From: Erwinia aphidicola
Lineage (GTDB): Bacteria > Pseudomonadota > Gammaproteobacteria > Enterobacterales > Enterobacteriaceae
Length of the DNA: 64,000 nt
Reading direction: 5' to 3'
Assembly (NCBI RefSeq): GCF_014773485.1
Contig: NZ_JACXBP010000002.1
Coordinates: 62,001 to 126,000 of the forward strand
Part shown: in pieces, positions 1 through 64,000 of the stretch
Layout: every line of letters begins with the position of its first letter
Numbering within the stretch: the stretch's first letter is position 1
Translations under genes and position numbers: made by a program
Notes under the pieces: model-generated
What the model was told of the DNA's origin: nothing
What the model saw: the letters and a program-made list of their open reading frames with translations, nothing else
Databases searched by the model: none

Positions 1-2371
1 GTTTGGGGTAGCGCCCTTTCATCTCTTTTTGCACTTCCCGGTAAGCCCCGTTCCAGAACGCCGCCAGATCGCGGGTGATCTGCAGCGGGCGCTGCGCCGG
101 GGATAGCAGCTCCAGAACCAGCGGAATGCGCCCTGCGGCAACGCTGGGATTGTGCGCTTCGCCGTACATCTCCTGCAGACGCACCGCCAGGGCGGGCGGT
201 TTATCAGCAGAGTACTGGATCGGCAGGCGGCTTCCGGTCGGCACAGTGTAATGAGTTGGCAATGCAGTATCCAGTTGCTGTCGCTGTGACCATGTGAGCA
301 ATTGTAATAACGCAGCGGCACAGTCGAGCTGGCGCAGGCCACGCGCATCGCGCACGCCATTCATCGCGGGCAGCAGCCAGCGCTCCAGGCGCTCCAGCAG
401 CGCGGGCTCATCGGCGGCGGGCCACTCCTCTTCCGGCAGCCACTGCGCGGCACAGACCAGCCGCAATCTTAGCTGCTCTGCCTGTGGCGTCCAGTTCAGC
501 ACCGATAAACCTTTGCTGCGCACCCAGCGCAGCATCGCCGCGTGCAGCTCCTGCTCGTCCGGTTTCGCCAGCGGCTGCGACTTCAGCACCAGCTGGCCGA
601 CCTGCTCACGGCGCCAGGCGCGCAGCGTGCCTTTCTCTTCATCCCACTCCACTTCAGTTTGCTGCGTCAGCAGAACAGGAAGCTGGCGCACCAGCTGGTC
701 GATATCCAGCGGCAGCGCCTGCAAAATACGCGCGTCGGGTTGGCTATGGCTCTGCAGCAGCTGTGGCGCAATCAGCCACTCGTAGCGGGTTAAGGCCTCT
801 TCACGATCGAGCGCGGCCCCGCTGCCGTTCGCCAGCTGATAGCGCCCCTCGGCACCGCGCCGCCGCGCGATGCGGTCCGGGAAGGCTACCGCCAGCAGCG
901 CCGGGAGGCGATCTTCATCCAGCGTTCCACCACTGACCTTCAGCCGCTGCTGCAGCTGACGGGCGCGGCGCTGCCACTGCGGCAGGCGGCGCTGGAAGCT
1001 GTCGCGCAGGTCGGGGCTGCCGCGCTGTGGATCCTCCAGCATCGCCACCAGCTGGGCGGCGGTGGCGACCGCATCGGCATCGCTGCCGGCGGCAATCAGC
1101 ATCGCGGCAAAGCGCGGTTCGCTGCCGAGCGCGGCCATTTTGCGCCCCTGCGCATTCAGACGCCCGTCACCGTCGGTCGCCCCCAGCTTTTGCAGCAGCT
1201 GACGCGCCGCCTCGATACCCGCGGCGGGCGGCACGTCCAGCCAGTTAAGCTGGTTGATATCGTGGCAGCCCCACTGCAGCAGATCGAGCCACAGCGCCGC
1301 GAGATCGCTGGTGAGTATTTCCGGGTCGCTGTGGGCGGCAGCGCGCTCCGCCTGCTCCTTGGCTATCAGATGCAGGCAGATGCCGGGTTCGAGGCGCCCG
1401 GCGCGCCCGGCACGCTGGGTCATCGAGGCCTGGCTGACGCGCCGGGTTTGCAGGCTGGTCAGCCCGCTGCGCAGGTCGAAAAACGCGCTGCGCTCCAGCG
1501 CGCAGTCCACCACCAGACGAATGCCCTCGATGGTTAAGCTGGTTTCGGCGATATTGGTAGCCAGCACCACTTTGCGCCGCCCGGCCGCGGCAGGCAGGAT
1601 AGCCCGGCGCTGATCCGCCAGCGATAGCGCACCGTATAACGGGCAGAGGTCAACATCGCTGGCGACAAGGTCGCTAAGCGCACTCTGCACACGCTGGATC
1701 TCCGCCACGCCGGGCAGAAACAGCAGCAGCGAGCCGCTCTCCTCGCGTAATAGCTGGCTCACCTGGCGTGCCACCGCATCGTCAAAGCGCAGCGTGGGGG
1801 AGAGCGGCTGGTAGCGGCGATCTACCGGGAAGGATCGCCCCTCGGAGGCGATCAGCGGCGCATCCGGCAGCCACTCGCGCAGCCGCGAGTTGTCCAGCGT
1901 TGCCGACATGATCAGCACTTTCAGATCGTCACGCAGCCCGCCCTGCACGTCCAGCAGCAGCGCCAGCGCCAGATCGCCCTGCAAACTGCGCTCGTGAAAC
2001 TCATCAAGGATCACCAGCGACACGCCCTCCAGCATCGGATCCTGCTGCAGCATGCGCGTCAGGATCCCTTCCGTCACCACCTCTAAGCGTGTGTCAGGCC
2101 CGCAGCGCGACTCGCCACGCATGCGGTAGCCAACGATCTCGCCCGGCTGCTGGCCCAGCAGCTCGGCCAGCCGCTGTGCAACGTTGCGCGCCGCCAGCCT
2201 GCGCGGTTCCAGCAGCAGGATGCGCCCGCTGAATCCCGCCTGTTGCAGGATCTGGAGCGGCAGCCAGGTGGATTTTCCGGCGCCGGTCGGGGCAGCCAGC
2301 AGCACCTGCGGGGCGGATTGCAGTGCCGCCAGCAGTTCGGGTAGGACGGCACTGACCGGTAATGAACTCAC
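1..2371 (-). CDS. hrpB: ATP-dependent RNA helicase HrpB, partial at the left edge
   Basis: DExH-box RNA helicase of the HrpB family. The frame stays open from a GTG start (VSSLPVSAVLPELL) to the window edge. Walker A (APTGAGKST) lies near residue 30, followed by LEPRRLAARNVAQRL, the DEFHERS box and the SATL motif III. The last readable residues (VQKEMKGRYPK) match the C-terminal tail of E. coli HrpB, so only about 15-20 residues are missing. In-frame ATGs at 2392 and 2398 exist, but the GTG fits the family start best. It is divergent from thpR, as in E. coli. The exact RNA target is not known for this family. Confidence 0.93.
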   Translation of the reverse strand, partial: MSSLPVSAVLPELLAALQSAPQVLLAAPTGAGKSTWLPLQILQQAGFSGRILLLEPRRLAARNVAQRLAELLGQQPGEIVGYRMRGESRCGPDTRLEVVTEGILTRMLQQDPMLEGVSLVILDEFHERSLQGDLALALLLDVQGGLRDDLKVLIMSATLDNSRLREWLPDAPLIASEGRSFPVDRRYQPLSPTLRFDDAVARQVSQLLREESGSLLLFLPGVAEIQRVQSALSDLVASDVDLCPLYGALSLADQRRAILPAAAGRRKVVLATNIAETSLTIEGIRLVVDCALERSAFFDLRSGLTSLQTRRVSQASMTQRAGRAGRLEPGICLHLIAKEQAERAAAHSDPEILTSDLAALWLDLLQWGCHDINQLNWLDVPPAAGIEAARQLLQKLGATDGDGRLNAQGRKMAALGSEPRFAAMLIAAGSDADAVATAAQLVAMLEDPQRGSPDLRDSFQRRLPQWQRRARQLQQRLKVSGGTLDEDRLPALLAVAFPDRIARRRGAEGRYQLANGSGAALDREEALTRYEWLIAPQLLQSHSQPDARILQALPLDIDQLVRQLPVLLTQQTEVEWDEEKGTLRAWRREQVGQLVLKSQPLAKPDEQELHAAMLRWVRSKGLSVLNWTPQAEQLRLRLVCAAQWLPEEEWPAADEPALLERLERWLLPAMNGVRDARGLRQLDCAAALLQLLTWSQRQQLDTALPTHYTVPTGSRLPIQYSADKPPALAVRLQEMYGEAHNPSVAAGRIPLVLELLSPAQRPLQITRDLAAFWNGAYREVQKEMKGRYPK

Positions 2372-2448
2372 GTATTTACTCCAGAACGCCATGGTCATAA
2401 TCTGCGGCGCATTGTAGCATTCCCGGGTTTGATTTACCGGAGGACGCG

Positions 2449-2976
2449 ATGAGCGCACAAAAACGGCTGTTTTTCGGCCTCGAACTGCCGGATGAGTGTA
2501 AGCAGAGCCTGATCCAGTGGCGCGCCGCGACCTTCCCGGCGGAAGCGGGCCGCCCGGTAGCCGCCGACAGCCTGCACCTGACGCTGGCGTTCCTCGGCGA
2601 AATCAGTGCGCAGAAGCAGCGGGCGCTGATGCAGCTCGCCGGCCGCATTACGCAGCCCGCTTTTACGCTGACGCTGGATGATGCCGGGCACTGGCCGCGC
2701 TCCGGCGTGGTGTGGCTGGGGCCGCGCCAGGCGCCGCGCGGGCTGCTGCAGCTGGCAGAGCTGCTGCGATCGCAGGCGGCACGCAGCGGCTGTATGCAAC
2801 CTGCTCTGCCTTTTCATCCGCATGTCACATTACTGCGCCACGCTCTGCACCCGGTGTCGTTGCCGCCGCGCAATTTTCACTGGTCAGTGCCGGTCGAGCG
2901 CTTTGTCCTGTTTCAGTCACATTTTACGCGCGGTCGCACCCGCTATGAAGAAGTGGCGGAATGGAAATTACGATAA
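2449..2976 (+). CDS. thpR: RNA 2',3'-cyclic phosphodiesterase ThpR (LigT)
   Basis: A 175-residue member of the 2H phosphoesterase superfamily, which opens 2',3'-cyclic phosphate ends of RNA to 2'-phosphate. Both signature HxTx motifs are present: HLTLAFLG near residue 43 and HPHVTLLR near residue 125. Length matches E. coli LigT/ThpR. The ATG follows a GGAGGACGCG ribosome site. It lies 9 bp before sfsA on the same strand and is divergent from hrpB, the standard enterobacterial arrangement. Confidence 0.95.
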   Translation: MSAQKRLFFGLELPDECKQSLIQWRAATFPAEAGRPVAADSLHLTLAFLGEISAQKQRALMQLAGRITQPAFTLTLDDAGHWPRSGVVWLGPRQAPRGLLQLAELLRSQAARSGCMQPALPFHPHVTLLRHALHPVSLPPRNFHWSVPVERFVLFQSHFTRGRTRYEEVAEWKLR

Positions 2977-2985
2977 GGAATTCCT

Positions 2986-3690
2986 ATGGAATTTAGCCCG
3001 GACCTGCAACCCGCGCGGCTGGTTAAACGCTATAAACGCTTTCTGGCTGATGTGGTCACCCCGCAGGGTGAAGAGCTGACAATCCACTGTGCTAATACCG
3101 GGGCAATGACGGGCTGCGCCACGCCGGGCGACATGGTGTGGTATTCGACATCGGCCAGCCTGACGCGAAAATATCCGCACAGCTGGGAGCTAACCGAAAC
3201 GCAGCAGGGCGACTGGATTTGCGTCAATACCTTACGCGCCAATGGGTTAGTGCGTGAGGCACTTAATGCAGGCCAGATTGCGGAATTATCCGGTTACGAT
3301 ACGCTGCTGCCTGAAGTTAAATATGGCGCAGAAAACAGCCGGATAGACTTCCTGTTACAGGCAAGCGATCGCCGTAACTGCTATATTGAAGTCAAATCCG
3401 TGACGCTATTACAGCAGGGTAAAGGGTATTTTCCGGATGCGGTGACCGTGCGTGGCCAGAAACACCTGCGCGAGCTTAGTCAGATTGCGCAATCGGGCCA
3501 GCGGGCGGTACTGTTCTTCGCCGTTCTGCACTCGGGGATTGAGGACGTTGCCCCGGCGCGACACATTGATGCTCGCTACGCAGAACTCCTGTCGCAGGCC
3601 CGGCAGAATGGTGTAGAGGTGCTATGTTATAAGGCGCAGTTATCACCGGAGGGGATGGTTCTCAGAAAAGCCCTGAAAGTGGAGTTGTAA
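2986..3690 (+). CDS. sfsA: SfsA, sugar fermentation stimulation protein
   Basis: A 234-residue SfsA-family protein, named for stimulation of maltose metabolism in E. coli; it is a putative DNA-binding protein with a nuclease-like C-terminal half. Recognisable blocks are the start [20 protein letters not shown], the NTGAM motif near residue 36, and the region around [15 protein letters not shown] near residue 130. It follows thpR closely and precedes dksA by about 235 bp. The biochemical role remains uncertain in the family. Confidence 0.94.
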
Positions 3691-3925
3691 AATTTAGCGC
3701 AATTTGCTTTTATACTGCCGATCGCGCAAATACGCTTTTCCTCACATGCTTGTCAAGGCGTGATCAGGAATAATTGCTTACCTTAACCGCTTCTGGTATT
3801 TATAGCGGCCTGTTTTTTTCCCCATGTGGGATCGATACCCGAAGATTTCGGGTTGCGGGATAGCGACCAACGCCCCTGCAGCTTAAAGATGAAGGGTGTA
3901 GTGCGTGTTATCCAGGAGAAGCAAC

Positions 3926-4381
3926 ATGCAAGAAGGGCAAAACCGTAAAACATCGTCCCTGAGTATTCTCGCCATCGCTGGGGTGGAGCCATACCAAGAG
4001 AAGCCGGGCGAAGAGTATATGAATGAAGCCCAGCTGGAGCACTTCAAGAAAATTCTTGGGGCGTGGCGTAATCAACTCCGGGATGAAGTCGATCGTACGG
4101 TCACACACATGCAGGACGAAGCCGCTAACTTCCCGGACCCGGTCGATCGTGCCGCTCAGGAAGAAGAGTTCAGTCTTGAATTGCGTAACCGCGATCGCGA
4201 GCGCAAGCTGATTAAAAAGATCGAAAAGACGCTGAAGAAAGTTGAAGACGATGATTTCGGCTACTGTGACTCCTGTGGCGTTGAAATCGGTATCCGTCGT
4301 CTGGAAGCGCGTCCTACCGCCGATCTTTGCATCGACTGTAAAACGCTGGCAGAAATCCGCGAAAAACAAATGGCCGGTTAA
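3926..4381 (+). CDS. dksA: RNA polymerase-binding transcription factor DksA
   Basis: 151-residue DksA, which inserts its coiled coil into the RNA polymerase secondary channel and with ppGpp controls rRNA and amino-acid promoters. The sequence is nearly identical to E. coli DksA: the acidic coiled-coil tip ([10 protein letters not shown], around residue 71) and a C-terminal zinc finger with Cys pairs CDSC and CIDC. A longer reading with seven extra N-terminal residues is possible from 3905, but ATG 3926 ([10 protein letters not shown]) matches the family and follows CAGGAGAAGCAAC. The 235-bp upstream region probably holds its promoters; I could not assign them. Confidence 0.98.
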
Positions 4382-4446
4382 CGGCATATGATTGTGCAGT
4401 GAAGCGGGGAATCTCTCCCGCAGTCGCTTCACTGCCCATCTTCAAG

Positions 4447-5319
4447 ATGATGACCTCAGACTATATCGGGCGCTTCGCCCCCTCCCCCTCCGGTGAACTT
4501 CACTTTGGCTCTCTGATTGCTGCTTTAGGCAGTTATCTCCAGGCTCGCGCGCAGCATGGCGCGTGGTACGTACGCATTGAAGATATTGACCCGCCGCGTG
4601 AAGTCCCCGGTGCGGCAACGCGTATCCTGCAGCAGCTGGAGCAGTACGGACTGGAGTGGGATGGAGAAGTCCTGTGGCAGTCGCAGCGCCATGAAGCCTA
4701 CCGCGCCGCGCTCGATCGACTGCAGCGTGACGGGCACAGCTACTACTGCACCTGCACGCGCAGCCGTATTCAGCAGGTTGGCGGGCTGTACGACGGCCAC
4801 TGCCGGGCGCTGGGGCTCGGGCCGGAAAACGCCGCGCTGCGCCTTAAGGTTGATCGTCCGCTGAGCGAATTTCACGACCAGCTGCGTGGCAGCGTCAAGG
4901 CCGATGCCAGGCTGGCGCAGGAAGACTTTATTATTCATCGCCGCGATGGGCTGTTTGCCTATAACCTTGCGGTGGTGGTGGATGACCATTTCCAGGGCGT
5001 GACGGAAGTGGTGCGCGGCGCGGATCTGATTGAGCCGACCGTGCGTCAAATCACGCTCTACGATCAGTTTGGCTGGCCTGCGCCGCGCTATCTGCACCTG
5101 CCGCTGGTGTTAAACCACGACGGCAACAAGCTCTCCAAGCAGAATCATGCGCCGCCGCTGCCGGAAGGCGATCCGCGCCCGGCGCTGGCAGCAGCGCTGC
5201 GTTTTCTCGGTCAGCCGGTGGCAGAAAGCTGGCGCGATCTGAGCGTTGCCGCGCTGTTACAGCACGCAATCGGTGACTGGAAGTGCAAAAAAATCCCAAT
5301 AAACGACGCGCAGCAGTAG
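4447..5319 (+). CDS. gluQ: Glutamyl-Q tRNA(Asp) synthetase GluQ
   Basis: Truncated paralogue of glutamyl-tRNA synthetase that activates glutamate and attaches it to queuosine in tRNA-Asp. Class I signatures are visible: [15 protein letters not shown] (HIGH-type) near the start and KLSKQNHA (KMSKS-type) near residue 230. A zinc-binding group CTC..C..C is near residue 100. No anticodon-binding domain, as expected. The start is placed at ATG 4447 ([10 protein letters not shown]); an in-frame ATG at 4399 would add 16 unconserved residues. It lies between dksA and pcnB as in E. coli. Confidence 0.94.
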
Positions 5320-5416
5320 CATACACCGACTTCGGCATTCTCAAACGCTTCACTCTGAGCTATGATTAGCCGCTGTTTTTACCGACCAAATTTCATTGTC
5401 ACTATCGAGGTGTCCC

Positions 5417-6838
5417 ATTTTTACCCGAGTTGCTAATTTTTGCCGGAAAGTCCTCAGTCGCGATGACGTGGCGCCAGCCGAGGTCGAGGAAGTGCGTCAG
5501 ATGACCGTCATTCCGCGCGATAGTCATAACATCTCGCGCAAGGACATCAGTGAAAATGCCCTCAAGGTACTGTATCGCCTGAACAAAGCCGGATTCGAAG
5601 CCTACCTGGTAGGCGGCGGCGTGCGCGATTTGCTGCTGGGTAAAAAACCGAAAGACTTCGATGTGACCACCAACGCCACGCCGGATCAGATGCGTAAACT
5701 GTTCCGCAACTGCCGTCTGGTCGGTCGTCGCTTCCGCCTCGCGCACGTGATGTTTGGCCCGGAAATTATCGAGGTCGCCACCTTCCGTGGTCACCATGAA
5801 GCGGAGCAGCCGGTTGCTGATGACCGCAACAGCTCGCAGCGCGGCCAGAATGGTATGCTGCTGCGCGATAATATTTTCGGTTCGATTGAAGATGACGCCC
5901 AGCGCCGCGATCTGACGATTAACAGCCTCTATTACAGCGTGGCCGACTTCACCGTGCGTGATTACGTGGGTGGCCTGAGCGACCTGCAGCAGGGCATCAT
6001 CCGGATGATCGGTGACCCGGAAACCCGCTACCGTGAAGACCCGGTGCGTATGCTGCGCGTGGTGCGCTTCGCCGCCAAGCTGGACATGAGCATCGCGCCC
6101 GAAACCGGTGAGCCCATCCCGCGTCTCGCTACGCTACTGAACGATATCCCACCGGCACGCCTGTTCGAAGAGACGCTGAAGCTGCTGCAGGCGGGTTACG
6201 GTCATCAAACTTATCTGAAACTGCGTGAATATCAGCTGTTCCAGCCGCTGTTCCCGATCATCACCCGCTACTTCACCGAACAGGGTGACAGTAATATGGA
6301 GAAGATGATCCTGCAGGTGCTGAAAAATACCGATAACCGCATCCACAACCAGATGCGTGTTAACCCGGCGTTCCTGTTTGCGGCGATGTTCTGGTATCCA
6401 CAGCTGGAAGCCGCGCAGAAAATCGCCCAGGAGAGCGGGCTGGTCTATTACGATGCCTTCGCGCTGTCGATGAATGACGTGCTGGATGAGGCGTGCCGCT
6501 CGCTGGCTATTCCAAAACGCATTACCACGCTGGTGCGGGATATCTGGCAGCTGCAGCTGCGCCTGTCGCGCCGCCACGGTAAGCGTGCGTGGAAGCTGAT
6601 GGAGCATCCGAAATTCCGCGCCGCTTACGACCTGCTGGCACTGCGTGCCGAAGTGGAAAACAACCACGAACTGCAGCGTCTGACCACCTGGTGGGGCGAG
6701 TTCCAGGTTTCTGCGCCACCGCAGCAGAAAACCATGCTCAACACCCTGGGCGATGATCCGGTGCCACGCCGCCGCACCCGCCGCCCGCGCAAGCGCGTTC
6801 CCGGCGGCCAGCGCCGCGACCATAACAACGACGCATGA
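5417..6838 (+). CDS. pcnB: Poly(A) polymerase I, with a probable ATT start
   Basis: Adds 3' poly(A) tails to RNA, promoting decay and controlling ColE1-type plasmid copy number. Nucleotidyltransferase core: [20 protein letters not shown] near residue 60, then [10 protein letters not shown] and an RNA-binding domain; the C-terminus is an Arg-rich tail ([11 protein letters not shown]). I place the start at ATT 5417 ([14 protein letters not shown]), six bases after GAGG (5407-5410), because homology begins there and E. coli pcnB is known to use the rare AUU start. An upstream in-frame TTG at 5396 would add seven unconserved residues. It overlaps folK by four bases. Confidence 0.95.
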
Positions 6839-7314
6839 TCCGCGTTTATCTGGCGCTGGGCAGTAATCTGGCCGACCCGCTGCATCAGGTGCAATCTGCC
6901 CTGAATGCGCTGGCGGCCCTGCCTGATACCACGCTGGTAGCCACCTCTTCTCTTTACCGCACCCCCCCTTACGGCCCGCCGGACCAGCCTGATTTTCTCA
7001 ATGCTGCCGTGGCGCTGGATACGGCACTTGCGGCCGAAACCCTGCTCGACCATACCCAGCGCATTGAGCTGGAGCAGGGGCGCGTGCGCAAAGCGCATCG
7101 CTGGGGGCCGCGCACGCTTGACCTCGACATCATGCTGTTTGGTGAGCAGACGCTGAGCACGCTACGCCTGACGGTCCCCCACTACGATATGCACAATCGC
7201 GCCTTTATGCTGCTGCCGCTGCTGGAGATCGCCCCCGATCTGACCTTGCCCAACGGCACCCGCATCGCGGATTTGCTGGCGACGCTCGACAGCAGCAGCA
7301 TCCGGCACTGGTAA
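6835..7314 (+). CDS. folK: HPPK, 6-hydroxymethyl-7,8-dihydropterin pyrophosphokinase
   Basis: Transfers pyrophosphate from ATP to 6-hydroxymethyl-dihydropterin in folate synthesis. The 159 residues carry the N-terminal [10 protein letters not shown] motif and the signature [15 protein letters not shown] near residues 90-105. The ATG overlaps the pcnB stop (ATGA), so the two are translationally coupled, as in E. coli. After its stop comes a small palindrome (GGGCATGCCC, near 7331), then panB. Confidence 0.96.
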
Positions 7315-7423
7315 TCGGCAAACCGCGGGCCGGGCATGCCCGCGACCTCACCCGCGACAATGCTGACATCCCTCTCCCCTTCCATTAAGATACGCCCAAC
7401 AGAAAATGCCTAACGGGGATCTG

Positions 7424-8218
7424 ATGAAACCGACTACCGTCTCGACCTTACGCCAGTGGAAGCAGCAGGGGCACAAATTCGCCACCATCACCGCCTATGA
7501 TTACAGCTTTGCCCGCCTGTTTGCCGATGAGGGTATTCAGGTCATGCTGGTGGGTGACTCTCTTGGCATGGTGGTTCAGGGCCACGACTCCACGCTGCCG
7601 GTCACGGTTGCCGATATCGCTTACCACACGCAAACCGTGCGCCGTGGCGCCCCCGCTGCGCTGCTGCTCGCTGACCTACCGTTTATGAGCTACGCCACGC
7701 CACAGCAGACCTTTGACAGCGCCGCGACGCTGATGCGCGCCGGGGCCAACATGGTGAAGCTGGAGGGCGGCAAGTGGCTGGCGGAAACGGTGCAACAGTT
7801 AACCGAACGCGCGGTGCCGGTGTGTGGCCACCTCGGGCTGACGCCGCAGTCGGTGAATGTTTTTGGCGGGTACAAAGTGCAGGGTCGTGAAAGCGCCGAT
7901 GCCGAGCGCCTGCTGGAAGATGCACTGGCGCTGGAAGCAGCAGGCATACAGCTGCTGGTGCTGGAGTGCGTGCCGGTTTCGCTGGCAAAACGCGTGACCG
8001 AGGCGCTGGCCATCCCGGTGATTGGCATTGGCGCGGGCAGCGTCACCGACGGTCAGATACTGGTGATGCACGACGCCTTTGGCATTACCGGCGGTCACAT
8101 TCCTAAATTTGCCAAAAACTTCCTCGCTGAGGCCGGAGAGATCCGCGCCGCAGTGCGTCAGTATGTAGCAGAAGTTGAAGCCGGAAGTTATCCGGCCGCT
8201 GAACACAGTTTCCAGTAA
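7424..8218 (+). CDS. panB: Ketopantoate hydroxymethyltransferase PanB
   Basis: First committed step of pantothenate synthesis: transfers a hydroxymethyl group from methylene-tetrahydrofolate to 2-oxoisovalerate. 264 residues from ATG 7424 (MKPTTVSTL), which follows ACGGGGATCTG; an upstream ATG at 7406 adds six unconserved residues. Metal ligands are in VGDSLGM, ADLPFM and KLEGG; the catalytic Glu is in LVLECVP near residue 181. First gene of the panB-panC-panD group. Confidence 0.97.
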
Positions 8219-8233
8219 ACCAGGAGAAACACC

Positions 8234-9088
8234 GTGCTGATTATTGAAACCCTGCCGATGCTGCGCCGCGAAATTCGCCGCTGGCGCCAGGACGGCAAGC
8301 GCATTGCGCTGGTGCCAACCATGGGCAACCTGCATGACGGGCATATGACCCTGGTGGATGAAGCGCGCGCGCGTGCCGATATCGTGGTGGTGTCGATCTT
8401 CGTTAACCCGATGCAGTTTGAGCGCGCAGACGATCTGGCGCGCTATCCGCGCACGCTGCAGCAGGATTGTGAAAAGCTGAACCGCCGCGGCGTTGATCTG
8501 GTGTTCTCCCCGGCACCGGGCGATGTCTATCCCAAAGGGCTGAGCGAGCAGACGTTTGTCGACGTTCCCGGCCTTTCCACCCTGCTGGAAGGCGCCAGCC
8601 GCCCGGGGCACTTCCGCGGCGTTTCCACCATCGTCAGCAAGCTGTTTAACCTGGTGCAGCCCGACCTCGCCTGCTTTGGCGAAAAGGATTACCAGCAGCT
8701 GGCGCTGATCCGCAAAATGGTGGCGGATATGGGCTACGATATTGATATCGTCGGCGTGCCCACCGTGCGTGCCAAAGATGGCCTGGCGCTCAGCTCGCGT
8801 AACGGCTATCTGAGCAGCGATGAGCGTAAAATCGCCCCGGTGCTGAGCCAGGTGATGCACAGCATCGCTGCAAAACTGGAAAGCGGCGAGCGCCATGTGG
8901 AAGAGATGATTGCGGCGGCGGAAAGTGAGCTGGCAGCGCAGGGCTTACAGGCCGATGGGCTGGCGATTGTGGATGCCGATACGCTGCTGCCGCTCAATGT
9001 CGACAGTCAGCGTGCGGTGATCCTGATGGCGGCCTGGCTCGGCAAGGCTCGCCTGATTGATAACCAACAGGTTGATCTGACCCAGTAG
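8234..9088 (+). CDS. panC: Pantothenate synthetase PanC
   Basis: Condenses pantoate with beta-alanine using ATP. 284 residues; GTG start after AGGAGAAACACC. HIGH-type nucleotide motif in [13 protein letters not shown] (residues 27-39), the pantoate-binding region VFVNPMQF-like at [10 protein letters not shown], and the KMSKS-like [11 protein letters not shown] near residue 183. It follows panB by 15 bp, so co-transcription is likely. Confidence 0.97.
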
Positions 9089-9152
9089 ACAGACGTGCGG
9101 CGCCGGGTAATACTGGCGTCCGTTTTTTGCATTGACTGTAGAGTGATGAGTT

Positions 9153-9533
9153 ATGAATCGTACTATGTTGCAGGGCAAACTCCACCGGGTCACCGTGACC
9201 CAGGCTGACCTGAATTACGAAGGTTCCTGCGCCATCGATCAGGATTTCCTCGATGCTTCCGGCATTCTGCAATACGAAGCGATCGATATCTATAACATCA
9301 ACAACGGCCAGCGTTTCTCAACCTACGCTATCGCCGCCGAACGCGGTTCGAAAATCATCTCGGTCAACGGTGCGGCAGCGCGCTGTGCCTGCGAAGGGGA
9401 CCTGCTGATTATCTGTTCGTACGTGCAGATGTCGGACGCAGAGGCCCGCGAGTGGCAGCCGAAGGTGGCCTATTTCGAAGGTAAAAACCAGATGAAGCGC
9501 GTGGCGAAAGCCGTGCCGGTTCAGGTGGCGTAA
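9153..9533 (+). CDS. panD: Aspartate 1-decarboxylase proenzyme PanD
   Basis: Makes beta-alanine for pantothenate. This 126-residue proenzyme self-cleaves between Gly24 and Ser25 (NYEGSC) to make the pyruvoyl cofactor; that site is intact. Length matches E. coli. E. coli has another gene between panC and panD; here they are only 64 bp apart. A strong hairpin follows. Confidence 0.97.
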
Positions 9534-9546
9534 AAAGCCAAACATG

Positions 9547-9578
9547 TAGGGGCCGATCGGAAAAATGATCGGCCCCTA
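9547..9578. terminator. Bidirectional hairpin between panD and yadH
   Basis: Perfect 12-bp stem (TAGGGGCCGATC with its complement) around an 8-base loop. It lies between the convergent ends of panD and yadH, so it can end transcription from both sides. It belongs to a family of TAGGGG/GGCCC-edged hairpins found at several gene ends in this window. Confidence 0.75.
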
Positions 9579-9582
9579 TCCA

Positions 9583-10353
9583 TCAGGTACGTAATCCGCG
9601 ACCGCGCTGGATCAGCACCCACACCAGAATATAAAACACCGCAATAAACGCCACCAGCACGCCCAGCGTAAACGCCAGCGGCACATCGTTAATCCCGAGG
9701 AAACCGTAGCGGAATCCGCTGATCATATAGACGATCGGGTTCAGCTTCGACACCATCTGCCATACCGGCGGCAGCAGCGTCAGTGAATAGAACACCCCGC
9801 CAAGGTAGGTCAGCGGCGTCAGCACGAAGGTCGGGATCAGGCTGATATCATCGAAAGTCCGGGCAAATACCGCATTCAACAGGCCCGCCAGCGAGAACAG
9901 CACCGCCGTCAGCAGCAGCGTCACCGCCACCATCAGCCACGAATGCACCTGGAACGGCACGAAGAACAGCGAAATCGCCGTCACCAGCACGCCCACGCAG
10001 ATCCCGCGCGCCACGCCGCCGCCGACATAACCGGCGATAATCACGTGCGTCGGTACCGGTGCCACCAGCAGCTCTTCGATATTGCGCTGGAACTTGGCGC
10101 TGAAGAACGACGAGGCCACGTTGGCATAGGCATTGGTGATCACCGCCATCATAATCAGGCCCGGCACAATAAACTGCATATAGCTGAAGCCGTGCATCTC
10201 ACCGATGCGCGAGCCGATCAGGTTGCCGAAAATAATAAAGTAGAGCGTCATGGTGATCACCGGCGGCACCAGCGTCTGGATCCAGATGCGGGCGAAACGG
10301 TTAATCTCTTTACCCCAGATGCTCTTCAGGGCGACCCAGTATAAATGTGTCAT
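9583..10353 (-). CDS. yadH: ABC-2 type transporter permease YadH
   Basis: Inner-membrane permease of an ABC-2 exporter, partner of the ATPase YadG. 256 residues with about six hydrophobic segments and the ABC-2 family motif region FARTFDDISLIPTFVLTPLT near residue 165. The start overlaps the yadG stop (10350-10353, ATGA), so the pair is translationally coupled. The substrate is unknown. Confidence 0.93.
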   Translation of the reverse strand: MTHLYWVALKSIWGKEINRFARIWIQTLVPPVITMTLYFIIFGNLIGSRIGEMHGFSYMQFIVPGLIMMAVITNAYANVASSFFSAKFQRNIEELLVAPVPTHVIIAGYVGGGVARGICVGVLVTAISLFFVPFQVHSWLMVAVTLLLTAVLFSLAGLLNAVFARTFDDISLIPTFVLTPLTYLGGVFYSLTLLPPVWQMVSKLNPIVYMISGFRYGFLGINDVPLAFTLGVLVAFIAVFYILVWVLIQRGRGLRT

Positions 10354-11276
10354 GCTTTTTCTCCTGTGCGCCCGTTAACCAGGTCGACAAACAGCTCCTC
10401 AAGACGGTTGGCCTTGTTGCGCATACTCAATACCTGCACGCCCTGATGGCTGAGCTGGCTAAACACGCTGTTCAGCCCCTGCTCACGCAGCACTTCCACT
10501 TCCAGCGTCGAGGTATCAATCAGCCGATACTGGAAACCTTCCAGCTTCGGCAGCGGGCTTTTAGCCGCGAGGTCGAGAATAAAGGTTTCCGATTTCAGCT
10601 TAGAAAGCAGGCCCTTCATTGAGGTGTTTTCCACCAGCTCACCGCGCTGGATAATGCCGATATTGCGGCACAGCATTTCGGCTTCTTCCAGATAGTGGGT
10701 GGTCAGGATAATGGTGGTGCCCTGCGCATTCAGCTCCTGCAGGAAGGTCCACATTGAGCGGCGCAGTTCGATATCCACCCCGGCGGTTGGCTCATCGAGG
10801 ATCAGCAGCTTTGGCTCGTGCATCAGCGCGCGGGCGATCATCAGGCGGCGCTTCATCCCGCCGGAAAGCATGCGCGCACGTTCGTTGCGTTTATCCCATA
10901 AATCCAGCTGCTTCAGGTATTTTTCCGCACGCTTTAACGCGTCCGGTTTCTCCACGCCGTACAGTCCGGCCTGGCTGACCACAATCTGCATCACGGTTTC
11001 AAACTGGTTAAAGTTGAACTCCTGCGGCACCAGCCCGAGCTGACGCTTGGCGTTGACCACGTCCTGCTGCAGGTCATAGCCAAACACCCGGACTTTGCCG
11101 CCGGTTTTGTTAACCAGCGAGCTGATAATGCCGATGGTGGTAGATTTACCGGCGCCGTTAGGGCCGAGCAGCGCATAGAAATCACCGGCCTCGACAGCGA
11201 GATCGATGCCCTTGAGCGCCTGAACCCCGCCTGTGTAGGTTTTGGTCAGCTTTTCAAGTTCCAGTGCATATGTCAT
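10350..11276 (-). CDS. yadG: ABC transporter ATP-binding protein YadG
   Basis: 308-residue ATPase of the YadGH exporter. Walker A is GPNGAGKST near residue 39, the signature is LSGGMKRRLMIARAL near residue 137, and Walker B is LLILDEPTAGVD followed by the H-loop TTHYLEEAE. The C-terminal third is the extra domain usual for ABC-2 exporters. Adjacent to carbonic anhydrase, divergently, as in E. coli. Confidence 0.94.
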   Translation of the reverse strand: MTYALELEKLTKTYTGGVQALKGIDLAVEAGDFYALLGPNGAGKSTTIGIISSLVNKTGGKVRVFGYDLQQDVVNAKRQLGLVPQEFNFNQFETVMQIVVSQAGLYGVEKPDALKRAEKYLKQLDLWDKRNERARMLSGGMKRRLMIARALMHEPKLLILDEPTAGVDIELRRSMWTFLQELNAQGTTIILTTHYLEEAEMLCRNIGIIQRGELVENTSMKGLLSKLKSETFILDLAAKSPLPKLEGFQYRLIDTSTLEVEVLREQGLNSVFSQLSHQGVQVLSMRNKANRLEELFVDLVNGRTGEKA

Positions 11277-11300
11277 AGGTAAGCGAGAGCCTTATTCATT

Positions 11301-11427
11301 TATACCCTTCAGACTTCAAGCTGCAGGTGCGTTGGCTACATTCGTTCACCCGAATCACTGACTTCAGTAAGCTCATCGGGATTCACTCATTTGCCGCCTT
11401 CCCGCAACTCGAATTATTTTGGGTATG
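11301..11427 (-). repeat. ERIC (IRU) intergenic repeat, copy 1
   Basis: A 127-bp element bounded by TATACCC and GGGTAT. Read on the minus strand, its core has GTGAATCCC, GAGCTTAC and GGGTGAAC in the order and spacing of the Enterobacterial Repetitive Intergenic Consensus. It fills the yadG-can intergenic region and is opposite in orientation to copy 2. ERIC elements are non-coding; a small open frame crossing it is not counted. Confidence 0.85.
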
Positions 11428-11507
11428 GGTTTCTTGTTTGTCATTTCCAATCACGGTGCGTTGCCCTATATTACGGTACGCATTTCGAGGTAGTGGCAGA
11501 CATCATT

Positions 11508-12170
11508 ATGAAAGACATTAACACCCTTATCAGCAACAATCGCCAGTGGTCCAAATTACTGAAAGAGGAAGATCCCGGTTTCTTTGAACGCCTGTCTCTG
11601 GCGCAGAAGCCGCGCTTCCTGTGGATTGGCTGTTCTGACAGCCGGGTACCTGCCGAGCGCCTGACCGGGCTGGAGCCGGGTGAACTGTTTGTTCACCGCA
11701 ACGTCGCCAACCTGGTGGTGCACACCGATCTCAACTGCCTGTCGGTGGTGCAGTACGCGGTTGAAGTGCTGGAAGTGGAACACATTATTATCTGTGGTCA
11801 CTACGGCTGCGGCGGCGTTCAGGCGGCGGTGGATAACCCGGAACTCGGCCTGATTGACAACTGGCTGCTGCATATCCGTGATTTGTGGTACAAGCATAGC
11901 GCGTTACTCGGTGAACTGCCGCCGGAAAAGCGCTTTGATAAACTGTGTGAAATCAACGTGATTGAGCAAGTTTACAACCTCGGCCACTCCACCATCATGC
12001 AGTCAGCGTGGAAACGCGGGCAGAAGGTCAACATTCACGGTTGGGTTTACGGTATTCAGGACGGTTACCTGCGCGATCTGGAAGTCTCCGCAACCAGTCG
12101 TGAAATCCTCGAACAGCGCTATCGCCACGGTATCGCCAACCTGCTGAACGACCCGGATCTCAATCCGTAA
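11508..12170 (+). CDS. can: Beta-class carbonic anhydrase Can
   Basis: Interconverts CO2 and bicarbonate to supply carboxylases. 220 residues from ATG 11508 ([11 protein letters not shown]), matching E. coli Can in start and length; longer readings run into the ERIC repeat. Zinc ligands are in CSDSR (Cys42, Asp44) and in HYGCGG (His98, Cys101). It stands alone between two ERIC copies. Confidence 0.97.
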
Positions 12171-12179
12171 TCCCCATTT

Positions 12180-12306
12180 ATATCCTTGCTCTAAATTATT
12201 CACGCTGGATGAAGGCGGCAAGCCTGCGAATCCCCGGGAGCATAGGTCACTATGTGACTGGGGTGAACAGGAGAAGCCAACGCACAGGCAGCTTGAAGAA
12301 TGACGA
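12180..12306 (+). repeat. ERIC (IRU) intergenic repeat, copy 2
   Basis: About 127 bp with core GAATCCCCGGGAGC ... GTGACTGGGGTGAAC ... GCCAACGCAC ... GCAGCTTGAAG, close to the ERIC consensus. Copy 1, read on the other strand, shows the same blocks in the same order. Right after can and before the hpt end. The outer ends are more degenerate than in copy 1. Confidence 0.8.
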
Positions 12307-12376
12307 GCAAGCGGCGTATGTTATTACAGGCCGGAAAATCCGGCCTTAGTCGATTGTGCTGTGGATAAACCTGCGA

Positions 12377-12913
12377 TTACTCGTCCAGCATCACCACTTT
12401 GCCCACGTACGGCAGGTGGCGATAGCGCTGGGCATAGTCAATGCCGTAGCCCACCACAAACTCGTCAGGAATGGCGAAACCGACATACTCTACCGGCACG
12501 TCCACTTCGCGGCGGGAAGGCTTATCCAGCAGGGTGCAGATCGCCACGGATTTCGGGCCGCGCAGGTTGAAAAGCTCACGCACTTTGCTCAGCGTATTAC
12601 CTGAATCGATAATATCTTCGACGATCAGCACGTCTTTACCGCGAATATCCTCATCCAGGTCTTTAAGGATTTTCACATCACGGGTGCTCGAGGTGCCATT
12701 TCCGTAGCTCGACGCCGTCATAAAGTCGACTTCGTGGGGGACATCAATGGCGCGACACAGATCGGCCATAAACATAAATGAACCGCGCAGCAGGCCCACC
12801 AGCACCATTTCACTACCGCTGTCGCGGTAATGTTCAGTGATTTGCTGGCCGAGTGCGGCAACGCGGGATTTGATCTCCGCTTCGGAGATCATAACTTCAA
12901 CGGTGTGTTTCAT
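12377..12913 (-). CDS. hpt: Hypoxanthine phosphoribosyltransferase
   Basis: Purine salvage enzyme joining hypoxanthine to PRPP. 178 residues, same length as E. coli Hpt. The PRPP-binding loop is [14 protein letters not shown] near residues 98-111; the flexible loop ([12 protein letters not shown]) is near residue 70. Oriented opposite to can, as in E. coli. Confidence 0.96.
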
Positions 12914-13163
12914 AGCTCTTCGTCGATTGCTCAGGGAAAGCGCCGCAGTTTATCACACTTCTCACGCCCGGCGCTCGCTGTTGCGCAACGTGGCTTTCAT
13001 TCGCGCGCGACAGACATATAGACTGCTGTACGTTCAGATAGCCACATTTCATATCGCATAATGATTTAACCATAGAGCGTTTATTCATTTATCAGCACAA
13101 CCTGCCACATGCTAGCTTAGCGTCCAGAATAAGTAATCATCATGCCAGCAGGCAGGAGAACAC

Positions 13164-14441
13164 ATGGCTTCATCACATTCCAAAAAGACCCACATTGGCA
13201 CGCGCGAGCTGCAGCCCGAAACGCAGATGCTGAACTACGGTTATGACCCGGCGCTCTCTGAAGGCGCGGTTAAACCCCCGGTGTTTCTCACCTCGACCTT
13301 TGTGTTTAACAGCGCGGAGGAGGGGCGGGATTTCTTTGATTACGTTTCGGGCCGGCGTGAACCCCCTGCGGGCGAAGGCAACGGGCTGGTCTACTCGCGC
13401 TTCAACCACCCCAACAGTGAAATTGTCGAGGATCGGCTGGCGATCTACGAGCGTACCGACAGCGCGGCGCTGTTCTCGTCGGGGATGTCGGCGATCTCCA
13501 CCACCCTACTGACCTTTGTGAAACCGGGTGATGTTATCCTGCACTCACAGCCGCTGTATGGCGGCACCGAAACGCTGCTAAGCAAAACCTTCCACAATCT
13601 TAGCGTGACCTCGGTGGGCTTTAGCGATGGCGTTAATGAAGCATCGGTACAGGCGGCGGCGGATGCCGCGATGGCGCAGGGGCGGGTGTCGGTGATCCTG
13701 ATTGAATCCCCGGCGAACCCGACTAACAGCCTGGTGGATATCGCGCTGATTAAGCGCGTGGCCGACAAAATTGAACACCAGCAACAGCACCGCCCGGTGA
13801 TTGCCTGCGATAACACCCTGCTCGGCCCGGTGTTTTCCCGCCCGACGGAGCACGGGGCGGATATTTCGCTCTATTCCCTGACCAAATATGTCGGCGGCCA
13901 CTCGGATCTGATCGCCGGGGCAGCGATGGGCAATAAGGCCCTCATCCGCCAGGTGAAGGCGCTGCGCAGCGCAATCGGCACGCAGCTCGATCCGCACTCC
14001 AGCTGGATGATTGGCCGCTCGCTTGAGACGCTGGCACTGCGCATGGAGCGGGCGAACGATAATGCCGCCGCCGTGGCGGAGTTTCTGCGTAGTCATCCGG
14101 CGGTCGAGCAGATTCACTATCTGCCATTCCTGGCGGCGGACTCTGCGGCCGGAAAAACCTGGCGCGCCCAGTGCAGCGGTGCCGGTTCGACCTTCTCGTT
14201 CGATATTCGGGGCGGTCAGGAGGCGGCATTTAAGTTCCTCAATGCGGTGCAGCTGTTCAAGCTGGCGGTCAGCCTCGGCGGCACCGAATCTCTCGCCAGC
14301 CATCCGGCCAGCACCACCCACTCCGGCGTGCCGCTGGAGGTGCGCGACCGCATTGGCATAAAATCCTCTACCATCCGTTTATCGATCGGTATTGAGAACA
14401 AAGATGATTTGATCGAGGATTTGCGCCTGGCGCTGGGATAG
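13164..14441 (+). CDS. Cystathionine gamma-synthase/lyase-family PLP enzyme
   Basis: A 425-residue Cys/Met-metabolism PLP enzyme (fold type I). Visible features: YSRFNHPN near residue 75, the cofactor region [20 protein letters not shown], and the PLP lysine in [11 protein letters not shown] near residue 239; the C-terminus has [15 protein letters not shown]. Family members act as gamma-synthases, beta- or gamma-lyases; which reaction applies cannot be read from sequence alone. Start ATG follows AGGAGAACAC. E. coli has gcd at this place, so this gene is an accessory insertion or gcd was replaced. No other sulfur gene is adjacent. Confidence 0.85.
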
Positions 14442-14445
14442 AGGC

Positions 14446-14465
14446 GGGCGAGGCATGCCTCGCCC
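14446..14465. terminator. Perfect palindrome after the PLP enzyme gene
   Basis: GGGCGAGGCATGCCTCGCCC is fully self-complementary and is followed by CTACAAAGG. It sits 5 bases after the upstream stop codon. The same palindrome type recurs at 25194. It could act as a terminator or be a dispersed repeat; there is no T-run. Confidence 0.5.
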
Positions 14466-14493
14466 CTACAAAGGCAAGGAGATGTTTTCGTAG

Positions 14494-14519
14494 GGGACGA
14501 CCTTTTTTCCGGTCGTCCC
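14494..14519. terminator. Hairpin between the convergent PLP enzyme gene and cueO
   Basis: A 9-bp perfect stem (GGGACGACC with its complement) around a T-rich loop, next to GTAGGGG. It lies between the convergent 3' ends, so it may serve both genes. Related in edge sequence to the hairpin at 9547. Confidence 0.55.
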
Positions 14520-14540
14520 GTTTAGCTGGCACCCTCGGGC

Positions 14541-16145
14541 TTAAGCCACGGTAAACCCGAGCATCATCCCGGTATCTTCGTGCTCCAGCAGATGGCAGTG
14601 CGCCATATAGGCCTGGTCTGGCGTGGCCTGATGGTTAAACCGGACCAGCACTTCGCTGCGCCAGCCCTCAACGCGCACCGTGTCCTTCCAGCCGCTGCGG
14701 TGCGGCGCGGGCGGTTTACCGTTTTCTGACAAAATGCGGAACTGGGTACCGTGAATGTGGAACGGATGCAGCATCTGATCGCCTTCGCCCGAGAGGGTCC
14801 ACTTCTCATACGCGCCCTGCTTCACTTCGAACGAGGGTTTATCCATGTTGAACGCCACGCCGTTAATCTGATTTCCCTGGTGGAAGTCATAAGCTTTCGG
14901 CGTTTTGGCATGGTCCATTCCCGCCATCTCGCCGTGATCCATCCCCGACATCGCCATCTGCGGCTTAGCGTCCGCTTTGTCGCTGTCGTGCGCATCCATA
15001 CTCATGCCCGCCATCGACGCATGGCCGTATTTCTCCATCAGCGCCAGCATGCCGCGACGGTCCAGCTCAGGGTCCATCATCAGCTGTAGCCAGCGCGTAT
15101 TGGCGCCCTGCGCAGCAGGCACGGCAGGCATCTCAACCAGCCTATCCGGCAGCGTGCCGCTGGCCTGCACCTGCAGCGGCGCAATCGACAGTACCGGCAG
15201 CGGCTGGTTAAACGGCGGTAGCGTCATCCCCATCTGGCGCACCGGCAGCGTTTGCAGGTCGAACGGCTTGCCATCGGTGGTATCGACCAGCACTTCGAAG
15301 CGCTCGCCCGGCATCATCGGCAGCTCGCTAACCTGCACGGGTTCACCCAGCAGCCCGCCATCGCTGGCAATCACATACATCGGGCGCTTATCGCTGGTGG
15401 TGATATTCAGCGAGCGGGCGTTACAGCCGTTGAGCAGGCGCAGGCGCAACCAGCCGCGCGGCACGCCCGCCTGCGGGTAAATCGCCCCGTTAGTCAGCAT
15501 GGTGTCGCCAAACCAGCCGACGGCGGCACTCATGATATCCAGCTGATAGTCGATCTGGCTGCCGTCAGCGGTTAGCCGTTTGTCCTGCAGGATCACCGGA
15601 ATATCATCAATGCCCCACTGCTTTGGCAGCAGCAGCTCGCCGCTCTCCGGGTCGTTAATCAGCACCAGCCCGGCCAGCCCTTGCGCCACCTGATAACCGG
15701 TACGGCCATGCTGGTGCGGGTGGAACCAGCAGGTCGCAGCAGGTTGGTCCGGGGTAAAGGTCACGCGGCGGCTCTGGTTAGGCGCAATGCGCGCCTGGGG
15801 TCCGCCATCGACCTGGCCGGGCAGCTCCAGACCGTGCCAGTGCACCGTCGTCGCTTCCGGCAGGCGGTTATACACGGTGATGTTGACCTCTTTGCCACGC
15901 TCCAGCTGGATTGCCGGGCCAAGCAGAGCGCCATTATAGCCCCAGGTAGGGACATTTTTTCCGCGCCAGCTGCTGCTGCCCGCCTGCGCGATCAGGCTAA
16001 TTTCACTGCGAGCATCGGCAGTGAGTAATGAGGGGATCGGCAACAGCGGCCGCTGTTCCGCCGCCATCAGCGAGCGGCTCCACAGTGGCAGTGCGCTGGC
16101 AGCGCCCAGCGCGGCGCTTAATTTGAGAAAATCACGGCGTTGCAT
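14541..16145 (-). CDS. cueO: Multicopper oxidase CueO
   Basis: Periplasmic cuprous oxidase that protects against copper. 534 residues with a Tat signal ([15 protein letters not shown]; twin Arg at residues 3-4) and three cupredoxin domains. Copper ligands: [24 protein letters not shown] and the C-terminal [16 protein letters not shown] Met/His/Asp-rich insert ([27 protein letters not shown]) near residues 375-410 is the copper-sensing loop typical of CueO. Preceded by a MerR-type promoter. Confidence 0.97.
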
Positions 16146-16181
16146 CGTCCATTCCTTGCGTCAAACGTGAATAATGCGGGC

Positions 16182-16212
16182 AGCATAAACCCTGCCCCAG
16201 CGGTAAGGTCAA
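16182..16212 (-). promoter_or_regulatory. CueR-type copper-responsive promoter of cueO
   Basis: On the minus strand, TTGACC (16212-16207) and TATGCT (16187-16182) are separated by 19 bp, the long spacer typical of MerR-family promoters. The spacer has an imperfect dyad (ACCTTACC against the complement of GGGCAGGGT), like the CueR boxes at E. coli copA and cueO. Identity of the regulator is inferred from the target gene. Confidence 0.7.
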
Positions 16213-16325
16213 GCCCGTTTACTTTGTGCGGATTGGGCGCTTCAGGAATTTTCTACGCTAATTTTGGCTGGCACCTGGCCTGAACTGTGCTAACGTCAGG
16301 TTATTGCACACGTATGAGAATAACT

Positions 16326-16673
16326 ATGAAGAAAAGCATCAAGGCTCTGTTGCTGTTAGGGCTGTTTGGCTTCTCCTCCACCAGTTTCGCCCTGAGCGAA
16401 TCGGAAGCAGAAGATTTGGCAGATTTAACCGCCGTATTTGTTTATTTGAAAAACGACTGTGGCTATCAGGATTTACCGGACGGGCAAATTCGCCGGGCAC
16501 TGGTCTTTTTTGCACAGCAAAACCGTTGGGATTTAACCAATTACAACAGTTTCAACATGAAAGCGCTGGGTGAAGACAGCTATCGCGATCTGAGCGGTAT
16601 TGCCGTTCCTAATGATACCAAGTGCAAATCTCTCGCACGGGACTCGCTGAGCCTGCTCGCCTACGTGAAATAA
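16326..16673 (+). CDS. yacC: YacC-family secreted protein (PilS-like pilotin domain)
   Basis: 115-residue exported protein with a signal peptide (MKKSIKALLLLGLFGFSSTSFA) and a conserved body (LSESEAEDLADLTAVFVYLKNDCG ..., with two Cys that can pair). Body and C-terminal end (LARDSLSLLAYVK) match E. coli YacC closely. YacC is similar to pilotins of secretion systems, but its role is not established. ATG 16326 is chosen because the signal peptide starts there. Confidence 0.9.
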   Translation: MKKSIKALLLLGLFGFSSTSFALSESEAEDLADLTAVFVYLKNDCGYQDLPDGQIRRALVFFAQQNRWDLTNYNSFNMKALGEDSYRDLSGIAVPNDTKCKSLARDSLSLLAYVK

Positions 16674-16772
16674 ACCTCTGATATCCTTCCTGCTGCCGAT
16701 CATTTGACCGTGCAACCACGGTCATAAATGGCTATGATATTGGCCCATTTTTCGTCAGGAGGAGTCCCCACC

Positions 16773-17630
16773 ATGACCGATAAAGAAATGTGGTATGAAA
16801 CGCTTCATGCCGGATTCGGACAGTATTTTTCTGTCGATAAAGTACTGTATCGCGAACAAACCGGGCATCAGGATCTGGTCATTTTTGAAAACTCCGCGTT
16901 AGGTCGCGTCATGGCGCTGGACGGTGTGGTACAAACCACCGAGCGCGATGAGTTTATCTATCATGAGATGATGACCCACGTTCCGCTGCTGGCTCACGGC
17001 GCGGCAAAACACGTGCTGATTATCGGCGGTGGCGATGGTGCCATGCTGCGTGAAGTCAGCCGTCATCAGAACATCGAAAAAATCACCATGGTCGAAATTG
17101 ATGCGGGCGTGGTGACGTTCTGCAAACAGTACCTGCCGAACCACAGCCAGGGCGCTTATGACGATCCGCGCTTTACGCTGGTGATCGACGATGGCGTGAA
17201 CTTCGTGAGCCAGACCGGTGAAAAGTTTGATGTCATTATCTCTGACTGTACCGATCCGATTGGACCGGGGGAAAGCCTGTTTACCTCAGACTTCTATCAG
17301 GGATGCCACCGCTGCCTTAATCCTGGCGGCATCTTCGTGGCGCAGAATGGCGTCTGTTTCCTGCAGCAGGACGAAGCCGTCAACAGCCACCGCAAGCTCG
17401 GCCACTACTTTGCGGATGTCAGCTTCTATCAGGCGGCGGTGCCGACCTATTACGGCGGCATCATGACCTTTGCCTGGGCCAGCGACAACCCGGCGCTACG
17501 CCAGCTGGATGCGGCCACTATCGCATCGCGCTTTGACGCAGCAGGACTGACCTGCCGTTACTATAATCCGGCAATCCATACGGGCAGTTTTGCCCTGCCG
17601 CAATATCTGTTGAATGCGCTGGCTGACTAG
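16773..17630 (+). CDS. speE: Spermidine synthase SpeE
   Basis: Transfers the aminopropyl group from decarboxylated SAM to putrescine. 285 residues from ATG 16773 ([12 protein letters not shown]), which follows CAGGAGGAG. The SAM-like fold has the [13 protein letters not shown] loop near residue 79, acidic VEID, and the catalytic region [15 protein letters not shown] near residue 158. speD follows 21 bp later, forming the usual speED operon. Confidence 0.97.
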
Positions 17631-17651
17631 CCGGGCATTCTTAGGGGGTGA

Positions 17652-18467
17652 GTGAAATTGCAAAAGCTGAAACTACATGGCTTCAACAACCTGACGAAAA
17701 GCCTGAGTTTTTGTATCTACGATATCTGTTACGCGAACACTGAGGCTGAACGCGACGGATACATTGCGTACATTGATGAGCAGTATAATGCTAACCGCCT
17801 GACCGAAATTCTGAGCGAAACCTGCTCGATTATCGGGGCGAACGTGCTGAATATCGCACGCCAGGACTATGAACCACAGGGTGCCAGCGTGACGATTCTG
17901 GTGAGCGAAGAGCCTGTCGATCCGCGCGATATTGATACCTCTGAGCACCCCGGCCCGCTGCCAAACTCCGTGGTTGCGCACCTTGATAAGAGCCATATCT
18001 GCGTGCATACCTACCCGGAAAGCCATCCCGAAGGCGGGCTCTGTACTTTCCGTGCCGATATTGAAGTATCAACCTGCGGCGTGATTTCGCCCCTGAAAGC
18101 GCTGAACTACTTAATTCACCAGCTGGAGTCCGATATTGTCACCATCGACTATCGCGTGCGCGGCTTTACGCGCGACGTCAACGGGGTGAAACACTTTATC
18201 GACCACGAGATCAATTCGATCCAGAACTTTATGTCGGACGATATGAAGTCGATGTATGACATGATGGATGTGAATGTCTATCAGGAAAATATGTTCCATA
18301 GCAAAATGCTGCTGAAGGAGTTCGATCTTAAACATTATCTGTTTAATACCGACCCTGCCGACCTCAGCCCGCAGGAACATAAGCGTATCACCGATCTGCT
18401 GTGGAAAGAGATGCGTGAAATTTACTATGGCCGCAACATTCCAGCCATTGGATTAAAAGCGCCTTAA
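17652..18467 (+). CDS. speD: S-adenosylmethionine decarboxylase proenzyme SpeD
   Basis: Pyruvoyl enzyme providing decarboxylated SAM for SpeE. The self-cleavage site is the Lys-Ser bond in [19 protein letters not shown] near residue 113. The start is either GTG 17652 or TTG 17658. The TTG has better spacing from AGGGGG (17643) and gives the E. coli length at the N-terminus (MQKLKLHGF); E. coli speD also starts at TTG. The wider reading is given. A clear terminator follows. Confidence 0.95.
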
Positions 18468-18503
18468 CCGCTTAACTTATCGCTTTAAGTTATTCGTATA
18501 AAT

Positions 18504-18526
18504 AAACGGCCTGCGGGCCGTTTTTT
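18504..18526 (+). terminator. Rho-independent terminator of speED
   Basis: AAACGGCC stem with GGCCGTTT, four-base loop TGCG, followed by a run of six T. It starts 36 bp after the speD stop. Confidence 0.85.
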
Positions 18527-18547
18527 ATTTCTGCCATTTTCATTTAA

Positions 18548-18736
18548 TCACATTGTAATTTGCGTAACGCTACGCAATAAATCCGCTGCCAGCCTGTTGC
18601 TCTCCCCTTGCTGCATGAGGCACGATAGCTGCACTGGCATAAGGATAATCGAAAACCAGATCAATAATACCCATTTCGCCAGACAAAATATCGGAAGTAG
18701 AGCAGTTATTGTATTTAGAAGGGGTATTGAAACCAT
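18548..18736 (-). CDS. Possible small membrane protein, doubtful
   Basis: A 62-residue frame in the otherwise empty 418-bp stretch between speD and the next gene. It has one strongly hydrophobic stretch (residues about 3-38, including ALLPIFCLAKWVLLIWF) and a polar C-terminus. I do not recognise a family and see no strong ribosome site. It may be chance; listed because the region holds nothing else except the speD terminator. Confidence 0.2.
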   Translation of the reverse strand: MVSIPLLNTITALLPIFCLAKWVLLIWFSIILMPVQLSCLMQQGESNRLAADLLRSVTQITM

Positions 18737-18885
18737 CTTATCCCACTATTAGGAACATCATCCTGAGATATACTGTTTTATCGCCAGTGATGAAAAACTG
18801 AATCAAGTTTATCACTCAATTTCGAGTAAACTGCTCAGGCAACATAAGGGATTTTCTTTGCAACGAGCTACAGGAGATAAGGAAT

Positions 18886-19068
18886 ATGTCATCAGAACAC
18901 CAAACAGCTTCCCTGAAGAATTCTGACCGAGCGCGTGCAACTCAGGTTAAATTAATTGAACGGGCCCAGGCCGCTCTGGCAGAGGCACGTAAAAATGGCA
19001 CCGTAGAAGTGATTACCACTAAAGACGGCACGCAGTTTCTCAGCGTGAAAATGAAGCCCGAGTCTTAA
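18886..19068 (+). CDS. Small conserved-looking protein, unknown function
   Basis: 60 residues, MSSEHQTASLKNSDRA..., rich in Ala, Lys and Glu in the middle (VKLIERAQAALAEARKNG, likely helical) and ending in a beta-like EVITTKDGTQFLSVKMKPES. A strong ribosome site (AGGAGATAAGGAAT) precedes the ATG, and a hairpin ends the unit, which supports a real gene. No signal peptide or membrane segment. I do not recognise the family; it could be a small cytoplasmic regulator, but nothing shows that. Confidence 0.6.
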   Translation: MSSEHQTASLKNSDRARATQVKLIERAQAALAEARKNGTVEVITTKDGTQFLSVKMKPES

Positions 19069-19119
19069 CAGCGCAGGGCCATGACCAGCCCCTACGGGAT
19101 GAGGTTGCCCCCATCCCAG

Positions 19120-19146
19120 GGGCCGATCTTTTGTTTTGATCGGCCC
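19120..19146. terminator. Hairpin between the small protein gene and yacL
   Basis: 9-bp perfect stem GGGCCGATC with its complement around a T-rich loop (TTTTGTTTT). It lies between the convergent ends of the 60-residue gene and yacL. Same family as the hairpin at 9547. Confidence 0.6.
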
Positions 19147-19157
19147 GCATTCGCTGC

Positions 19158-19520
19158 TCATCGCCCCTGCAAAAACGCGCGATAGGCGGCGATCACCGCG
19201 AGAAAATCCTCCACGCCGCAGAACGCCAGGCTCTCTTCGTCGTAATAGCTCATGCCGTCTTCCATCTCGTCGCCGTCAAAACCGAGCTGATTGGCGCGGA
19301 TCATCACCTCTTCTTCATCCAGCAGCAGCGTGTACTCTTTCCCCACCCGCTGCCACTGGCGCACGCTGCCTTTCACTTCAGCCACTGCCGCTTCCACTTC
19401 ATCCAGCAGCGCGAGGTTTTCATTCACCTCATCATTAAACCAGTGGCCGACGGCCTCGTGGCCCATCGTCATGCGGACTTTCACCACGCCGGTGATGTCC
19501 CTTAAAAATTCGTATTCCAT
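19158..19520 (-). CDS. yacL: YacL, UPF0231 family protein
   Basis: 120-residue acidic protein, [22 protein letters not shown]..., very similar to E. coli YacL over its whole length, including [15 protein letters not shown] and YYDEESL. Function unknown. ATG 19520 matches the family start and follows GGAGGAAAGTATC; a longer reading to 19610 adds 30 unconserved residues. It lies downstream of acnB in the same direction, separated by a terminator. Confidence 0.93.
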
Positions 19521-19635
19521 GATACTTTCCTCCAGCACAGACGGCTTACTGTTGCGCGTCTGCCCCGACAAATCTGAGCTTGAGCGCGCATTATCGCAGC
19601 CCGCCTGCACAAAAGCAGCGCTTTTACGTCAGGCA

Positions 19636-19663
19636 TAAAAAAACCGGGCACGAGGCCCGGTTT
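19636..19663 (-). terminator. Rho-independent terminator of acnB
   Basis: On the minus strand: AAACCGGGC stem, five-base loop, GCCCGGTTT, then a T-run. It lies just after the acnB stop and before yacL. Confidence 0.85.
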
Positions 19664-19681
19664 GTCAGCGCTAACTGGGGG

Positions 19682-22279
19682 TTAAACCGCAGTCTGGAAA
19701 ATCACGCCGTCAGCTTTGTCGGTGTACTGGCTCAACTGGTCAAAGTTCAGGTAACGGTAGGTATCCACCGCAGTTTTGTCCACCTGGTCCATGAACTTCA
19801 GGTACTCTTCCGGCGTTGGCAGTTTGCCCAGCAGAGACGCTACCGCAGACAGCTCGGCAGACGCCAGGAAGACGTTGGCACCGGTACCCAGACGGTTCGG
19901 GAAGTTACGCGTGGAGGTCGACACCACCGTTGCGCCATCTGCCACACGCGCCTGGTTACCCATGCACAGGGAACAGCCGGGGATCTCGATGCGCGCGCCG
20001 CTCTTACCGAACACGCTGTAGTAGCCCTCTTCAGTCAGCTGCGCCGCGTCCATCTTGGTTGGCGGAGCCACCCACAGACGGGTTGGCAGCTGGCCTTTGT
20101 GCGCATCCAGCAGCTTACCAGCCGCACGGAAGTGACCGATGTTGGTCATGCAGGAGCCAATAAACACTTCGTCAATCTTGGTGCCCTGCACGTCGGACAG
20201 CAGGCGGGCATCGTCCGGGTCGTTTGGCGCACAGAGAATTGGCTCTTTGATGTCGGCCAGATCGATTTCGATGACTGCCGCGTATTCCGCGTCAGCATCG
20301 CCTTCCATCAGCTGTGGATCCGCCAGCCATTTCTCCATGCCCTGGATACGGCGCTCGATGGTACGACGGTCGCCGTAGCCTTCAGAGATCATCCACTTCA
20401 GCAGCACGATGTTCGAGTTGAGATACTCGATGATCGGGTCTTTGCCCAGCTTGATGCTACAGCCCGCTGCAGAGCGCTCTGCCGAAGCATCGGACAGTTC
20501 GAATGCCTGCTCAACTTTCAGGTCAGGCAGACCTTCAATTTCGAGGATGCGGCCAGAGAAGATGTTTTTCTTACCTTTCTTCTCAACGGTCAGCAGGCCA
20601 GCTTTGATCGCATACAGCGGGATCGCGTGTACCAGATCGCGCAGGGTGATGCCAGGCTGCATTTTGCCTTTGAAGCGCACCAGCACCGACTCTGGCATAT
20701 CCAGCGGCATAACGCCGGTTGCCGCAGCAAACGCCACCAGGCCAGAACCCGCCGGGAAGGAGATGCCAATAGGGAAACGGGTGTGCGAGTCACCGCCCGT
20801 ACCGACGGTATCCGGCAGCAGCATACGGTTCAGCCAGCTGTGGATAATGCCGTCGCCAGGGCGCAGCGATACACCACCACGGTTCATAATGAAGTCAGGC
20901 AGAGTGTGGTGCGTGGTCACGTCCACCGGCTTCGGATAGGCCGCGGTGTGGCAGAAGGACTGCATCACCAGGTCCGCAGAGAAGCCCAGGCAGGCAAGAT
21001 CTTTCAGCTCATCACGGGTCATTGGACCGGTGGTATCCTGCGAGCCAACCGAGGTCATTTTCGGTTCGCAGTAGGCACCAGGGCGCACGCCGTCAACGCC
21101 ACAGGCGCGGCCAACCATTTTCTGCGCCAGGGAGAAGCCACGGGTGCTGGCCGCCACGTCTTTCGCCTGCTCAAACACGTCGCTGTGCGGCAGACCGAGA
21201 GATTCACGCGCTTTGGTGGTCAGGCCACGGCCGATAATCAGTGGAATACGGCCACCCGCACGCACTTCATCCAGCAGCACGTTGGTTTTCAGTTCGAAAT
21301 TAGCCAGCACTTCACCGGTTTCGTGATTGCGCACTTCGCCTTTGTAGGGATAGATGTCGATCACATCGCCCATATTCAGACGGTCAACGTCCACTTCGAT
21401 CGGCAGTGCGCCGGCATCTTCCATGGTGTTGAAGAAGATCGGCGCGATTTTACCGCCGAGGCAGACGCCGCCGCCCTTCTTGTTTGGCACGTAAGGGATA
21501 TCGTCACCCATAAACCACAGCACCGAGTTGGTGGCGGATTTACGTGAAGAACCGGTACCGACCACGTCACCTACGTAAGTCAGCGGGAAGCCTTTTTGCT
21601 GCAGGGCTTCAATCTGTTTGATCGGGCCAACGTTACCGGCATCATCGGGTTCGATGCCTTCACGGGCGTTTTTCAACATCGCTAACGCGTGCAGTGGAAT
21701 ATCCGGGCGCGACCAGGCATCCGGCGCCGGAGAGAGGTCGTCGGTATTGGTTTCGCCGGTCACTTTGAACACGGTTACGGTGATTTTTTCTGCCAGTTTC
21801 GGACGCTTCAGGAACCATTCGGCGTCAGCCCAGGACTGAATAATTTTCTTCGCGTGAGGGTTGCCCGCTTTGGATTTTTCTTCAACGTCATAGAAGTTGT
21901 CGAACATCAGCAGCGTGTGGGACAGGGCTTCAGCGGCAATTGGCGCCAGCTTTTCATCGTCAAGCGCTTCGATCAGCGCATGGATGTTATAACCGCCCTG
22001 CATGGTGCCCAGCAGCTCAACGGCTTTTTCAGGAGTAACCAGAGGAGAAGTCGCTTCGCCTTTCGCGACAGCAGCCAGGAAACCGGCTTTAACATACGCC
22101 GCTTCATCTACGCCCGGCGGCACTCGGTTAATTAACAGGTCTAACAGAAACTCTTCTTCACCCGCTGGAGGGGCTTTTAGCAGTTCAACCAGCGCGGCCA
22201 TTTGGGAAGCATCTAACGGTTTAGGAACAATCCCCTGGGCAGCACGCTCGGCAACGTGCTTACGGTATTCTTCTAGCAC
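19682..22279 (-). CDS. acnB: Aconitate hydratase B
   Basis: Main TCA-cycle aconitase, isomerising citrate and isocitrate via a [4Fe-4S] cluster; also interconverts 2-methylaconitate in related pathways. 865 residues, the E. coli AcnB length. N-terminal HEAT-like domain ([17 protein letters not shown]), then the swivel domain before the catalytic domains, as in AcnB. Cluster ligands are the Cys in FIGSCMTN near residue 710 and the pair in CSLCMGN near residue 770; DSHTRFPIG and [11 protein letters not shown] are active-site blocks. A 650-residue frame on the opposite strand is a shadow. Confidence 0.98.
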
Positions 22280-23075
22280 GACGTTCTCCTCACTCTCATT
22301 GTATTTGGCATCCCGGGCTACCTAAGTCACCGCGAAGTGAAAACAATCCGTGTGTAGGGTAAGGTGCCCGGTTTCGCGAGTGGCAGCATAGCAGGATTCG
22401 GCCTGCATGTTAATCTGTTTACAAAAAAGCAACATCAGCTTGCTGCTGCTTCACGCGGCCATAAACAGCCCTTTGCAGCGCTTTTCACTACCTTTTCAGG
22501 CTAGTTTTGGCAATCTCACTGCGACAGCGATTAAAAAACCGCATATCTCCCGCACAGTCATCTCCCATCAGAGCCTGTGGAAATAATTTCAGCTTATTTA
22601 TCAGATGATTTTGATAACTTATGGGGTGGGATTGGCGCGTTGGTCACTGGCGGGTTGCTTCGGATGTAATGTTGATGACTTGCGTCACTCACCAGCAGAG
22701 CAACAATCGTTAAAATCCGCAGACTCTAAGACAGAATTTTCTAAGCTGCCTGTACGGCAGTGAATTGTTTAGTCATGGCAGCATTGCGTCAAAGCCACTA
22801 TCACTGAGCTAAGGAGTCGTGAATTGGCATGAACTCAAAGCAGCCTACGTGATAGTGGGTAAATTTTTTTATGCAGAATATGCTACACACGAGCCTTTGC
22901 TTGCGCGACAAACTGATCCAACGCTGCACGTGAGAGAAAACAAGTAGAGCTATTTTTCTCTGGCAGGGAAGCAGGCTGGCGCGTCATACGATGCTTGGCA
23001 AAGCGCTGTGGATTTCTTTGATTAAAGTGGCGTTGTGCATGGTGGTGGGCAGCAGATCGCCGCCCCGCCGTTTAC
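22280..23075. other. 796-bp intergenic region at the edge of an accessory island
   Basis: Holds the acnB upstream region (right of 22279) and one degenerate CRISPR-like repeat at 22738. No intact gene is visible. A minus-strand frame without a clear start ends at 22885 (TAG); its tail reads PEKNSSTCFLSRAALDQFVAQAKARV in two blocks and may be the remnant of a lost gene. I cannot assign it. Composition becomes more AT-rich from about 22.5 kb. Confidence 0.5.
22738..22765 (-). CRISPR. Solitary degenerate type I-F CRISPR repeat
   Basis: 28 bases that read, on the minus strand, as a type I-F repeat: the ACTGCCGTACAGGCAGCTTA core is intact and only the terminal base next to it differs (T for C on the plus strand). 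The flank on its 22737 side shares 17 of 20 bases with the spacer-like segment of the second locus (24948-24967). Only one copy, no array and no cas genes near it. Confidence 0.7.
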
Positions 23076-23462
23076 TCAACTGGCTATATCGTCAAAAAAG
23101 GTTCTGTCGGTCGTAATATGCGTAGGCGGACATAAAAAGATAAATTCCATGTCGGTGAGCGCTATCAGCTGATGCGCAGTACCTGGATAGATGCAAAATA
23201 CCGAACCTGAATTTATCGGGTCCGAACGGGTATTTTTCACCGTATGATTGTCACTATCTCCAGTCCATATCTTCCCCTGGCCCGACATAATAATATACCA
23301 CTCTTCTCCCTCGCTGTGACTGTGGCACGTCACTCGCTTTCCTTTTGCTAATGAGGTGCCGTAGGCACACAGCCCATTCTTGATGACCATCTCCGTAATT
23401 GAAATCCCTGCCAGCTGATCCTTTTCCGCACGATCAATATTAAAATTTGATATTAAAATCAC
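23076..23462 (-). CDS. Small cupin-domain protein
   Basis: 128 residues forming one cupin barrel. Cupin motif 1 is CHSHSEGEEWYIIMSGQGKIW (blocks CHSHSEGEEW and IIMSGQG, residues about 46-65), giving His/His/Glu metal ligands; motif 2 is PGTAHQLIAL near residue 95. GTG start after AAGGAGCTAAAC. No enzymatic domain is attached, so it could be a small metal- or ligand-binding enzyme or sensor. It is divergent from the PAS-LuxR gene, with 151 bp between them, so a shared control region is plausible. AT-rich codon use differs from the core genes. Confidence 0.75.
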   Translation of the reverse strand: MILISNFNIDRAEKDQLAGISITEMVIKNGLCAYGTSLAKGKRVTCHSHSEGEEWYIIMSGQGKIWTGDSDNHTVKNTRSDPINSGSVFCIYPGTAHQLIALTDMEFIFLCPPTHITTDRTFFDDIAS

Positions 23463-23613
23463 GTTTAGCTCCTTTTTTTTACAATTCAGAGTAACTTTTA
23501 CCCTATAAAAACTGCACTATAAACAATCTAATTACCTACACTCATAACATGGACATGTAAAAGATAATGTGCAAAAAATATTAAAATGGATAAATTACTA
23601 CAAGGGAAACAGA

Positions 23614-24306
23614 ATGAAAGATATTTATAAACTGAGAGCCAGCGTCAATAATATGATTAGATTCTGGGAGATAAGTCAGGAACCATGGGGAGCGAAAGAC
23701 GCCACATCAACGTTTATCTATGCAAACAGTGCTTATTGTAGATTACTTGGATTACCTGAAGGTTACGACGTAGCCGGCAGAAAGGATGGCGAGTTGCCGG
23801 CATCAACAGCGTGCTTCCAGGAACAATTTCAGGCACATGACCGTAAAGTTGAAGCAATGCAGGATCGCGTCACGTCAATAGAAATTCATCCATTTGAAAA
23901 ACATGACTGGCTACAACCCTGGTATTTTGACAAATATCCCTTGTTTGATGATGTGGGATTATGCTGTGGAACTATTTTTCATGGCCGCCCCGTAGATGCA
24001 CTGGTGTTAACCAGCCTTGAAAGCATTCAAATCCCAACATCACTCGTATTTACTCCCCCATCAGAGCTGTTTACAACCAGTGAATGGGATTTGATTTTTT
24101 ATGTCATCCATGGTTTTACAGGTAAAGAGATATCAAACAAACTATGCCTGTCCAAAAGAACCATAGAAAACAGAATGCGGGTCATCCATAGCAAAGCCAA
24201 TGTAAATAATAAGCGCGCATTCCTGGACTACTGCTTCCAGCATAATTTCAATAGTTACATCCCACAGAATTTCTTTCAAAAGCCTGAATCAAAAGTGGGA
24301 AAATGA
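23614..24306 (+). CDS. PAS-LuxR family transcriptional regulator
   Basis: 230 residues. N-terminal PAS-like sensor domain (residues about 10-120, with TFIYANSAYCRLLGLPEGYDVAGRKDGELP) and a C-terminal LuxR/GerE helix-turn-helix (FTTSEWDLIFYVIHGFTGKEISNKLCLSKRTIENR in two adjoining blocks, about 155-195). Start ATG 23614 follows AAGGGAAACAG; a GTG at 23569 would add 15 residues. No acyl-homoserine-lactone domain and no response-regulator receiver. Ligand unknown. It most likely controls the divergent cupin gene or neighbouring cargo; this is inferred from position only. Confidence 0.8.
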   Translation: MKDIYKLRASVNNMIRFWEISQEPWGAKDATSTFIYANSAYCRLLGLPEGYDVAGRKDGELPASTACFQEQFQAHDRKVEAMQDRVTSIEIHPFEKHDWLQPWYFDKYPLFDDVGLCCGTIFHGRPVDALVLTSLESIQIPTSLVFTPPSELFTTSEWDLIFYVIHGFTGKEISNKLCLSKRTIENRMRVIHSKANVNNKRAFLDYCFQHNFNSYIPQNFFQKPESKVGK

Positions 24307-24381
24307 ACCAAAAAAACCTTCTAACACATGATTACAAGAAAAACATAAAATCTAATAAACCCGAATAAAAAGGTTGAGATC

Positions 24382-24657
24382 ATGAATCGAAATAAAACCA
24401 AAACTAGCATTAACACTCCAGACTGGCACAGGGCGCAAATCCAGTGCGCACTCAGAATGAAAGGCTATTCTTTAGCACAGTTATCTCGCGAGTACGGTTT
24501 ATCATCCGGTACGCTGGCAAATGCTTTATCAAAACCATGGCTGAAGGGTGAGTTAATTATTGCTATGAAAATCGGGATTCCGCCAGAAAAAATCTGGCCA
24601 TCGCGGTATTATGATGACGAAAAACCAGTCAAAAGAATATTAAGAAAAGTATATTAG
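24382..24657 (+). CDS. Ner/Nlp-family DNA-binding protein
   Basis: 91-residue helix-turn-helix protein resembling Ner of phage Mu and the chromosomal SfsB/Nlp proteins: DWHRAQIQCALRMKGYSLAQL (in two blocks), SREYGLSSGTLANALSKPW, and PPEKIWPSRYYDD. Such proteins act as small repressors or activators, often of prophage origin. Start ATG follows AAAGGTTGAGATC. No other phage gene is visible nearby. It follows the PAS-LuxR gene by 75 bp on the same strand. Confidence 0.8.
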   Translation: MNRNKTKTSINTPDWHRAQIQCALRMKGYSLAQLSREYGLSSGTLANALSKPWLKGELIIAMKIGIPPEKIWPSRYYDDEKPVKRILRKVY

Positions 24658-24721
24658 CAGTGTTTTCAGCATACGTTTTTTTATCAATGCACAAAGCTCA
24701 TTATTGCTAAAATTATTCTGA

Positions 24722-24913
24722 TCAGTCCTCCAGCATAATGCCTGGCAATCGCTTAAACTCCCGCGTGTTATTAGTCACCAGAATAGCACCGACGGCAATG
24801 GCCGTATCGTTAGGATCAATCGGCGTACCGGCGGTACTCAATGGCATCTTAATGTCTGTGGTGACATCAACCGCCCTTCGATCCCAGGGCAGTATGCATC
24901 CAGGCGGGAGCAA
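24722..24913 (-). pseudogene. Truncated vapC-type PIN toxin remnant
   Basis: Only the C-terminal part of a VapC (PIN ribonuclease) remains: LPWDRRAVDVTTDIK, AGTPIDPNDTAIA, GAILVTNNTREFKRLPGIMLED. The N-terminal part with the first catalytic Asp is missing, and about five residues after NDTAIA, usually present in VapC, are deleted. No vapB antitoxin is seen. The 5' break point lies within 10 bases of a CRISPR-like repeat. It cannot encode an active toxin. Confidence 0.75.
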
Positions 24914-24919
24914 CTCTGT

Positions 24920-24995
24920 TTTCTAAGCTGCCTGTACGGCAGTGAACTGCAGACTTTACGACAGAATTTTCTAAGCTGCCTGCTCGGCAGTGAAC
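24920..24995 (-). CRISPR. Two type I-F-like CRISPR repeats with one 20-base spacer
   Basis: Two 28-base repeats (24920-24947 and 24968-24995) in the same orientation; on the minus strand both begin GTTCACTGCCG and end CAGCTTAGAAA. The first matches the type I-F repeat known from Yersinia and Pectobacterium; the second differs by two bases in the middle. The 20-base segment between them is shorter than the usual 32-base I-F spacer and resembles the flank of the solitary repeat at 22738 (17 of 20). No cas gene lies in the window, so this is an orphan or decayed array. Confidence 0.75.
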
Positions 24996-25193
24996 GGTTG
25001 GCAAACCACTCTAACTCGTTATAAACATTATTCAATTGCTGCACTCCTGGTAAAAAACCCTTTTTTAAAGCTGTTCGATTAGATCGTTTAAAATCAAAAA
25101 GTTATCGAGGTGACAAAAAAGAGGGTCGTGCGGTTTTCAATAACGTACAGATCATTAAGAGTGACAGTGGATGAGATAAGCCTCTAAACACCA

Positions 25194-25213
25194 GGTCGAG
25201 GCATGCCTCGACC
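25194..25213. repeat. Perfect 20-bp intergenic palindrome
   Basis: GGTCGAGGCATGCCTCGACC, followed by CTACCC. Same palindrome type as at 14446. It sits in the roughly 370-bp stretch between the CRISPR-like repeats and the crotonase gene, where I see no gene. Confidence 0.5.
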
Positions 25214-25364
25214 CTACCCTCGACTTTAAATACTTAGTTTTTTTCAGCAGAAGGATCTTTTTGCTTTAAAACTTCAACCTCGCGAACTCGCGCGTCGTAA
25301 GCTTGCTAAAAAAATGGATAGGCATAAAGCTACACTCTTCGCCCTCAGACAGTCACGGTAAGCC

Positions 25365-26150
25365 ATGATGAATAGCCAACAACCGAACACGCAGCTGGTG
25401 CGCTGCGACCGCCCGATTGCCCACGTGGCGCGCCTGACGCTTAACCGCCCCGCCGCCAGCAATGCCTACAACGCGGTGATGGTAGCCGAGCTGGAAGCGT
25501 GCCTGAGCTGGTGCGAGCAGCAGCCGGATATCCGCACGGTGATCCTCACCGGCAGCGGTACGGTATTCTGCGGCGGTGCCGATTTGCAGGAAGCATTCAC
25601 CGATGGCGGCAAAGGGCTGATGAACTCTCACGGTGGCTATAACCCGTTGCAGCACCTGCCCCGGCGCAAAATCTGGATTGCCGCGCTTAACGGTCATGCC
25701 TTCGGCGGCGGGCTGGAGCTGGCGCTGGAGTGCGATTTTATTATCGCGGCGCAGCAGGTGAAAATCGCACTGCCGGAAGTGAAGCACGGGCTGCTGCCGC
25801 TCGGTGGCGCGATCGGCCAGCTGGCCACGCGGCTGCCTGCCAGCGTGGCGCGTGAGATGCTGCTGATCGGCGAACCGATGGACGCACAGCGGGCACTGGC
25901 GCTGGGGCTGTTTTATCAGCTGGCGGAGGCGGAAGAGCTGATGGAGAGCGCGCTGGCGCTGGCGGCCCGCCTAAACCGCAACGCGCCGCTGGCGGTTCAG
26001 GCCTGCAACGCGCTGTTGAGAGAGACTCTCGCTGAGGATCTGCGCCAGCGCAGCGCTGAAGAGTTACAGCAGCTGCAAAGCAGCCTCGACTATCAGGAAG
26101 GCCTGCACGCCTTTGCTGAGCGGCGCGCCCCGCAGTGGCGCGGAAAGTAG
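25365..26150 (+). CDS. Enoyl-CoA hydratase/isomerase (crotonase) family protein
   Basis: 261 residues of the crotonase fold: LTLNRPAASNAYNAVM near residue 25, oxyanion-hole region GTVFCGGADLQEAF near residue 65, and the second oxyanion block NGHAFGGGLELALECDF near residue 108. Proteins of this fold hydrate, isomerise or cleave CoA thioesters. The Glu expected in the hydratase catalytic position after the GGG block region (LPEVKHGLLPLGGAIGQLATRLP, in two blocks) is hard to assign; substrate unknown. It is convergent with the thiolase-like gene, the two stops being 2 bases apart. Part of an acyl-thioester gene cluster. Confidence 0.85.
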   Translation: MMNSQQPNTQLVRCDRPIAHVARLTLNRPAASNAYNAVMVAELEACLSWCEQQPDIRTVILTGSGTVFCGGADLQEAFTDGGKGLMNSHGGYNPLQHLPRRKIWIAALNGHAFGGGLELALECDFIIAAQQVKIALPEVKHGLLPLGGAIGQLATRLPASVAREMLLIGEPMDAQRALALGLFYQLAEAEELMESALALAARLNRNAPLAVQACNALLRETLAEDLRQRSAEELQQLQSSLDYQEGLHAFAERRAPQWRGK

Positions 26151-26152
26151 GA

Positions 26153-27352
26153 TTACAGCTGCACCGCCTGAAACAGCGCGCTTAGCCCTAATCCACCGGC
26201 GATGCCGAGCATCGCCAGCCCGTAGCCACTCCCCTGCTGTTTGCCGACCAGCTGGTTGAACAGGCGCGTCACCATAATGGCACCGGAAGCGCCGTAAGGG
26301 TGGCCGAGGGCGATCGCCCCGCCCTGCAAATTAATGCGCTGCTCATCAATGCCCAGCGCGTCCACCGAACCCAGTACCTGCGCGGCGAAGGCCTCGTTAA
26401 ACTCAATCACGGGTATAGCATCCAGCGTCAGCTGCGGCTGGCGCGCCAGTAGCTTTTGCGTGGCGGGCACCGGGCCGAGGCCCAGCAGGTTCGGGTCAAC
26501 GCCCGCACTACAGGCATCGGCAAACAGCAGCCCCTCGCTAAAACCGCACTCGCGCGCTTTGCGGCGGCTCATCACCAGCAGCAGCGAAGCGCCGTCATTT
26601 AGCGGGCAGCAGTTGCCTGCGGTCACCGTGCCGTTGGCGGCGAAAACCGGGGAAAGTGCCGCCAGCCGCTCAAGGGAGGTGCCGGGGCGCGGGCACTCAT
26701 CGCTGGCTATCTGCTGGCCGTTCACGCTGAGCGCCACGATTTCGGCGGCAAATGCGCCCTGCTGCTGTGCGGCGACGGCGCGCTGATGGCTGCGCAGGGC
26801 AAACTGGTCCTGACGCTGGCGGCCGATGCCGCAGTGCTGCGCGACATTTTCGGCGGCGATGCCCATCTCCGGGTCTCCCACCTCCTCCGGCGAGAAGCGC
26901 GCACGGCCATAAAAGCGCGGCATCTGCTTCAGAGAGCCGGGTTTCTCCACCCGCCACGGCGCGGTGCTGACGCTCTCAACGCCACCGGCCAGGTAGCATT
27001 CGCCGGCCTGCGCCTGCACCAGACGGCAGGCGTTGATCACCGCCTCCAGCCCCGAGCCGCACTGGCGGTCAACCGTTACCGCCGGAACCGCCAGCGGAAG
27101 CCCTGCCGCCAGCGCCGCCAGGCGGGCAATGTTGCCACCGCCGCCGGTAGCATTGCCGATAATCACCTCGTCGATGGCGCTGAAATTTTCCGGCAGCGTC
27201 GCCAGAAGATGGGTAAACAGCGGTGCCAGCAGCGCTTCCATTGGCAGGCTGGCCAGTGCGCCATAAGCTCTGCCTATCGGCGTGCGGCACGCGGCGACAA
27301 TCACCGGTTGGCTGTCACTCTGCGGCTGATAGTTCAGTAAGCTCTGCGGCAT
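26153..27352 (-). CDS. Thiolase-family protein lacking the C-terminal catalytic Cys
   Basis: 399 residues. The acylated Cys is present in VDRQCGSGLEAV near residue 90, NEAFA near 320 and the catalytic His in GGAIALGHPYGASG near 350. The usual C-terminal CIGGG motif, with the second catalytic Cys, reads LGIAGGLG instead: that Cys is Gly. So normal thiolysis or Claisen condensation may be impaired or changed. ATG 27352 is preferred over TTG 27361 for ribosome-site spacing (GAGG). Its start overlaps the end of the ligase gene by 38 bases, so they are translationally coupled. Confidence 0.85.
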   Translation of the reverse strand: MPQSLLNYQPQSDSQPVIVAACRTPIGRAYGALASLPMEALLAPLFTHLLATLPENFSAIDEVIIGNATGGGGNIARLAALAAGLPLAVPAVTVDRQCGSGLEAVINACRLVQAQAGECYLAGGVESVSTAPWRVEKPGSLKQMPRFYGRARFSPEEVGDPEMGIAAENVAQHCGIGRQRQDQFALRSHQRAVAAQQQGAFAAEIVALSVNGQQIASDECPRPGTSLERLAALSPVFAANGTVTAGNCCPLNDGASLLLVMSRRKARECGFSEGLLFADACSAGVDPNLLGLGPVPATQKLLARQPQLTLDAIPVIEFNEAFAAQVLGSVDALGIDEQRINLQGGAIALGHPYGASGAIMVTRLFNQLVGKQQGSGYGLAMLGIAGGLGLSALFQAVQL

Positions 27353-28820
27353 GGCCTGCAATCCTCTTTTCCAGCTCGTTACGTTTTATCTTGCCGCTTG
27401 GCGTCAGCGGCCAGCGGGTAATGCGGTAATAGTGGCGCGGGCGCTTATATTTTGCCAGAAGCTCCCGGCACTTGCCTGCCAGCTGGCGGCAGGCGTCGTC
27501 ATCGGCTTCAACAACCGCTACCAGCTTTTTGCCGAGGTAGTCATCATCAACGGCGATCACCACCGCCTCAATCATTCCCGGCAGCGATTTAATCACCGAC
27601 TCGATTTCGGAGAGGTAGATATTATTACCGCCGCTGAGGATCATATTTCCCCGGCGGCCAATCACCGTTAAGCGCTGACGCGGGTCGAGATAACCAATAT
27701 CGGCCACCGTCGCCATATGACCCTGCTTTACAAAGGCAGTGCCGTCATCGCCCCATAAATACCCTTCGATCAGCTGCTCGCTGCTGAGCCAGATGGTGCC
27801 GGGCTGGCCGGCGGGCAGTAATTTACCGTCGTCATCACGGATGGTGATTTCGGTGCCGGGAAAAGCAGACCCGACGTTGGCCAGCGAGTCGCAGATGTTG
27901 TCGTCATCCAGCGTCGAGACCGCAATAAATCCCAGCTCGGAAGCGCCGTAATACTCCTGCATGCGCGCCGCCGGAAACAGCGCGCGCGCCTGGCGATAGT
28001 GGTTCAGCTCCAGCTTGGCCCCGGCGCTCAGCAGGCTGCGCAGGTCGGGGAATTCTGCCCCGGCGCTGACGCGGGCGAACCCGGCGATCATCGTCGGCAC
28101 CAGCACGATGCGCGCAATTTTTTCCGCAGCGATCAGGGCCAGCGCCGCCGCAGGCTGCCACTGTCCAAGGCTATAAAAGGTGCCCCCGGCATACAGCGTC
28201 TCATTCAGGCAGTAGAGGCCAATGCCGTGCGACAGCGGGCCGGGAAAAAGGGTTGACGGCGCTGCGGCCAGCTGGAAAATCGCCTCGCCGTTTTCAAAGC
28301 TGCAGCGCCACGAGCGGCGCGAGCGGATAAAGGCTTTTGGCAGGCTGGTGGTGCCGGAGGTGAAGTTGATCAGAAACGGCGTTGGCGCCTGCATCTGGGC
28401 ACAAAACTCCCCCTCCTCCAGCGCTTGGTCGGCGGGCTGCCAGCTGTCCACCGCCAGCCAGCGGATCGCAAGCTGCTCCGCCACGGCGATCAGCTGATGG
28501 TCCTGCTGTTTCAGCAGCAGCAGGCCGGGCGCCAGGCGGCTCAGCATATCGCGCAGCTGCTCAAGCGGGGCCTGCGGGTCGATAATCGCGGCGGTGTAGG
28601 GATGCGCGGTGGCGGCAAGCCAGGCGACGGGAAAAGCAAGGTGGTTACCGGTGGCAATCGCCACAGTGCCGGATGCATTCGGCTGCTGGCGCAGATGCTG
28701 ATACAGTGCGAGGCCGCGCTGCCACAGCTGCTGCCAGCTCAGCGTCTGGCCATCGATGCTGACGGCGGTTTTATTCGGGGTGTTGTTCGCGTGCCGCTTA
28801 ACCCTGTCGTGGACCGGCAT
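27315..28820 (-). CDS. AMP-dependent acyl-CoA synthetase/ligase
   Basis: 501-residue class I adenylate-forming enzyme, expected to activate a carboxylic acid as acyl-AMP and then a thioester. Motifs: NFTSGTTSLPKAF (A3) near residue 153, YYGASELGF (A5) near 285, TVADIGYLD and RRGNMILSGGNNIYLSEIE (A7-A8) near 380-405, and the catalytic Lys in LTPSGKIKRNE near 478. Substrate not readable. It starts five bases after the thioesterase stop and overlaps the thiolase-like gene: one three-gene operon. ATG follows TGAGGCAG. Confidence 0.9.
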   Translation of the reverse strand: MPVHDRVKRHANNTPNKTAVSIDGQTLSWQQLWQRGLALYQHLRQQPNASGTVAIATGNHLAFPVAWLAATAHPYTAAIIDPQAPLEQLRDMLSRLAPGLLLLKQQDHQLIAVAEQLAIRWLAVDSWQPADQALEEGEFCAQMQAPTPFLINFTSGTTSLPKAFIRSRRSWRCSFENGEAIFQLAAAPSTLFPGPLSHGIGLYCLNETLYAGGTFYSLGQWQPAAALALIAAEKIARIVLVPTMIAGFARVSAGAEFPDLRSLLSAGAKLELNHYRQARALFPAARMQEYYGASELGFIAVSTLDDDNICDSLANVGSAFPGTEITIRDDDGKLLPAGQPGTIWLSSEQLIEGYLWGDDGTAFVKQGHMATVADIGYLDPRQRLTVIGRRGNMILSGGNNIYLSEIESVIKSLPGMIEAVVIAVDDDYLGKKLVAVVEADDDACRQLAGKCRELLAKYKRPRHYYRITRWPLTPSGKIKRNELEKRIAGHAAELTELSAAE

Positions 28821-28825
28821 CTGCC

Positions 28826-29257
28826 TCAGGCCTCGCTGACGGGGAAATAGCGGGTTAACGCCTGGCGCGTTTCATCGGGAATGCGGCAGGGTTTATGGTC
28901 GGTGAGGTCGACACAGACCCAGACTAATTTGCCGAGCGCGGCGGGAATGTTTTTTCCCTGTAGCATCAGCTGGATGCTAAACGTCAGGCTGCTGTTGCCG
29001 AGCTTCTCAATCGTCACCTGCGGGGCCACCACATCATCCACCGACAGCGGATGCAGAAAAGTGGCTTCGCATTTTTTAACGTGATACACCACGCCCGCAC
29101 TGTCGGGGCGAAACAGCGGCAGAATATCCGCACGGCGAAAAGCATTCACTACCGCGTCTTCGCAGTAGTCCAGATAGACGGAATTATGCACGTGGCCGTT
29201 GAAATCAATGTCGCGCATTGATACGCGAAATGTTTCGCTATTATACTGATCCTGCAT
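28826..29257 (-). CDS. Hotdog-fold acyl-CoA thioesterase (YbgC/FadM type)
   Basis: 143 residues of the 4-hydroxybenzoyl-CoA thioesterase-like family: FRVSMRDIDFNGHVHNSVYLDYCEDAV (in two blocks) carries the catalytic Asp and the HVHN loop near residues 14-25; C-terminal VWVCVDLTDHKPCRIP. Likely releases a free acid from a thioester. Start ambiguous between ATG 29257 (MQDQYN) and ATG 29266. First gene of the thioesterase-ligase-thiolase operon, divergent from the enoyl reductase with under 50 bp between, so the two promoters must overlap. Confidence 0.8.
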   Translation of the reverse strand: MQDQYNSETFRVSMRDIDFNGHVHNSVYLDYCEDAVVNAFRRADILPLFRPDSAGVVYHVKKCEATFLHPLSVDDVVAPQVTIEKLGNSSLTFSIQLMLQGKNIPAALGKLVWVCVDLTDHKPCRIPDETRQALTRYFPVSEA

Positions 29258-29303
29258 AAAAATCATTAACCTGTAAACCGGACAACACTGAAGAAAATAT
29301 ACC

Positions 29304-30290
29304 ATGAAAGAGACTTTATTCACCAGAGCGGTGGTCCGGGAGTTCGGCAACATCAGCGACGTTGTGCAGCTGGAGCAGTGCGCATTAGCTCCGTTAGCGG
29401 CGGGTCACGTGCGGGTCAGAATGCGCTACGCCACGATTAATCCCTCCGATATTATTACCATTTCCGGCGCATACCGTTCACGCATCGCCCTGCCGTTCGT
29501 GCCGGGTTTTGAAGGCACCGGCACAGTCAGTGAGAGCCATGACGACACGCTGGCCGTCGGTCAGCGCGTGCTGCCGGTCGGCAGTATGGGCGCGTGGCAG
29601 ACCTGGAAAGAGAGCGAGCCGCAGTGGTGCTTCACCCTGCCCGACTACGTCACTGACCAGCAGGCGGCGACCAGCTACGTCAACCCGATGACCGCGCTGC
29701 TGATGCTGACAGAGGAGCTGCAGTTTACCCCGGGGATGCGCATCATCATTAACGCCGCCAACTCCGCGATTGGCAAAATGCTGATCCGCATCGCCAACCA
29801 TATGGGGCTGGAGCCGATTGTTATCGTGCGGCGGGCGCAGAACCTCGGCCTGTTCGCGGGTTATGCTACCGGGCAGGTGATTAACAGCAGCGCGGCGGAT
29901 TATGCGCAGAAGCTGGCGGCGATTGCGCGCAGCGGCGGCGCGGCGGCGATCCTCGACTGCATTGGCGGTGACGAATCGCTGACGCTGGCGCAGGCGCTGG
30001 CACCCGGCGGGCAGTTTATCCATTACGGCCTGCTCTCCGGCCAGCCCATTCCGCCTGCGTTCTGGCGCAGTCGCCCGGACATTCGCTTTTCCAATTTCCA
30101 TCTGCGCCTGTGGGTGCATAACCATGAGAAAGCGCTGGTGCAGCGCCGGATCAACGAGGTGATGGCGCTTATCCGCGACGGGGTGATCGCCACCGAAATT
30201 GTGGCGGAGTTCGCGCTGGAAGAGATTGATCAAGCGGTAAAAGCGGTGCAGTCGGGGGAGTTGCAGGGCAAGATTTTATTGCGCATGTAG
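29304..30290 (+). CDS. MDR-family 2-enoyl thioester reductase-like oxidoreductase
   Basis: 328 residues, medium-chain dehydrogenase/reductase without zinc-binding Cys. N-terminal GroES-like domain (ATINPSDIITISGAY near residue 45), then YVNPMTALLMLTEE near 130 and a Rossmann domain with INAANSAIGKMLIRIA near 150. This layout fits the MECR/ETR group, which reduces trans-2-enoyl thioesters with NADPH, or quinone oxidoreductase relatives. Divergent from the thioesterase operon, so probably part of the same pathway. Confidence 0.8.
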   Translation: MKETLFTRAVVREFGNISDVVQLEQCALAPLAAGHVRVRMRYATINPSDIITISGAYRSRIALPFVPGFEGTGTVSESHDDTLAVGQRVLPVGSMGAWQTWKESEPQWCFTLPDYVTDQQAATSYVNPMTALLMLTEELQFTPGMRIIINAANSAIGKMLIRIANHMGLEPIVIVRRAQNLGLFAGYATGQVINSSAADYAQKLAAIARSGGAAAILDCIGGDESLTLAQALAPGGQFIHYGLLSGQPIPPAFWRSRPDIRFSNFHLRLWVHNHEKALVQRRINEVMALIRDGVIATEIVAEFALEEIDQAVKAVQSGELQGKILLRM

Positions 30291-30300
30291 CGTCAGAAAC

Positions 30301-30327
30301 GGGCCGACCGAACAAGAGGGTCGGCCC
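30301..30327. terminator. Hairpin between the reductase gene and bioY
   Basis: 9-bp perfect stem GGGCCGACC with its complement around a 9-base loop, followed by CCTATG. Lies between convergent gene ends. Same TAGGGG/GGCCC-type edge as the hairpins at 9547 and 19120. Confidence 0.6.
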
Positions 30328-30344
30328 CTATGCAGGTGTCGGGC

Positions 30345-30884
30345 TTATTCCAGGGTCGGATAGGCCCGGCGCACGGCGCGCACAATCAGCACCGCCAGCA
30401 CCACTTTAACGATATCCCCCGGCAGGAAGCCGAGAGAACCCAGCGCCGCCTGCTTAAGCGGCAGCCCCGCCACCAGCGCAATCCACGGAATACCCGCCGA
30501 GTAGATCAGCACCACGCCGCCCAGCGTCAGGAACAGCAGCTCTTTCACCAGCGTTAGCGATCGCAGATTACGCTGATACAGCCAGCCTGTCAGCAGTGCC
30601 GCCAGCGGCCACGAGAGGATAAATCCGCCGCTGGTGCCGAGGAAAACGCCAAGGCCACCGCGCCCACCGGCCAGCAGCGGCAGGCCAATTGCCACCAGCA
30701 GTACAAACAGCGCCAGCGCCAGCGCGCCGCGTTTGGCTCCGGCAATCGCTCCGGCCAGCATCGGGCCTAGCGTCTGGGCGGTGATCGGTACCGCAATCAC
30801 CGGCAGGCTGAAGGCCGGGAACAGGCCCAGCGCGGCGGTGATCGCAGCAAACAGCGCGATATACACAATATCTCGGGTCGACAT
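30345..30884 (-). CDS. bioY: Biotin transporter substrate-binding subunit BioY
   Basis: 179-residue S component of an ECF transporter. About six membrane segments; the BioY family signature includes VIAVPITAQTLGPMLAGAIAG (two blocks, near residue 32) and GFLPGDIVKVVLAV near residue 152. Binds biotin and docks on the T and A subunits. Its start overlaps the bioN stop by one base. Last gene of the SDR-bioM-bioN-bioY operon. Confidence 0.92.
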   Translation of the reverse strand: MSTRDIVYIALFAAITAALGLFPAFSLPVIAVPITAQTLGPMLAGAIAGAKRGALALALFVLLVAIGLPLLAGGRGGLGVFLGTSGGFILSWPLAALLTGWLYQRNLRSLTLVKELLFLTLGGVVLIYSAGIPWIALVAGLPLKQAALGSLGFLPGDIVKVVLAVLIVRAVRRAYPTLE

Positions 30885-31525
30885 TACTCTCTCACTTTTT
30901 CAGCATCGCTGCGCTCACGGCGCAGCTGGGGGTCCCAGGCGCGGGCTTCCAGCGCGGCGGCAATATCATCGGCCATCTTCAGGGTACGCACAATCACCGG
31001 GATCGCCACCGCCAGCACGCTGCGATCCAGCCCGCGCGCCTTTTGCGCTTCGCGCACTTCGGCGGTGATCCCCGCCAGCACCGGAATAAAACGCAGCGCC
31101 AGCGACAGCGCCAGGCTGACTTTGGCCGGGTTGATGCGCAGGAAGCGCAGCCAGGACAGGCCTTTCTCCAGCGCGTCGATCATCTCTGAAGTGCGGGTGG
31201 TGAGCGTCACCAGCGCCGCCATCAGCATCAGCGCCGCCAGGCGGGCAATCACCAGCACCCCGGACTGCCAGCTGACCATCCACCACTGCACGGCAAACAG
31301 CAGCACCAGCACCCACAGCAGCGGCTTCAGCTGCAGCAGCATAATACGCAGGCTGATGCGTGCCAGCGGATAGAGCAGCATCACCACCAGCAGCGCGCCA
31401 AGCGTCGCATCCAGGCGCGGGAAGACAAACAGCAGCGTGCCGAGGATCGCCAGCGTGAGGATCTTGATGCCCGGCGGCAAACGGTGCAGCGGGGAATGAC
31501 CCGGAATATAGTCGCTCAGCGTCAT
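30884..31525 (-). CDS. bioN: ECF transporter transmembrane subunit BioN (EcfT/CbiQ family)
   Basis: 213-residue T component. Several membrane segments and the two Ala-Arg coupling motifs typical of EcfT near the C-terminus: EAQKARGLD and ALEARAWD (residues about 165 and 195), which touch the ATPase. Start overlaps the bioM stop (ATGA). With BioM and BioY it forms a dedicated biotin importer, as in rhizobial bioMNY. Confidence 0.9.
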
Positions 31526-32196
31526 GACATCAACCTGACGTACTCTTTCAGCGCCACGGCGGGCACATCGTCAATCACCACTTTGCCGTGGTCGAACACC
31601 AGCACGCGCTCGAAATCCTGCAAAAACTCCAGATCGTGCGAGACCACAATAGCGGTCTGCTCGAGGTCGGCAATCGCCTGGGCAATCCGGCGCTTGTTGC
31701 GCAGATCCAGCAGCGTCGTCGGCTCATCAAACACGATGTACTCCGGCGCCATCACCAGCACGCCGGAGATCGCCAGCAGCTGTTTCTGACCGCCGCTCAG
31801 CAGGTGCGCCGGATGCTGGCGAAACGCCTGCATATCGTAGCGCGCCAGTGCGGCATCGCTGCGCTCGCGGATCACGGCTTTCGACAGGCCAAGATTTTTC
31901 ATCCCGAAGGCGAGATCTTCCTCCACCACCGGAAAAACAATCTGATTATCCGGGTTCTGGAAAACAAAGCCGACTTTGCGCCGCACCGCTTTACCGTGCT
32001 GACGGGTGTTGAGGCCGTCGACCAGCACCTCGCCCTGCTTCGGCAGCAGCAGGCCATTCAGCAGGCGGACAAAGGTGCTTTTACCGCAGCCGTTGCTGCC
32101 GACGATGCCGATGCGTTTTTCCGTCAGCTGCAGATTGATATTGTCGAGTACCGTGCGCTCACCGTAAGCGTGCGATACCCCTTTCAGTTCCAGCAT
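31522..32196 (-). CDS. bioM: ECF transporter ATP-binding subunit BioM
   Basis: 224-residue ABC ATPase. Walker A is [11 protein letters not shown] near residue 34, Q-loop [13 protein letters not shown], signature [12 protein letters not shown] near 128, and Walker [11 protein letters not shown] near 150. The QNPDNQI block is typical of ECF ATPases. ATG 32196 follows CAGGAGACTT; a longer reading to 32244 would overlap the SDR gene. It starts 13 bases after the SDR stop. Confidence 0.92.
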
Positions 32197-32209
32197 GAAG
32201 TCTCCTGGC

Positions 32210-32914
32210 TCAGGCGGGTTTGCGCGGGCGATACTGGCGGCCAATGGTCAGCTGCTCGACCACGGCGGCAGGCGACAGCGACATAACGAAATCGACGGCG
32301 CGGCAGATATCTTCGCTGCTCAGCATCTCGTCCGGCGTCAGTCCTGAACCCTGCGCCATATCGGTATCCACCACGTCCGGGCACAGAGTAGTGACTTTAA
32401 TCCCCTGTGCGCCCAGCTCGCGGGCAATCGAGCGGCTGTAGCCGACCAGTGCATGTTTGCTGGCGGCATAGCTGGCGACGCTGCCGTAAGGCTGCACGCC
32501 GCTGACCGAAGCCAGATTAAAGATGCGCGCGTCCGGCGCACGCAGCAGCCACGGCGTACAGAGCTGGCACAGGTGATGAATGGCGGTGACATTGGTGGCC
32601 AGCATCGCGCTGAAGTCATCGACCGGGGTGCAGGTCGACCCGGCGCGGAAGATCCCGGCGGCGTTGATCAGGACATCAAGCTGCTGATGCTGGCTGAGTG
32701 CCTGCTGCACCTGCTGTGCAACGGCAGGATAGTCACAGACGTCGAGCGCCAGCGTCTGTAAGCGTGCGGGATCGCGCGTGGCGGCAAAGCTTGCCAGCGC
32801 CTGCGCATCACGCGCCAGTAGAATCAGATGATAGCCCTGCTCATAGAAATGGCGGGCAAGATGGTGACCGATACCGCGGGAGGCACCGGTAATCAGTGCG
32901 ACTTTGTTTAACAC
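32210..32914 (-). CDS. Short-chain dehydrogenase/reductase
   Basis: 234-residue classical SDR. Cofactor loop ITGASRGIG near residue 8, NAAG near 85, and the catalytic Ser and YAASK near 133-153. GTG start after AAAGGCGTGTT. Such enzymes often reduce 3-oxoacyl thioesters, but substrate is not readable; a Pro-rich DIAAAL-like substrate loop gives no clue. It is the first gene of the operon with bioMNY, an unusual partner for a biotin importer. Confidence 0.87.
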
Positions 32915-33003
32915 AACACGCCTTTTAGCTGGGCAGAAATTGCCTGCAAAGATACGCGAATTTTCGTCGCCCTGCGCGGATTTTTAGCGGGGTACAGTAA
33001 GCA

Positions 33004-33027
33004 AAACGGCTCCCGCAGGAGCCGTTT
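33004..33027 (-). terminator. Terminator after lpdA
   Basis: 10-bp perfect stem AAACGGCTCC with its complement and a 4-base loop; on the minus strand it ends in TTTTG. It lies just after the lpdA stop and separates the pdh operon from the SDR-bioMNY unit. Confidence 0.8.
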
Positions 33028-33043
33028 CTAACGCGTCAGCGAA

Positions 33044-34471
33044 TTATTTCTTTTTCGCTTTCGGGTTTGGCAGGTCGGTGATGCTGCCTTCGAAGATTTC
33101 CGCCGCCAGACCAACCGATTCGTGCAGGGTTGGGTGAGCGTGGATGGTCAGCGCCAGATCTTCAGCGTCACAACCCATCTCGATAGCCAGACCGATTTCA
33201 CCCAGCAGCTCGCCGCCGTTGGTGCCGACAATCGCACCACCGATCACGCGGTGAGTCTCTTTGTCGAAGATCAGTTTGGTCATGCCGTCTGCACAGTCGG
33301 AAGCGATAGCGCGGCCTGAAGCTGCCCACGGGAAGGTGGCGGTTTCATAGCTGATGCCTTTCTCTTTCGCTTCTTTCTCGGTCAGACCGACCCAGGCAAC
33401 TTCTGGCTCAGTGTAAGCAATCGATGGGATCACTTTCGGGTCGAAGTAGTGTTTCTTACCAGAAATCACTTCTGCCGCCACGTGGCCTTCATGCACGCCT
33501 TTGTGTGCCAGCATTGGCTGACCGACGATGTCGCCGATAGCAAAGATGTGCGGCACGTTGGTACGCATCTGCTTGTCGACGCGGATGAAACCACGGTCGT
33601 CCACTTCCACGCCCGCTTTGCCAGCATCCAGACCTTTACCGTTCGGTACGCGGCCAATCGCCACCAGCACCGCGTCGTAACGCTGTGGTTCTGCAGGGGC
33701 TTTTTTGCCTTCCATGGTCACGTAGATGCCGTCTTCTTTCGCTTCTACCGCGGTGACTTTGGTTTCCAGCATCAGGTTGAACTGCTTACCGATACGCTTA
33801 GTGAAGACTTTTACCACGTCTTTGTCGGCAGCCGGGATCACCTGATCAAACATTTCTACCACGTCAATCTGTGAGCCGAGCGCGTGATACACGGTGCCCA
33901 TCTCCAGACCGATGATACCGCCGCCCATGACCAGCAAACGCTCTGGCACTTCTTTCAGCTCCAGCGCATCGGTAGAGTCCCAAACGCGTGGGTCTTCGTG
34001 CGGAATGAATGGCAGCTGAATGGGACGGGAACCCGCCGCGATAATTGCGTTGTCGAAAGTGATCGTGGTGGTTTCACCCTTCTCATTTTCTACAACCAGA
34101 GTATTTGCACCGGTAAATTTACCCAGGCCGTTGACCACGTTCACTTTACGGCCTTTTGCCATGCCGGCCAGGCCACCGGTCAGCTGACCGATCACTTTCT
34201 CTTTCCAGCTGCGGATTTTATCAACATCGGTCTGCGGCTTGCCGAAGACGATACCGTGAGCTTCCAGCGCTTTGGCTTCTTCAATCACCTTCGCCACGTG
34301 CAGCAGGGCTTTAGAAGGGATACAGCCGACATTCAGACAGACACCACCCAGGGTGCTGTAACGCTCAACGATCACGGTCTCCAGACCTAAATCCGCTGCA
34401 CGGAAGGCTGCAGAGTAGCCTGCAGGACCTGCCCCAAGTACCACGACCTGAGTTTTAATTTCTGTACTCAT
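33044..34471 (-). CDS. lpdA: Dihydrolipoamide dehydrogenase Lpd
   Basis: FAD-containing E3 subunit shared by pyruvate dehydrogenase, 2-oxoglutarate dehydrogenase and the glycine cleavage system. FAD motif VVLGAGPAGYSAA near residue 9, redox disulfide GGVCLNVGCIPSKAL near 43, NAD motif GGGIIGLEMG near 180, and the C-terminal HAHPTLHES with the active-site His and Glu near 445. Start at the second of two ATGs (34471), which has better spacing from GAGG and matches E. coli. Confidence 0.97.
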   Translation of the reverse strand: MSTEIKTQVVVLGAGPAGYSAAFRAADLGLETVIVERYSTLGGVCLNVGCIPSKALLHVAKVIEEAKALEAHGIVFGKPQTDVDKIRSWKEKVIGQLTGGLAGMAKGRKVNVVNGLGKFTGANTLVVENEKGETTTITFDNAIIAAGSRPIQLPFIPHEDPRVWDSTDALELKEVPERLLVMGGGIIGLEMGTVYHALGSQIDVVEMFDQVIPAADKDVVKVFTKRIGKQFNLMLETKVTAVEAKEDGIYVTMEGKKAPAEPQRYDAVLVAIGRVPNGKGLDAGKAGVEVDDRGFIRVDKQMRTNVPHIFAIGDIVGQPMLAHKGVHEGHVAAEVISGKKHYFDPKVIPSIAYTEPEVAWVGLTEKEAKEKGISYETATFPWAASGRAIASDCADGMTKLIFDKETHRVIGGAIVGTNGGELLGEIGLAIEMGCDAEDLALTIHAHPTLHESVGLAAEIFEGSITDLPNPKAKKK

Positions 34472-34615
34472 CATGACCTCTTAATTGATTGTCCGGCGGG
34501 TCAGGGCTTTGAATTTGAACGTCCTTCTTCCACCGGGACGCGTTCACCGCAAGAGTTTACAGAATTGTTAATAAACTGCAAACCGCGGTGCCACGAATCA
34601 CTACAACATCTTACG

Positions 34616-34641
34616 ACAAGGCCGGCTTTCGCCGGCCTTGT
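34616..34641. terminator. Strong hairpin between aceF and lpdA
   Basis: 11-bp perfect stem ACAAGGCCGGC with its complement and a 4-base loop, without a following T-run. It probably attenuates readthrough from aceF or protects mRNA ends; lpdA has its own promoter in E. coli. Confidence 0.6.
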
Positions 34642-34647
34642 TAAGGG

Positions 34648-36252
34648 TTACATCACCAGACGGCGAATGTCGGCCAGTGCATTGTTGATGATGGTGATGA
34701 AACGCGCACCGTCAGCACCGTCGATGACGCGGTGGTCGAAGGAGAGCGACATCGGCATCATCAGACGCGGCGTGAACTCTTTACCGTTCCAGACCGGCTC
34801 CATCGCCGACTTGGAAACGCCCAGGATAGCCACTTCCGGCGCGTTAACGATTGGCGCGAAGTGAGTTGTCCCGATACCGCCCAGGCTCGAGATGGTGAAG
34901 CAACCGCCCTGCATTTCGCCCGCGGTCAGCTTGCCATCACGCGCTTTTTTGGAGATAGCCATCAGTTCACGCGAAAGCTCGGTAATGCCTTTCTTGTTCA
35001 CGTCTTTGAACACCGGAACCACCAGACCGTTTGGCGTATCAACCGCCACACCGATGTTGATGTATTTTTTCAGCGTCAGTTTCTGACCATCTTCAGACAG
35101 CGAGCTGTTGAAGCGAGGCATCTGCTCAAGCGCAGCCGCGACTGCTTTCATGATGAACACCACCGGGGTGAACTTCACGTCCAGCTTACGCTTCTCGGCT
35201 TCGGCGTTCTGCTGCTTGCGGAACGCTTCCAGTTCGGTGATGTCGGTTTTATCGAAGTGAGTCACGTGTGGGATCATCACCCAGTTGCGGCTCAGGTTAG
35301 CACCAGAAATTTTCTGGATGCGGCCCAGCTCGACTTCTTCGATTTCGCCGAACTTGCTGAAGTCCACTTTCGGCCATGGCAGCATGCCAGGCAGACCGCC
35401 GCCAGCGGCAGCAGGAGCTTCTGCGCGTTTCACCGCGTCTTTCACGTAGCTCTGCACGTCTTCTTTCAGAATACGGCCTTTACGTCCGGTGCCTTTGACT
35501 TTCGCCAGGTTTACACCGAATTCGCGTGCCAGACGGCGGATCACCGGGGTGGCATGCACGTAGGCATCGTTTTCTGCGAAATCAGACTTCGCTTCCGCTT
35601 TAGCAGGAGCCGCAGCCGGGGCCGCTTTCTCTTCCTGCTTAGGCGCAGCTGGGGCATCTTCTGTTTTGGCAGCCGGCGCGGCGGCGGCTGGAGCAGCGCC
35701 TTCCACTTCGAACACCATCACCAGAGAGCCGGTGCTGACTTTGTCGCCGGTGGCAATTTTGATCTCTTTCACGGTACCCGCGAACGGCGCCGGAACTTCC
35801 ATTGAGGCTTTGTCGCCTTCAACGGTGAGGATCGACTGCTCAGCTTCAACCTTGTCGCCAACTTTAACCATGATCTCGGTGACTTCAACTTCGTCGCCGC
35901 CGATGTCCGGTACGTTAACGTCTTTTGCACCGCTGGCCGCAGCAGGAGCCGCAGCAGGCGCAGCCGCCGGGGCCGCTTCTTCTTTCTTCTCTTCGGCCGG
36001 AGCCGGTGCCGCAGCACCGCCTTCCGCTTCGAAGATCATGATCAGTTTGCCAGTCTCAACTTTGTCGCCGGTAGAGATCTTGATCTCTTTTACCACGCCA
36101 GCCTGCGGAGACGGGACTTCCATAGAGGCTTTATCGCCTTCTACGACAATCAGCGACTGCTCAACTTCAACCTTGTCGCCAACCTTGACCAGGATCTCAG
36201 TGACTTCAACTTCGTCCGCGCCGATATCCGGTACATTAATTTCGATAGCCAT
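34648..36252 (-). CDS. aceF: Pyruvate dehydrogenase E2, dihydrolipoamide acetyltransferase, two lipoyl domains
   Basis: 534 residues. Two lipoyl domains with the lipoylated Lys in [14 protein letters not shown] (near residue 41) and [14 protein letters not shown] (near 145), each followed by an Ala/Pro-rich linker ([14 protein letters not shown]). Then the E1/E3-binding domain ([20 protein letters not shown] in parts) and the acetyltransferase core ending in [14 protein letters not shown]. coli AceF has three lipoyl domains and about 630 residues, so one domain is absent here. It starts 14 bases after aceE. Confidence 0.97.
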
Positions 36253-36266
36253 TACTCTCTTACCTC

Positions 36267-38930
36267 TTATGCCAGACGCGGGTTAACTTTATCTGCATCG
36301 ATCTCGAACTTGGCGATGGCATCTGCAACCACTTTCTTGTCGATTTCGCCACGTTTAGCCAGTTCACCCAGGGCCGCTACGACCACGTAAGACGCGTCCA
36401 CTTCGAAGTGGTGACGCAGGTTCTCACGGCTGTCTGAACGACCAAAGCCGTCCGTACCCAGCACGCGGTAATCGCTGGCAGGCACATAGCTGCGCACCTG
36501 CTCGGCGAACAGTTTCATGTAGTCAGTTGAAGCCACGGCGGGTGCATCGTTCATCACCTGAGCGATGTACGGTACGCGTGCTTCTTCTGTTGGGTGCAGC
36601 ATGTTCCAGCGCTCACAGTCCTGACCGTCACGGGCCAGTTCGGTGAAGGAGGTCACGCTGTAGACGTCAGAACCCACACCGTAGTCTTTCGCCAGGATCT
36701 CTGCCGCTTCACGCACGTGACGCAGGATAGAGCCTGAACCCAGCAGCTGAACTTTACCTTTGCTACCCGCGATGGTGTCGAGTTTGTAGATACCTTTACG
36801 GATACCCTCTTCGGCACCGGCCGGCATGGCTGGCATATGGTAGTTTTCGTTCAGCGTGGTGATGTAGTAGTAAACGTTTTCCTGCGCGTCACCGTACATG
36901 CGTACCAGACCGTCATGCATGATGACCGCAACTTCATAGGCGTACGCTGGATCGTAAGAGATACAGTTCGGGATAGTCAGCGACTGAATGTGGCTGTGAC
37001 CATCTTCGTGCTGCAGACCTTCGCCGTTCAGCGTGGTGCGACCGGAAGTGCCGCCCACCAGGAAGCCACGCGCCTGCTGGTCACCTGCTGCCCAGCACAG
37101 GTCGCCGATACGCTGGAAACCGAACATCGAGTAGTAGATGTAGAACGGGATCATTGGCAGGTTGTTGGTGCTGTAAGACGTTGCCGCCGCCAGCCACGAT
37201 GCGCCTGCACCCAGTTCGTTAATGCCTTCCTGCAGGATCTGACCTTTCTCGTCTTCTTTATAGTAAGCAACCTGCTCACGGTCCTGCGGGGTGTACTGCT
37301 GGCCGTTCGGGCTGTAGATACCGATCTGACGGAACAGACCTTCCATACCGAAGGTACGCGCTTCATCGGCGATGATTGGCACCAGGCGATCTTTGATCGA
37401 CGGGTTCTTCAGCATCACGTTCAGGGCACGCACGAAGGCGATAGTGGTGGAGATCTCTTTGTTCTGCTCATCCAGCAGCTGACGGAAATCTTCCAGCGCA
37501 GGCATTTCCAGCTTCTCGCTGAATTTTGCTTCGCGGGTTGGCAGGTAGCCACCCAGCTTCTGACGCTGGCCGTGCAGGTAAGTGTGCTCTTCCGAGCCTT
37601 CAGCGAAGGTCACGTAAGGCAGGTTTTCGATCTCTTCATCGCTGACTGGCACGTTGAAGCGGTCGCGGATGTAACGCACGCCTTCGTGGTTCATCTTCTT
37701 AACCTGGTGCGCGATGTTTTTGCCTTCCGCAGTCTCACCCATACCGTAACCTTTAACGGTATGAGCCAGGATCACCACAGGTTTGCCTTTGGTATCCTGC
37801 GCTTTTTTCAGCGCGGCATAGACTTTCTTCGGATCGTGGCCGCCACGGTTCAGTGACCAGATCTCGTCGTCGGTCATATCTTTCACCAGCTCTGCGGTTT
37901 CCGGATATTTACCGAAGAAGTGCTCACGCACGTAAGCGCCGTTTTTCGATTTGAAGGTCTGGTAGTCACCGTCAACGGTTTCGTTCATCAGCTGGACCAG
38001 CTTACCGCTGGTATCTTTACGCAGCAGCGCATCCCAACGATCGCCCCAGATCACTTTGATCACTTCCCAGCCGGCGCCACCGAAGATGCCGTCCAGTTCG
38101 TTAATGATCTTGCCGTTACCGGTGACCGGGCCATCCAGGCGCTGCAGGTTACAGTTGATGATGAAGACCAGGTTATCCAGTTTTTCACGGGTGGCGATGG
38201 TGATCGCACCTTTGGATTCCGGCTCATCCATCTCACCGTCACCGAGGAAGGCGTAAACGGTCTGCTGAGAGGTATCTTTCAGGCCGCGGTGCTCCAGATA
38301 TTTCAGGAACTTCGCCTGGTAGATCGCACCCAGTGGACCCAGGCCCATGGAAACGGTCGGGAACTGCCAGAAGTCAGGCATCAGTTTCGGGTGCGGGTAA
38401 GAGGAGAGGCCTTTACCGTGCACTTCCTGACGGAAGTTGTTCATCTGCTCTTCGGTCAGGCGACCTTCAAGGAACGCACGTGCGTACACGCCTGGAGAGA
38501 TGTGGCCCTGGAAGTAAACCAGATCGCCGCCGTCTTTTTCGGTACGCGCGCGGAAGAAGTGGTTAAAGCACACTTCATACACGGTTGCGGAAGACTGGAA
38601 GGAGGACATATGGCCACCCAGTTCCAGATCTTTCTTGGAAGCACGCAGCACGGTCATGATAGCGTTCCAGCGAATCGCGGAACGGATACGGCGCTCTAAA
38701 GAGGTGTTGCCCGGGTATTCCGGCTCATCTTCAACAGCAATAGAGTTGACGTAGTTATTGGCTCCAGCACCGGCTGCCACTTTAACGCCGCCTTTACGTG
38801 CTTCGCTCAGGACCTGGTCGATAAGGTACTGTGCGCGCTCAACACCTTCTTCACGGATGACCGATTCGATCGCTTCTAGCCAGTCGCGAGTTTCGATCGG
38901 ATCCACGTCATTGTTTAAACGTTCTGACAT
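36267..38930 (-). CDS. aceE: Pyruvate dehydrogenase E1 component
   Basis: Thiamine-diphosphate enzyme that decarboxylates pyruvate and acetylates the lipoyl arms of AceF. 887 residues, homodimeric type, E. coli length. ThDP site [13 protein letters not shown] near residue 230, and [23 protein letters not shown] (blocks [20 protein letters not shown]) in the second half. Preceded by pdhR and followed by aceF in one operon. Confidence 0.98.
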
Positions 38931-39069
38931 GGGGGGTATTCCTTATCTGTGTCTAATTACGTTGAATTGTCTGGAGCCTGTCTCTCTGTCCTCTGATTCA
39001 TTGCAAAACACAGAGAGACAGGCCCGTCGTTTATACCTTTATCGGTATCTGCCGCGTTATTTTTACGCG

Positions 39070-39834
39070 TTAGTCCTTACGTTGCTGTAAACGTCGCAAG
39101 GAGCGCTCTCTACGACTTTGCTCCCGACTCCTGTCCAGCAATATTTCCTCGATAAACGCCAGATGGCGGTGTGAAGCTTCGCGCGCCTGTTCCGGCTCGC
39201 GTGCCACAATCGCCTCAAAAATACTGGCGCGGTGTTCACTCACCTGCGCCAGTATTTCACGGCGCAAGTAAAGCATTTCGAAGTTCTGTCTGACGTTCTG
39301 TTGCAGCATCGGCCCCATGCTGCGCAATAGATGTAAAAGCACGACATTATGGGCGGCTTCTGTGACAGCAATCTGATATTGCATCACCGCATTGGCTTCA
39401 GCGTCCAGGTCGCCGCTCTGCTGGGCGGTCTGGATCTGCACGTGGCAGTCGCGGATGCGCACCAGGTCTTCGTCAGTGCCGCGCAGTGCGGCGTAATAGG
39501 CGGCAATCCCTTCCAGCGCGTGACGCGTTTCCAGCAGGTCGAACTGGGATTCAGGATGGCCGGCAAGTAATTCAACGAGCGGGTCGCTCAGGCTTTTCCA
39601 CAGGCTGTTCTGGACGAAGGTGCCCCCGCCCTGACGGCGCAGCAGCAACCCTTTGGCTTCCAGACGCTGGATAGCTTCACGCAGGGAGGGACGGGAGACA
39701 TCAAACTGCACGGCCAGCTCACGCTCGGGCAGCAGTTTCTCTCCGGGACGCAGTGTCCCTTCCATAATCAGGGACTCGAGCTGTTGCTCGATGGCATCAG
39801 AGAGCTTTGGTTGGCGGATCTTACTGTATGCCAT
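39070..39834 (-). CDS. pdhR: Pyruvate dehydrogenase complex repressor PdhR
   Basis: 254-residue GntR/FadR-family repressor relieved by pyruvate. N-terminal winged helix: [19 protein letters not shown] and [19 protein letters not shown] (residues about 9-65); C-terminal FCD ligand domain. ATG 39834 ([10 protein letters not shown]) matches E. coli; the longer reading to 39933 runs through the operator. The 138-bp gap to aceE suits transcription from the pdhR promoter plus an internal one. Confidence 0.96.
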
Positions 39835-39862
39835 TATCCCTTCTTCTACGATTTGCCAAAGT

Positions 39863-39881
39863 AAATTGGTAATACCAATTT
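39863..39881. promoter_or_regulatory. PdhR operator upstream of pdhR
   Basis: AAATTGGTAATACCAATTT is a perfect palindrome (8-bp arms, AAT centre) and matches the PdhR consensus ATTGGTnnnACCAAT. It lies 29 bp upstream of the pdhR start, where binding would block transcription of pdhR-aceEF-lpdA. Confidence 0.9.
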
Positions 39882-40349
39882 CCAAAAGGAGCCCGTAAAG
39901 TAACAAAGTATTCACCTGATGTCCATATGGCAACCGACTGAAAGCAGACCGTCGTCTCGTTCCTCATCAGGCAACAGGCCCCCGTATTCCCCACCTGAAG
40001 CAGCGCGGCAAATGTTAAATTTGGTCACTTTTTCGAAAGGCGGCAGCGGCTTAGTGGATAAGATCTGAAGGCACTATAAGAGAATGTTATTCGTCATTCG
40101 CTCCGGTTTATGCCAAATAATGGAATGTGAAAAGTGAGAGCGAACGTTGATTTTTTGGGCATTCTTTCGCACGGAAAGCAAAAGCGAGTGCAATAGGGGG
40201 CACTTAACACTATTCTCTTCGCCAGGATAGGTTTTGCCCTATTTTCGCTTACACCACAGCGTAAAGATTTTAATACATTACAAATATTCTACCCCAAATA
40301 ATTCGGGCTTTAGCGTGAAGTACGCAGGGTAAATAAGAACGAGGTTTCT
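39882..40349. promoter_or_regulatory. Divergent pdhR-aroP control region with a possible TyrR box
   Basis: 468 bp with no gene. A stretch at 40260-40277 reads CGTAAA-N6-AATACA, close to the TyrR box TGTAAA-N6-TTTACA; E. coli aroP is a TyrR target. The match is imperfect, so this is tentative. A ribosome site GAACGAGG precedes aroP. Confidence 0.4.
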
Positions 40350-41705
40350 ATGGAACAACAGCAGGGCGAAACGCTGAAGCGCGGGTTAAAAAACCGTCAC
40401 ATTCAGCTGATTGCATTAGGCGGCGCCGTCGGCACCGGCCTGTTTCTGGGTAGTGCATCGGTTATTCAATCTGCGGGTCCGGGGGTTATTCTCGGCTACG
40501 CTATCGCGGGTTTTATCGCCTTCCTGATTATGCGCCAGTTAGGCGAAATGGTAGTGGAAGAACCTGTTGCAGGTAGCTTCAGCCACTTCGCTTATAAATA
40601 CTGGGGTAATTTCGCCGGTTTCGCCTCTGGCTGGAACTACTGGGTGCTGTATGTGCTGGTGGCGATGGCGGAACTGACCGCCGTCGGCAAATACATCCAG
40701 TTCTGGTATCCGGATATCCCGACGTGGATGTCGGCTGCAGTGTTCTTTATCCTTATCAACGCCATCAACCTGACGAACGTCAAAGTGTTCGGTGAGATGG
40801 AGTTCTGGTTCGCGATTGTCAAAGTGGTGGCCGTTGTCGCCATGATCCTGTTCGGCGCATGGCTGCTGTTCAGCGACACCGCCGGTCCGCAGGCCACGGT
40901 ACGCAACCTGTGGCAACAGGGTGGCTTCCTGCCGCACGGTTTCACCGGGCTGATTATGATGATGGCGATTATCATGTTCTCCTTCGGCGGTCTGGAACTG
41001 GTTGGCATTACGGCAGCAGAAGCTGATAACCCGGAAACCAGCATTCCAAAAGCCACCAATCAGGTGATCTACCGCATTTTGATCTTCTATATCGGCTCGC
41101 TGGCGGTGCTGCTTTCTCTGCTGCCCTGGACCCGCGTCACCGCTGACACCAGCCCGTTTGTACTGATCTTCCACGAGCTGGGCGATGCGCTGGTAGCCAA
41201 TGCGCTCAATGTGGTGATCCTCACCGCTGCCCTGTCGGTGTACAACAGCTGCGTTTACTGTAACAGCCGCATGCTGTTCGGCCTGGCGCAGCAGGGCAAT
41301 GCCCCGAAAGCGCTGCTGAAAGTCGACAGCCGTGGCGTGCCGGTGATCTCAATCCTGTTCTCTGCGCTAGCCACCGGCCTGTGCGTGCTGCTCAACTATC
41401 TGATGCCGGGCGAGGCCTTTGGCCTGCTGATGGCGCTGGTGGTTTCTGCACTGGTGATTAACTGGGCGATGATCAGCCTGGCGCACATGAAGTTTCGCCG
41501 TAAGAAAGACCAGCAGGGGGTGAAAACCCGCTTCCCGGCGCTGCTTTACCCGCTGGGCAACTGGATCTGCCTGCTGTTCCTTGCCGGTATTCTGGTGCTG
41601 ATGGCCATGACTCCGGGTATGGCGATCTCGGTGTGGCTGATCCCGGTCTGGGTGGCTATCCTCGGCGTCGGCTACTGGGTGAAGAACCGCGCACAGCGCG
41701 CGTAA
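40350..41705 (+). CDS. aroP: Aromatic amino acid permease AroP
   Basis: 451-residue APC-family proton symporter for Phe, Tyr and Trp in the inner membrane, with about 12 membrane segments. N-terminal LKRGLKNRHIQLIALGGAVGTGLFLGSASVIQSAGP (read in blocks, residues 8-44) is the substrate-binding signature; E in GGLELVGITAAEADNP near residue 215 is conserved. Divergent from pdhR exactly as in E. coli. Confidence 0.95.
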   Translation: MEQQQGETLKRGLKNRHIQLIALGGAVGTGLFLGSASVIQSAGPGVILGYAIAGFIAFLIMRQLGEMVVEEPVAGSFSHFAYKYWGNFAGFASGWNYWVLYVLVAMAELTAVGKYIQFWYPDIPTWMSAAVFFILINAINLTNVKVFGEMEFWFAIVKVVAVVAMILFGAWLLFSDTAGPQATVRNLWQQGGFLPHGFTGLIMMMAIIMFSFGGLELVGITAAEADNPETSIPKATNQVIYRILIFYIGSLAVLLSLLPWTRVTADTSPFVLIFHELGDALVANALNVVILTAALSVYNSCVYCNSRMLFGLAQQGNAPKALLKVDSRGVPVISILFSALATGLCVLLNYLMPGEAFGLLMALVVSALVINWAMISLAHMKFRRKKDQQGVKTRFPALLYPLGNWICLLFLAGILVLMAMTPGMAISVWLIPVWVAILGVGYWVKNRAQRA

Positions 41706-41723
41706 ACATTACCCGCGCTTTTG

Positions 41724-41749
41724 ATTCGGCCAGCACCCGCTGGCCGAAT
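41724..41749 (+). terminator. Hairpin after aroP
   Basis: 11-bp stem ATTCGGCCAGC with its complement and a short loop, 18 bp after the aroP stop. The following T-run is weak. Confidence 0.65.
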
Positions 41750-41875
41750 TGTTATCTGCCTCACACTTTCCCCCTCCCAGGCGTTTTGTCCATCTCTGCG
41801 ACGTTTTACGCCTGCGCACGCCGTGCGTTAAGCGTGAATACTCTCGAGCACTAACGACAAGCGGGAGAATTATCC

Positions 41876-43303
41876 ATGAAGGGCACAGCACTCTCTGTCA
41901 GAGAGAAGATTGGCTACGGAATGGGCGATGCCGGGTGCAATATGATCGGCGGCGCCATTATGCTTTTTCTTAACTATTTCTACACCGATGTCTTTGGCCT
42001 GGCTCCGGCGCTGGTGGGCATTTTACTGCTGTCGGTCAGGGTGCTGGATGCGGTTACCGACCCGATTATGGGCGCGATTGCCGACCGTACTCAGAGCCGC
42101 TGGGGGCGCTTTCGCCCGTGGCTGCTGTGGATCTCCCTGCCCTATGTCCTGTTTAGCGTGCTGATGTTCACCACCCCGGACTGGAGCTACCAGAGCAAAG
42201 TCATCTGGGCGTTTGTCACCTATTTCCTGATGTCGCTCACCTATACCGCCATCAATATTCCCTACTGCTCGCTCGGTGGGGTGATCACCAATGACCCGGG
42301 GGAACGCGTCTCCTGCCAGTCTTACCGCTTTGTCATGGTGGGGATTGCCACCCTGATCCTGTCACTGACGCTGCTGCCGCTGGCGGAGTGGTTCGGCGGC
42401 GCAGATAAAGCGCGCGGCTACCAGATGGCGATGGGCGTGATGGCCCTGGTGGCGCTGCTGATGTTCCTGTTCTGCTTCGCCACGGTGCGCGAACGTATCC
42501 GACCGGCGGTGCCGAGCAATGACGATCTGAAAGCCGACCTGCGCGACGTGTGGAAAAACGATCAGTGGGTGCGCATCCTGCTGCTGACGCTGTGCAACGT
42601 CTGCCCTGGCTTTATCCGCATGGCGGCCACCATGTATTACGTCACCTGGGTGATGCAGCAGTCGACCCACTTCGCCACGCTGTTTATCAGCCTTGGCGTA
42701 GTGGGCATGATGCTCGGCAGTACGCTGGCGAAAGTGCTGACCGACCGCTGGTGCAAACTGAAGGTGTTTTTCTGGACCAACATCGCGCTGGCGATCTTCT
42801 CCAGCGGCTTTTACTTCCTTAACCCGCAGGCCACCGTACTGGTGCTGGTGATGTACTTCCTGCTGAATATTCTGCATCAGATCCCATCACCGCTGCACTG
42901 GTCGCTGATGGCAGACGTGGATGACTACGGCGAGTGGAAAACCGGCAAGCGCATTACCGGGATTAGCTTCTCCGGCAACCTGTTCTTCCTCAAAGTCGGG
43001 CTGGCGGTTGCCGGAGCGATGGTCGGTTTCCTGCTGTCATGGTACGGCTACGACGCGGGTGCTAAGCAGCAAAGCCCGGCGGCGCTGAACGGTATTGTGC
43101 TGCTGTTCACCGTGATCCCCGGCGTGGGCTATCTGATCACTGCGGGCGTAGTGCGCCTGCTGAAGGTAGACCGCACGCTGATGCAGCAGATCCAGCGGGA
43201 GCTGGAACAGCGCCGGGTCAATTACCAGGAACTCAATGACTATCACCACAGCAAACCGCTGAAAACCAAACTTAAAGGAGCCGCCGATGAGCCACTGGCC
43301 TAA
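41876..43303 (+). CDS. GPH-family sugar:cation symporter
   Basis: 475 residues, about 12 membrane segments. The glycoside-pentoside-hexuronide signature is visible: [28 protein letters not shown] in blocks near residues 55-85, and [16 protein letters not shown] near 345. Closest in layout to xyloside/melibiose-type carriers (YicJ, XynB-like). The downstream GH43 gene overlaps its end by 17 bases, so the sugar is probably a xylo- or arabino-oligosaccharide. Not part of the E. coli order here. Confidence 0.87.
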
Positions 43304-44261
43304 TCCATTAATTGAACAACGCGCCGACCCGTTCATCCTGCGCCATCAGGACAGCTACTGGTTTATTGCCTCCGTACCCGAGTATGATCGGCTGGAGATC
43401 CGCCGTGCTGAGACGCTGGCCCAACTGGCAGATGCCCCGGCGACCGTCGTGTGGCGTAAACCCGATCGCGGCCCGCTGAGCGCACTGATCTGGGCGCCGG
43501 AGCTGCACCATATTGACGGGCAGTGGGTGATCTATTTTGCCGCCGCGCCGTCAAAGGTGATTAAAAACGGCCTGTTCCAGCACCGCATGTTTGCCCTTAC
43601 CTGCGATGATGCCGATCCCCAGCGTGGAAGCTGGCAGGAGCGCGGCCAGGTCGTTACTCCCATCGACAGCTTCGCGCTGGATGCCACCCACTTCATACAC
43701 CAGGGCAAACACTGGTATTTGTGGGCGCAGAAAGATCCGGCGATCCCCGGCAACTCCAACCTCTATCTCAGTGAGCTGGCGACCCCGTGGCAGCTCAGCG
43801 GCCCGACGGTGATGATCAGCCGCCCGCAGTATGAGTGGGAGTGCGCGGGGTTCAGCGTCAATGAGGGGCCCGCGGCTATTCGCCATGGCCAGCGGCTGTT
43901 TGTCAGCTACTCTGCCAGCGCTACCGATGAGAACTACTGCATGGGGCTGCTGTGGATTGACGCGGATGCCGATCCGCTGGAAGCGGCTAACTGGCAAAAA
44001 TCCGCCGCACCGGTGTTCACCACCAGCTGGGAGAACCGTCAGTATGGCCCGGGGCATAACAGCTTTACGCAGGGGGAAAATGGCGAGGATGTGCTGGTTT
44101 ATCACGCGCGCAATTACACGGAAATTGAGGGGGACCCGCTGTATGACCCCAACCGCCATACGCGCATCAAGACCTTCAGCTGGGGCGCCGATGGCATGCC
44201 GCAGTTTGGCACACCACCGGCCGACACGATGTTACACCAGCGTGCCGTAAATAGTCAGTAA
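43287..44261 (+). CDS. Glycoside hydrolase family 43 protein
   Basis: 324-residue five-bladed beta-propeller hydrolase, cytoplasmic (no signal peptide). Catalytic triad candidates: Asp in [18 protein letters not shown] near residue 13, Asp in [14 protein letters not shown] near 130, and Glu in [13 protein letters not shown] near 193. GH43 members are beta-xylosidases or alpha-L-arabinofuranosidases; the exact specificity cannot be read. Co-translated with the upstream symporter (overlap 43287-43303), suggesting import then cleavage of plant-derived oligosaccharide. Confidence 0.87.
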
Positions 44262-45086
44262 CGCAACCACTACCACCAGCACCAGCGACACCTTTTTCGC
44301 CAGTGCCACCGCCACGCGCGGGGTCTCTACCTTATCAAGGTGCGGATCGCGCGCCAGCGAATACTGCGCCAGGCGGGTCAGCACCTGATACTGCGGCGTA
44401 TGACGGTCGCCCAGGGAGGCGAACCACGCGGGCAGCGCGCGCTCACCGTGACCCAGCAGCGCATAGGCCACGCCCACCAGCCGAACCGGGATCCAGTCAA
44501 CCCAGTGCAGAATGGCATCCACGCCCGACTGCGCACGCGCCAGCGCATCCTGCCTGCGCGCCAGCCAACTCTGCCAGGCGCGCAGGAAAGCGTAACCCAC
44601 CAGCAGCACCGGCCCCCACGGGCCACCCACCACAAACCAGAACAGCGGCGCAAGATAGAAGCGGTAGTTGATCCACAGCAGCGCATTTTGCAGCTCGCAG
44701 AGGAATTCGCGTTCGTTACATTCGACCGGCACGCCGTGGATCAGCGTCAGCTCCTCCACCATCGCATTATGCGCGTCGGCATCGTTATGGCTGGCCGCCT
44801 GCAAATAGGCGTGATAGTGCAGGCGCACCGACCCCGCCCCGATGCACAGCAGCCCGACTAAAATCCAGAACAGCAGCTTCGGTACGCCAAAAAATAGCCC
44901 GTTCAGCGCCAGCAGGCACAGGGCAACCACCGCCATTGCCAGCAGCATCATCAGCAGCGTGCGCATTAGCGAAAAACGCTGACGACCGCGGAACAGCGGC
45001 ATCAGGTGGTGGTCAAGCTGCCAGTGCTCCCCCATTTTAAACAAGCGTTCCCATCCGAGAACCAGCAACAGGCTAAATAACGTCAT
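44232..45086 (-). CDS. ampE: AmpE inner-membrane protein
   Basis: 284-residue integral membrane protein with about four to five hydrophobic segments, [26 protein letters not shown] at the N-terminus (in parts). Paired with AmpD in beta-lactamase/peptidoglycan-recycling signalling; function not settled. Its start overlaps the ampD stop (45083-45086). Its end overlaps the convergent GH43 gene by 30 bases. Confidence 0.93.
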
Positions 45087-45658
45087 GCCTTACTCCCATT
45101 AACAGTAGTCTGGGTGAGGTGCGCCAGCCCGGCGCGAAAACGTGGCCAGTCGAAGGACGGGCCAGGGTCGGTCTTACGCTGCGGGGCAATATCACTGTGC
45201 CCGGTAATATTTTGCGCAATCAGGGGATAGTGCTGCACCAGCAGTTCGGTAATGGCCTGCAGCGCAGCGTACTGGGCATCGGTGTAGGGCAGCGTATCGG
45301 TCCCCTCCAGCTCAATGCCGATAGAGAAATCGTTGCAGGCTTCCCGCCCCTGATAAAGAGAGATGCCCGCGTGCCAGGCGCGCAGATGAAACGGAACATA
45401 CTGCACAATTTCTCCGTCACGACGGATCAGGCAGTGGGCTGACACCCGCAGATGGTGGATATCAGCAAAATAGGGATGGGCTTCAGGATCGAGCTGGCCG
45501 GTAAACAGCGCGTCAATCCACGGGCCACCAAACTCGCCCGGGGGCAGACTGATATTGTGGACCACCAGCAGCGAAGGCGTTTCATCATCCGGCCGCGGGT
45601 TAAAATGGGGGGACGGCACGCGCCGGACGCCAGCTATCCAACCCTCTTGCAACTGCAT
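45083..45658 (-). CDS. ampD: 1,6-anhydro-N-acetylmuramyl-L-alanine amidase AmpD
   Basis: Cytoplasmic zinc amidase that removes peptides from anhydro-muropeptides in cell-wall recycling. 191 residues; zinc ligands in [16 protein letters not shown] (His near 34), [15 protein letters not shown] (His near 154, Asp/Lys downstream). Start ATG 45658 ([18 protein letters not shown]) matches E. coli; longer reading to 45679 is not conserved. Confidence 0.95.
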
Positions 45659-45842
45659 ACCCTGCTCTCCTGTGTTCAATTCACCTCAGATTAACATGAT
45701 TTTTTTTCGCTTTTTCAAACTTCTCTGCCCGCTGTTTAGCGCCGAAGAAAAATATTTTTCTGATTCTGCATCCAATTTATCGCCTCAACCGTAGATAGCA
45801 GTGTGAGGCAAAAACGCCTTCTCTTACCCTGAGGAATTCATC

Positions 45843-46400
45843 ATGAAAACATTCATCCGCTCTGCTCTGTGTGCATCACTGCTGTTTAGCGCCGCGTCAA
45901 TGGCTGAGATGGCGCAGAATACCGTGATGGTAGGCGGGGCCGCTATGTACCCTTCCCATAATATCGTTGAGAATGCCCTTAATTCTAAAGATCACACCAC
46001 GCTGGTGGCTGCGGTTAAAGCGGCTGGACTGGCAGACACGCTACAGGGCCCGGGCCCGTTCACCGTCTTTGCCCCGACCAATGCGGCCTTTGCCAAACTG
46101 CCTGCCGGCACCGTTGATAATCTGCTAAAACCGGAAAATAAAGCCATGCTCACCAGCGTGCTGACCTACCATGTGGTTGCCGGGAAATATGATATGCAGG
46201 CGCTGATGAAAAAAATCAAACAGGGCCACGGCAGCACAGAGCTGAAGACCGTAAACGGCGCACCGCTGTGGCTGATGATGAACGGCCCGCACAATATTCA
46301 GCTGAAAGATGATAAAGGCAATGTCGCCAATATCAGTACCTATGATGTGCAGCAGAAAAATGGCGTGATTGACGTGATTGATACCGTCCTGATGCCATAA
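45843..46400 (+). CDS. Exported fasciclin-domain protein
   Basis: 185 residues with a signal peptide (MKTFIRSALCASLLFSAASMA) and one fasciclin (FAS1) domain: TLVAAVKAAGLADTLQGPGPFTVFAPTNAAFAKLP (in blocks, residues about 53-90) and LTYHVVAGKYDMQAL near 113, ending in GVIDVIDTVLMP. FAS1 domains mediate surface adhesion or binding. Followed by an ECF sigma factor and anti-sigma factor, an arrangement that also exists in mycobacteria, where SigK controls FAS1 proteins. Confidence 0.87.
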   Translation: MKTFIRSALCASLLFSAASMAEMAQNTVMVGGAAMYPSHNIVENALNSKDHTTLVAAVKAAGLADTLQGPGPFTVFAPTNAAFAKLPAGTVDNLLKPENKAMLTSVLTYHVVAGKYDMQALMKKIKQGHGSTELKTVNGAPLWLMMNGPHNIQLKDDKGNVANISTYDVQQKNGVIDVIDTVLMP

Positions 46401-46441
46401 AGATTTACCCGGTAACACCAGGGAAAATATTAAAAATACCC

Positions 46442-46498
46442 GCAGAGGTTAAAAATAAGGGTATACACTTGGTGCAGCAGGATTTTTAACCCCTCTGC
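46442..46498. promoter_or_regulatory. Inverted repeat before the ECF sigma gene
   Basis: GCAGAGGTTAAAAAT (46442-46456) pairs with ATTTTTAACCCCTCTGC (46482-46498), apart from two extra C in the right arm. Within the gap is TATACA. It could be a terminator for the fasciclin gene, an operator, or both; 20 bases after it the sigma gene starts. Confidence 0.5.
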
Positions 46499-46517
46499 AC
46501 CTTTTTCAGGATGGTTC

Positions 46518-47060
46518 ATGACGGACGACGTGATTGATAGCCAGGTTGTGCTGATGCAGGCAATAGCCGCAGGGGACAAGCGCGCTTTCGAAGCGCTGTA
46601 CCGCCATTATTCCCCTTACCTTTTCGCCATTGCACTGCGCATGCTGCACCGGCGTGGCTGGGCTGAAGAGGTGTTGCACGACAGCTTTCTCACCGTCTGG
46701 CAGCGTGCCGCCAGCTTCGATCCGGCGTTCAGCGCCCCCAAAACCTGGTTAACGAACATCGTGCGCAACCGCGCAATCGATTATTTACGCCTGCAGGATA
46801 ACCGCGTTATCGAACTGGAAGAGGAAGCGTTGTCAGACGCTGACGACCCCACTCAGGATTCGCCGTTCCGCTCGGAATCGCGCAGGCTGGCTGACTGTAT
46901 GGACCAGCTGCAGCCGGAACAGCGGCAAAGCATCCGTCTGGCTTATTATCAGGGGCTGTCGCACCGTGAAATAGCGCAGCACCTACAGCAACCGGACGGC
47001 ACGGTAAAAAGCTGGATCCGCCGGGCATTAGCGCAATTGAAAGAGTGTGTGGGCCTATGA
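46518..47060 (+). CDS. ECF (SigK-like) RNA polymerase sigma factor
   Basis: 180 residues with sigma region 2 (KRAFEALYRHYSPYLFAIAL, WAEEVLHDSFLTVWQRA, KTWLTNIVRNRAIDYLR near residues 24-95) and region 4 (LQPEQRQSIRLAYYQGLSHREIA near 135). The stop overlaps the start of the anti-sigma gene by ATGA. Region 4 and neighbourhood fit the ECF group partnered with RskA-type anti-sigma factors. Confidence 0.9.
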   Translation: MTDDVIDSQVVLMQAIAAGDKRAFEALYRHYSPYLFAIALRMLHRRGWAEEVLHDSFLTVWQRAASFDPAFSAPKTWLTNIVRNRAIDYLRLQDNRVIELEEEALSDADDPTQDSPFRSESRRLADCMDQLQPEQRQSIRLAYYQGLSHREIAQHLQQPDGTVKSWIRRALAQLKECVGL

Positions 47061-47716
47061 ACAGCAGACGCGATTACGACTCAGCCCTGGCCGCAGAATA
47101 TGCCCTTGGCACGCTGCGCGGCGCGGCGCGCCAGCGTTTCGCCCGCCGCCTGCTGCAGGAGCCTGAACTGGCGGCCGAAGTCGGCCGCTGGCAGCACGCA
47201 CTGGCGGAGCTGGACCACAACGTTAAGCCGGTTACGCCTCCGCAAGCGGTTTGGCAACGGCTGGCACACAGCCTGCCAGCGGACAAAACGCCAGCCCGCA
47301 GCGTGCGCTGGCCGTGGCTGGGCTGGGCGCTGGCGGCCTCTTTTGCCGGTGCGCTAATCTACACGCAGCTTACGCCCCCGCCTGCTCCACAGGCCGTGGC
47401 TGTTCTCAACGGCAGCGCACAGCAGGGGTCGTGGGTGGTCAGCCTTAATGCGGCCAAAGACCGGCTGACGGTGCAGGCTATCAACGCTGCAGCCATTCAG
47501 CCAGACCGCAGCCTGCAACTCTGGCTGATCCCGCCGGGTGAAAAACCGCAGTCGCTGGGGCTGATTGCCTCCTCCGCCAGCCAGCAGGTGAGCATCAGGC
47601 CCGTTCAGCTTGCCAGCCTGCCAACGCTGGCGATCAGCCTGGAGCCTCGCGGTGGCTCCCCCACCGGGCAACCCACCGGACCAGTCCTGTTTAGCGGCAA
47701 GGTCATTCGGCTTTAA
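47057..47716 (+). CDS. RskA-type anti-sigma factor
   Basis: 219 residues: an N-terminal cytoplasmic helical domain (DYDSALAAEYALGTLRGAARQRFARRL in parts), one membrane segment (RWPWLGWALAASFAGALIYTQL, near residue 90), and a periplasmic domain of the RskA_C type (VVSLNAAKDRLTVQAI, SLQLWLIPPGEKPQSLGLI). Holds the ECF sigma at the membrane until released. ATG 47057 overlaps the sigma stop; a longer reading is not needed. Its end overlaps a LysR fragment on the other strand. Confidence 0.87.
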   Translation: MNSRRDYDSALAAEYALGTLRGAARQRFARRLLQEPELAAEVGRWQHALAELDHNVKPVTPPQAVWQRLAHSLPADKTPARSVRWPWLGWALAASFAGALIYTQLTPPPAPQAVAVLNGSAQQGSWVVSLNAAKDRLTVQAINAAAIQPDRSLQLWLIPPGEKPQSLGLIASSASQQVSIRPVQLASLPTLAISLEPRGGSPTGQPTGPVLFSGKVIRL

Positions 47717-48014
47717 CCACCCGTTCAGGGTAGGCGCAGTGTAAGGTGCTGACAGCTTCATCGTTCAACGCCAGCAGCCGTCGGCCATAGGCAATCATCA
47801 CCTCCCCGCCTGCGGTTAATGTCAGCTGTTCGCCGGACGCCTGTAACAGCGGCAGCCCGCACTGCCGCTCCAGCCTCTTTAGCTGAGCATTGACCGCAGA
47901 GGCCGATTGCTGCAGCTGGCCTGCTGTTTGCACAAAACTGCCCAACTCCACTGCCCGCACGAAGGTTCGCACGGCTTCCAGGTCGAAGGTGATCGGTTTC
48001 AACGGCGCCATCAT
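47703..48014 (-). pseudogene. LysR-type regulator fragment (HTH domain only)
   Basis: 103 residues: a complete LysR winged helix (FDLEAVRTFVRAVELGSFVQTAGQLQQSASAVNAQLKRLE in blocks) and then a stop at about residue 103. LysR regulators are normally near 300 residues with an effector domain, which is absent here. ATG 48014 follows AAAGGCGTGTC, so it may still be translated as a DNA-binding stub. The end overlaps the anti-sigma gene by 14 bases, so an insertion may have cut it. Confidence 0.65.
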
Positions 48015-48067
48015 GACACGCCTTTCGTGCGCTGAGGTGGCTGGCAAGGCCGGATTAAACACGCTAG

Positions 48068-48997
<930 letters not shown>

Positions 48998-49034
48998 GCG
49001 CTAGTCATCCCTGCTCTTCACCTGTTTGTACCTC

Positions 49035-49061
49035 AGGCCAGCTACATGTGCTGGCCTTTTT
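49035..49061 (+). terminator. Terminator after nadC
   Basis: 8-bp stem AGGCCAGC with its complement, 7-base loop, followed by a T-run. The end of the stem lies at the edge of the direct repeat copy A. Confidence 0.8.
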
Positions 49062-49152
49062 TCTGCCCAGGTTTTGTTTTTGCGAGCCGCCTTCCGCCAC
49101 ATTAATCCGCTGATGTAACAGACAAAAATTGTTTACGGCCCCGCTCTGAAAA
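49052..49152. repeat. 101-bp direct repeat, left copy (nadC side)
   Basis: Identical base for base with 50019-50119 (offset 967). It contains the terminator T-run and the sequence leading toward the ppdD promoter region. The two copies bound a toxin-antitoxin module, which suggests the module arrived with, or can be lost by recombination between, the copies. Confidence 0.9.
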
Positions 49153-49232
49153 ATCATGGCTACCGCTGGCAACAGAGGGAGGGTTAATGAGATTAACAGC
49201 GGAATGTGTTACACAGCACCAGCCCATACAGG

Positions 49233-49289
49233 GATTAGATAATTAGTAAAGTCATTGTATAAGCCAAATTTTAGACCTATTATCTAATC
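49233..49289 (+). promoter_or_regulatory. Autoregulated promoter/operator of the toxin-antitoxin operon
   Basis: GATTAGATAAT (49233-49243) and its exact complement ATTATCTAATC (49279-49289) form a long-range 11-bp inverted repeat. A promoter lies between and inside: TTGTAT (49255) and TATTAT (49278-49283) are 17 bp apart. The right arm overlaps the -10, typical of antitoxin autorepression. Confidence 0.65.
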
Positions 49290-49325
49290 AACCTCGTGTG
49301 GCTATGCCAGGGAAATGGGGGAGCA

Positions 49326-49586
49326 ATGGTTGAAGTTATGTGGACAAGGCGGGCGTTAAAGCAGCTCAGCAAAATTGACAGCCGCTATCGCAGAGCCATC
49401 GCAGAAAAGAGTCGACAGCTGGTCGCTTTTCCGGTGGTGCCGCTGGACGTGAAAAAAATAGAGGGAAATGACACTCTTTTCCGGCTGCGAGTAGGGAACT
49501 ACAGAGTCATTTTTCAACTGATTAACGGCGAGCCTGTGGTTGTGGTTATTCAGGAAGTAAAGCGTCGGGCAACCCACACTTACTAA
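49326..49586 (+). CDS. RelE/ParE-family toxin (type II)
   Basis: 86 residues: VMWTRRALKQLSKIDSRYRRAI, DVKKIEGNDTLFRLRVGNYRVIFQL and VVVIQEVKRRATHTY, the RelE-superfamily pattern with basic C-terminus. Likely an mRNA interferase or related toxin; its target cannot be read. ATG 49326 follows GGGGGAGCA. Toxin precedes antitoxin, as in higBA-type operons, and is followed by it after 44 bases. Confidence 0.85.
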   Translation: MVEVMWTRRALKQLSKIDSRYRRAIAEKSRQLVAFPVVPLDVKKIEGNDTLFRLRVGNYRVIFQLINGEPVVVVIQEVKRRATHTY

Positions 49587-49630
49587 CGCAACCAGATACG
49601 GAACATGGCTCTCAGACTGGAGGATACCCA

Positions 49631-49996
49631 GTGCCAAAACAGGTTATTTATGATGAAAACGGCACGGCGCAGTTTGTAGTACTGCCTGTGGCCGAGTATG
49701 AAAAGCTGCTGTCCAATGCCAGCAGTGAATGGGCCAGCCTGCCCTATGAGGCTGACGAACATGATAATGAAACCGTTCCGCAGGAAATTGTCGGGATCAT
49801 GGTCGGGCAGGAGGTCAGCCTGCAGGCAGCCTGGCGCATTCATCGCGGCCTGTCGCAATATGACGTGGCGGAAAAGCTGGGTACCACCCAGTCCGCCGTT
49901 TCGCAGTGGGAGCGCGTTGACAGTAAACCGCATAAGAAAACCCGTGAGAAACTTGCCAGACTTTACCAATGCCGCCCCGAACAACTTATCCTCTGA
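49631..49996 (+). CDS. Xre-family antitoxin with a Phd-like N-terminus
   Basis: 121 residues. N-terminal MPKQVIYDENGTAQFVVLPVAEYEKLL resembles the Phd/YefM-type antitoxin N-terminus (in two blocks); C-terminal HTH of the Xre type (LSQYDVAEKLGTTQSAVSQWER, blocks, about residues 75-96). GTG start. It should neutralise the toxin and repress the operon through the inverted repeat at 49233. Confidence 0.85.
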   Translation: MPKQVIYDENGTAQFVVLPVAEYEKLLSNASSEWASLPYEADEHDNETVPQEIVGIMVGQEVSLQAAWRIHRGLSQYDVAEKLGTTQSAVSQWERVDSKPHKKTREKLARLYQCRPEQLIL

Positions 49997-50002
49997 CGAT
50001 TC

Positions 50003-50029
50003 AGGCCACTTCATACAGTGGCCTTTTTT
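50003..50029 (+). terminator. Terminator of the toxin-antitoxin operon
   Basis: 8-bp stem AGGCCACT with its complement, 6-base loop, followed by a run of T. It starts seven bases after the antitoxin stop, and its T-run is the beginning of direct repeat copy B. Confidence 0.8.
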
Positions 50030-50119
50030 CTGCCCAGGTTTTGTTTTTGCGAGCCGCCTTCCGCCACATTAATCCGCTGATGTAACAGACAAAAATTGTT
50101 TACGGCCCCGCTCTGAAAA
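50019..50119. repeat. 101-bp direct repeat, right copy (ppdD side)
   Basis: Exact copy of 49052-49152. After the repeat the two loci diverge (AATCATGG at left, CTCGGGAT at right). The right copy joins to the ppdD upstream region. Confidence 0.9.
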
Positions 50120-50193
50120 CTCGGGATCGCTGCTGGCGCCAGCCTGCGGTGGCGAATTATGTTGCTCACCTCTTAACCACAAGGAGGTTTGCC

Positions 50194-50634
50194 ATGAACC
50201 AGCAGGGATTCACCCTGATCGAACTGATGATCGTTATCGCCATTATTGCCATTCTCAGCGCTATCGGGCTGCCCGCTTACCAGGGCTATCTGCAAAAAGC
50301 CGCGCTGACCGATATGCTGCAAACGGCGATGCCGTTCAAAACCGCCGTTGAGCTCTGCGCTATTGAGCACGGCGGTAGCGGCAACTGCAGCGCAGGCAGC
50401 AACGGTGTGCCGATGGAGCGCACTTCTCGCTATGTGTCGGCACTCAGCGTTAAAGCCGGCGAGATTGCCCTAAGCGGCAAGGAGAGCCTTAAAGGGCTGG
50501 ACGTCAAACTGACACCGCAATGGAACAGCGATAACGGACAGATGGACTGGCAGCGCAGCTGTAAAAGCGAGTCTTCCGGATTGCAAGAGGCTTGCCAGGA
50601 TGTGTTCCGCTTTGATGAGGAGCAGGCGCCATGA
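50194..50634 (+). CDS. ppdD: Type IV prepilin PpdD
   Basis: 146-residue major type IV pilin. Prepilin signal MNQQG followed by FTLIELMIVIAIIAILSAIGLPAYQ (in parts), with cleavage after Gly5 and the conserved Glu at mature position 5; a pair of Cys in the C-terminal half can form the disulfide loop. ATG 50194 follows AAGGAGGTTTGCC. First gene of ppdD-hofB-hofC. Confidence 0.95.
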   Translation: MNQQGFTLIELMIVIAIIAILSAIGLPAYQGYLQKAALTDMLQTAMPFKTAVELCAIEHGGSGNCSAGSNGVPMERTSRYVSALSVKAGEIALSGKESLKGLDVKLTPQWNSDNGQMDWQRSCKSESSGLQEACQDVFRFDEEQAP

Positions 50635-52034
50635 ACCCAGAGACGCAGCGCGCGGTTGAGGCTATCTGCCAGCGCTATCAGGCGGTGATTGTCGGGTTCA
50701 ATGCCCAGCGGCTGCACATTGCACTGGCCGCTACTCCGGGTCACGAAATGATGACAGAACTGCGCTTTGCCACACAAAGTGCCATCGAAGTGGAGTGCTG
50801 GCCTCAGGCCAGGCTTGAACAATTTATTCAGCGCGAGGGAAGTAGCGCCACCGCATCAGCACAGGAGAGCGCCGAAGAGTACAGCGGTGCGGCCGTTGTG
50901 AAGATTAACGAACTGCTGACCCAGGCTTTGCAGAAGCGCGCGTCGGATATTCACCTTGAACCACAGGAAAAGGGGCTGCGCGTCCGCTTACGCGTCGATG
51001 GCGTACTGCAGCAATTGCCGGGCAGCTGGGCGGAGAACAGCGCCCCGCTGATTGCACGCCTGAAAATCCTCGCCAGCCTCGATATCGCTGAGCGCCGGGT
51101 GCCGCAGGATGGGCAGTTTTCCCTGCAGCTTGGCCAGCAAACCCACTCATTCCGCCTGTCGACGCTGCCGGTGCGCGGCGGTGAGAAAGCCGTGGTGCGC
51201 CTGCTGCAGAGTGATTCCCAGTCGGTGGCACTGGAGAATCTCAAGATGCCAGCCCCCCAACTTAAGCGTTACCGCGAAGCCCTCTCACGCCCGCAGGGCA
51301 TGATCCTGGTGACAGGCCCGACCGGCAGTGGCAAAACGTTCACGCTTTACAGCGGGCTGAGCTGGCTGAATATCGCCACGCGTAATCTGTGCAGCGTGGA
51401 GGACCCGGTGGAGATCCCGCTGGCGGGGATCAACCAAACCCAGATCCACCCCCGCTCGGGGCTCGATTTCCATCGGGTGCTGCGCGCGCTGCTACGCCAG
51501 GATCCCGACGTGATTATGATCGGCGAGATCCGCGATGGTGAAACGGCTGAAATTGCGGTGAAAGCGGCGCAGACTGGTCACCTGGTGCTGTCGACGCTGC
51601 ACACTAACTCAACGACCGAAACGCTGGTCAGGCTGGGACAGATGGGCGTACCCGGTTATCTGCTGGCTTCAGCATTGAAACTGGTGATTGCCCAGCGTCT
51701 GGTGCGAAGGCTGTGCCCGCACTGCCGTCAGCCCGCCGAGGCTACAGCTCACCTGCCATCACATATCTGGCCGGGAACCATTCAGAACTGGCACGCCGTA
51801 GGGTGCGATCGCTGCTTTTCCGGTTTTTACGGCCGCCTGGCGCTGTTCGAAATGCTGCCGATATCTGCACGGCTGCAAAATGCGCTGGCCAGCTCGGCCA
51901 TGCCTGAAGAGCTGGAGAAAATCGCGCGTCAGCAGGGGCTGAATTCACTGTTTGTCGAGGGACTTCACTGCGTGAATCGGGGCGATACCACCCTCGAGGA
52001 GCTGACACGCGTTGCCGGAGGCTGTGATGAGTGA
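50631..52034 (+). CDS. hofB: Type IV pilus assembly ATPase HofB (PilB family)
   Basis: 467-residue GspE/PilB ATPase that powers pilus extension. Walker [19 protein letters not shown] near residue 225, Asp box PDVIMIGEIRDGETAE near 290, His box [13 protein letters not shown] near 316, and the zinc tetracysteine pair CPHC ... CDRC near 363-385. The start overlaps the ppdD stop (ATGA) and the end overlaps hofC by 8 bases. A second ATPase of this family, gspE, lies at 60587. Confidence 0.94.
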   Translation: MNPETQRAVEAICQRYQAVIVGFNAQRLHIALAATPGHEMMTELRFATQSAIEVECWPQARLEQFIQREGSSATASAQESAEEYSGAAVVKINELLTQALQKRASDIHLEPQEKGLRVRLRVDGVLQQLPGSWAENSAPLIARLKILASLDIAERRVPQDGQFSLQLGQQTHSFRLSTLPVRGGEKAVVRLLQSDSQSVALENLKMPAPQLKRYREALSRPQGMILVTGPTGSGKTFTLYSGLSWLNIATRNLCSVEDPVEIPLAGINQTQIHPRSGLDFHRVLRALLRQDPDVIMIGEIRDGETAEIAVKAAQTGHLVLSTLHTNSTTETLVRLGQMGVPGYLLASALKLVIAQRLVRRLCPHCRQPAEATAHLPSHIWPGTIQNWHAVGCDRCFSGFYGRLALFEMLPISARLQNALASSAMPEELEKIARQQGLNSLFVEGLHCVNRGDTTLEELTRVAGGCDE

Positions 52035-53226
52035 GCGCTACCTGTTTCGCTGGCAGGCCATGGACGATAGCGGCAACCTGCATCACGGCTGCAGTTTTGC
52101 CCCCAGCGCCGGGCAGATTGCGGCCGACCTTGCCGCGCATCATCAGCTGCCCCTGAAGATATCCCCGCGCCAGCGCTGTGGGCAACGTCAGTGGAAAGGG
52201 GCGCAAAAAACCGCGCTGGTGCGCCAGCTGGCAACCTTACTCAAGGCGGGAATGCCGCTGGCATCCAGCCTGCAGCTGCTGGGTGAGGGGCATCCTGAAC
52301 CCTGCTGGCAGGCCCTGCTGCTGGAACTCCAGCAGCGGATTACATCAGGTATCCCTTTTTCAGACGCGCTGGCGGCCTGGCCTGATGTATTTCCGCCGCT
52401 GTACGCCGCACTGATCCACATCGGTGAACTGACCGGAGAGCTGGATGAGTGCTGCCTGCAGCTGGCGTTGCAACAGGAACAGCAGCAGCTGCTGCAGCAG
52501 AAGGTGAAAAAGGCGCTGCGCTATCCGCTGTTTATCCTCGCGGTGGCGCTACTGGTTAGCATCGGTATGCTGGTCTTTGTTCTGCCGGAGTTTGTCGCGA
52601 TTTATCAGACATTCAATGCCCCCCTGCCGGCGTTTACCGCCGCGGTGATCGCCTTTTCGCAGCTCATCCAGCAGCAGGCCTTGCCGGGCATTACGCTGGT
52701 TATCGCGGTTGTTCTGCTCTGGCGCAGGCTGCATAAAAAGTCCCCTGGCTGGCAGCGCCGCGAGCAGCGGCTGCTGATGCGGCTGCCGCTGATCGCCGCC
52801 CTGTATCGTGGCAGCCTGCTGAGCCAGATCTTTACCACCCTGGCGCTCACCCAGCGCGCCGGGCTGACGCTGCTGCAAAGTTTGCAGGCGGTAGAGAAGA
52901 CGCTGTCGCCGCTGCTGTGGCGCGAAGCTATTGCTGCGCTGCAGCGGCATATCGAAAACGGCAATCCGCTGCACCAGGCATTAAAGACGCATCAGCTGTT
53001 TACGCCGCTGTGCTATCAGCTGGTGAAAGTGGGGGAAGAGTCAGGTTCACTGGATGCGCTGCTGGCAAGGCTGGCGGGCTGGCATGAACAGCGAACTCAT
53101 CAGCTGGCGGATGCGCTGGCAGCCGCGCTGGAGCCGCTAATGATGGTGGTGATTGGCGCGATTGTCGGCACGCTGGTGGTTGCCATGTATCTGCCGGTTT
53201 TCCGCCTCGGTGATGCGCTGGGTTAG
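52027..53226 (+). CDS. hofC: Type IV pilus platform protein HofC (PilC family)
   Basis: 399-residue inner-membrane platform protein with two T2SSF domains: QLATLLKAGMPLASSLQLL (near residue 62) ... HIGELTGELDECC, and again TLALTQRAGLTLLQSLQAV ... KVGEESGSLDALL (near 265-330), with two to three membrane segments (LFILAVALLVSIGMLVFVLP and others). ATG 52027 gives the family N-terminus (YLFRWQAMDDSGN). Confidence 0.93.
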   Translation: MSERYLFRWQAMDDSGNLHHGCSFAPSAGQIAADLAAHHQLPLKISPRQRCGQRQWKGAQKTALVRQLATLLKAGMPLASSLQLLGEGHPEPCWQALLLELQQRITSGIPFSDALAAWPDVFPPLYAALIHIGELTGELDECCLQLALQQEQQQLLQQKVKKALRYPLFILAVALLVSIGMLVFVLPEFVAIYQTFNAPLPAFTAAVIAFSQLIQQQALPGITLVIAVVLLWRRLHKKSPGWQRREQRLLMRLPLIAALYRGSLLSQIFTTLALTQRAGLTLLQSLQAVEKTLSPLLWREAIAALQRHIENGNPLHQALKTHQLFTPLCYQLVKVGEESGSLDALLARLAGWHEQRTHQLADALAAALEPLMMVVIGAIVGTLVVAMYLPVFRLGDALG

Positions 53227-53270
53227 GCCGTCGCGCTGGATGCACGACGGCCCCAGGTCAACAGCAATCT

Positions 53271-54311
53271 TTAACGATTAAAGACGCGGTTTTCCTGCTC
53301 GTTAACGCGGATAAACGTGGTGCGCTTGGTCAGCTCTTTTAAACGCTCTGCGCCTACATAGGTACAGGCTGAGCGCAGCCCGCCAAGGATGTCACGCGCG
53401 GTCTGATCAACCGGCCCACGCAGCGGCAGCTTAACGGTTTTGCCCTCGGCAGCACGGTACTGCGCCACTCCGCCGACGTGGCGTTTCATGGCGGATTCGG
53501 AGCTCATGCCGTAGAACAGCATAAACTGTTCGCCGTTCTCCTCAACCAGCGTGCCTTCGCATTCGTCGTGGGCGGCGAGCATGCCGCCCAGCATGACGAA
53601 ATCAGCGCCGCCGCCAAAGGCCTTCGCCACATCACCCGGCACGGAACAACCGCCATCGCTGACGATCTGCCCACCCAGGCCGTGTGCCGCATCGGCGCAC
53701 TCAATCACGGCGGAAAGCTGCGGATAGCCGACGCCGGTTTTCACCCGCGTGGTGCAGACGGAACCCGGACCGATGCCCACCTTGACAATATCCGCCCCGG
53801 AGAGGATCAGCTCCTCCACCATCTCACCCGTCACCACATTCCCGGCGCAGATCGTTTTACCCGGGCAGGCCTCACGCGCACGCTGCAGGAACTGCACGAA
53901 GTGCTCGGAATAGCCGTTTGCCACGTCGATACAGATAAAATTTAGCGCCGGAGATAAGGCCAGGATCTGCTGCAGCTTGGTAAAGTCAGCATCTGAAGTC
54001 CCGGTTGAGACCATTACATGGCGCAATACCTCGGGGGTGCTACGGATGACAAACTCACGCCACTGCTCAACGCTGTAATGCTTGTGGACGGCAGTAAGAA
54101 TATTGAAGGAAGCCAGCGCAGTCGCCATGCTGAACGTGCCTACCGTATCCATATTGGCGGCAATAACAGGAACGCCGGACCAGCTGATAGCGGAGTGTTT
54201 GAAGGTGAACTGACGTTCCAGCTCAACCTGAGAACGGCTTTGCAGGGTGGAACGCTTTGGACGGATTAAAACATCCTTAAAGCCTAACTTAATATCTTCT
54301 TCGATACGCAT
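53271..54311 (-). CDS. guaC: GMP reductase GuaC
   Basis: Reduces GMP to IMP with NADPH in purine recycling. 346 residues, close to the E. coli 347. The IMPDH/GMPR active-site loop is [20 protein letters not shown] near residues 181-200, with Cys nucleophile; [26 protein letters not shown] (parts) and [13 protein letters not shown] follow. Divergent from coaE. Confidence 0.96.
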
Positions 54312-54561
54312 AACGATTATCCTGGTTGATGGCGGTGATCCGGGAGCGCTCCCTTCGGGGTTACGCGGCGCGGATAAAGCTGAATGCCTGTTCCAGTGAC
54401 GCTATCATACGCGCTAAAAACGCGCCGACAAGACTGCGAAATTTGCTTTATTTACGCTACAATCCGTTAAATTTACCTGTAAAACTGCTTTGTGATCTGC
54501 GCCTCAAAATTGAGCTGGGCGGTGTAAAATCAGGTCAACAAAGCAGCGAGAACTTGAAAGC

Positions 54562-55173
54562 ATGCCTTATATCGTTGCGCTAACCGGCGGCATCGGCAGT
54601 GGAAAAAGTACCATTGCTAACGCTTTTGCCGCACTGGACATTGATATTGTTGATGCCGACGTGATTGCGCGCCAGGTGGTAGCGCCTGGGCAGCCGGCAC
54701 TGGCGGCCATTTCTCAACGCTTTGGTGATGAGATTCTGCACCCGGACGGTTCGCTGAACCGGGGCGTGCTGCGGCAGAAAATCTTTAGTTCGCCGCAGGA
54801 TAAAAGCTGGATTAACAAACTGTTACATCCTCTTATCCATGCAGAGACGCGTAAGCAGTTAGCATTGACCCGCTCGGCCTGGTGCCTGTGGGTGGTTCCG
54901 CTGCTGGTAGAGAACCATTTGCAACACCTCGCTGACCGGGTGCTGGTGGTCGATGTAGACCGTGAAACCCAGCTGGCGCGCACCCTACGCCGCGACGGTA
55001 TCAGCCGTGAACAGGCGGAAAATATTCTTGCTGCTCAGGCCTCGCGTGAAGCGCGTCTGGCAGTGGCGGATGACATTATTGATAACAGCGGATCGCCCGA
55101 AACGGCGATCGCGCGCGTTGCTGATCTCCATCAGCGCTATCTGGCGCTGGCAGCAGCAACCGATCGGGATTAA
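54562..55173 (+). CDS. coaE: Dephospho-CoA kinase CoaE
   Basis: Last step of CoA synthesis. 203 residues; Walker [12 protein letters not shown] (residues 7-17), [10 protein letters not shown] near 33, and the lid region [21 protein letters not shown] near 140. First gene of coaE-zapD-yacG on this strand. Usual length. Confidence 0.97.
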
Positions 55174-55177
55174 CAGC

Positions 55178-55921
55178 ATGAGCACAACGGTTCTTTTTGA
55201 ACATCCACTGAACGAAAAAATGCGTACCTGGCTGCGTATCGAATTTTTACTCAAGCAACTTAGCGCCAGCCAGAACATTGTTGATCACCTGGGCGCGCTG
55301 ACTTTTTTCCGCAATGCCGCCGAGCTGCTGGACGTGTTTGAGCGTGGTGAACTGCGCACCGAAATCCTTAAAGAGCTGGAGCGTCAGCAGCAAAAACTGC
55401 AGTCATGGTCTGAAGTTCCCGGCGTCGATACCGCCACGATTGATGCCCTGCGTGCCGACCTGAAAACCCGCGGTGCGGCGCTGATGGCCGCCCCGCGCAT
55501 GGGCCAGCAGCTGCGCGAAGACCGTTTAATTGCTCTGGTGCGTCAGCGTTTAAGCATTCCGGGAGGCTGCTGTAGCTTTGATCTGCCGACGCTGCATATC
55601 TGGCTTCATATTGAACAACCGCTACGTGACCAGCAGGTGGCCATCTGGCTGAACTCCCTGGCGCCAATGCGCGATGCACTGACGATGATCCTCGACCTGA
55701 TCCGTCAGTCCGGGATTTTTCGCAACCACACCAGCCTGAACGGTTTCTTCCAGGATAACGCCGAGGGTGCTGACCTGCTGCGCCTGCAGTTAAAGCTGGA
55801 CGACTCTCTTTATCCGCAGGTTTCCGGTCATAAAAGCCGTTATGCCATCCGTTTTCTGCCGCTGGATAGCGAACGGGGTGAAGTTCCCGCCCGTCTCGAT
55901 TTTGAGCTGGCCTGTTGTTGA
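55178..55921 (+). CDS. zapD: Cell division protein ZapD
   Basis: 247-residue Z-ring-associated protein that bundles FtsZ filaments. [20 protein letters not shown] at the N-terminus and [19 protein letters not shown] near residue 123. ATG 55178, four bases after the coaE stop; the longer reading through coaE is a shadow. Confidence 0.95.
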
Positions 55922-55930
55922 GGTAATTGT

Positions 55931-56134
55931 ATGAGTGATGTAACCATGGTGAACTGCCCGACCTGCGGCAAGCAGGTCATTTGGGATGAACTTAGCAGCT
56001 GGCGTCCGTTTTGCAGCAAGCGCTGCCAGCTGATCGATCTTGGCGAATGGGCCGCTGAAGAGAAGCGTATTCCCAGCAGCGACGGTCTGAATGACAACGA
56101 AAGCTGGAGTGAGCAACTGCTCGATCGCGACTAG
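55931..56134 (+). CDS. yacG: DNA gyrase inhibitor YacG
   Basis: 67-residue zinc-binding protein with Cys4 site CPTC near residue 9 and CSKRC near residue 28. The family inhibits gyrase supercoiling by binding GyrB. Acidic C-terminus. Follows zapD by nine bases, as in E. coli. Confidence 0.95.
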
Positions 56135-56143
56135 CAGTTAAGG

Positions 56144-56551
56144 TTACGGCGTGGCCTGATGCGCTTCAGCTTTCAGGCGCACCACCAGCTCCGCGTTGGC
56201 CGGTGGAAACTCATCGGCCTGCAACTCAGCCTGATCCACCCAGCGTGACGGCTGCCCTTCCCGCCCATACGGCTCGCCATTCCACTGTTCAACCAGAAAG
56301 AAGTGCAGCGTCACGCGCAGGTCGGCGTAAGTATGGTCGGCAATCCCGTATGCGCTGGCGCTCAGCACCTCAATGCCGGTCTCTTCCTGCAGCTCACGTT
56401 TCAACGCCAGCTCTGGCGTTTCGCCACTCTCGATTTTACCGCCTGGAAATTCCCACATGTTTGCCATATGCGAACTGGCGGCGCGCTGAGCCAAAAAAAT
56501 CTGCCGAGCGCCGTTACGGATAATGCCTACTGCTACCTGTAAATGTTTCAT
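56144..56551 (-). CDS. mutT: 8-oxo-dGTP diphosphatase MutT
   Basis: Removes oxidised guanine nucleotides to prevent A:T to C:G changes. 135 residues with the complete Nudix box GGKIESGETPELALKRELQ-EETGI (positions 37-60). Convergent with yacG, as in E. coli. There, secA precedes mutT; here the next gene upstream is cytochrome b561, so synteny breaks here. Confidence 0.95.
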   Translation of the reverse strand: MKHLQVAVGIIRNGARQIFLAQRAASSHMANMWEFPGGKIESGETPELALKRELQEETGIEVLSASAYGIADHTYADLRVTLHFFLVEQWNGEPYGREGQPSRWVDQAELQADEFPPANAELVVRLKAEAHQATP

Positions 56552-56792
56552 GCTTATTCACTCTGCCAGGGTTTAATTTGAACCGCGCCACTCTATCATC
56601 GATTGACAGTACTGTCCTGCTGCCGCACATACGCATCTTTACAGGATGCAGGTGTTAACAGCCCGGACAATAAGTAAAATAAGAGAGTTTAATTTTACCC
56701 CGCAGCGAGTATTTGCTTAGTGTATTCCACTATGAATCATCCTGGCATCAGTAAAATGAATGATGCTGAACATCATAGCAGAAGGAAAAACA

Positions 56793-57299
56793 ATGACTAA
56801 GTACTCACCGGTGCAAGTGTTATTACACTGGATTTCCGCCATCGTTATTATATGGGCGATGACAAGTGGCTTTTATATTTTCTTAGGAAATACTTCAGAG
56901 CATGTAAAAGAGTTCGTAGGGTTTATCAATGTATCCGTGACAACACTGTTTGTTCCTTTCTTTGCTCTTCGTATATATTACGCGATCAAATCGGGAAAAC
57001 CAGCCAATATTAAAAGAAAACCCGACAACCATGCTTTAGCCAATGCGGTGCATATCATTATCTATATCAATACTGCTTTGGTGCTTTTTACCGGCGTGAT
57101 GATGATGGAAAGGGATATTAATATATTTAATTTGGTCCAACTTCCCCATCCGCTTCAGGGCGGAGCTCTGACCAGTGCATTCCATCAGCTGCATATTATC
57201 TCCTGCGTGACGCTGTCTATACTGATTGTCATGCATGTACTGGCTGTTTTTTTTCACCACCTTGCAGGCAATCCTATCCTGAAGAAAATGAGTTGGTAG
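56793..57299 (+). CDS. Cytochrome b561-family membrane protein
   Basis: 168 residues with four hydrophobic segments. Candidate haem-binding His in VQVLLHWISAIVIIWAM (residue about 13), NAVHIIIYIN, FHQLHIISCV and IVMHVLAVFFHH, the di-haem pattern of bacterial b561. Electron carrier in the inner membrane, possibly for quinol or superoxide. ATG 56793 follows AGAAGGAAAAAC. Unrelated in role to its neighbours; more AT-rich than the core genes. Confidence 0.85.
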   Translation: MTKYSPVQVLLHWISAIVIIWAMTSGFYIFLGNTSEHVKEFVGFINVSVTTLFVPFFALRIYYAIKSGKPANIKRKPDNHALANAVHIIIYINTALVLFTGVMMMERDINIFNLVQLPHPLQGGALTSAFHQLHIISCVTLSILIVMHVLAVFFHHLAGNPILKKMSW

Positions 57300-57637
57300 C
57301 GTACTCTCTGGCACCCTCATAAATTTCACAGAAAAACATAATGAAAAAAAAGCCCTTTGCGCAAGGTGATAATGGGTTTTAAAATTTAATTAATCCATTA
57401 ATAAAACACACAAAAACCATATAAAACATATACATAGATAACTTTACAAATTAACCCCTACAGCTTGTATTGCAGGCTGATGAGAGTTATCTATATCCTT
57501 CAAATCAGATGGCGATTCAGGTCAATTGCATTTCAACATCAAAGTGTCCGTTAATCAGAACATTTTGCATGAACATTTGCCCTGGTCAGATCTGCTAAAA
57601 AATCAGGTGACGTGGAAATTACCAAGGAATATCTACA
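57300..57637. other. 338-bp AT-rich intergenic region before the regulator gene
   Basis: No gene seen. A weak hairpin lies near 57347-57381 (AAAGCCC pairing with GGGTTT). The rest is AT-rich and probably holds the promoter of the regulator and T2SS genes, which I could not assign. Confidence 0.4.
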
Positions 57638-58111
57638 ATGCTAAGTGTTCAGCAATGCGAAAAGATTCTCGATATTGATCACATTCATTTCGATAACATT
57701 TTAACGGTGGATTGCCAGCTCAATACGCTTAATATTCCCAGCAGAAAGCTCAGCATCCCGTTAAGTGAAACGCAAAAGCGGTTGTTAATCTGCCTGTTAA
57801 CCAATATTAATAACAAAAGAGAAATTATCAATATCGTCTGGTACGAGAATCATCAATACATTCGGGATAATAACTATCACCAGTTAGTTTTTCAACTACG
57901 GGCACTACTGCAACGCCATCAGCTGCCGGGAGATATTTTGATCACCGTCCCTTACTATGGATTAAAGCTTAACAAACCTTTATTGATGAAGATCGAAGCA
58001 GAATCCAGGCACAATGACTTTTGCGAAAGCAGTGCTGTAAAAGCCGTAGAAAAGAAAGATAAGCTTAATCGACCTTCCCTAAGGCAGTGGTTTTTAAATG
58101 CTATCCGCTAA
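57638..58111 (+). CDS. Winged-helix (OmpR/CadC-type) transcriptional regulator
   Basis: 157 residues. The OmpR-like winged helix runs about residues 35-110: LSETQKRLLICLLTN, KREIINIVW, NNYHQLVFQLRALLQRHQLPG and ILITVPYYGLKL, the last being the wing. No receiver domain and no membrane segment, so not a ToxR/CadC sensor in full length. ATG follows AAGGAATATCTACA. It lies 30 bp before gspC on the same strand and may regulate the secretion operon. Confidence 0.75.
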   Translation: MLSVQQCEKILDIDHIHFDNILTVDCQLNTLNIPSRKLSIPLSETQKRLLICLLTNINNKREIINIVWYENHQYIRDNNYHQLVFQLRALLQRHQLPGDILITVPYYGLKLNKPLLMKIEAESRHNDFCESSAVKAVEKKDKLNRPSLRQWFLNAIR

Positions 58112-58141
58112 TTTAATCTTTAAGGTTTCACACTATTAATC

Positions 58142-58630
58142 ATGATATTACCGGTTGGTCAGGATCTTCTTTTTTGGGGTCGTCGGGTGTTAACACCAGG
58201 CAGGATCATTATTTTCAGTCTGCTATTACCGCTAACCTCTTTCACCGCTGCGTTTCACTACGAAGGCAAGCCTTCACCCGTGGCGCAGCGTAATGAGCCG
58301 GCCCCACTGCCGCCGCCAGCAAAACCTTATGCGTCGCTGCAGGCACTTGAGTGGTTCGCCACCCAGGCCAGCTCGGCTGCCACGCTGGCGGGGGATGAAG
58401 ACCAGCAAATCGTGCACGCCGTGCAAAGTTCACTGCCGTTCCGGTTAAGCGGGTTGCTTAGCAACAGCGATGCCCGGCTCTCGATGGCCGTCTTCCAGCA
58501 CGGCAATCAGCAGCGGGTGGTAAGCATCGCAGAGCAGTTACCGGGCACCCAAGCCTCTGTGGTTCGCATTTTCCCCGACCGCGTGGTTATTCGCCATAAC
58601 GGTCGCTATGAAGCCTTTTATATCAAATGA
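58142..58630 (+). CDS. gspC: Short GspC-like type II secretion protein
   Basis: 162 residues, much shorter than E. coli GspC (about 270). One N-terminal membrane segment (IIIFSLLLPLTSFTAAF), a Pro-rich linker, then a homology-region domain (FRLSGLLSNSDARLSMAVFQHGNQQ in parts; VVRIFPDRVVIRHNGRYE near residue 140). The C-terminal PDZ or coiled-coil domain is absent. The HR domain links the inner-membrane platform to the secretin. Family call rests on order before gspD. Confidence 0.75.
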   Translation: MILPVGQDLLFWGRRVLTPGRIIIFSLLLPLTSFTAAFHYEGKPSPVAQRNEPAPLPPPAKPYASLQALEWFATQASSAATLAGDEDQQIVHAVQSSLPFRLSGLLSNSDARLSMAVFQHGNQQRVVSIAEQLPGTQASVVRIFPDRVVIRHNGRYEAFYIK

Positions 58631-58652
58631 GTCGCTTTACTCTGGAACATTT

Positions 58653-60590
58653 ATGCAGATGATTTTCTCCCAATGTCGTCCGGCGGGCCGTGGCATGCTG
58701 CTGTTACTGGCTGGCTTTCTGTTTTCCCTTAGCGCCCATGCGCAGGGCTACCAGGCTAATTTCAAAAATACCGATATTGACGAGTTTATTACCACGGTCA
58801 GTAAGGCGTTGAACAAGACCATCATCATTGAGCCGACGGTAAAAGGGAAAATCAGCGTACGCAGTTACGAAACGCTGAATGACCAGCAGTATTACCAGTT
58901 TTTCCTTAGCGTGCTCGACGTGCATGGCTTTGCCGCCATCAGCATGGACAATGGCGTGGTAAAGGTTATCCCGGCTAAAAATGCCAAAGGTGCTGCAGTC
59001 CCGCTGGTTTCCGCTGACGGTCAGGCCAGCGGGGATGAAATGATCAGCCGCGTGGTTCCGCTGCATTATATTACCGCCAAAGAGCTGGCCCCGCTGCTGC
59101 GCCAGCTCAACGACGCGGCAGCTGGCAGCGTCGTGCATTACGACCCTTCAAACGTGCTGCTGATGACCGGCAGAGCCGCCGTCATCCAGCAGCTGGCAGC
59201 CATAGTCGAGAGTATTGACCAGCCGGAAGACAACAGTGTTGATAGTGTCAAACTGCGCTGGGCTTCTGCCGCGCAGGTTGCCGAAATCCTTAATCAATTG
59301 AATAACAGCACTCAGCCCGGTAGCAGCAGCAAACTGCGCGCCAAAGCAGTGGCAGATACCCGGACCAACGCCGTGTTAATTACCGGCGAGGAGCAGGCGC
59401 GTCAGCAGATGATTGACGCGGCGCACGATCTGGATACGAAGAATGACAGCCACAGCAACTCGCGCGTGTTTTACCTGCAGCATGCCAAGGCTGACAATCT
59501 GCTGGACGTTTTGACCGGCGTCAGCGGTTCGCTGCAGGACAAAGCCGAAGGTAAGGCCGCCAGCGGCGTCACCATGATGAAAGATATTGTGGTGAAAGCC
59601 GATGCGCACACGAACTCCCTGATTATCAACGCACCACCTGACGTGATGGATGACCTTGAAGAGATTATCAAACGGCTGGACATCAGTCGCCCGCAGGTTC
59701 AGGTGGAAGCGATTATTGTAGAGGTGCAGGACGCTGATGGCCTGGCGCTGGGCGTACAGTGGTTTAACCGTCACGCTGGCGGCACGCAGTTCCCGGGTAC
59801 TGATGCCCCTATTACCACGCTGCCGGATAAAGGGTTCGCCAGTGCGCTGAGCAAGACCAGCGGGCTGGCCGCCGGGTTTTATCGTGGTAACTGGGCCGGG
59901 CTGTTCAGCGCCCTGCAAACCAATGGACAGAATAATATTCTCGCCACCCCCAGCATCGTGACGCTGGATAATATGGAAGCCGAATTCACCGTCGGTCAGG
60001 ATGTCCCCATTCTCACCGGTTCACAAACCACCAGCGGCGACGGGGTATTCAACTCGGTGGCGCGCAAAAGTGTCGGCATCAAGCTGAAGGTGAAGCCGCA
60101 GATTAACAAAGGCGATTCGGTGCTGATGGAGATCGAGCAGGAGGTTTCCAGCGTTGCCGATCAAAGCAGCGGTGACCCGCTTGGCATGACGTTTAATACG
60201 CGCATGGTCAAAAACGCGGTGCTGGTGGACAGCGGTAATACCGTCGTGGTCGGCGGCCTGCTCGATACTGCGCACAACCGTAGCGAAAGTCGCGTACCGT
60301 TACTGGGTGATATCCCACTGATTGGTCATCTGTTTCGCTACAGCTCCGACAAGCAGAGCAAGCGTAATCTCATGCTGTTTATTCGCCCCACCATCATTCG
60401 TCAGCAGCACGCCTTTGACCGCACCAGCTCAGATAAGCTGAACACCTTTCGTCAGCAGCTTGATGAGGGTAATGAAGACCTGCCGCTCAAGAAAGCGCTG
60501 AAGCAGCAGCTTAACGTGCGCCAGAGTAACCACGCGCTCCAGCAGCTGCAGCAGGATGTCGCGACCTTCTGGCGGGCGGATGCATCATGA
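58653..60590 (+). CDS. gspD: Type II secretion system secretin GspD
   Basis: 645-residue outer-membrane channel. Signal peptide ends AHAQG; N0-N3 domains follow ([25 protein letters not shown] in parts; repeated [18 protein letters not shown] and [18 protein letters not shown]), then the secretin core with [38 protein letters not shown] and the C-terminal [18 protein letters not shown] 58653 chosen for the signal peptide; an earlier start overlaps gspC. The gspE start overlaps its stop. Confidence 0.95.
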
Positions 60591-62041
60591 CTCAGCCGCT
60601 GTTGCCGTTTAACTGGGTACAGCAGTACCAGGTGCTGCTGCTGCCTGACGCGACCCTGTGCTTTCATCCCAAAAGCAGCATATCCGCGCTGTTCGAAGCA
60701 CGGCGCTATCTGCCGCAAAGCTCGCTGATGCCGCTTGATGAGGCCGCCTTCAGTGAGAAAGTGGCGGAGGTTTACCAGCAGAACAGCCGCTCTGCCGAGC
60801 TGTTTGAATCACTGGGCAGTGAGTTTGACCTCGATCAGGCGGTCCAGCACCTGCCGGAGGATAACGATCTGCTGGACAGCGATGACGGCGCGCCGGTGAT
60901 CCGCCTGATCAATGCCATTCTCACCGAGGCGATCAAGCAGGGGGCTTCCGATATTCATATTGAGCCGTTTGAAAAAGTATTGTCGGTACGCTTCCGCATT
61001 GATGGCATGCTGCGCCCGGTTTTATCGCCACCGGTGCAGCTCAGCCGCTATCTGCTGTCGCGCATCAAAGTGATGGCCCGGCTGGATATTGCCGAAAAGC
61101 GGGTGCCGCAGGATGGCCGTATTTCGCTGCGCCTCGGTGGGCGAAATATCGATGTCCGCGTCTCAACCCTGCCCGCCCAGCATGGCGAACGTATTGTACT
61201 GCGCGTGCTGGATAAAAATGGGCTGACGCTGAGTCTGGCGGCGATTGGCATGACGGCTGCAGCGCAGCGGGATATGGCCCGTCTGCTGCACAGCCCGCAC
61301 GGTATTTTACTGGTTACCGGACCTACGGGTTCAGGTAAAAGCACCACGCTGTACGCCGGACTGAAGCTGATCCACGGCGATGATAAAAATATTATGACCA
61401 TTGAGGATCCGGTCGAGTACGAACTGGAAGGGATCGGGCAGACTCAGGTTAATAGCAAAATCGATATGACCTTTGCGCGCGGGCTGCGGGCGATCCTGCG
61501 CCAGGACCCCGACGTGGTGATGATCGGTGAGATCCGCGATAGCGAAACCGCGCAGATTGCCGTGCAGGCCTCGCTGACCGGCCATCTGGTGCTGTCAACG
61601 CTACACACCAACAGCGCGCTTGGCGCCATTGAACGCCTGCGAGATATGGGCGTTGAACCCTTTCTCCTGGCCAGCTCGCTGCTGGGTGTGCTTTCTCAGC
61701 GCCTGGTACGCCGGCTCTGCCAGGCCTGTCGCCAGCCGGTGGCGGCGACGGCGGCCCAGCTCAGCTACTTCCCCTCCGCCTCCAGCGGGCTGACGCTCTG
61801 GCAGGCAGTGGGCTGCGAACGCTGCCATCACAGCGGCTATCGCGGCCGTATCGGCATTCACGAACTGTTAATCATTGATGACAGCCTGCGTCGGGCGATA
61901 AGCCACCCGCATAGCGAGCAGCCGCTGCATCAACTGGTCAGCGCTGACTATCAGAGCCTGCAGCAGGATGGACTGCAAAAAGCGCAGGAGGGGATCACCA
62001 CGCTGGAAGAGATCCTGCGCGTGACAAGGAATGAAAGCTAA
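60587..62041 (+). CDS. gspE: Type II secretion ATPase GspE
   Basis: 484-residue hexameric ATPase driving the pseudopilus. Walker [19 protein letters not shown] near residue 245, Asp box [16 protein letters not shown] near 305, His box [18 protein letters not shown] near 325, and CQAC ... CERC zinc Cys near 377-408. It overlaps gspD by four bases. It is similar throughout to hofB at 50631. Confidence 0.95.
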
Positions 62042-62042
62042 G

Positions 62043-63236
62043 ATGCGTTTTCGTTATCAGGCCGTTAACCGCCAGGGACAGCGCGTGCGCGGGGTGCTTG
62101 AAGCCGACACTGCGCAGCTGGCACGCCAGCGGCTGCGCGAACAGCAGCTGCAGCCGTTGCAGTTGCGTGTACAGCGGGCAGGCCTGAGCCTCCAACGCAG
62201 CGCGCTCTCCGCCGGGGAACGCGTGCTGCTGATACGCCAGCTGGCCACGCTGGTCGCTGCCGCACTGCCGCTGGAACAGGCGCTGCTGGCCCTGGAAAAT
62301 CAGACCACCCGCCCTGCGGGCCGCGCCATGCTGCATACCCTGCGCCAGAAGGTGCTGGAGGGGGCGACGCTGGCGTACGCGGTCGCGCTCTACCCCGCCA
62401 TCTTTCCCCCACTCTATCAGGCGATGATCGCTGCCGGCGAAGCCTCGGGCAAGCTCGATAGCGTGCTGGAGCAGCTGGCAGACTACAGCGAAAAGAGTGC
62501 GCAGCTCAAAAGTAAGCTGACTCAGGCACTGATCTATCCCCTACTGCTGACGCTGGTGGCTATTGGCGTGATCTCTGTGCTGCTGGCCGCCGTGGTTCCT
62601 ACCGTGGTGGAACAGTTTGTGCACATGAAGCAGGCGCTCCCGCTGTCGACCCGCCTGCTGATGGCGCTCAGCGATCTGGTGCGTCGCACTGGATTTCCAC
62701 TGCTGGTGCTGCTTCTGCTGGCGGCTGGCGCTGCCCATCTGCTGCTGCGCCAGCCACGACACCGCCTGCGCTGGCATCAGGCGACACTGCGGCTGCCGAT
62801 AGTGGGACGTATTGTTCTCAATCTCAACCTCGCCCGCTATGCGCGCACCCTCAGCATTCTCAGCAACAGCGCCGTGCCACTGCTGGAGGGGATGAGCATC
62901 GGTGCCACGGTGCTGACCAATCAGTTTATTCGCCAGCAGCTTGAACAGGCCGCCACGCAGGTACGCGAAGGCAGCAGCCTGACGCTGGCGCTTGAACAGA
63001 CGCAGCTACTGTCACCAATGATGCGTCATATGGTCGCCAGTGGAGAGAGCAGCGGCGAGCTGGACAGCATGCTGGCGCGCTGCGCAGATATGCAGGATAG
63101 CGCGTTTCTCAGCCAGATGACGCTGGCGGTCAGCCTGTTCGAACCGCTGCTGGTGGTGGTGATGGCCGCCGTGGTGCTGTTTATCGTGCTGGCGATCCTG
63201 CAACCCATTTTACAACTCAACAACCTGGTAGGATAA
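62043..63236 (+). CDS. gspF: Type II secretion platform protein GspF
   Basis: 397 residues with two T2SSF domains: RQLATLVAAALPLEQALLAL ... MIAAGEASGKLDSVL (residues about 60-140) and ARTLSILSNSAVPLLEGMSI ... MVASGESSGELDSML (about 265-345), and membrane segments between. ATG 62043 begins one base after the gspE stop (MRFRYQAVNRQGQ); ATG 62031 would add four residues. Paralogous to hofC. Confidence 0.94.
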   Translation: MRFRYQAVNRQGQRVRGVLEADTAQLARQRLREQQLQPLQLRVQRAGLSLQRSALSAGERVLLIRQLATLVAAALPLEQALLALENQTTRPAGRAMLHTLRQKVLEGATLAYAVALYPAIFPPLYQAMIAAGEASGKLDSVLEQLADYSEKSAQLKSKLTQALIYPLLLTLVAIGVISVLLAAVVPTVVEQFVHMKQALPLSTRLLMALSDLVRRTGFPLLVLLLLAAGAAHLLLRQPRHRLRWHQATLRLPIVGRIVLNLNLARYARTLSILSNSAVPLLEGMSIGATVLTNQFIRQQLEQAATQVREGSSLTLALEQTQLLSPMMRHMVASGESSGELDSMLARCADMQDSAFLSQMTLAVSLFEPLLVVVMAAVVLFIVLAILQPILQLNNLVG

Positions 63237-63242
63237 ATCATT

Positions 63243-63683
63243 ATGGAACAAGGCGTTAATCAACAGAGGCAGCGGGGCTTCACCCTGCTCGAAATGATGG
63301 TGGTGATCGTGATACTCGGCATTCTTGCCAGCCTGGTGATCCCCAGTCTGATGGGCAATAAAGATCGTGCCGATCGTCAGAAAGCCATCAGCGATATCGT
63401 GACGCTGGAAAATGCGCTGGATATGTACCGGCTGGACAACAGCCGCTACCCCAGCAGCGAGCAGGGGCTGAAAGCGCTTGTGAGTAAACCAGCCCTGCCG
63501 CCCGTTCCGCAGAATTACCGCAGCGATGGCTATATTCGCCGCCTGCCGCAGGACCCGTGGGGCAATGATTACCAGCTGGTAAGCCCTGGGAAACAGAGCA
63601 GCGTGGATATTTTCTCTGCGGGGGCGGATGGGGTCGCCGGCACTGAGGACGATATTACCAACTGGCAGACCGCAAGCGACTGA
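63243..63683 (+). CDS. gspG: Type II secretion major pseudopilin GspG
   Basis: 146-residue pseudopilin. Prepilin signal ends RG, followed by FTLLEMMVVIVILGILASLVIPS (in parts) with Glu5. C-terminal Ca-binding region SSVDIFSAGADGVAGTEDDI and PQDPWGNDYQL are typical of GspG. Five bases after gspF. Its stop overlaps the gspH start by one base. Confidence 0.96.
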   Translation: MEQGVNQQRQRGFTLLEMMVVIVILGILASLVIPSLMGNKDRADRQKAISDIVTLENALDMYRLDNSRYPSSEQGLKALVSKPALPPVPQNYRSDGYIRRLPQDPWGNDYQLVSPGKQSSVDIFSAGADGVAGTEDDITNWQTASD

Positions 63684-64000
63684 TGCCGCGCCAGAACGGA
63701 TTTACGCTGCTGGAAATGATGATGGTGCTGCTGCTATTAAGCATTATTGCCCTGGGAACCATCGCCACCCTGCCTGCGGCCAGCACCAGACCACAGGCGG
63801 AGAAACTGCTGGTGATGATTCGCCAGGCGATCGGCCAGCCGCAGCTCGATGGTGGAGTGATACGGCTTCAGGTGAGCCAGCAGCAGGCCACGCTTTTCCG
63901 CCTGGCGGCTGGCCACTCTGAGGGCGAAACGCCGTTTCCGGGACACCACTGGCAGCCACTTGGCACGCGCCTGGTGCAGCTCGACCTGCCTGAGCCCGGG
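63683..64000 (+). CDS. gspH: Type II secretion minor pseudopilin GspH, partial at the right edge
   Basis: 106 residues before the window ends. Prepilin signal MPRQNG, then FTLLEMMMVLLLLSIIALGTIA (in parts) with the conserved Glu. The following order (gspG then a second pseudopilin) fits GspH. Start ATG overlaps the gspG stop. The rest of the operon lies beyond the window. Confidence 0.85.
   Translation, partial: MPRQNGFTLLEMMMVLLLLSIIALGTIATLPAASTRPQAEKLLVMIRQAIGQPQLDGGVIRLQVSQQQATLFRLAAGHSEGETPFPGHHWQPLGTRLVQLDLPEPG

Follow-up and report, generated by a model that had tools for sequence, protein, structure and literature searches.

The orphan type I-F arrays of Escherichia coli, CRISPR3/CRISPR4, carry 'anti-cas' spacers, directed at the cas genes that these stubs lack (Touchon and Rocha 2010, PMC2886076). 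Two competing ideas exist for these stubs: the spacers caused the loss of the cas operon, or they guard against its return. The discussion of the arrays in PMC2886076 proposes protection against incoming I-F systems and argues against spacers as the cause of operon loss. A passage of PMC8616872 leans to spacer-caused loss and, citing Almendros et al. 2016, states that these arrays cause interference against plasmids bearing I-F cas genes. Orphan I-F remnants have previously been described in Erwinia. CRR4 of Erwinia amylovora, with five or six spacers, is described as the remnant of an I-F system found in other Erwinia species, in a source whose protospacer table covers CRR1 and CRR2 only (PMC9004355). 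Orphan I-F arrays also occur in Serratia (PMC9981886).

The locus described here belongs to Erwinia aphidicola and was analyzed within a stretch of 64,000 nucleotides (the window). Its genome is a draft of 5.1 Mb in 25 contigs, with contamination given as 9.67, and the locus sits well within a 656-kb contig. Like the E. coli arrays, it is a cas-less I-F stub at the site of an I-F system, and both full-length spacers of another strain of the species (G003) match cas genes. Unlike them, it belongs to another genus, and the genes matched are csy1 and cas2/3 rather than the Cas1, Cas3 and Csy2 targets given for E. coli (PMC2886076). The window strain also differs in having no cas-matching spacers, only a single 20-nt spacer, against the five or six of CRR4. 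We consider it likely that this is what decay has left of one end of a type I-F CRISPR locus, now without cas genes, at a resident I-F site of the genus, and that it is probably inert. Coordinates of its components are collected in Table 1.

Table 1. Components of the CRISPR site and its surroundings, in window coordinates
Feature	Position	Strand	Remarks
acnB	19682..22279	-	left border of CRISPR site; orthologous DNA beside arrays in G005, G001 and others
Copy of short spacer	22719..22737	-	adjoins solitary repeat; 2 changes in 19
Solitary type I-F repeat	22738..22765	-	1 mismatch to consensus; CRISPR-DR4 47.0 bits
Cupin protein	23076..23462	-	between solitary repeat and pair
PAS-LuxR type regulator	23569..24306	+	between solitary repeat and pair
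HTH protein (Pfam HTH_35)	24382..24657	+	between solitary repeat and pair
3' fragment of vapC-type toxin gene	24711..24912	-	about 68-70% DNA match to annotated VapC genes; adjoins distal repeat
Type I-F repeat	24920..24947	-	0 mismatches to consensus GTTCACTGCCGTACAGGCAGCTTAGAAA; CRISPR-DR4 50.1 bits
20-nt spacer ATTCTGTCGTAAAGTCTGCA	24948..24967	-	in G003 with 1 change
Type I-F repeat, leader-proximal	24968..24995	-	2 mismatches to consensus, both in hairpin loop; CRISPR-DR4 45.4 bits
I-F CRISPR leader	24996..25240, far end approximate	-	motif common to other arrays of the genus
Fragment of yhaV	25252..25328	-	89.6% over 77 bp to yhaV beside G003 array
lpd	33044..34474	-	right border of CRISPR site in G005 and G001

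All three repeats in the window match the Rfam family CRISPR-DR4 (RF01317) at 45.4-50.1 bits (gathering score 35; E 4e-10 to 1e-8), and a five-pair stem is intact in each. An earlier interpretation made from the letters of the window alone (the sequence-only reading) was therefore right to see two 28-base type I-F units in the pair. The 15-base repeat core occurs with up to three mismatches at nine sites in the window, where 2.8 are expected and none of 100 shuffles has nine; only the three repeats among these sites are within two mismatches. A pattern search of the entire genome, allowing three mismatches, finds I-F repeats at these three sites only, and its backwards control has no matches. 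These counts bear on the idea that the units are a non-CRISPR dispersed or mobile repeat resembling I-F repeats by chance. The repeats do adjoin a broken vapC, and copies flank a small gene cluster. However, three genomic copies, a match to an Rfam CRISPR family, a leader, and the mostly 32-nt repeat spacing of congeners are not what a dispersed repeat predicts. This explanation is almost certainly wrong, and was rejected on the whole-genome count and the leader. The scattering of the motif over many genomic sites, which the sequence-only reading had named as evidence against itself, is not observed.

The pair is separated by 20 nt, whereas the usual spacer length in the genus is 32 nt and the G003 locus has two spacers of that length. 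Both the short length and the resemblance of this segment to the flank of the solitary repeat had been noticed from the window, and both hold: the two sequences differ by two changes in the first 19 nt and by three over 20. The short spacer is present in both strains, and altered copies of it adjoin the outer repeats. Its length, near 20 nt, is therefore probably an old trait rather than the product of a recent local deletion. Three of the 37 genomes of the genus have I-F pairs whose exact repeat cores are separated by 16-26 nt. In a search of GTDB genomes, from which records close to the window's own genome may be missing, such pairs include L053 (the same genome as G030) and L052 among the matches listed. 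The L052 pair (L052:3115-3189, from an uncultured proteobacterium) has a 20-nt spacer, lies some 130 bases past a csy4-like gene (assigned by eye) and has an identical 15 bases after both repeats; it is possibly a regulatory mini-array.

On the minus strand, the window pair is arranged as leader, repeat, 20-nt spacer, repeat and vapC fragment. The leader motif TTTAAAAAAGGGTTTTTTAC is located at 25050-25069, and the AAAAAAGGGTTTT motif (A-rich/GGGTTTT) stands 70 nt before the first repeat. Among cas-positive genomes, G005 (both arrays), G015 and G016 have the same motif at -68 to -69; among orphan arrays, those of G003, G012, G013 and G024 have it at this distance. In the remaining arrays compared, some cas-positive ones included, it is degenerate or missed by the pattern. 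The pair is a real array end. The right flank was also considered as the start of vapC; this assignment was rejected, since the motif and an alignment of leader copies identify the sequence as leader. On the other side of the pair, the short open frame in the G003 copy of the vapC fragment has no Pfam match. The leader is absent from the sequence-only reading, and the G003 array is not visible from the window alone.

The window repeats lie between two genes that we take to be acnB and lpd. In this interval, G005 has two arrays flanking a complete I-F cas operon: an array of 16 repeats lies between acnB and the cas genes, and one of 17 repeats (with an additional degenerate repeat) lies between the cas genes and lpd. 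Cas1, Csy1, Csy3 and Csy4 of this operon were assigned by profiles, and the genes presumed to be cas2/3 and csy2 complete it. At the same site, G001 has two repeats and a more degenerate third 3.3 kb away, with no match to the Cas1 or Csy4 profile. The genus has another I-F site, whose counterpart in the window is 14436-14541. The arrays of G002 and G012 are located there, and DNA of this site borders the cas stretch in five of the eight cas-positive genomes whose flanks were examined (G015, G018, G020, G023 and G032). In the window strain this site is empty, with no repeat within eight mismatches.

Profiles for Cas1, Csy1, Csy3 and Csy4 have no match anywhere in the window strain genome. The statement, made for the window, that Cas1, Cas2/3 and Csy genes are missing thus extends to the genome for these four proteins; with the Csy1, Csy3 and Csy4 profiles, no csy cluster is found elsewhere. 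G003 has no match to the four profiles either. I-F repeats occur in 24 of the 37 genomes of the genus and Csy4 in ten, all of them among the 24, which therefore leaves 14 genomes that have I-F repeats without Csy4. Cas1 profile matches are more widespread (15/37). Five genomes have Cas1 without Csy4 (G002, G008, G011, G025 and G031), and three of these (G002, G008 and G025) are among the 14. One long orphan array, partly covered by the sequence examined, is that of G014 (L013), with 35 I-F repeat matches in the genome and no Csy4 or Cas1 match. The window strain has the repeats, the leader and the resident site, and gives no match to four Cas profiles. The leader, the full operon of a congener at this site and the four negative profiles support the orphan, decayed I-F locus that the sequence-only reading had offered as one of two possibilities.

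The array of G003 at this locus is larger than that of the window strain. It begins with leader copy 1, a repeat, genes for the PrlF antitoxin and YhaV toxin, and leader copy 2. An array of the form repeat-32-repeat-32-repeat-20-repeat follows, in which the 20-nt spacer is that of the window strain with one change. Beyond it are the vapC fragment, the HTH, LuxR-type and cupin genes, a partial, decayed leader accompanied by two degenerate repeats separated by 19 nt, and acnB. The PrlF/YhaV pair of G003 thus lies between two leader copies (L032:8149-8959), and the window strain retains a yhaV fragment only.

Window positions 24966-32951 and 23044-24996 align to G003 pieces about 1.5 kb apart. 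Both alignments extend into the repeat, an overlap expected at the junction of a repeat-to-repeat deletion. The strains are 97.9% and 93.0% identical on the two sides of this overlap (24966-24996). A crossover between the L032 repeats at 7956 and 9523 would remove 1567 bases. Most likely, the window strain lost G003-like spacers through such a deletion of about 1.6 kb, which would have included the PrlF/YhaV toxin-antitoxin pair. The opposite direction, a gain in G003, may also be entertained, being compatible with the alignment taken alone. The yhaV fragment of the window strain is also found in G003, next to leader copy 1. The duplication is thus probably older than both strains, and this favors loss in the window strain. 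That this strain once had the cas-matching spacers is inferred from one sister genome.

The unit of two repeats and 20-nt spacer is 98.7% identical between the strains (75/76), against 89.4% for the neighboring cupin gene. This identity and the nearly unchanged repeats and leader could reflect some constraint, 76 bases being too few to tell. The cluster at 23044-24700 as a whole is 89-99% identical to G003, compared with 98-99.7% for the outer flanks. Within it, the cupin and LuxR-type genes (92.7% identical for the latter) have diverged far more than the HTH gene (98.9%).

Both 32-nt spacers of G003 match I-F cas genes of other Erwinia genomes. The first matches csy1 of G010 at 27 of 32 positions, and in frame 2 it reads LKRSQQLWLD, the same as the G010 product. 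The second matches cas2/3 of G030 in antisense at 26 of 32 positions; its reverse complement reads KPGDYCAALW, compared with RPGEYCAALW in G030. Neither score is reached by any of 1,000 dinucleotide shuffles (maximum 24), and in a similar amount of non-cas DNA the two spacers score 22 and 20 at best. The third, 20-nt spacer of G003 has no match to cas genes beyond chance (14/20). The spacer of the window strain behaves likewise: its best score in cas regions is 15/20, which 362 of 1,000 shuffles equal or exceed and which non-cas DNA also provides. A mini-array with a job other than immunity, the second possibility of the sequence-only reading, thus finds no support in the strain's own spacer and gains indirect support from the spacers of G003.

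The scan that gave these matches was directed at 11 I-F cas stretches from ten genomes, all Erwinia, with arrays masked. Its queries came from 12 orphan genomes (52 spacers) and ten cas-positive genomes (127 spacers), restricted to lengths of 15-45 nt and taken mostly from 3-kb pieces that cover many arrays in part (for example, 23 spacers of G014 and one each of G007 and G023). G013 and G024, which complete the 14 orphan genomes, each have a single repeat in the stretch examined and contributed no spacers. For spacers of 31-33 nt, the maximum of the shuffled null is 23, at 150 shuffles per length. None of the 177 other spacers of the genus scores above 23. One spacer of G001 reaches this value, without a CC flank, and the six spacers shorter than 31 nt score 14-19, within the null for those lengths that have one (the length of 23 nt does not).

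The PAM expected for type I-F systems is CC. The cas2/3 match has CC on its 5' side in the five loci that score 22 or more, the best match included. These loci are not independent, because they represent one homologous place with conserved tryptophan codons, and four of the five do not exceed the null in score. Of the seven loci with the csy1 match, one (G030) has CC, and it is not the best match; the flanks elsewhere are TC (G010, G016), CG (G015, G018, G032) and TA (G007). The closest cas genes have 5-6 mismatches to the two spacers over 32 positions, and neither spacer has a match with three or fewer mismatches in 394 genomes of the order, a sample that holds two genomes of this genus, its own included, and does not contain G003. 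The source operon of these spacers is consequently unseen. On these comparisons, the two spacers look like the anti-cas spacers of cas-less E. coli, and G003 fits the E. coli pattern. The window strain would be what remains once cas-matching spacers of the G003 type are removed.

The cas2/3-matching spacer has no match to phages at E 1 and only partial matches to plasmids at E 10 (five records). The csy1-matching spacer has no match to plasmids at E 1 and only partial matches to phages at E 10 (eight records). The 20-nt spacer of the window strain was compared with host and viral DNA, as the sequence-only reading had advised. Among viral contigs, one (L059) matches its first 19 nt exactly, with a 5' flank of GCG rather than CC; the match is treated as chance, a judgment made without a computed expectation.

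Mini-arrays can also have regulatory roles linked to toxins, CreTA being a parallel. The 20-nt spacer could accordingly direct Cascade to a host or toxin promoter, in connection with the nearby toxin-antitoxin genes. Toxin genes do adjoin the arrays, a vapC fragment in both strains and PrlF/YhaV in G003, and the short spacer is common to several array copies. However, no Cascade genes were found with the Csy4, Csy3 and Csy1 profiles, and vapC is a fragment only. Outside the locus, the best match of the spacer in its own genome is two mismatches off, at one site, and two more matches have three mismatches, compared with two matches for the backwards control. Such a regulatory function is very improbable.

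Alternatively, the leader-driven pair could be maintained as a decoy RNA: its repeats would, like phage-encoded Racrs, bind Cas6f/Cas7f when an I-F system enters the cell. In the account given in PMC10651486, RacrIF1 acts through a single I-F repeat and sequesters Cas6f/Cas7f, and the likeness consists in the presence of few I-F repeats outside any cas locus. The stem is intact in both window repeats, alone and in the folded 84-nt transcript. However, Racrs are viral solitary repeats (PMC10651486), whereas this pair has a normal CRISPR leader and occupies a chromosomal site shared with the I-F loci of congeners, not a phage or mobile element. The host yields no I-F system to inhibit with the Cas1, Csy4, Csy3 and Csy1 profiles. 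The transcript does not fold better than expected by chance (z -1.34; 24 of 200 shuffles fold as well), and promoter-like sites show no excess (1 versus 1.2 in shuffles). We regard a decoy as improbable.

The decayed I-F locus remains the preferred explanation. In this scheme, the leader and two repeats with the old short spacer would have survived the disappearance of the cas operon, and unrelated genes (cupin, LuxR-type, HTH and broken vapC) now stand among the repeats. A G003-like ancestor may have carried spacers against I-F cas genes. These could either have driven the loss of its own operon or blocked the arrival of a new one, and the window strain would then have lost them when identical repeats recombined. 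The pair that remains is expected to be inactive today, because no effector genes (Cas6f, Cascade) were found and it has no credible target.

Taken alone, the window strain would represent ordinary decay. A wider proposal, which we consider unlikely, is that a leader-driven, cas-less I-F array is maintained in the species to prevent the acquisition of I-F CRISPR-Cas systems, by anti-cas spacers in G003-like strains and by decoy repeat RNA in strains like that of the window. If this were true, anti-cas orphan arrays would have arisen in a second genus and could decay into decoys. A second genus with the E. coli signature, and with the operon of a congener at the same site, would provide an independent comparison for the question of operon loss versus guard.
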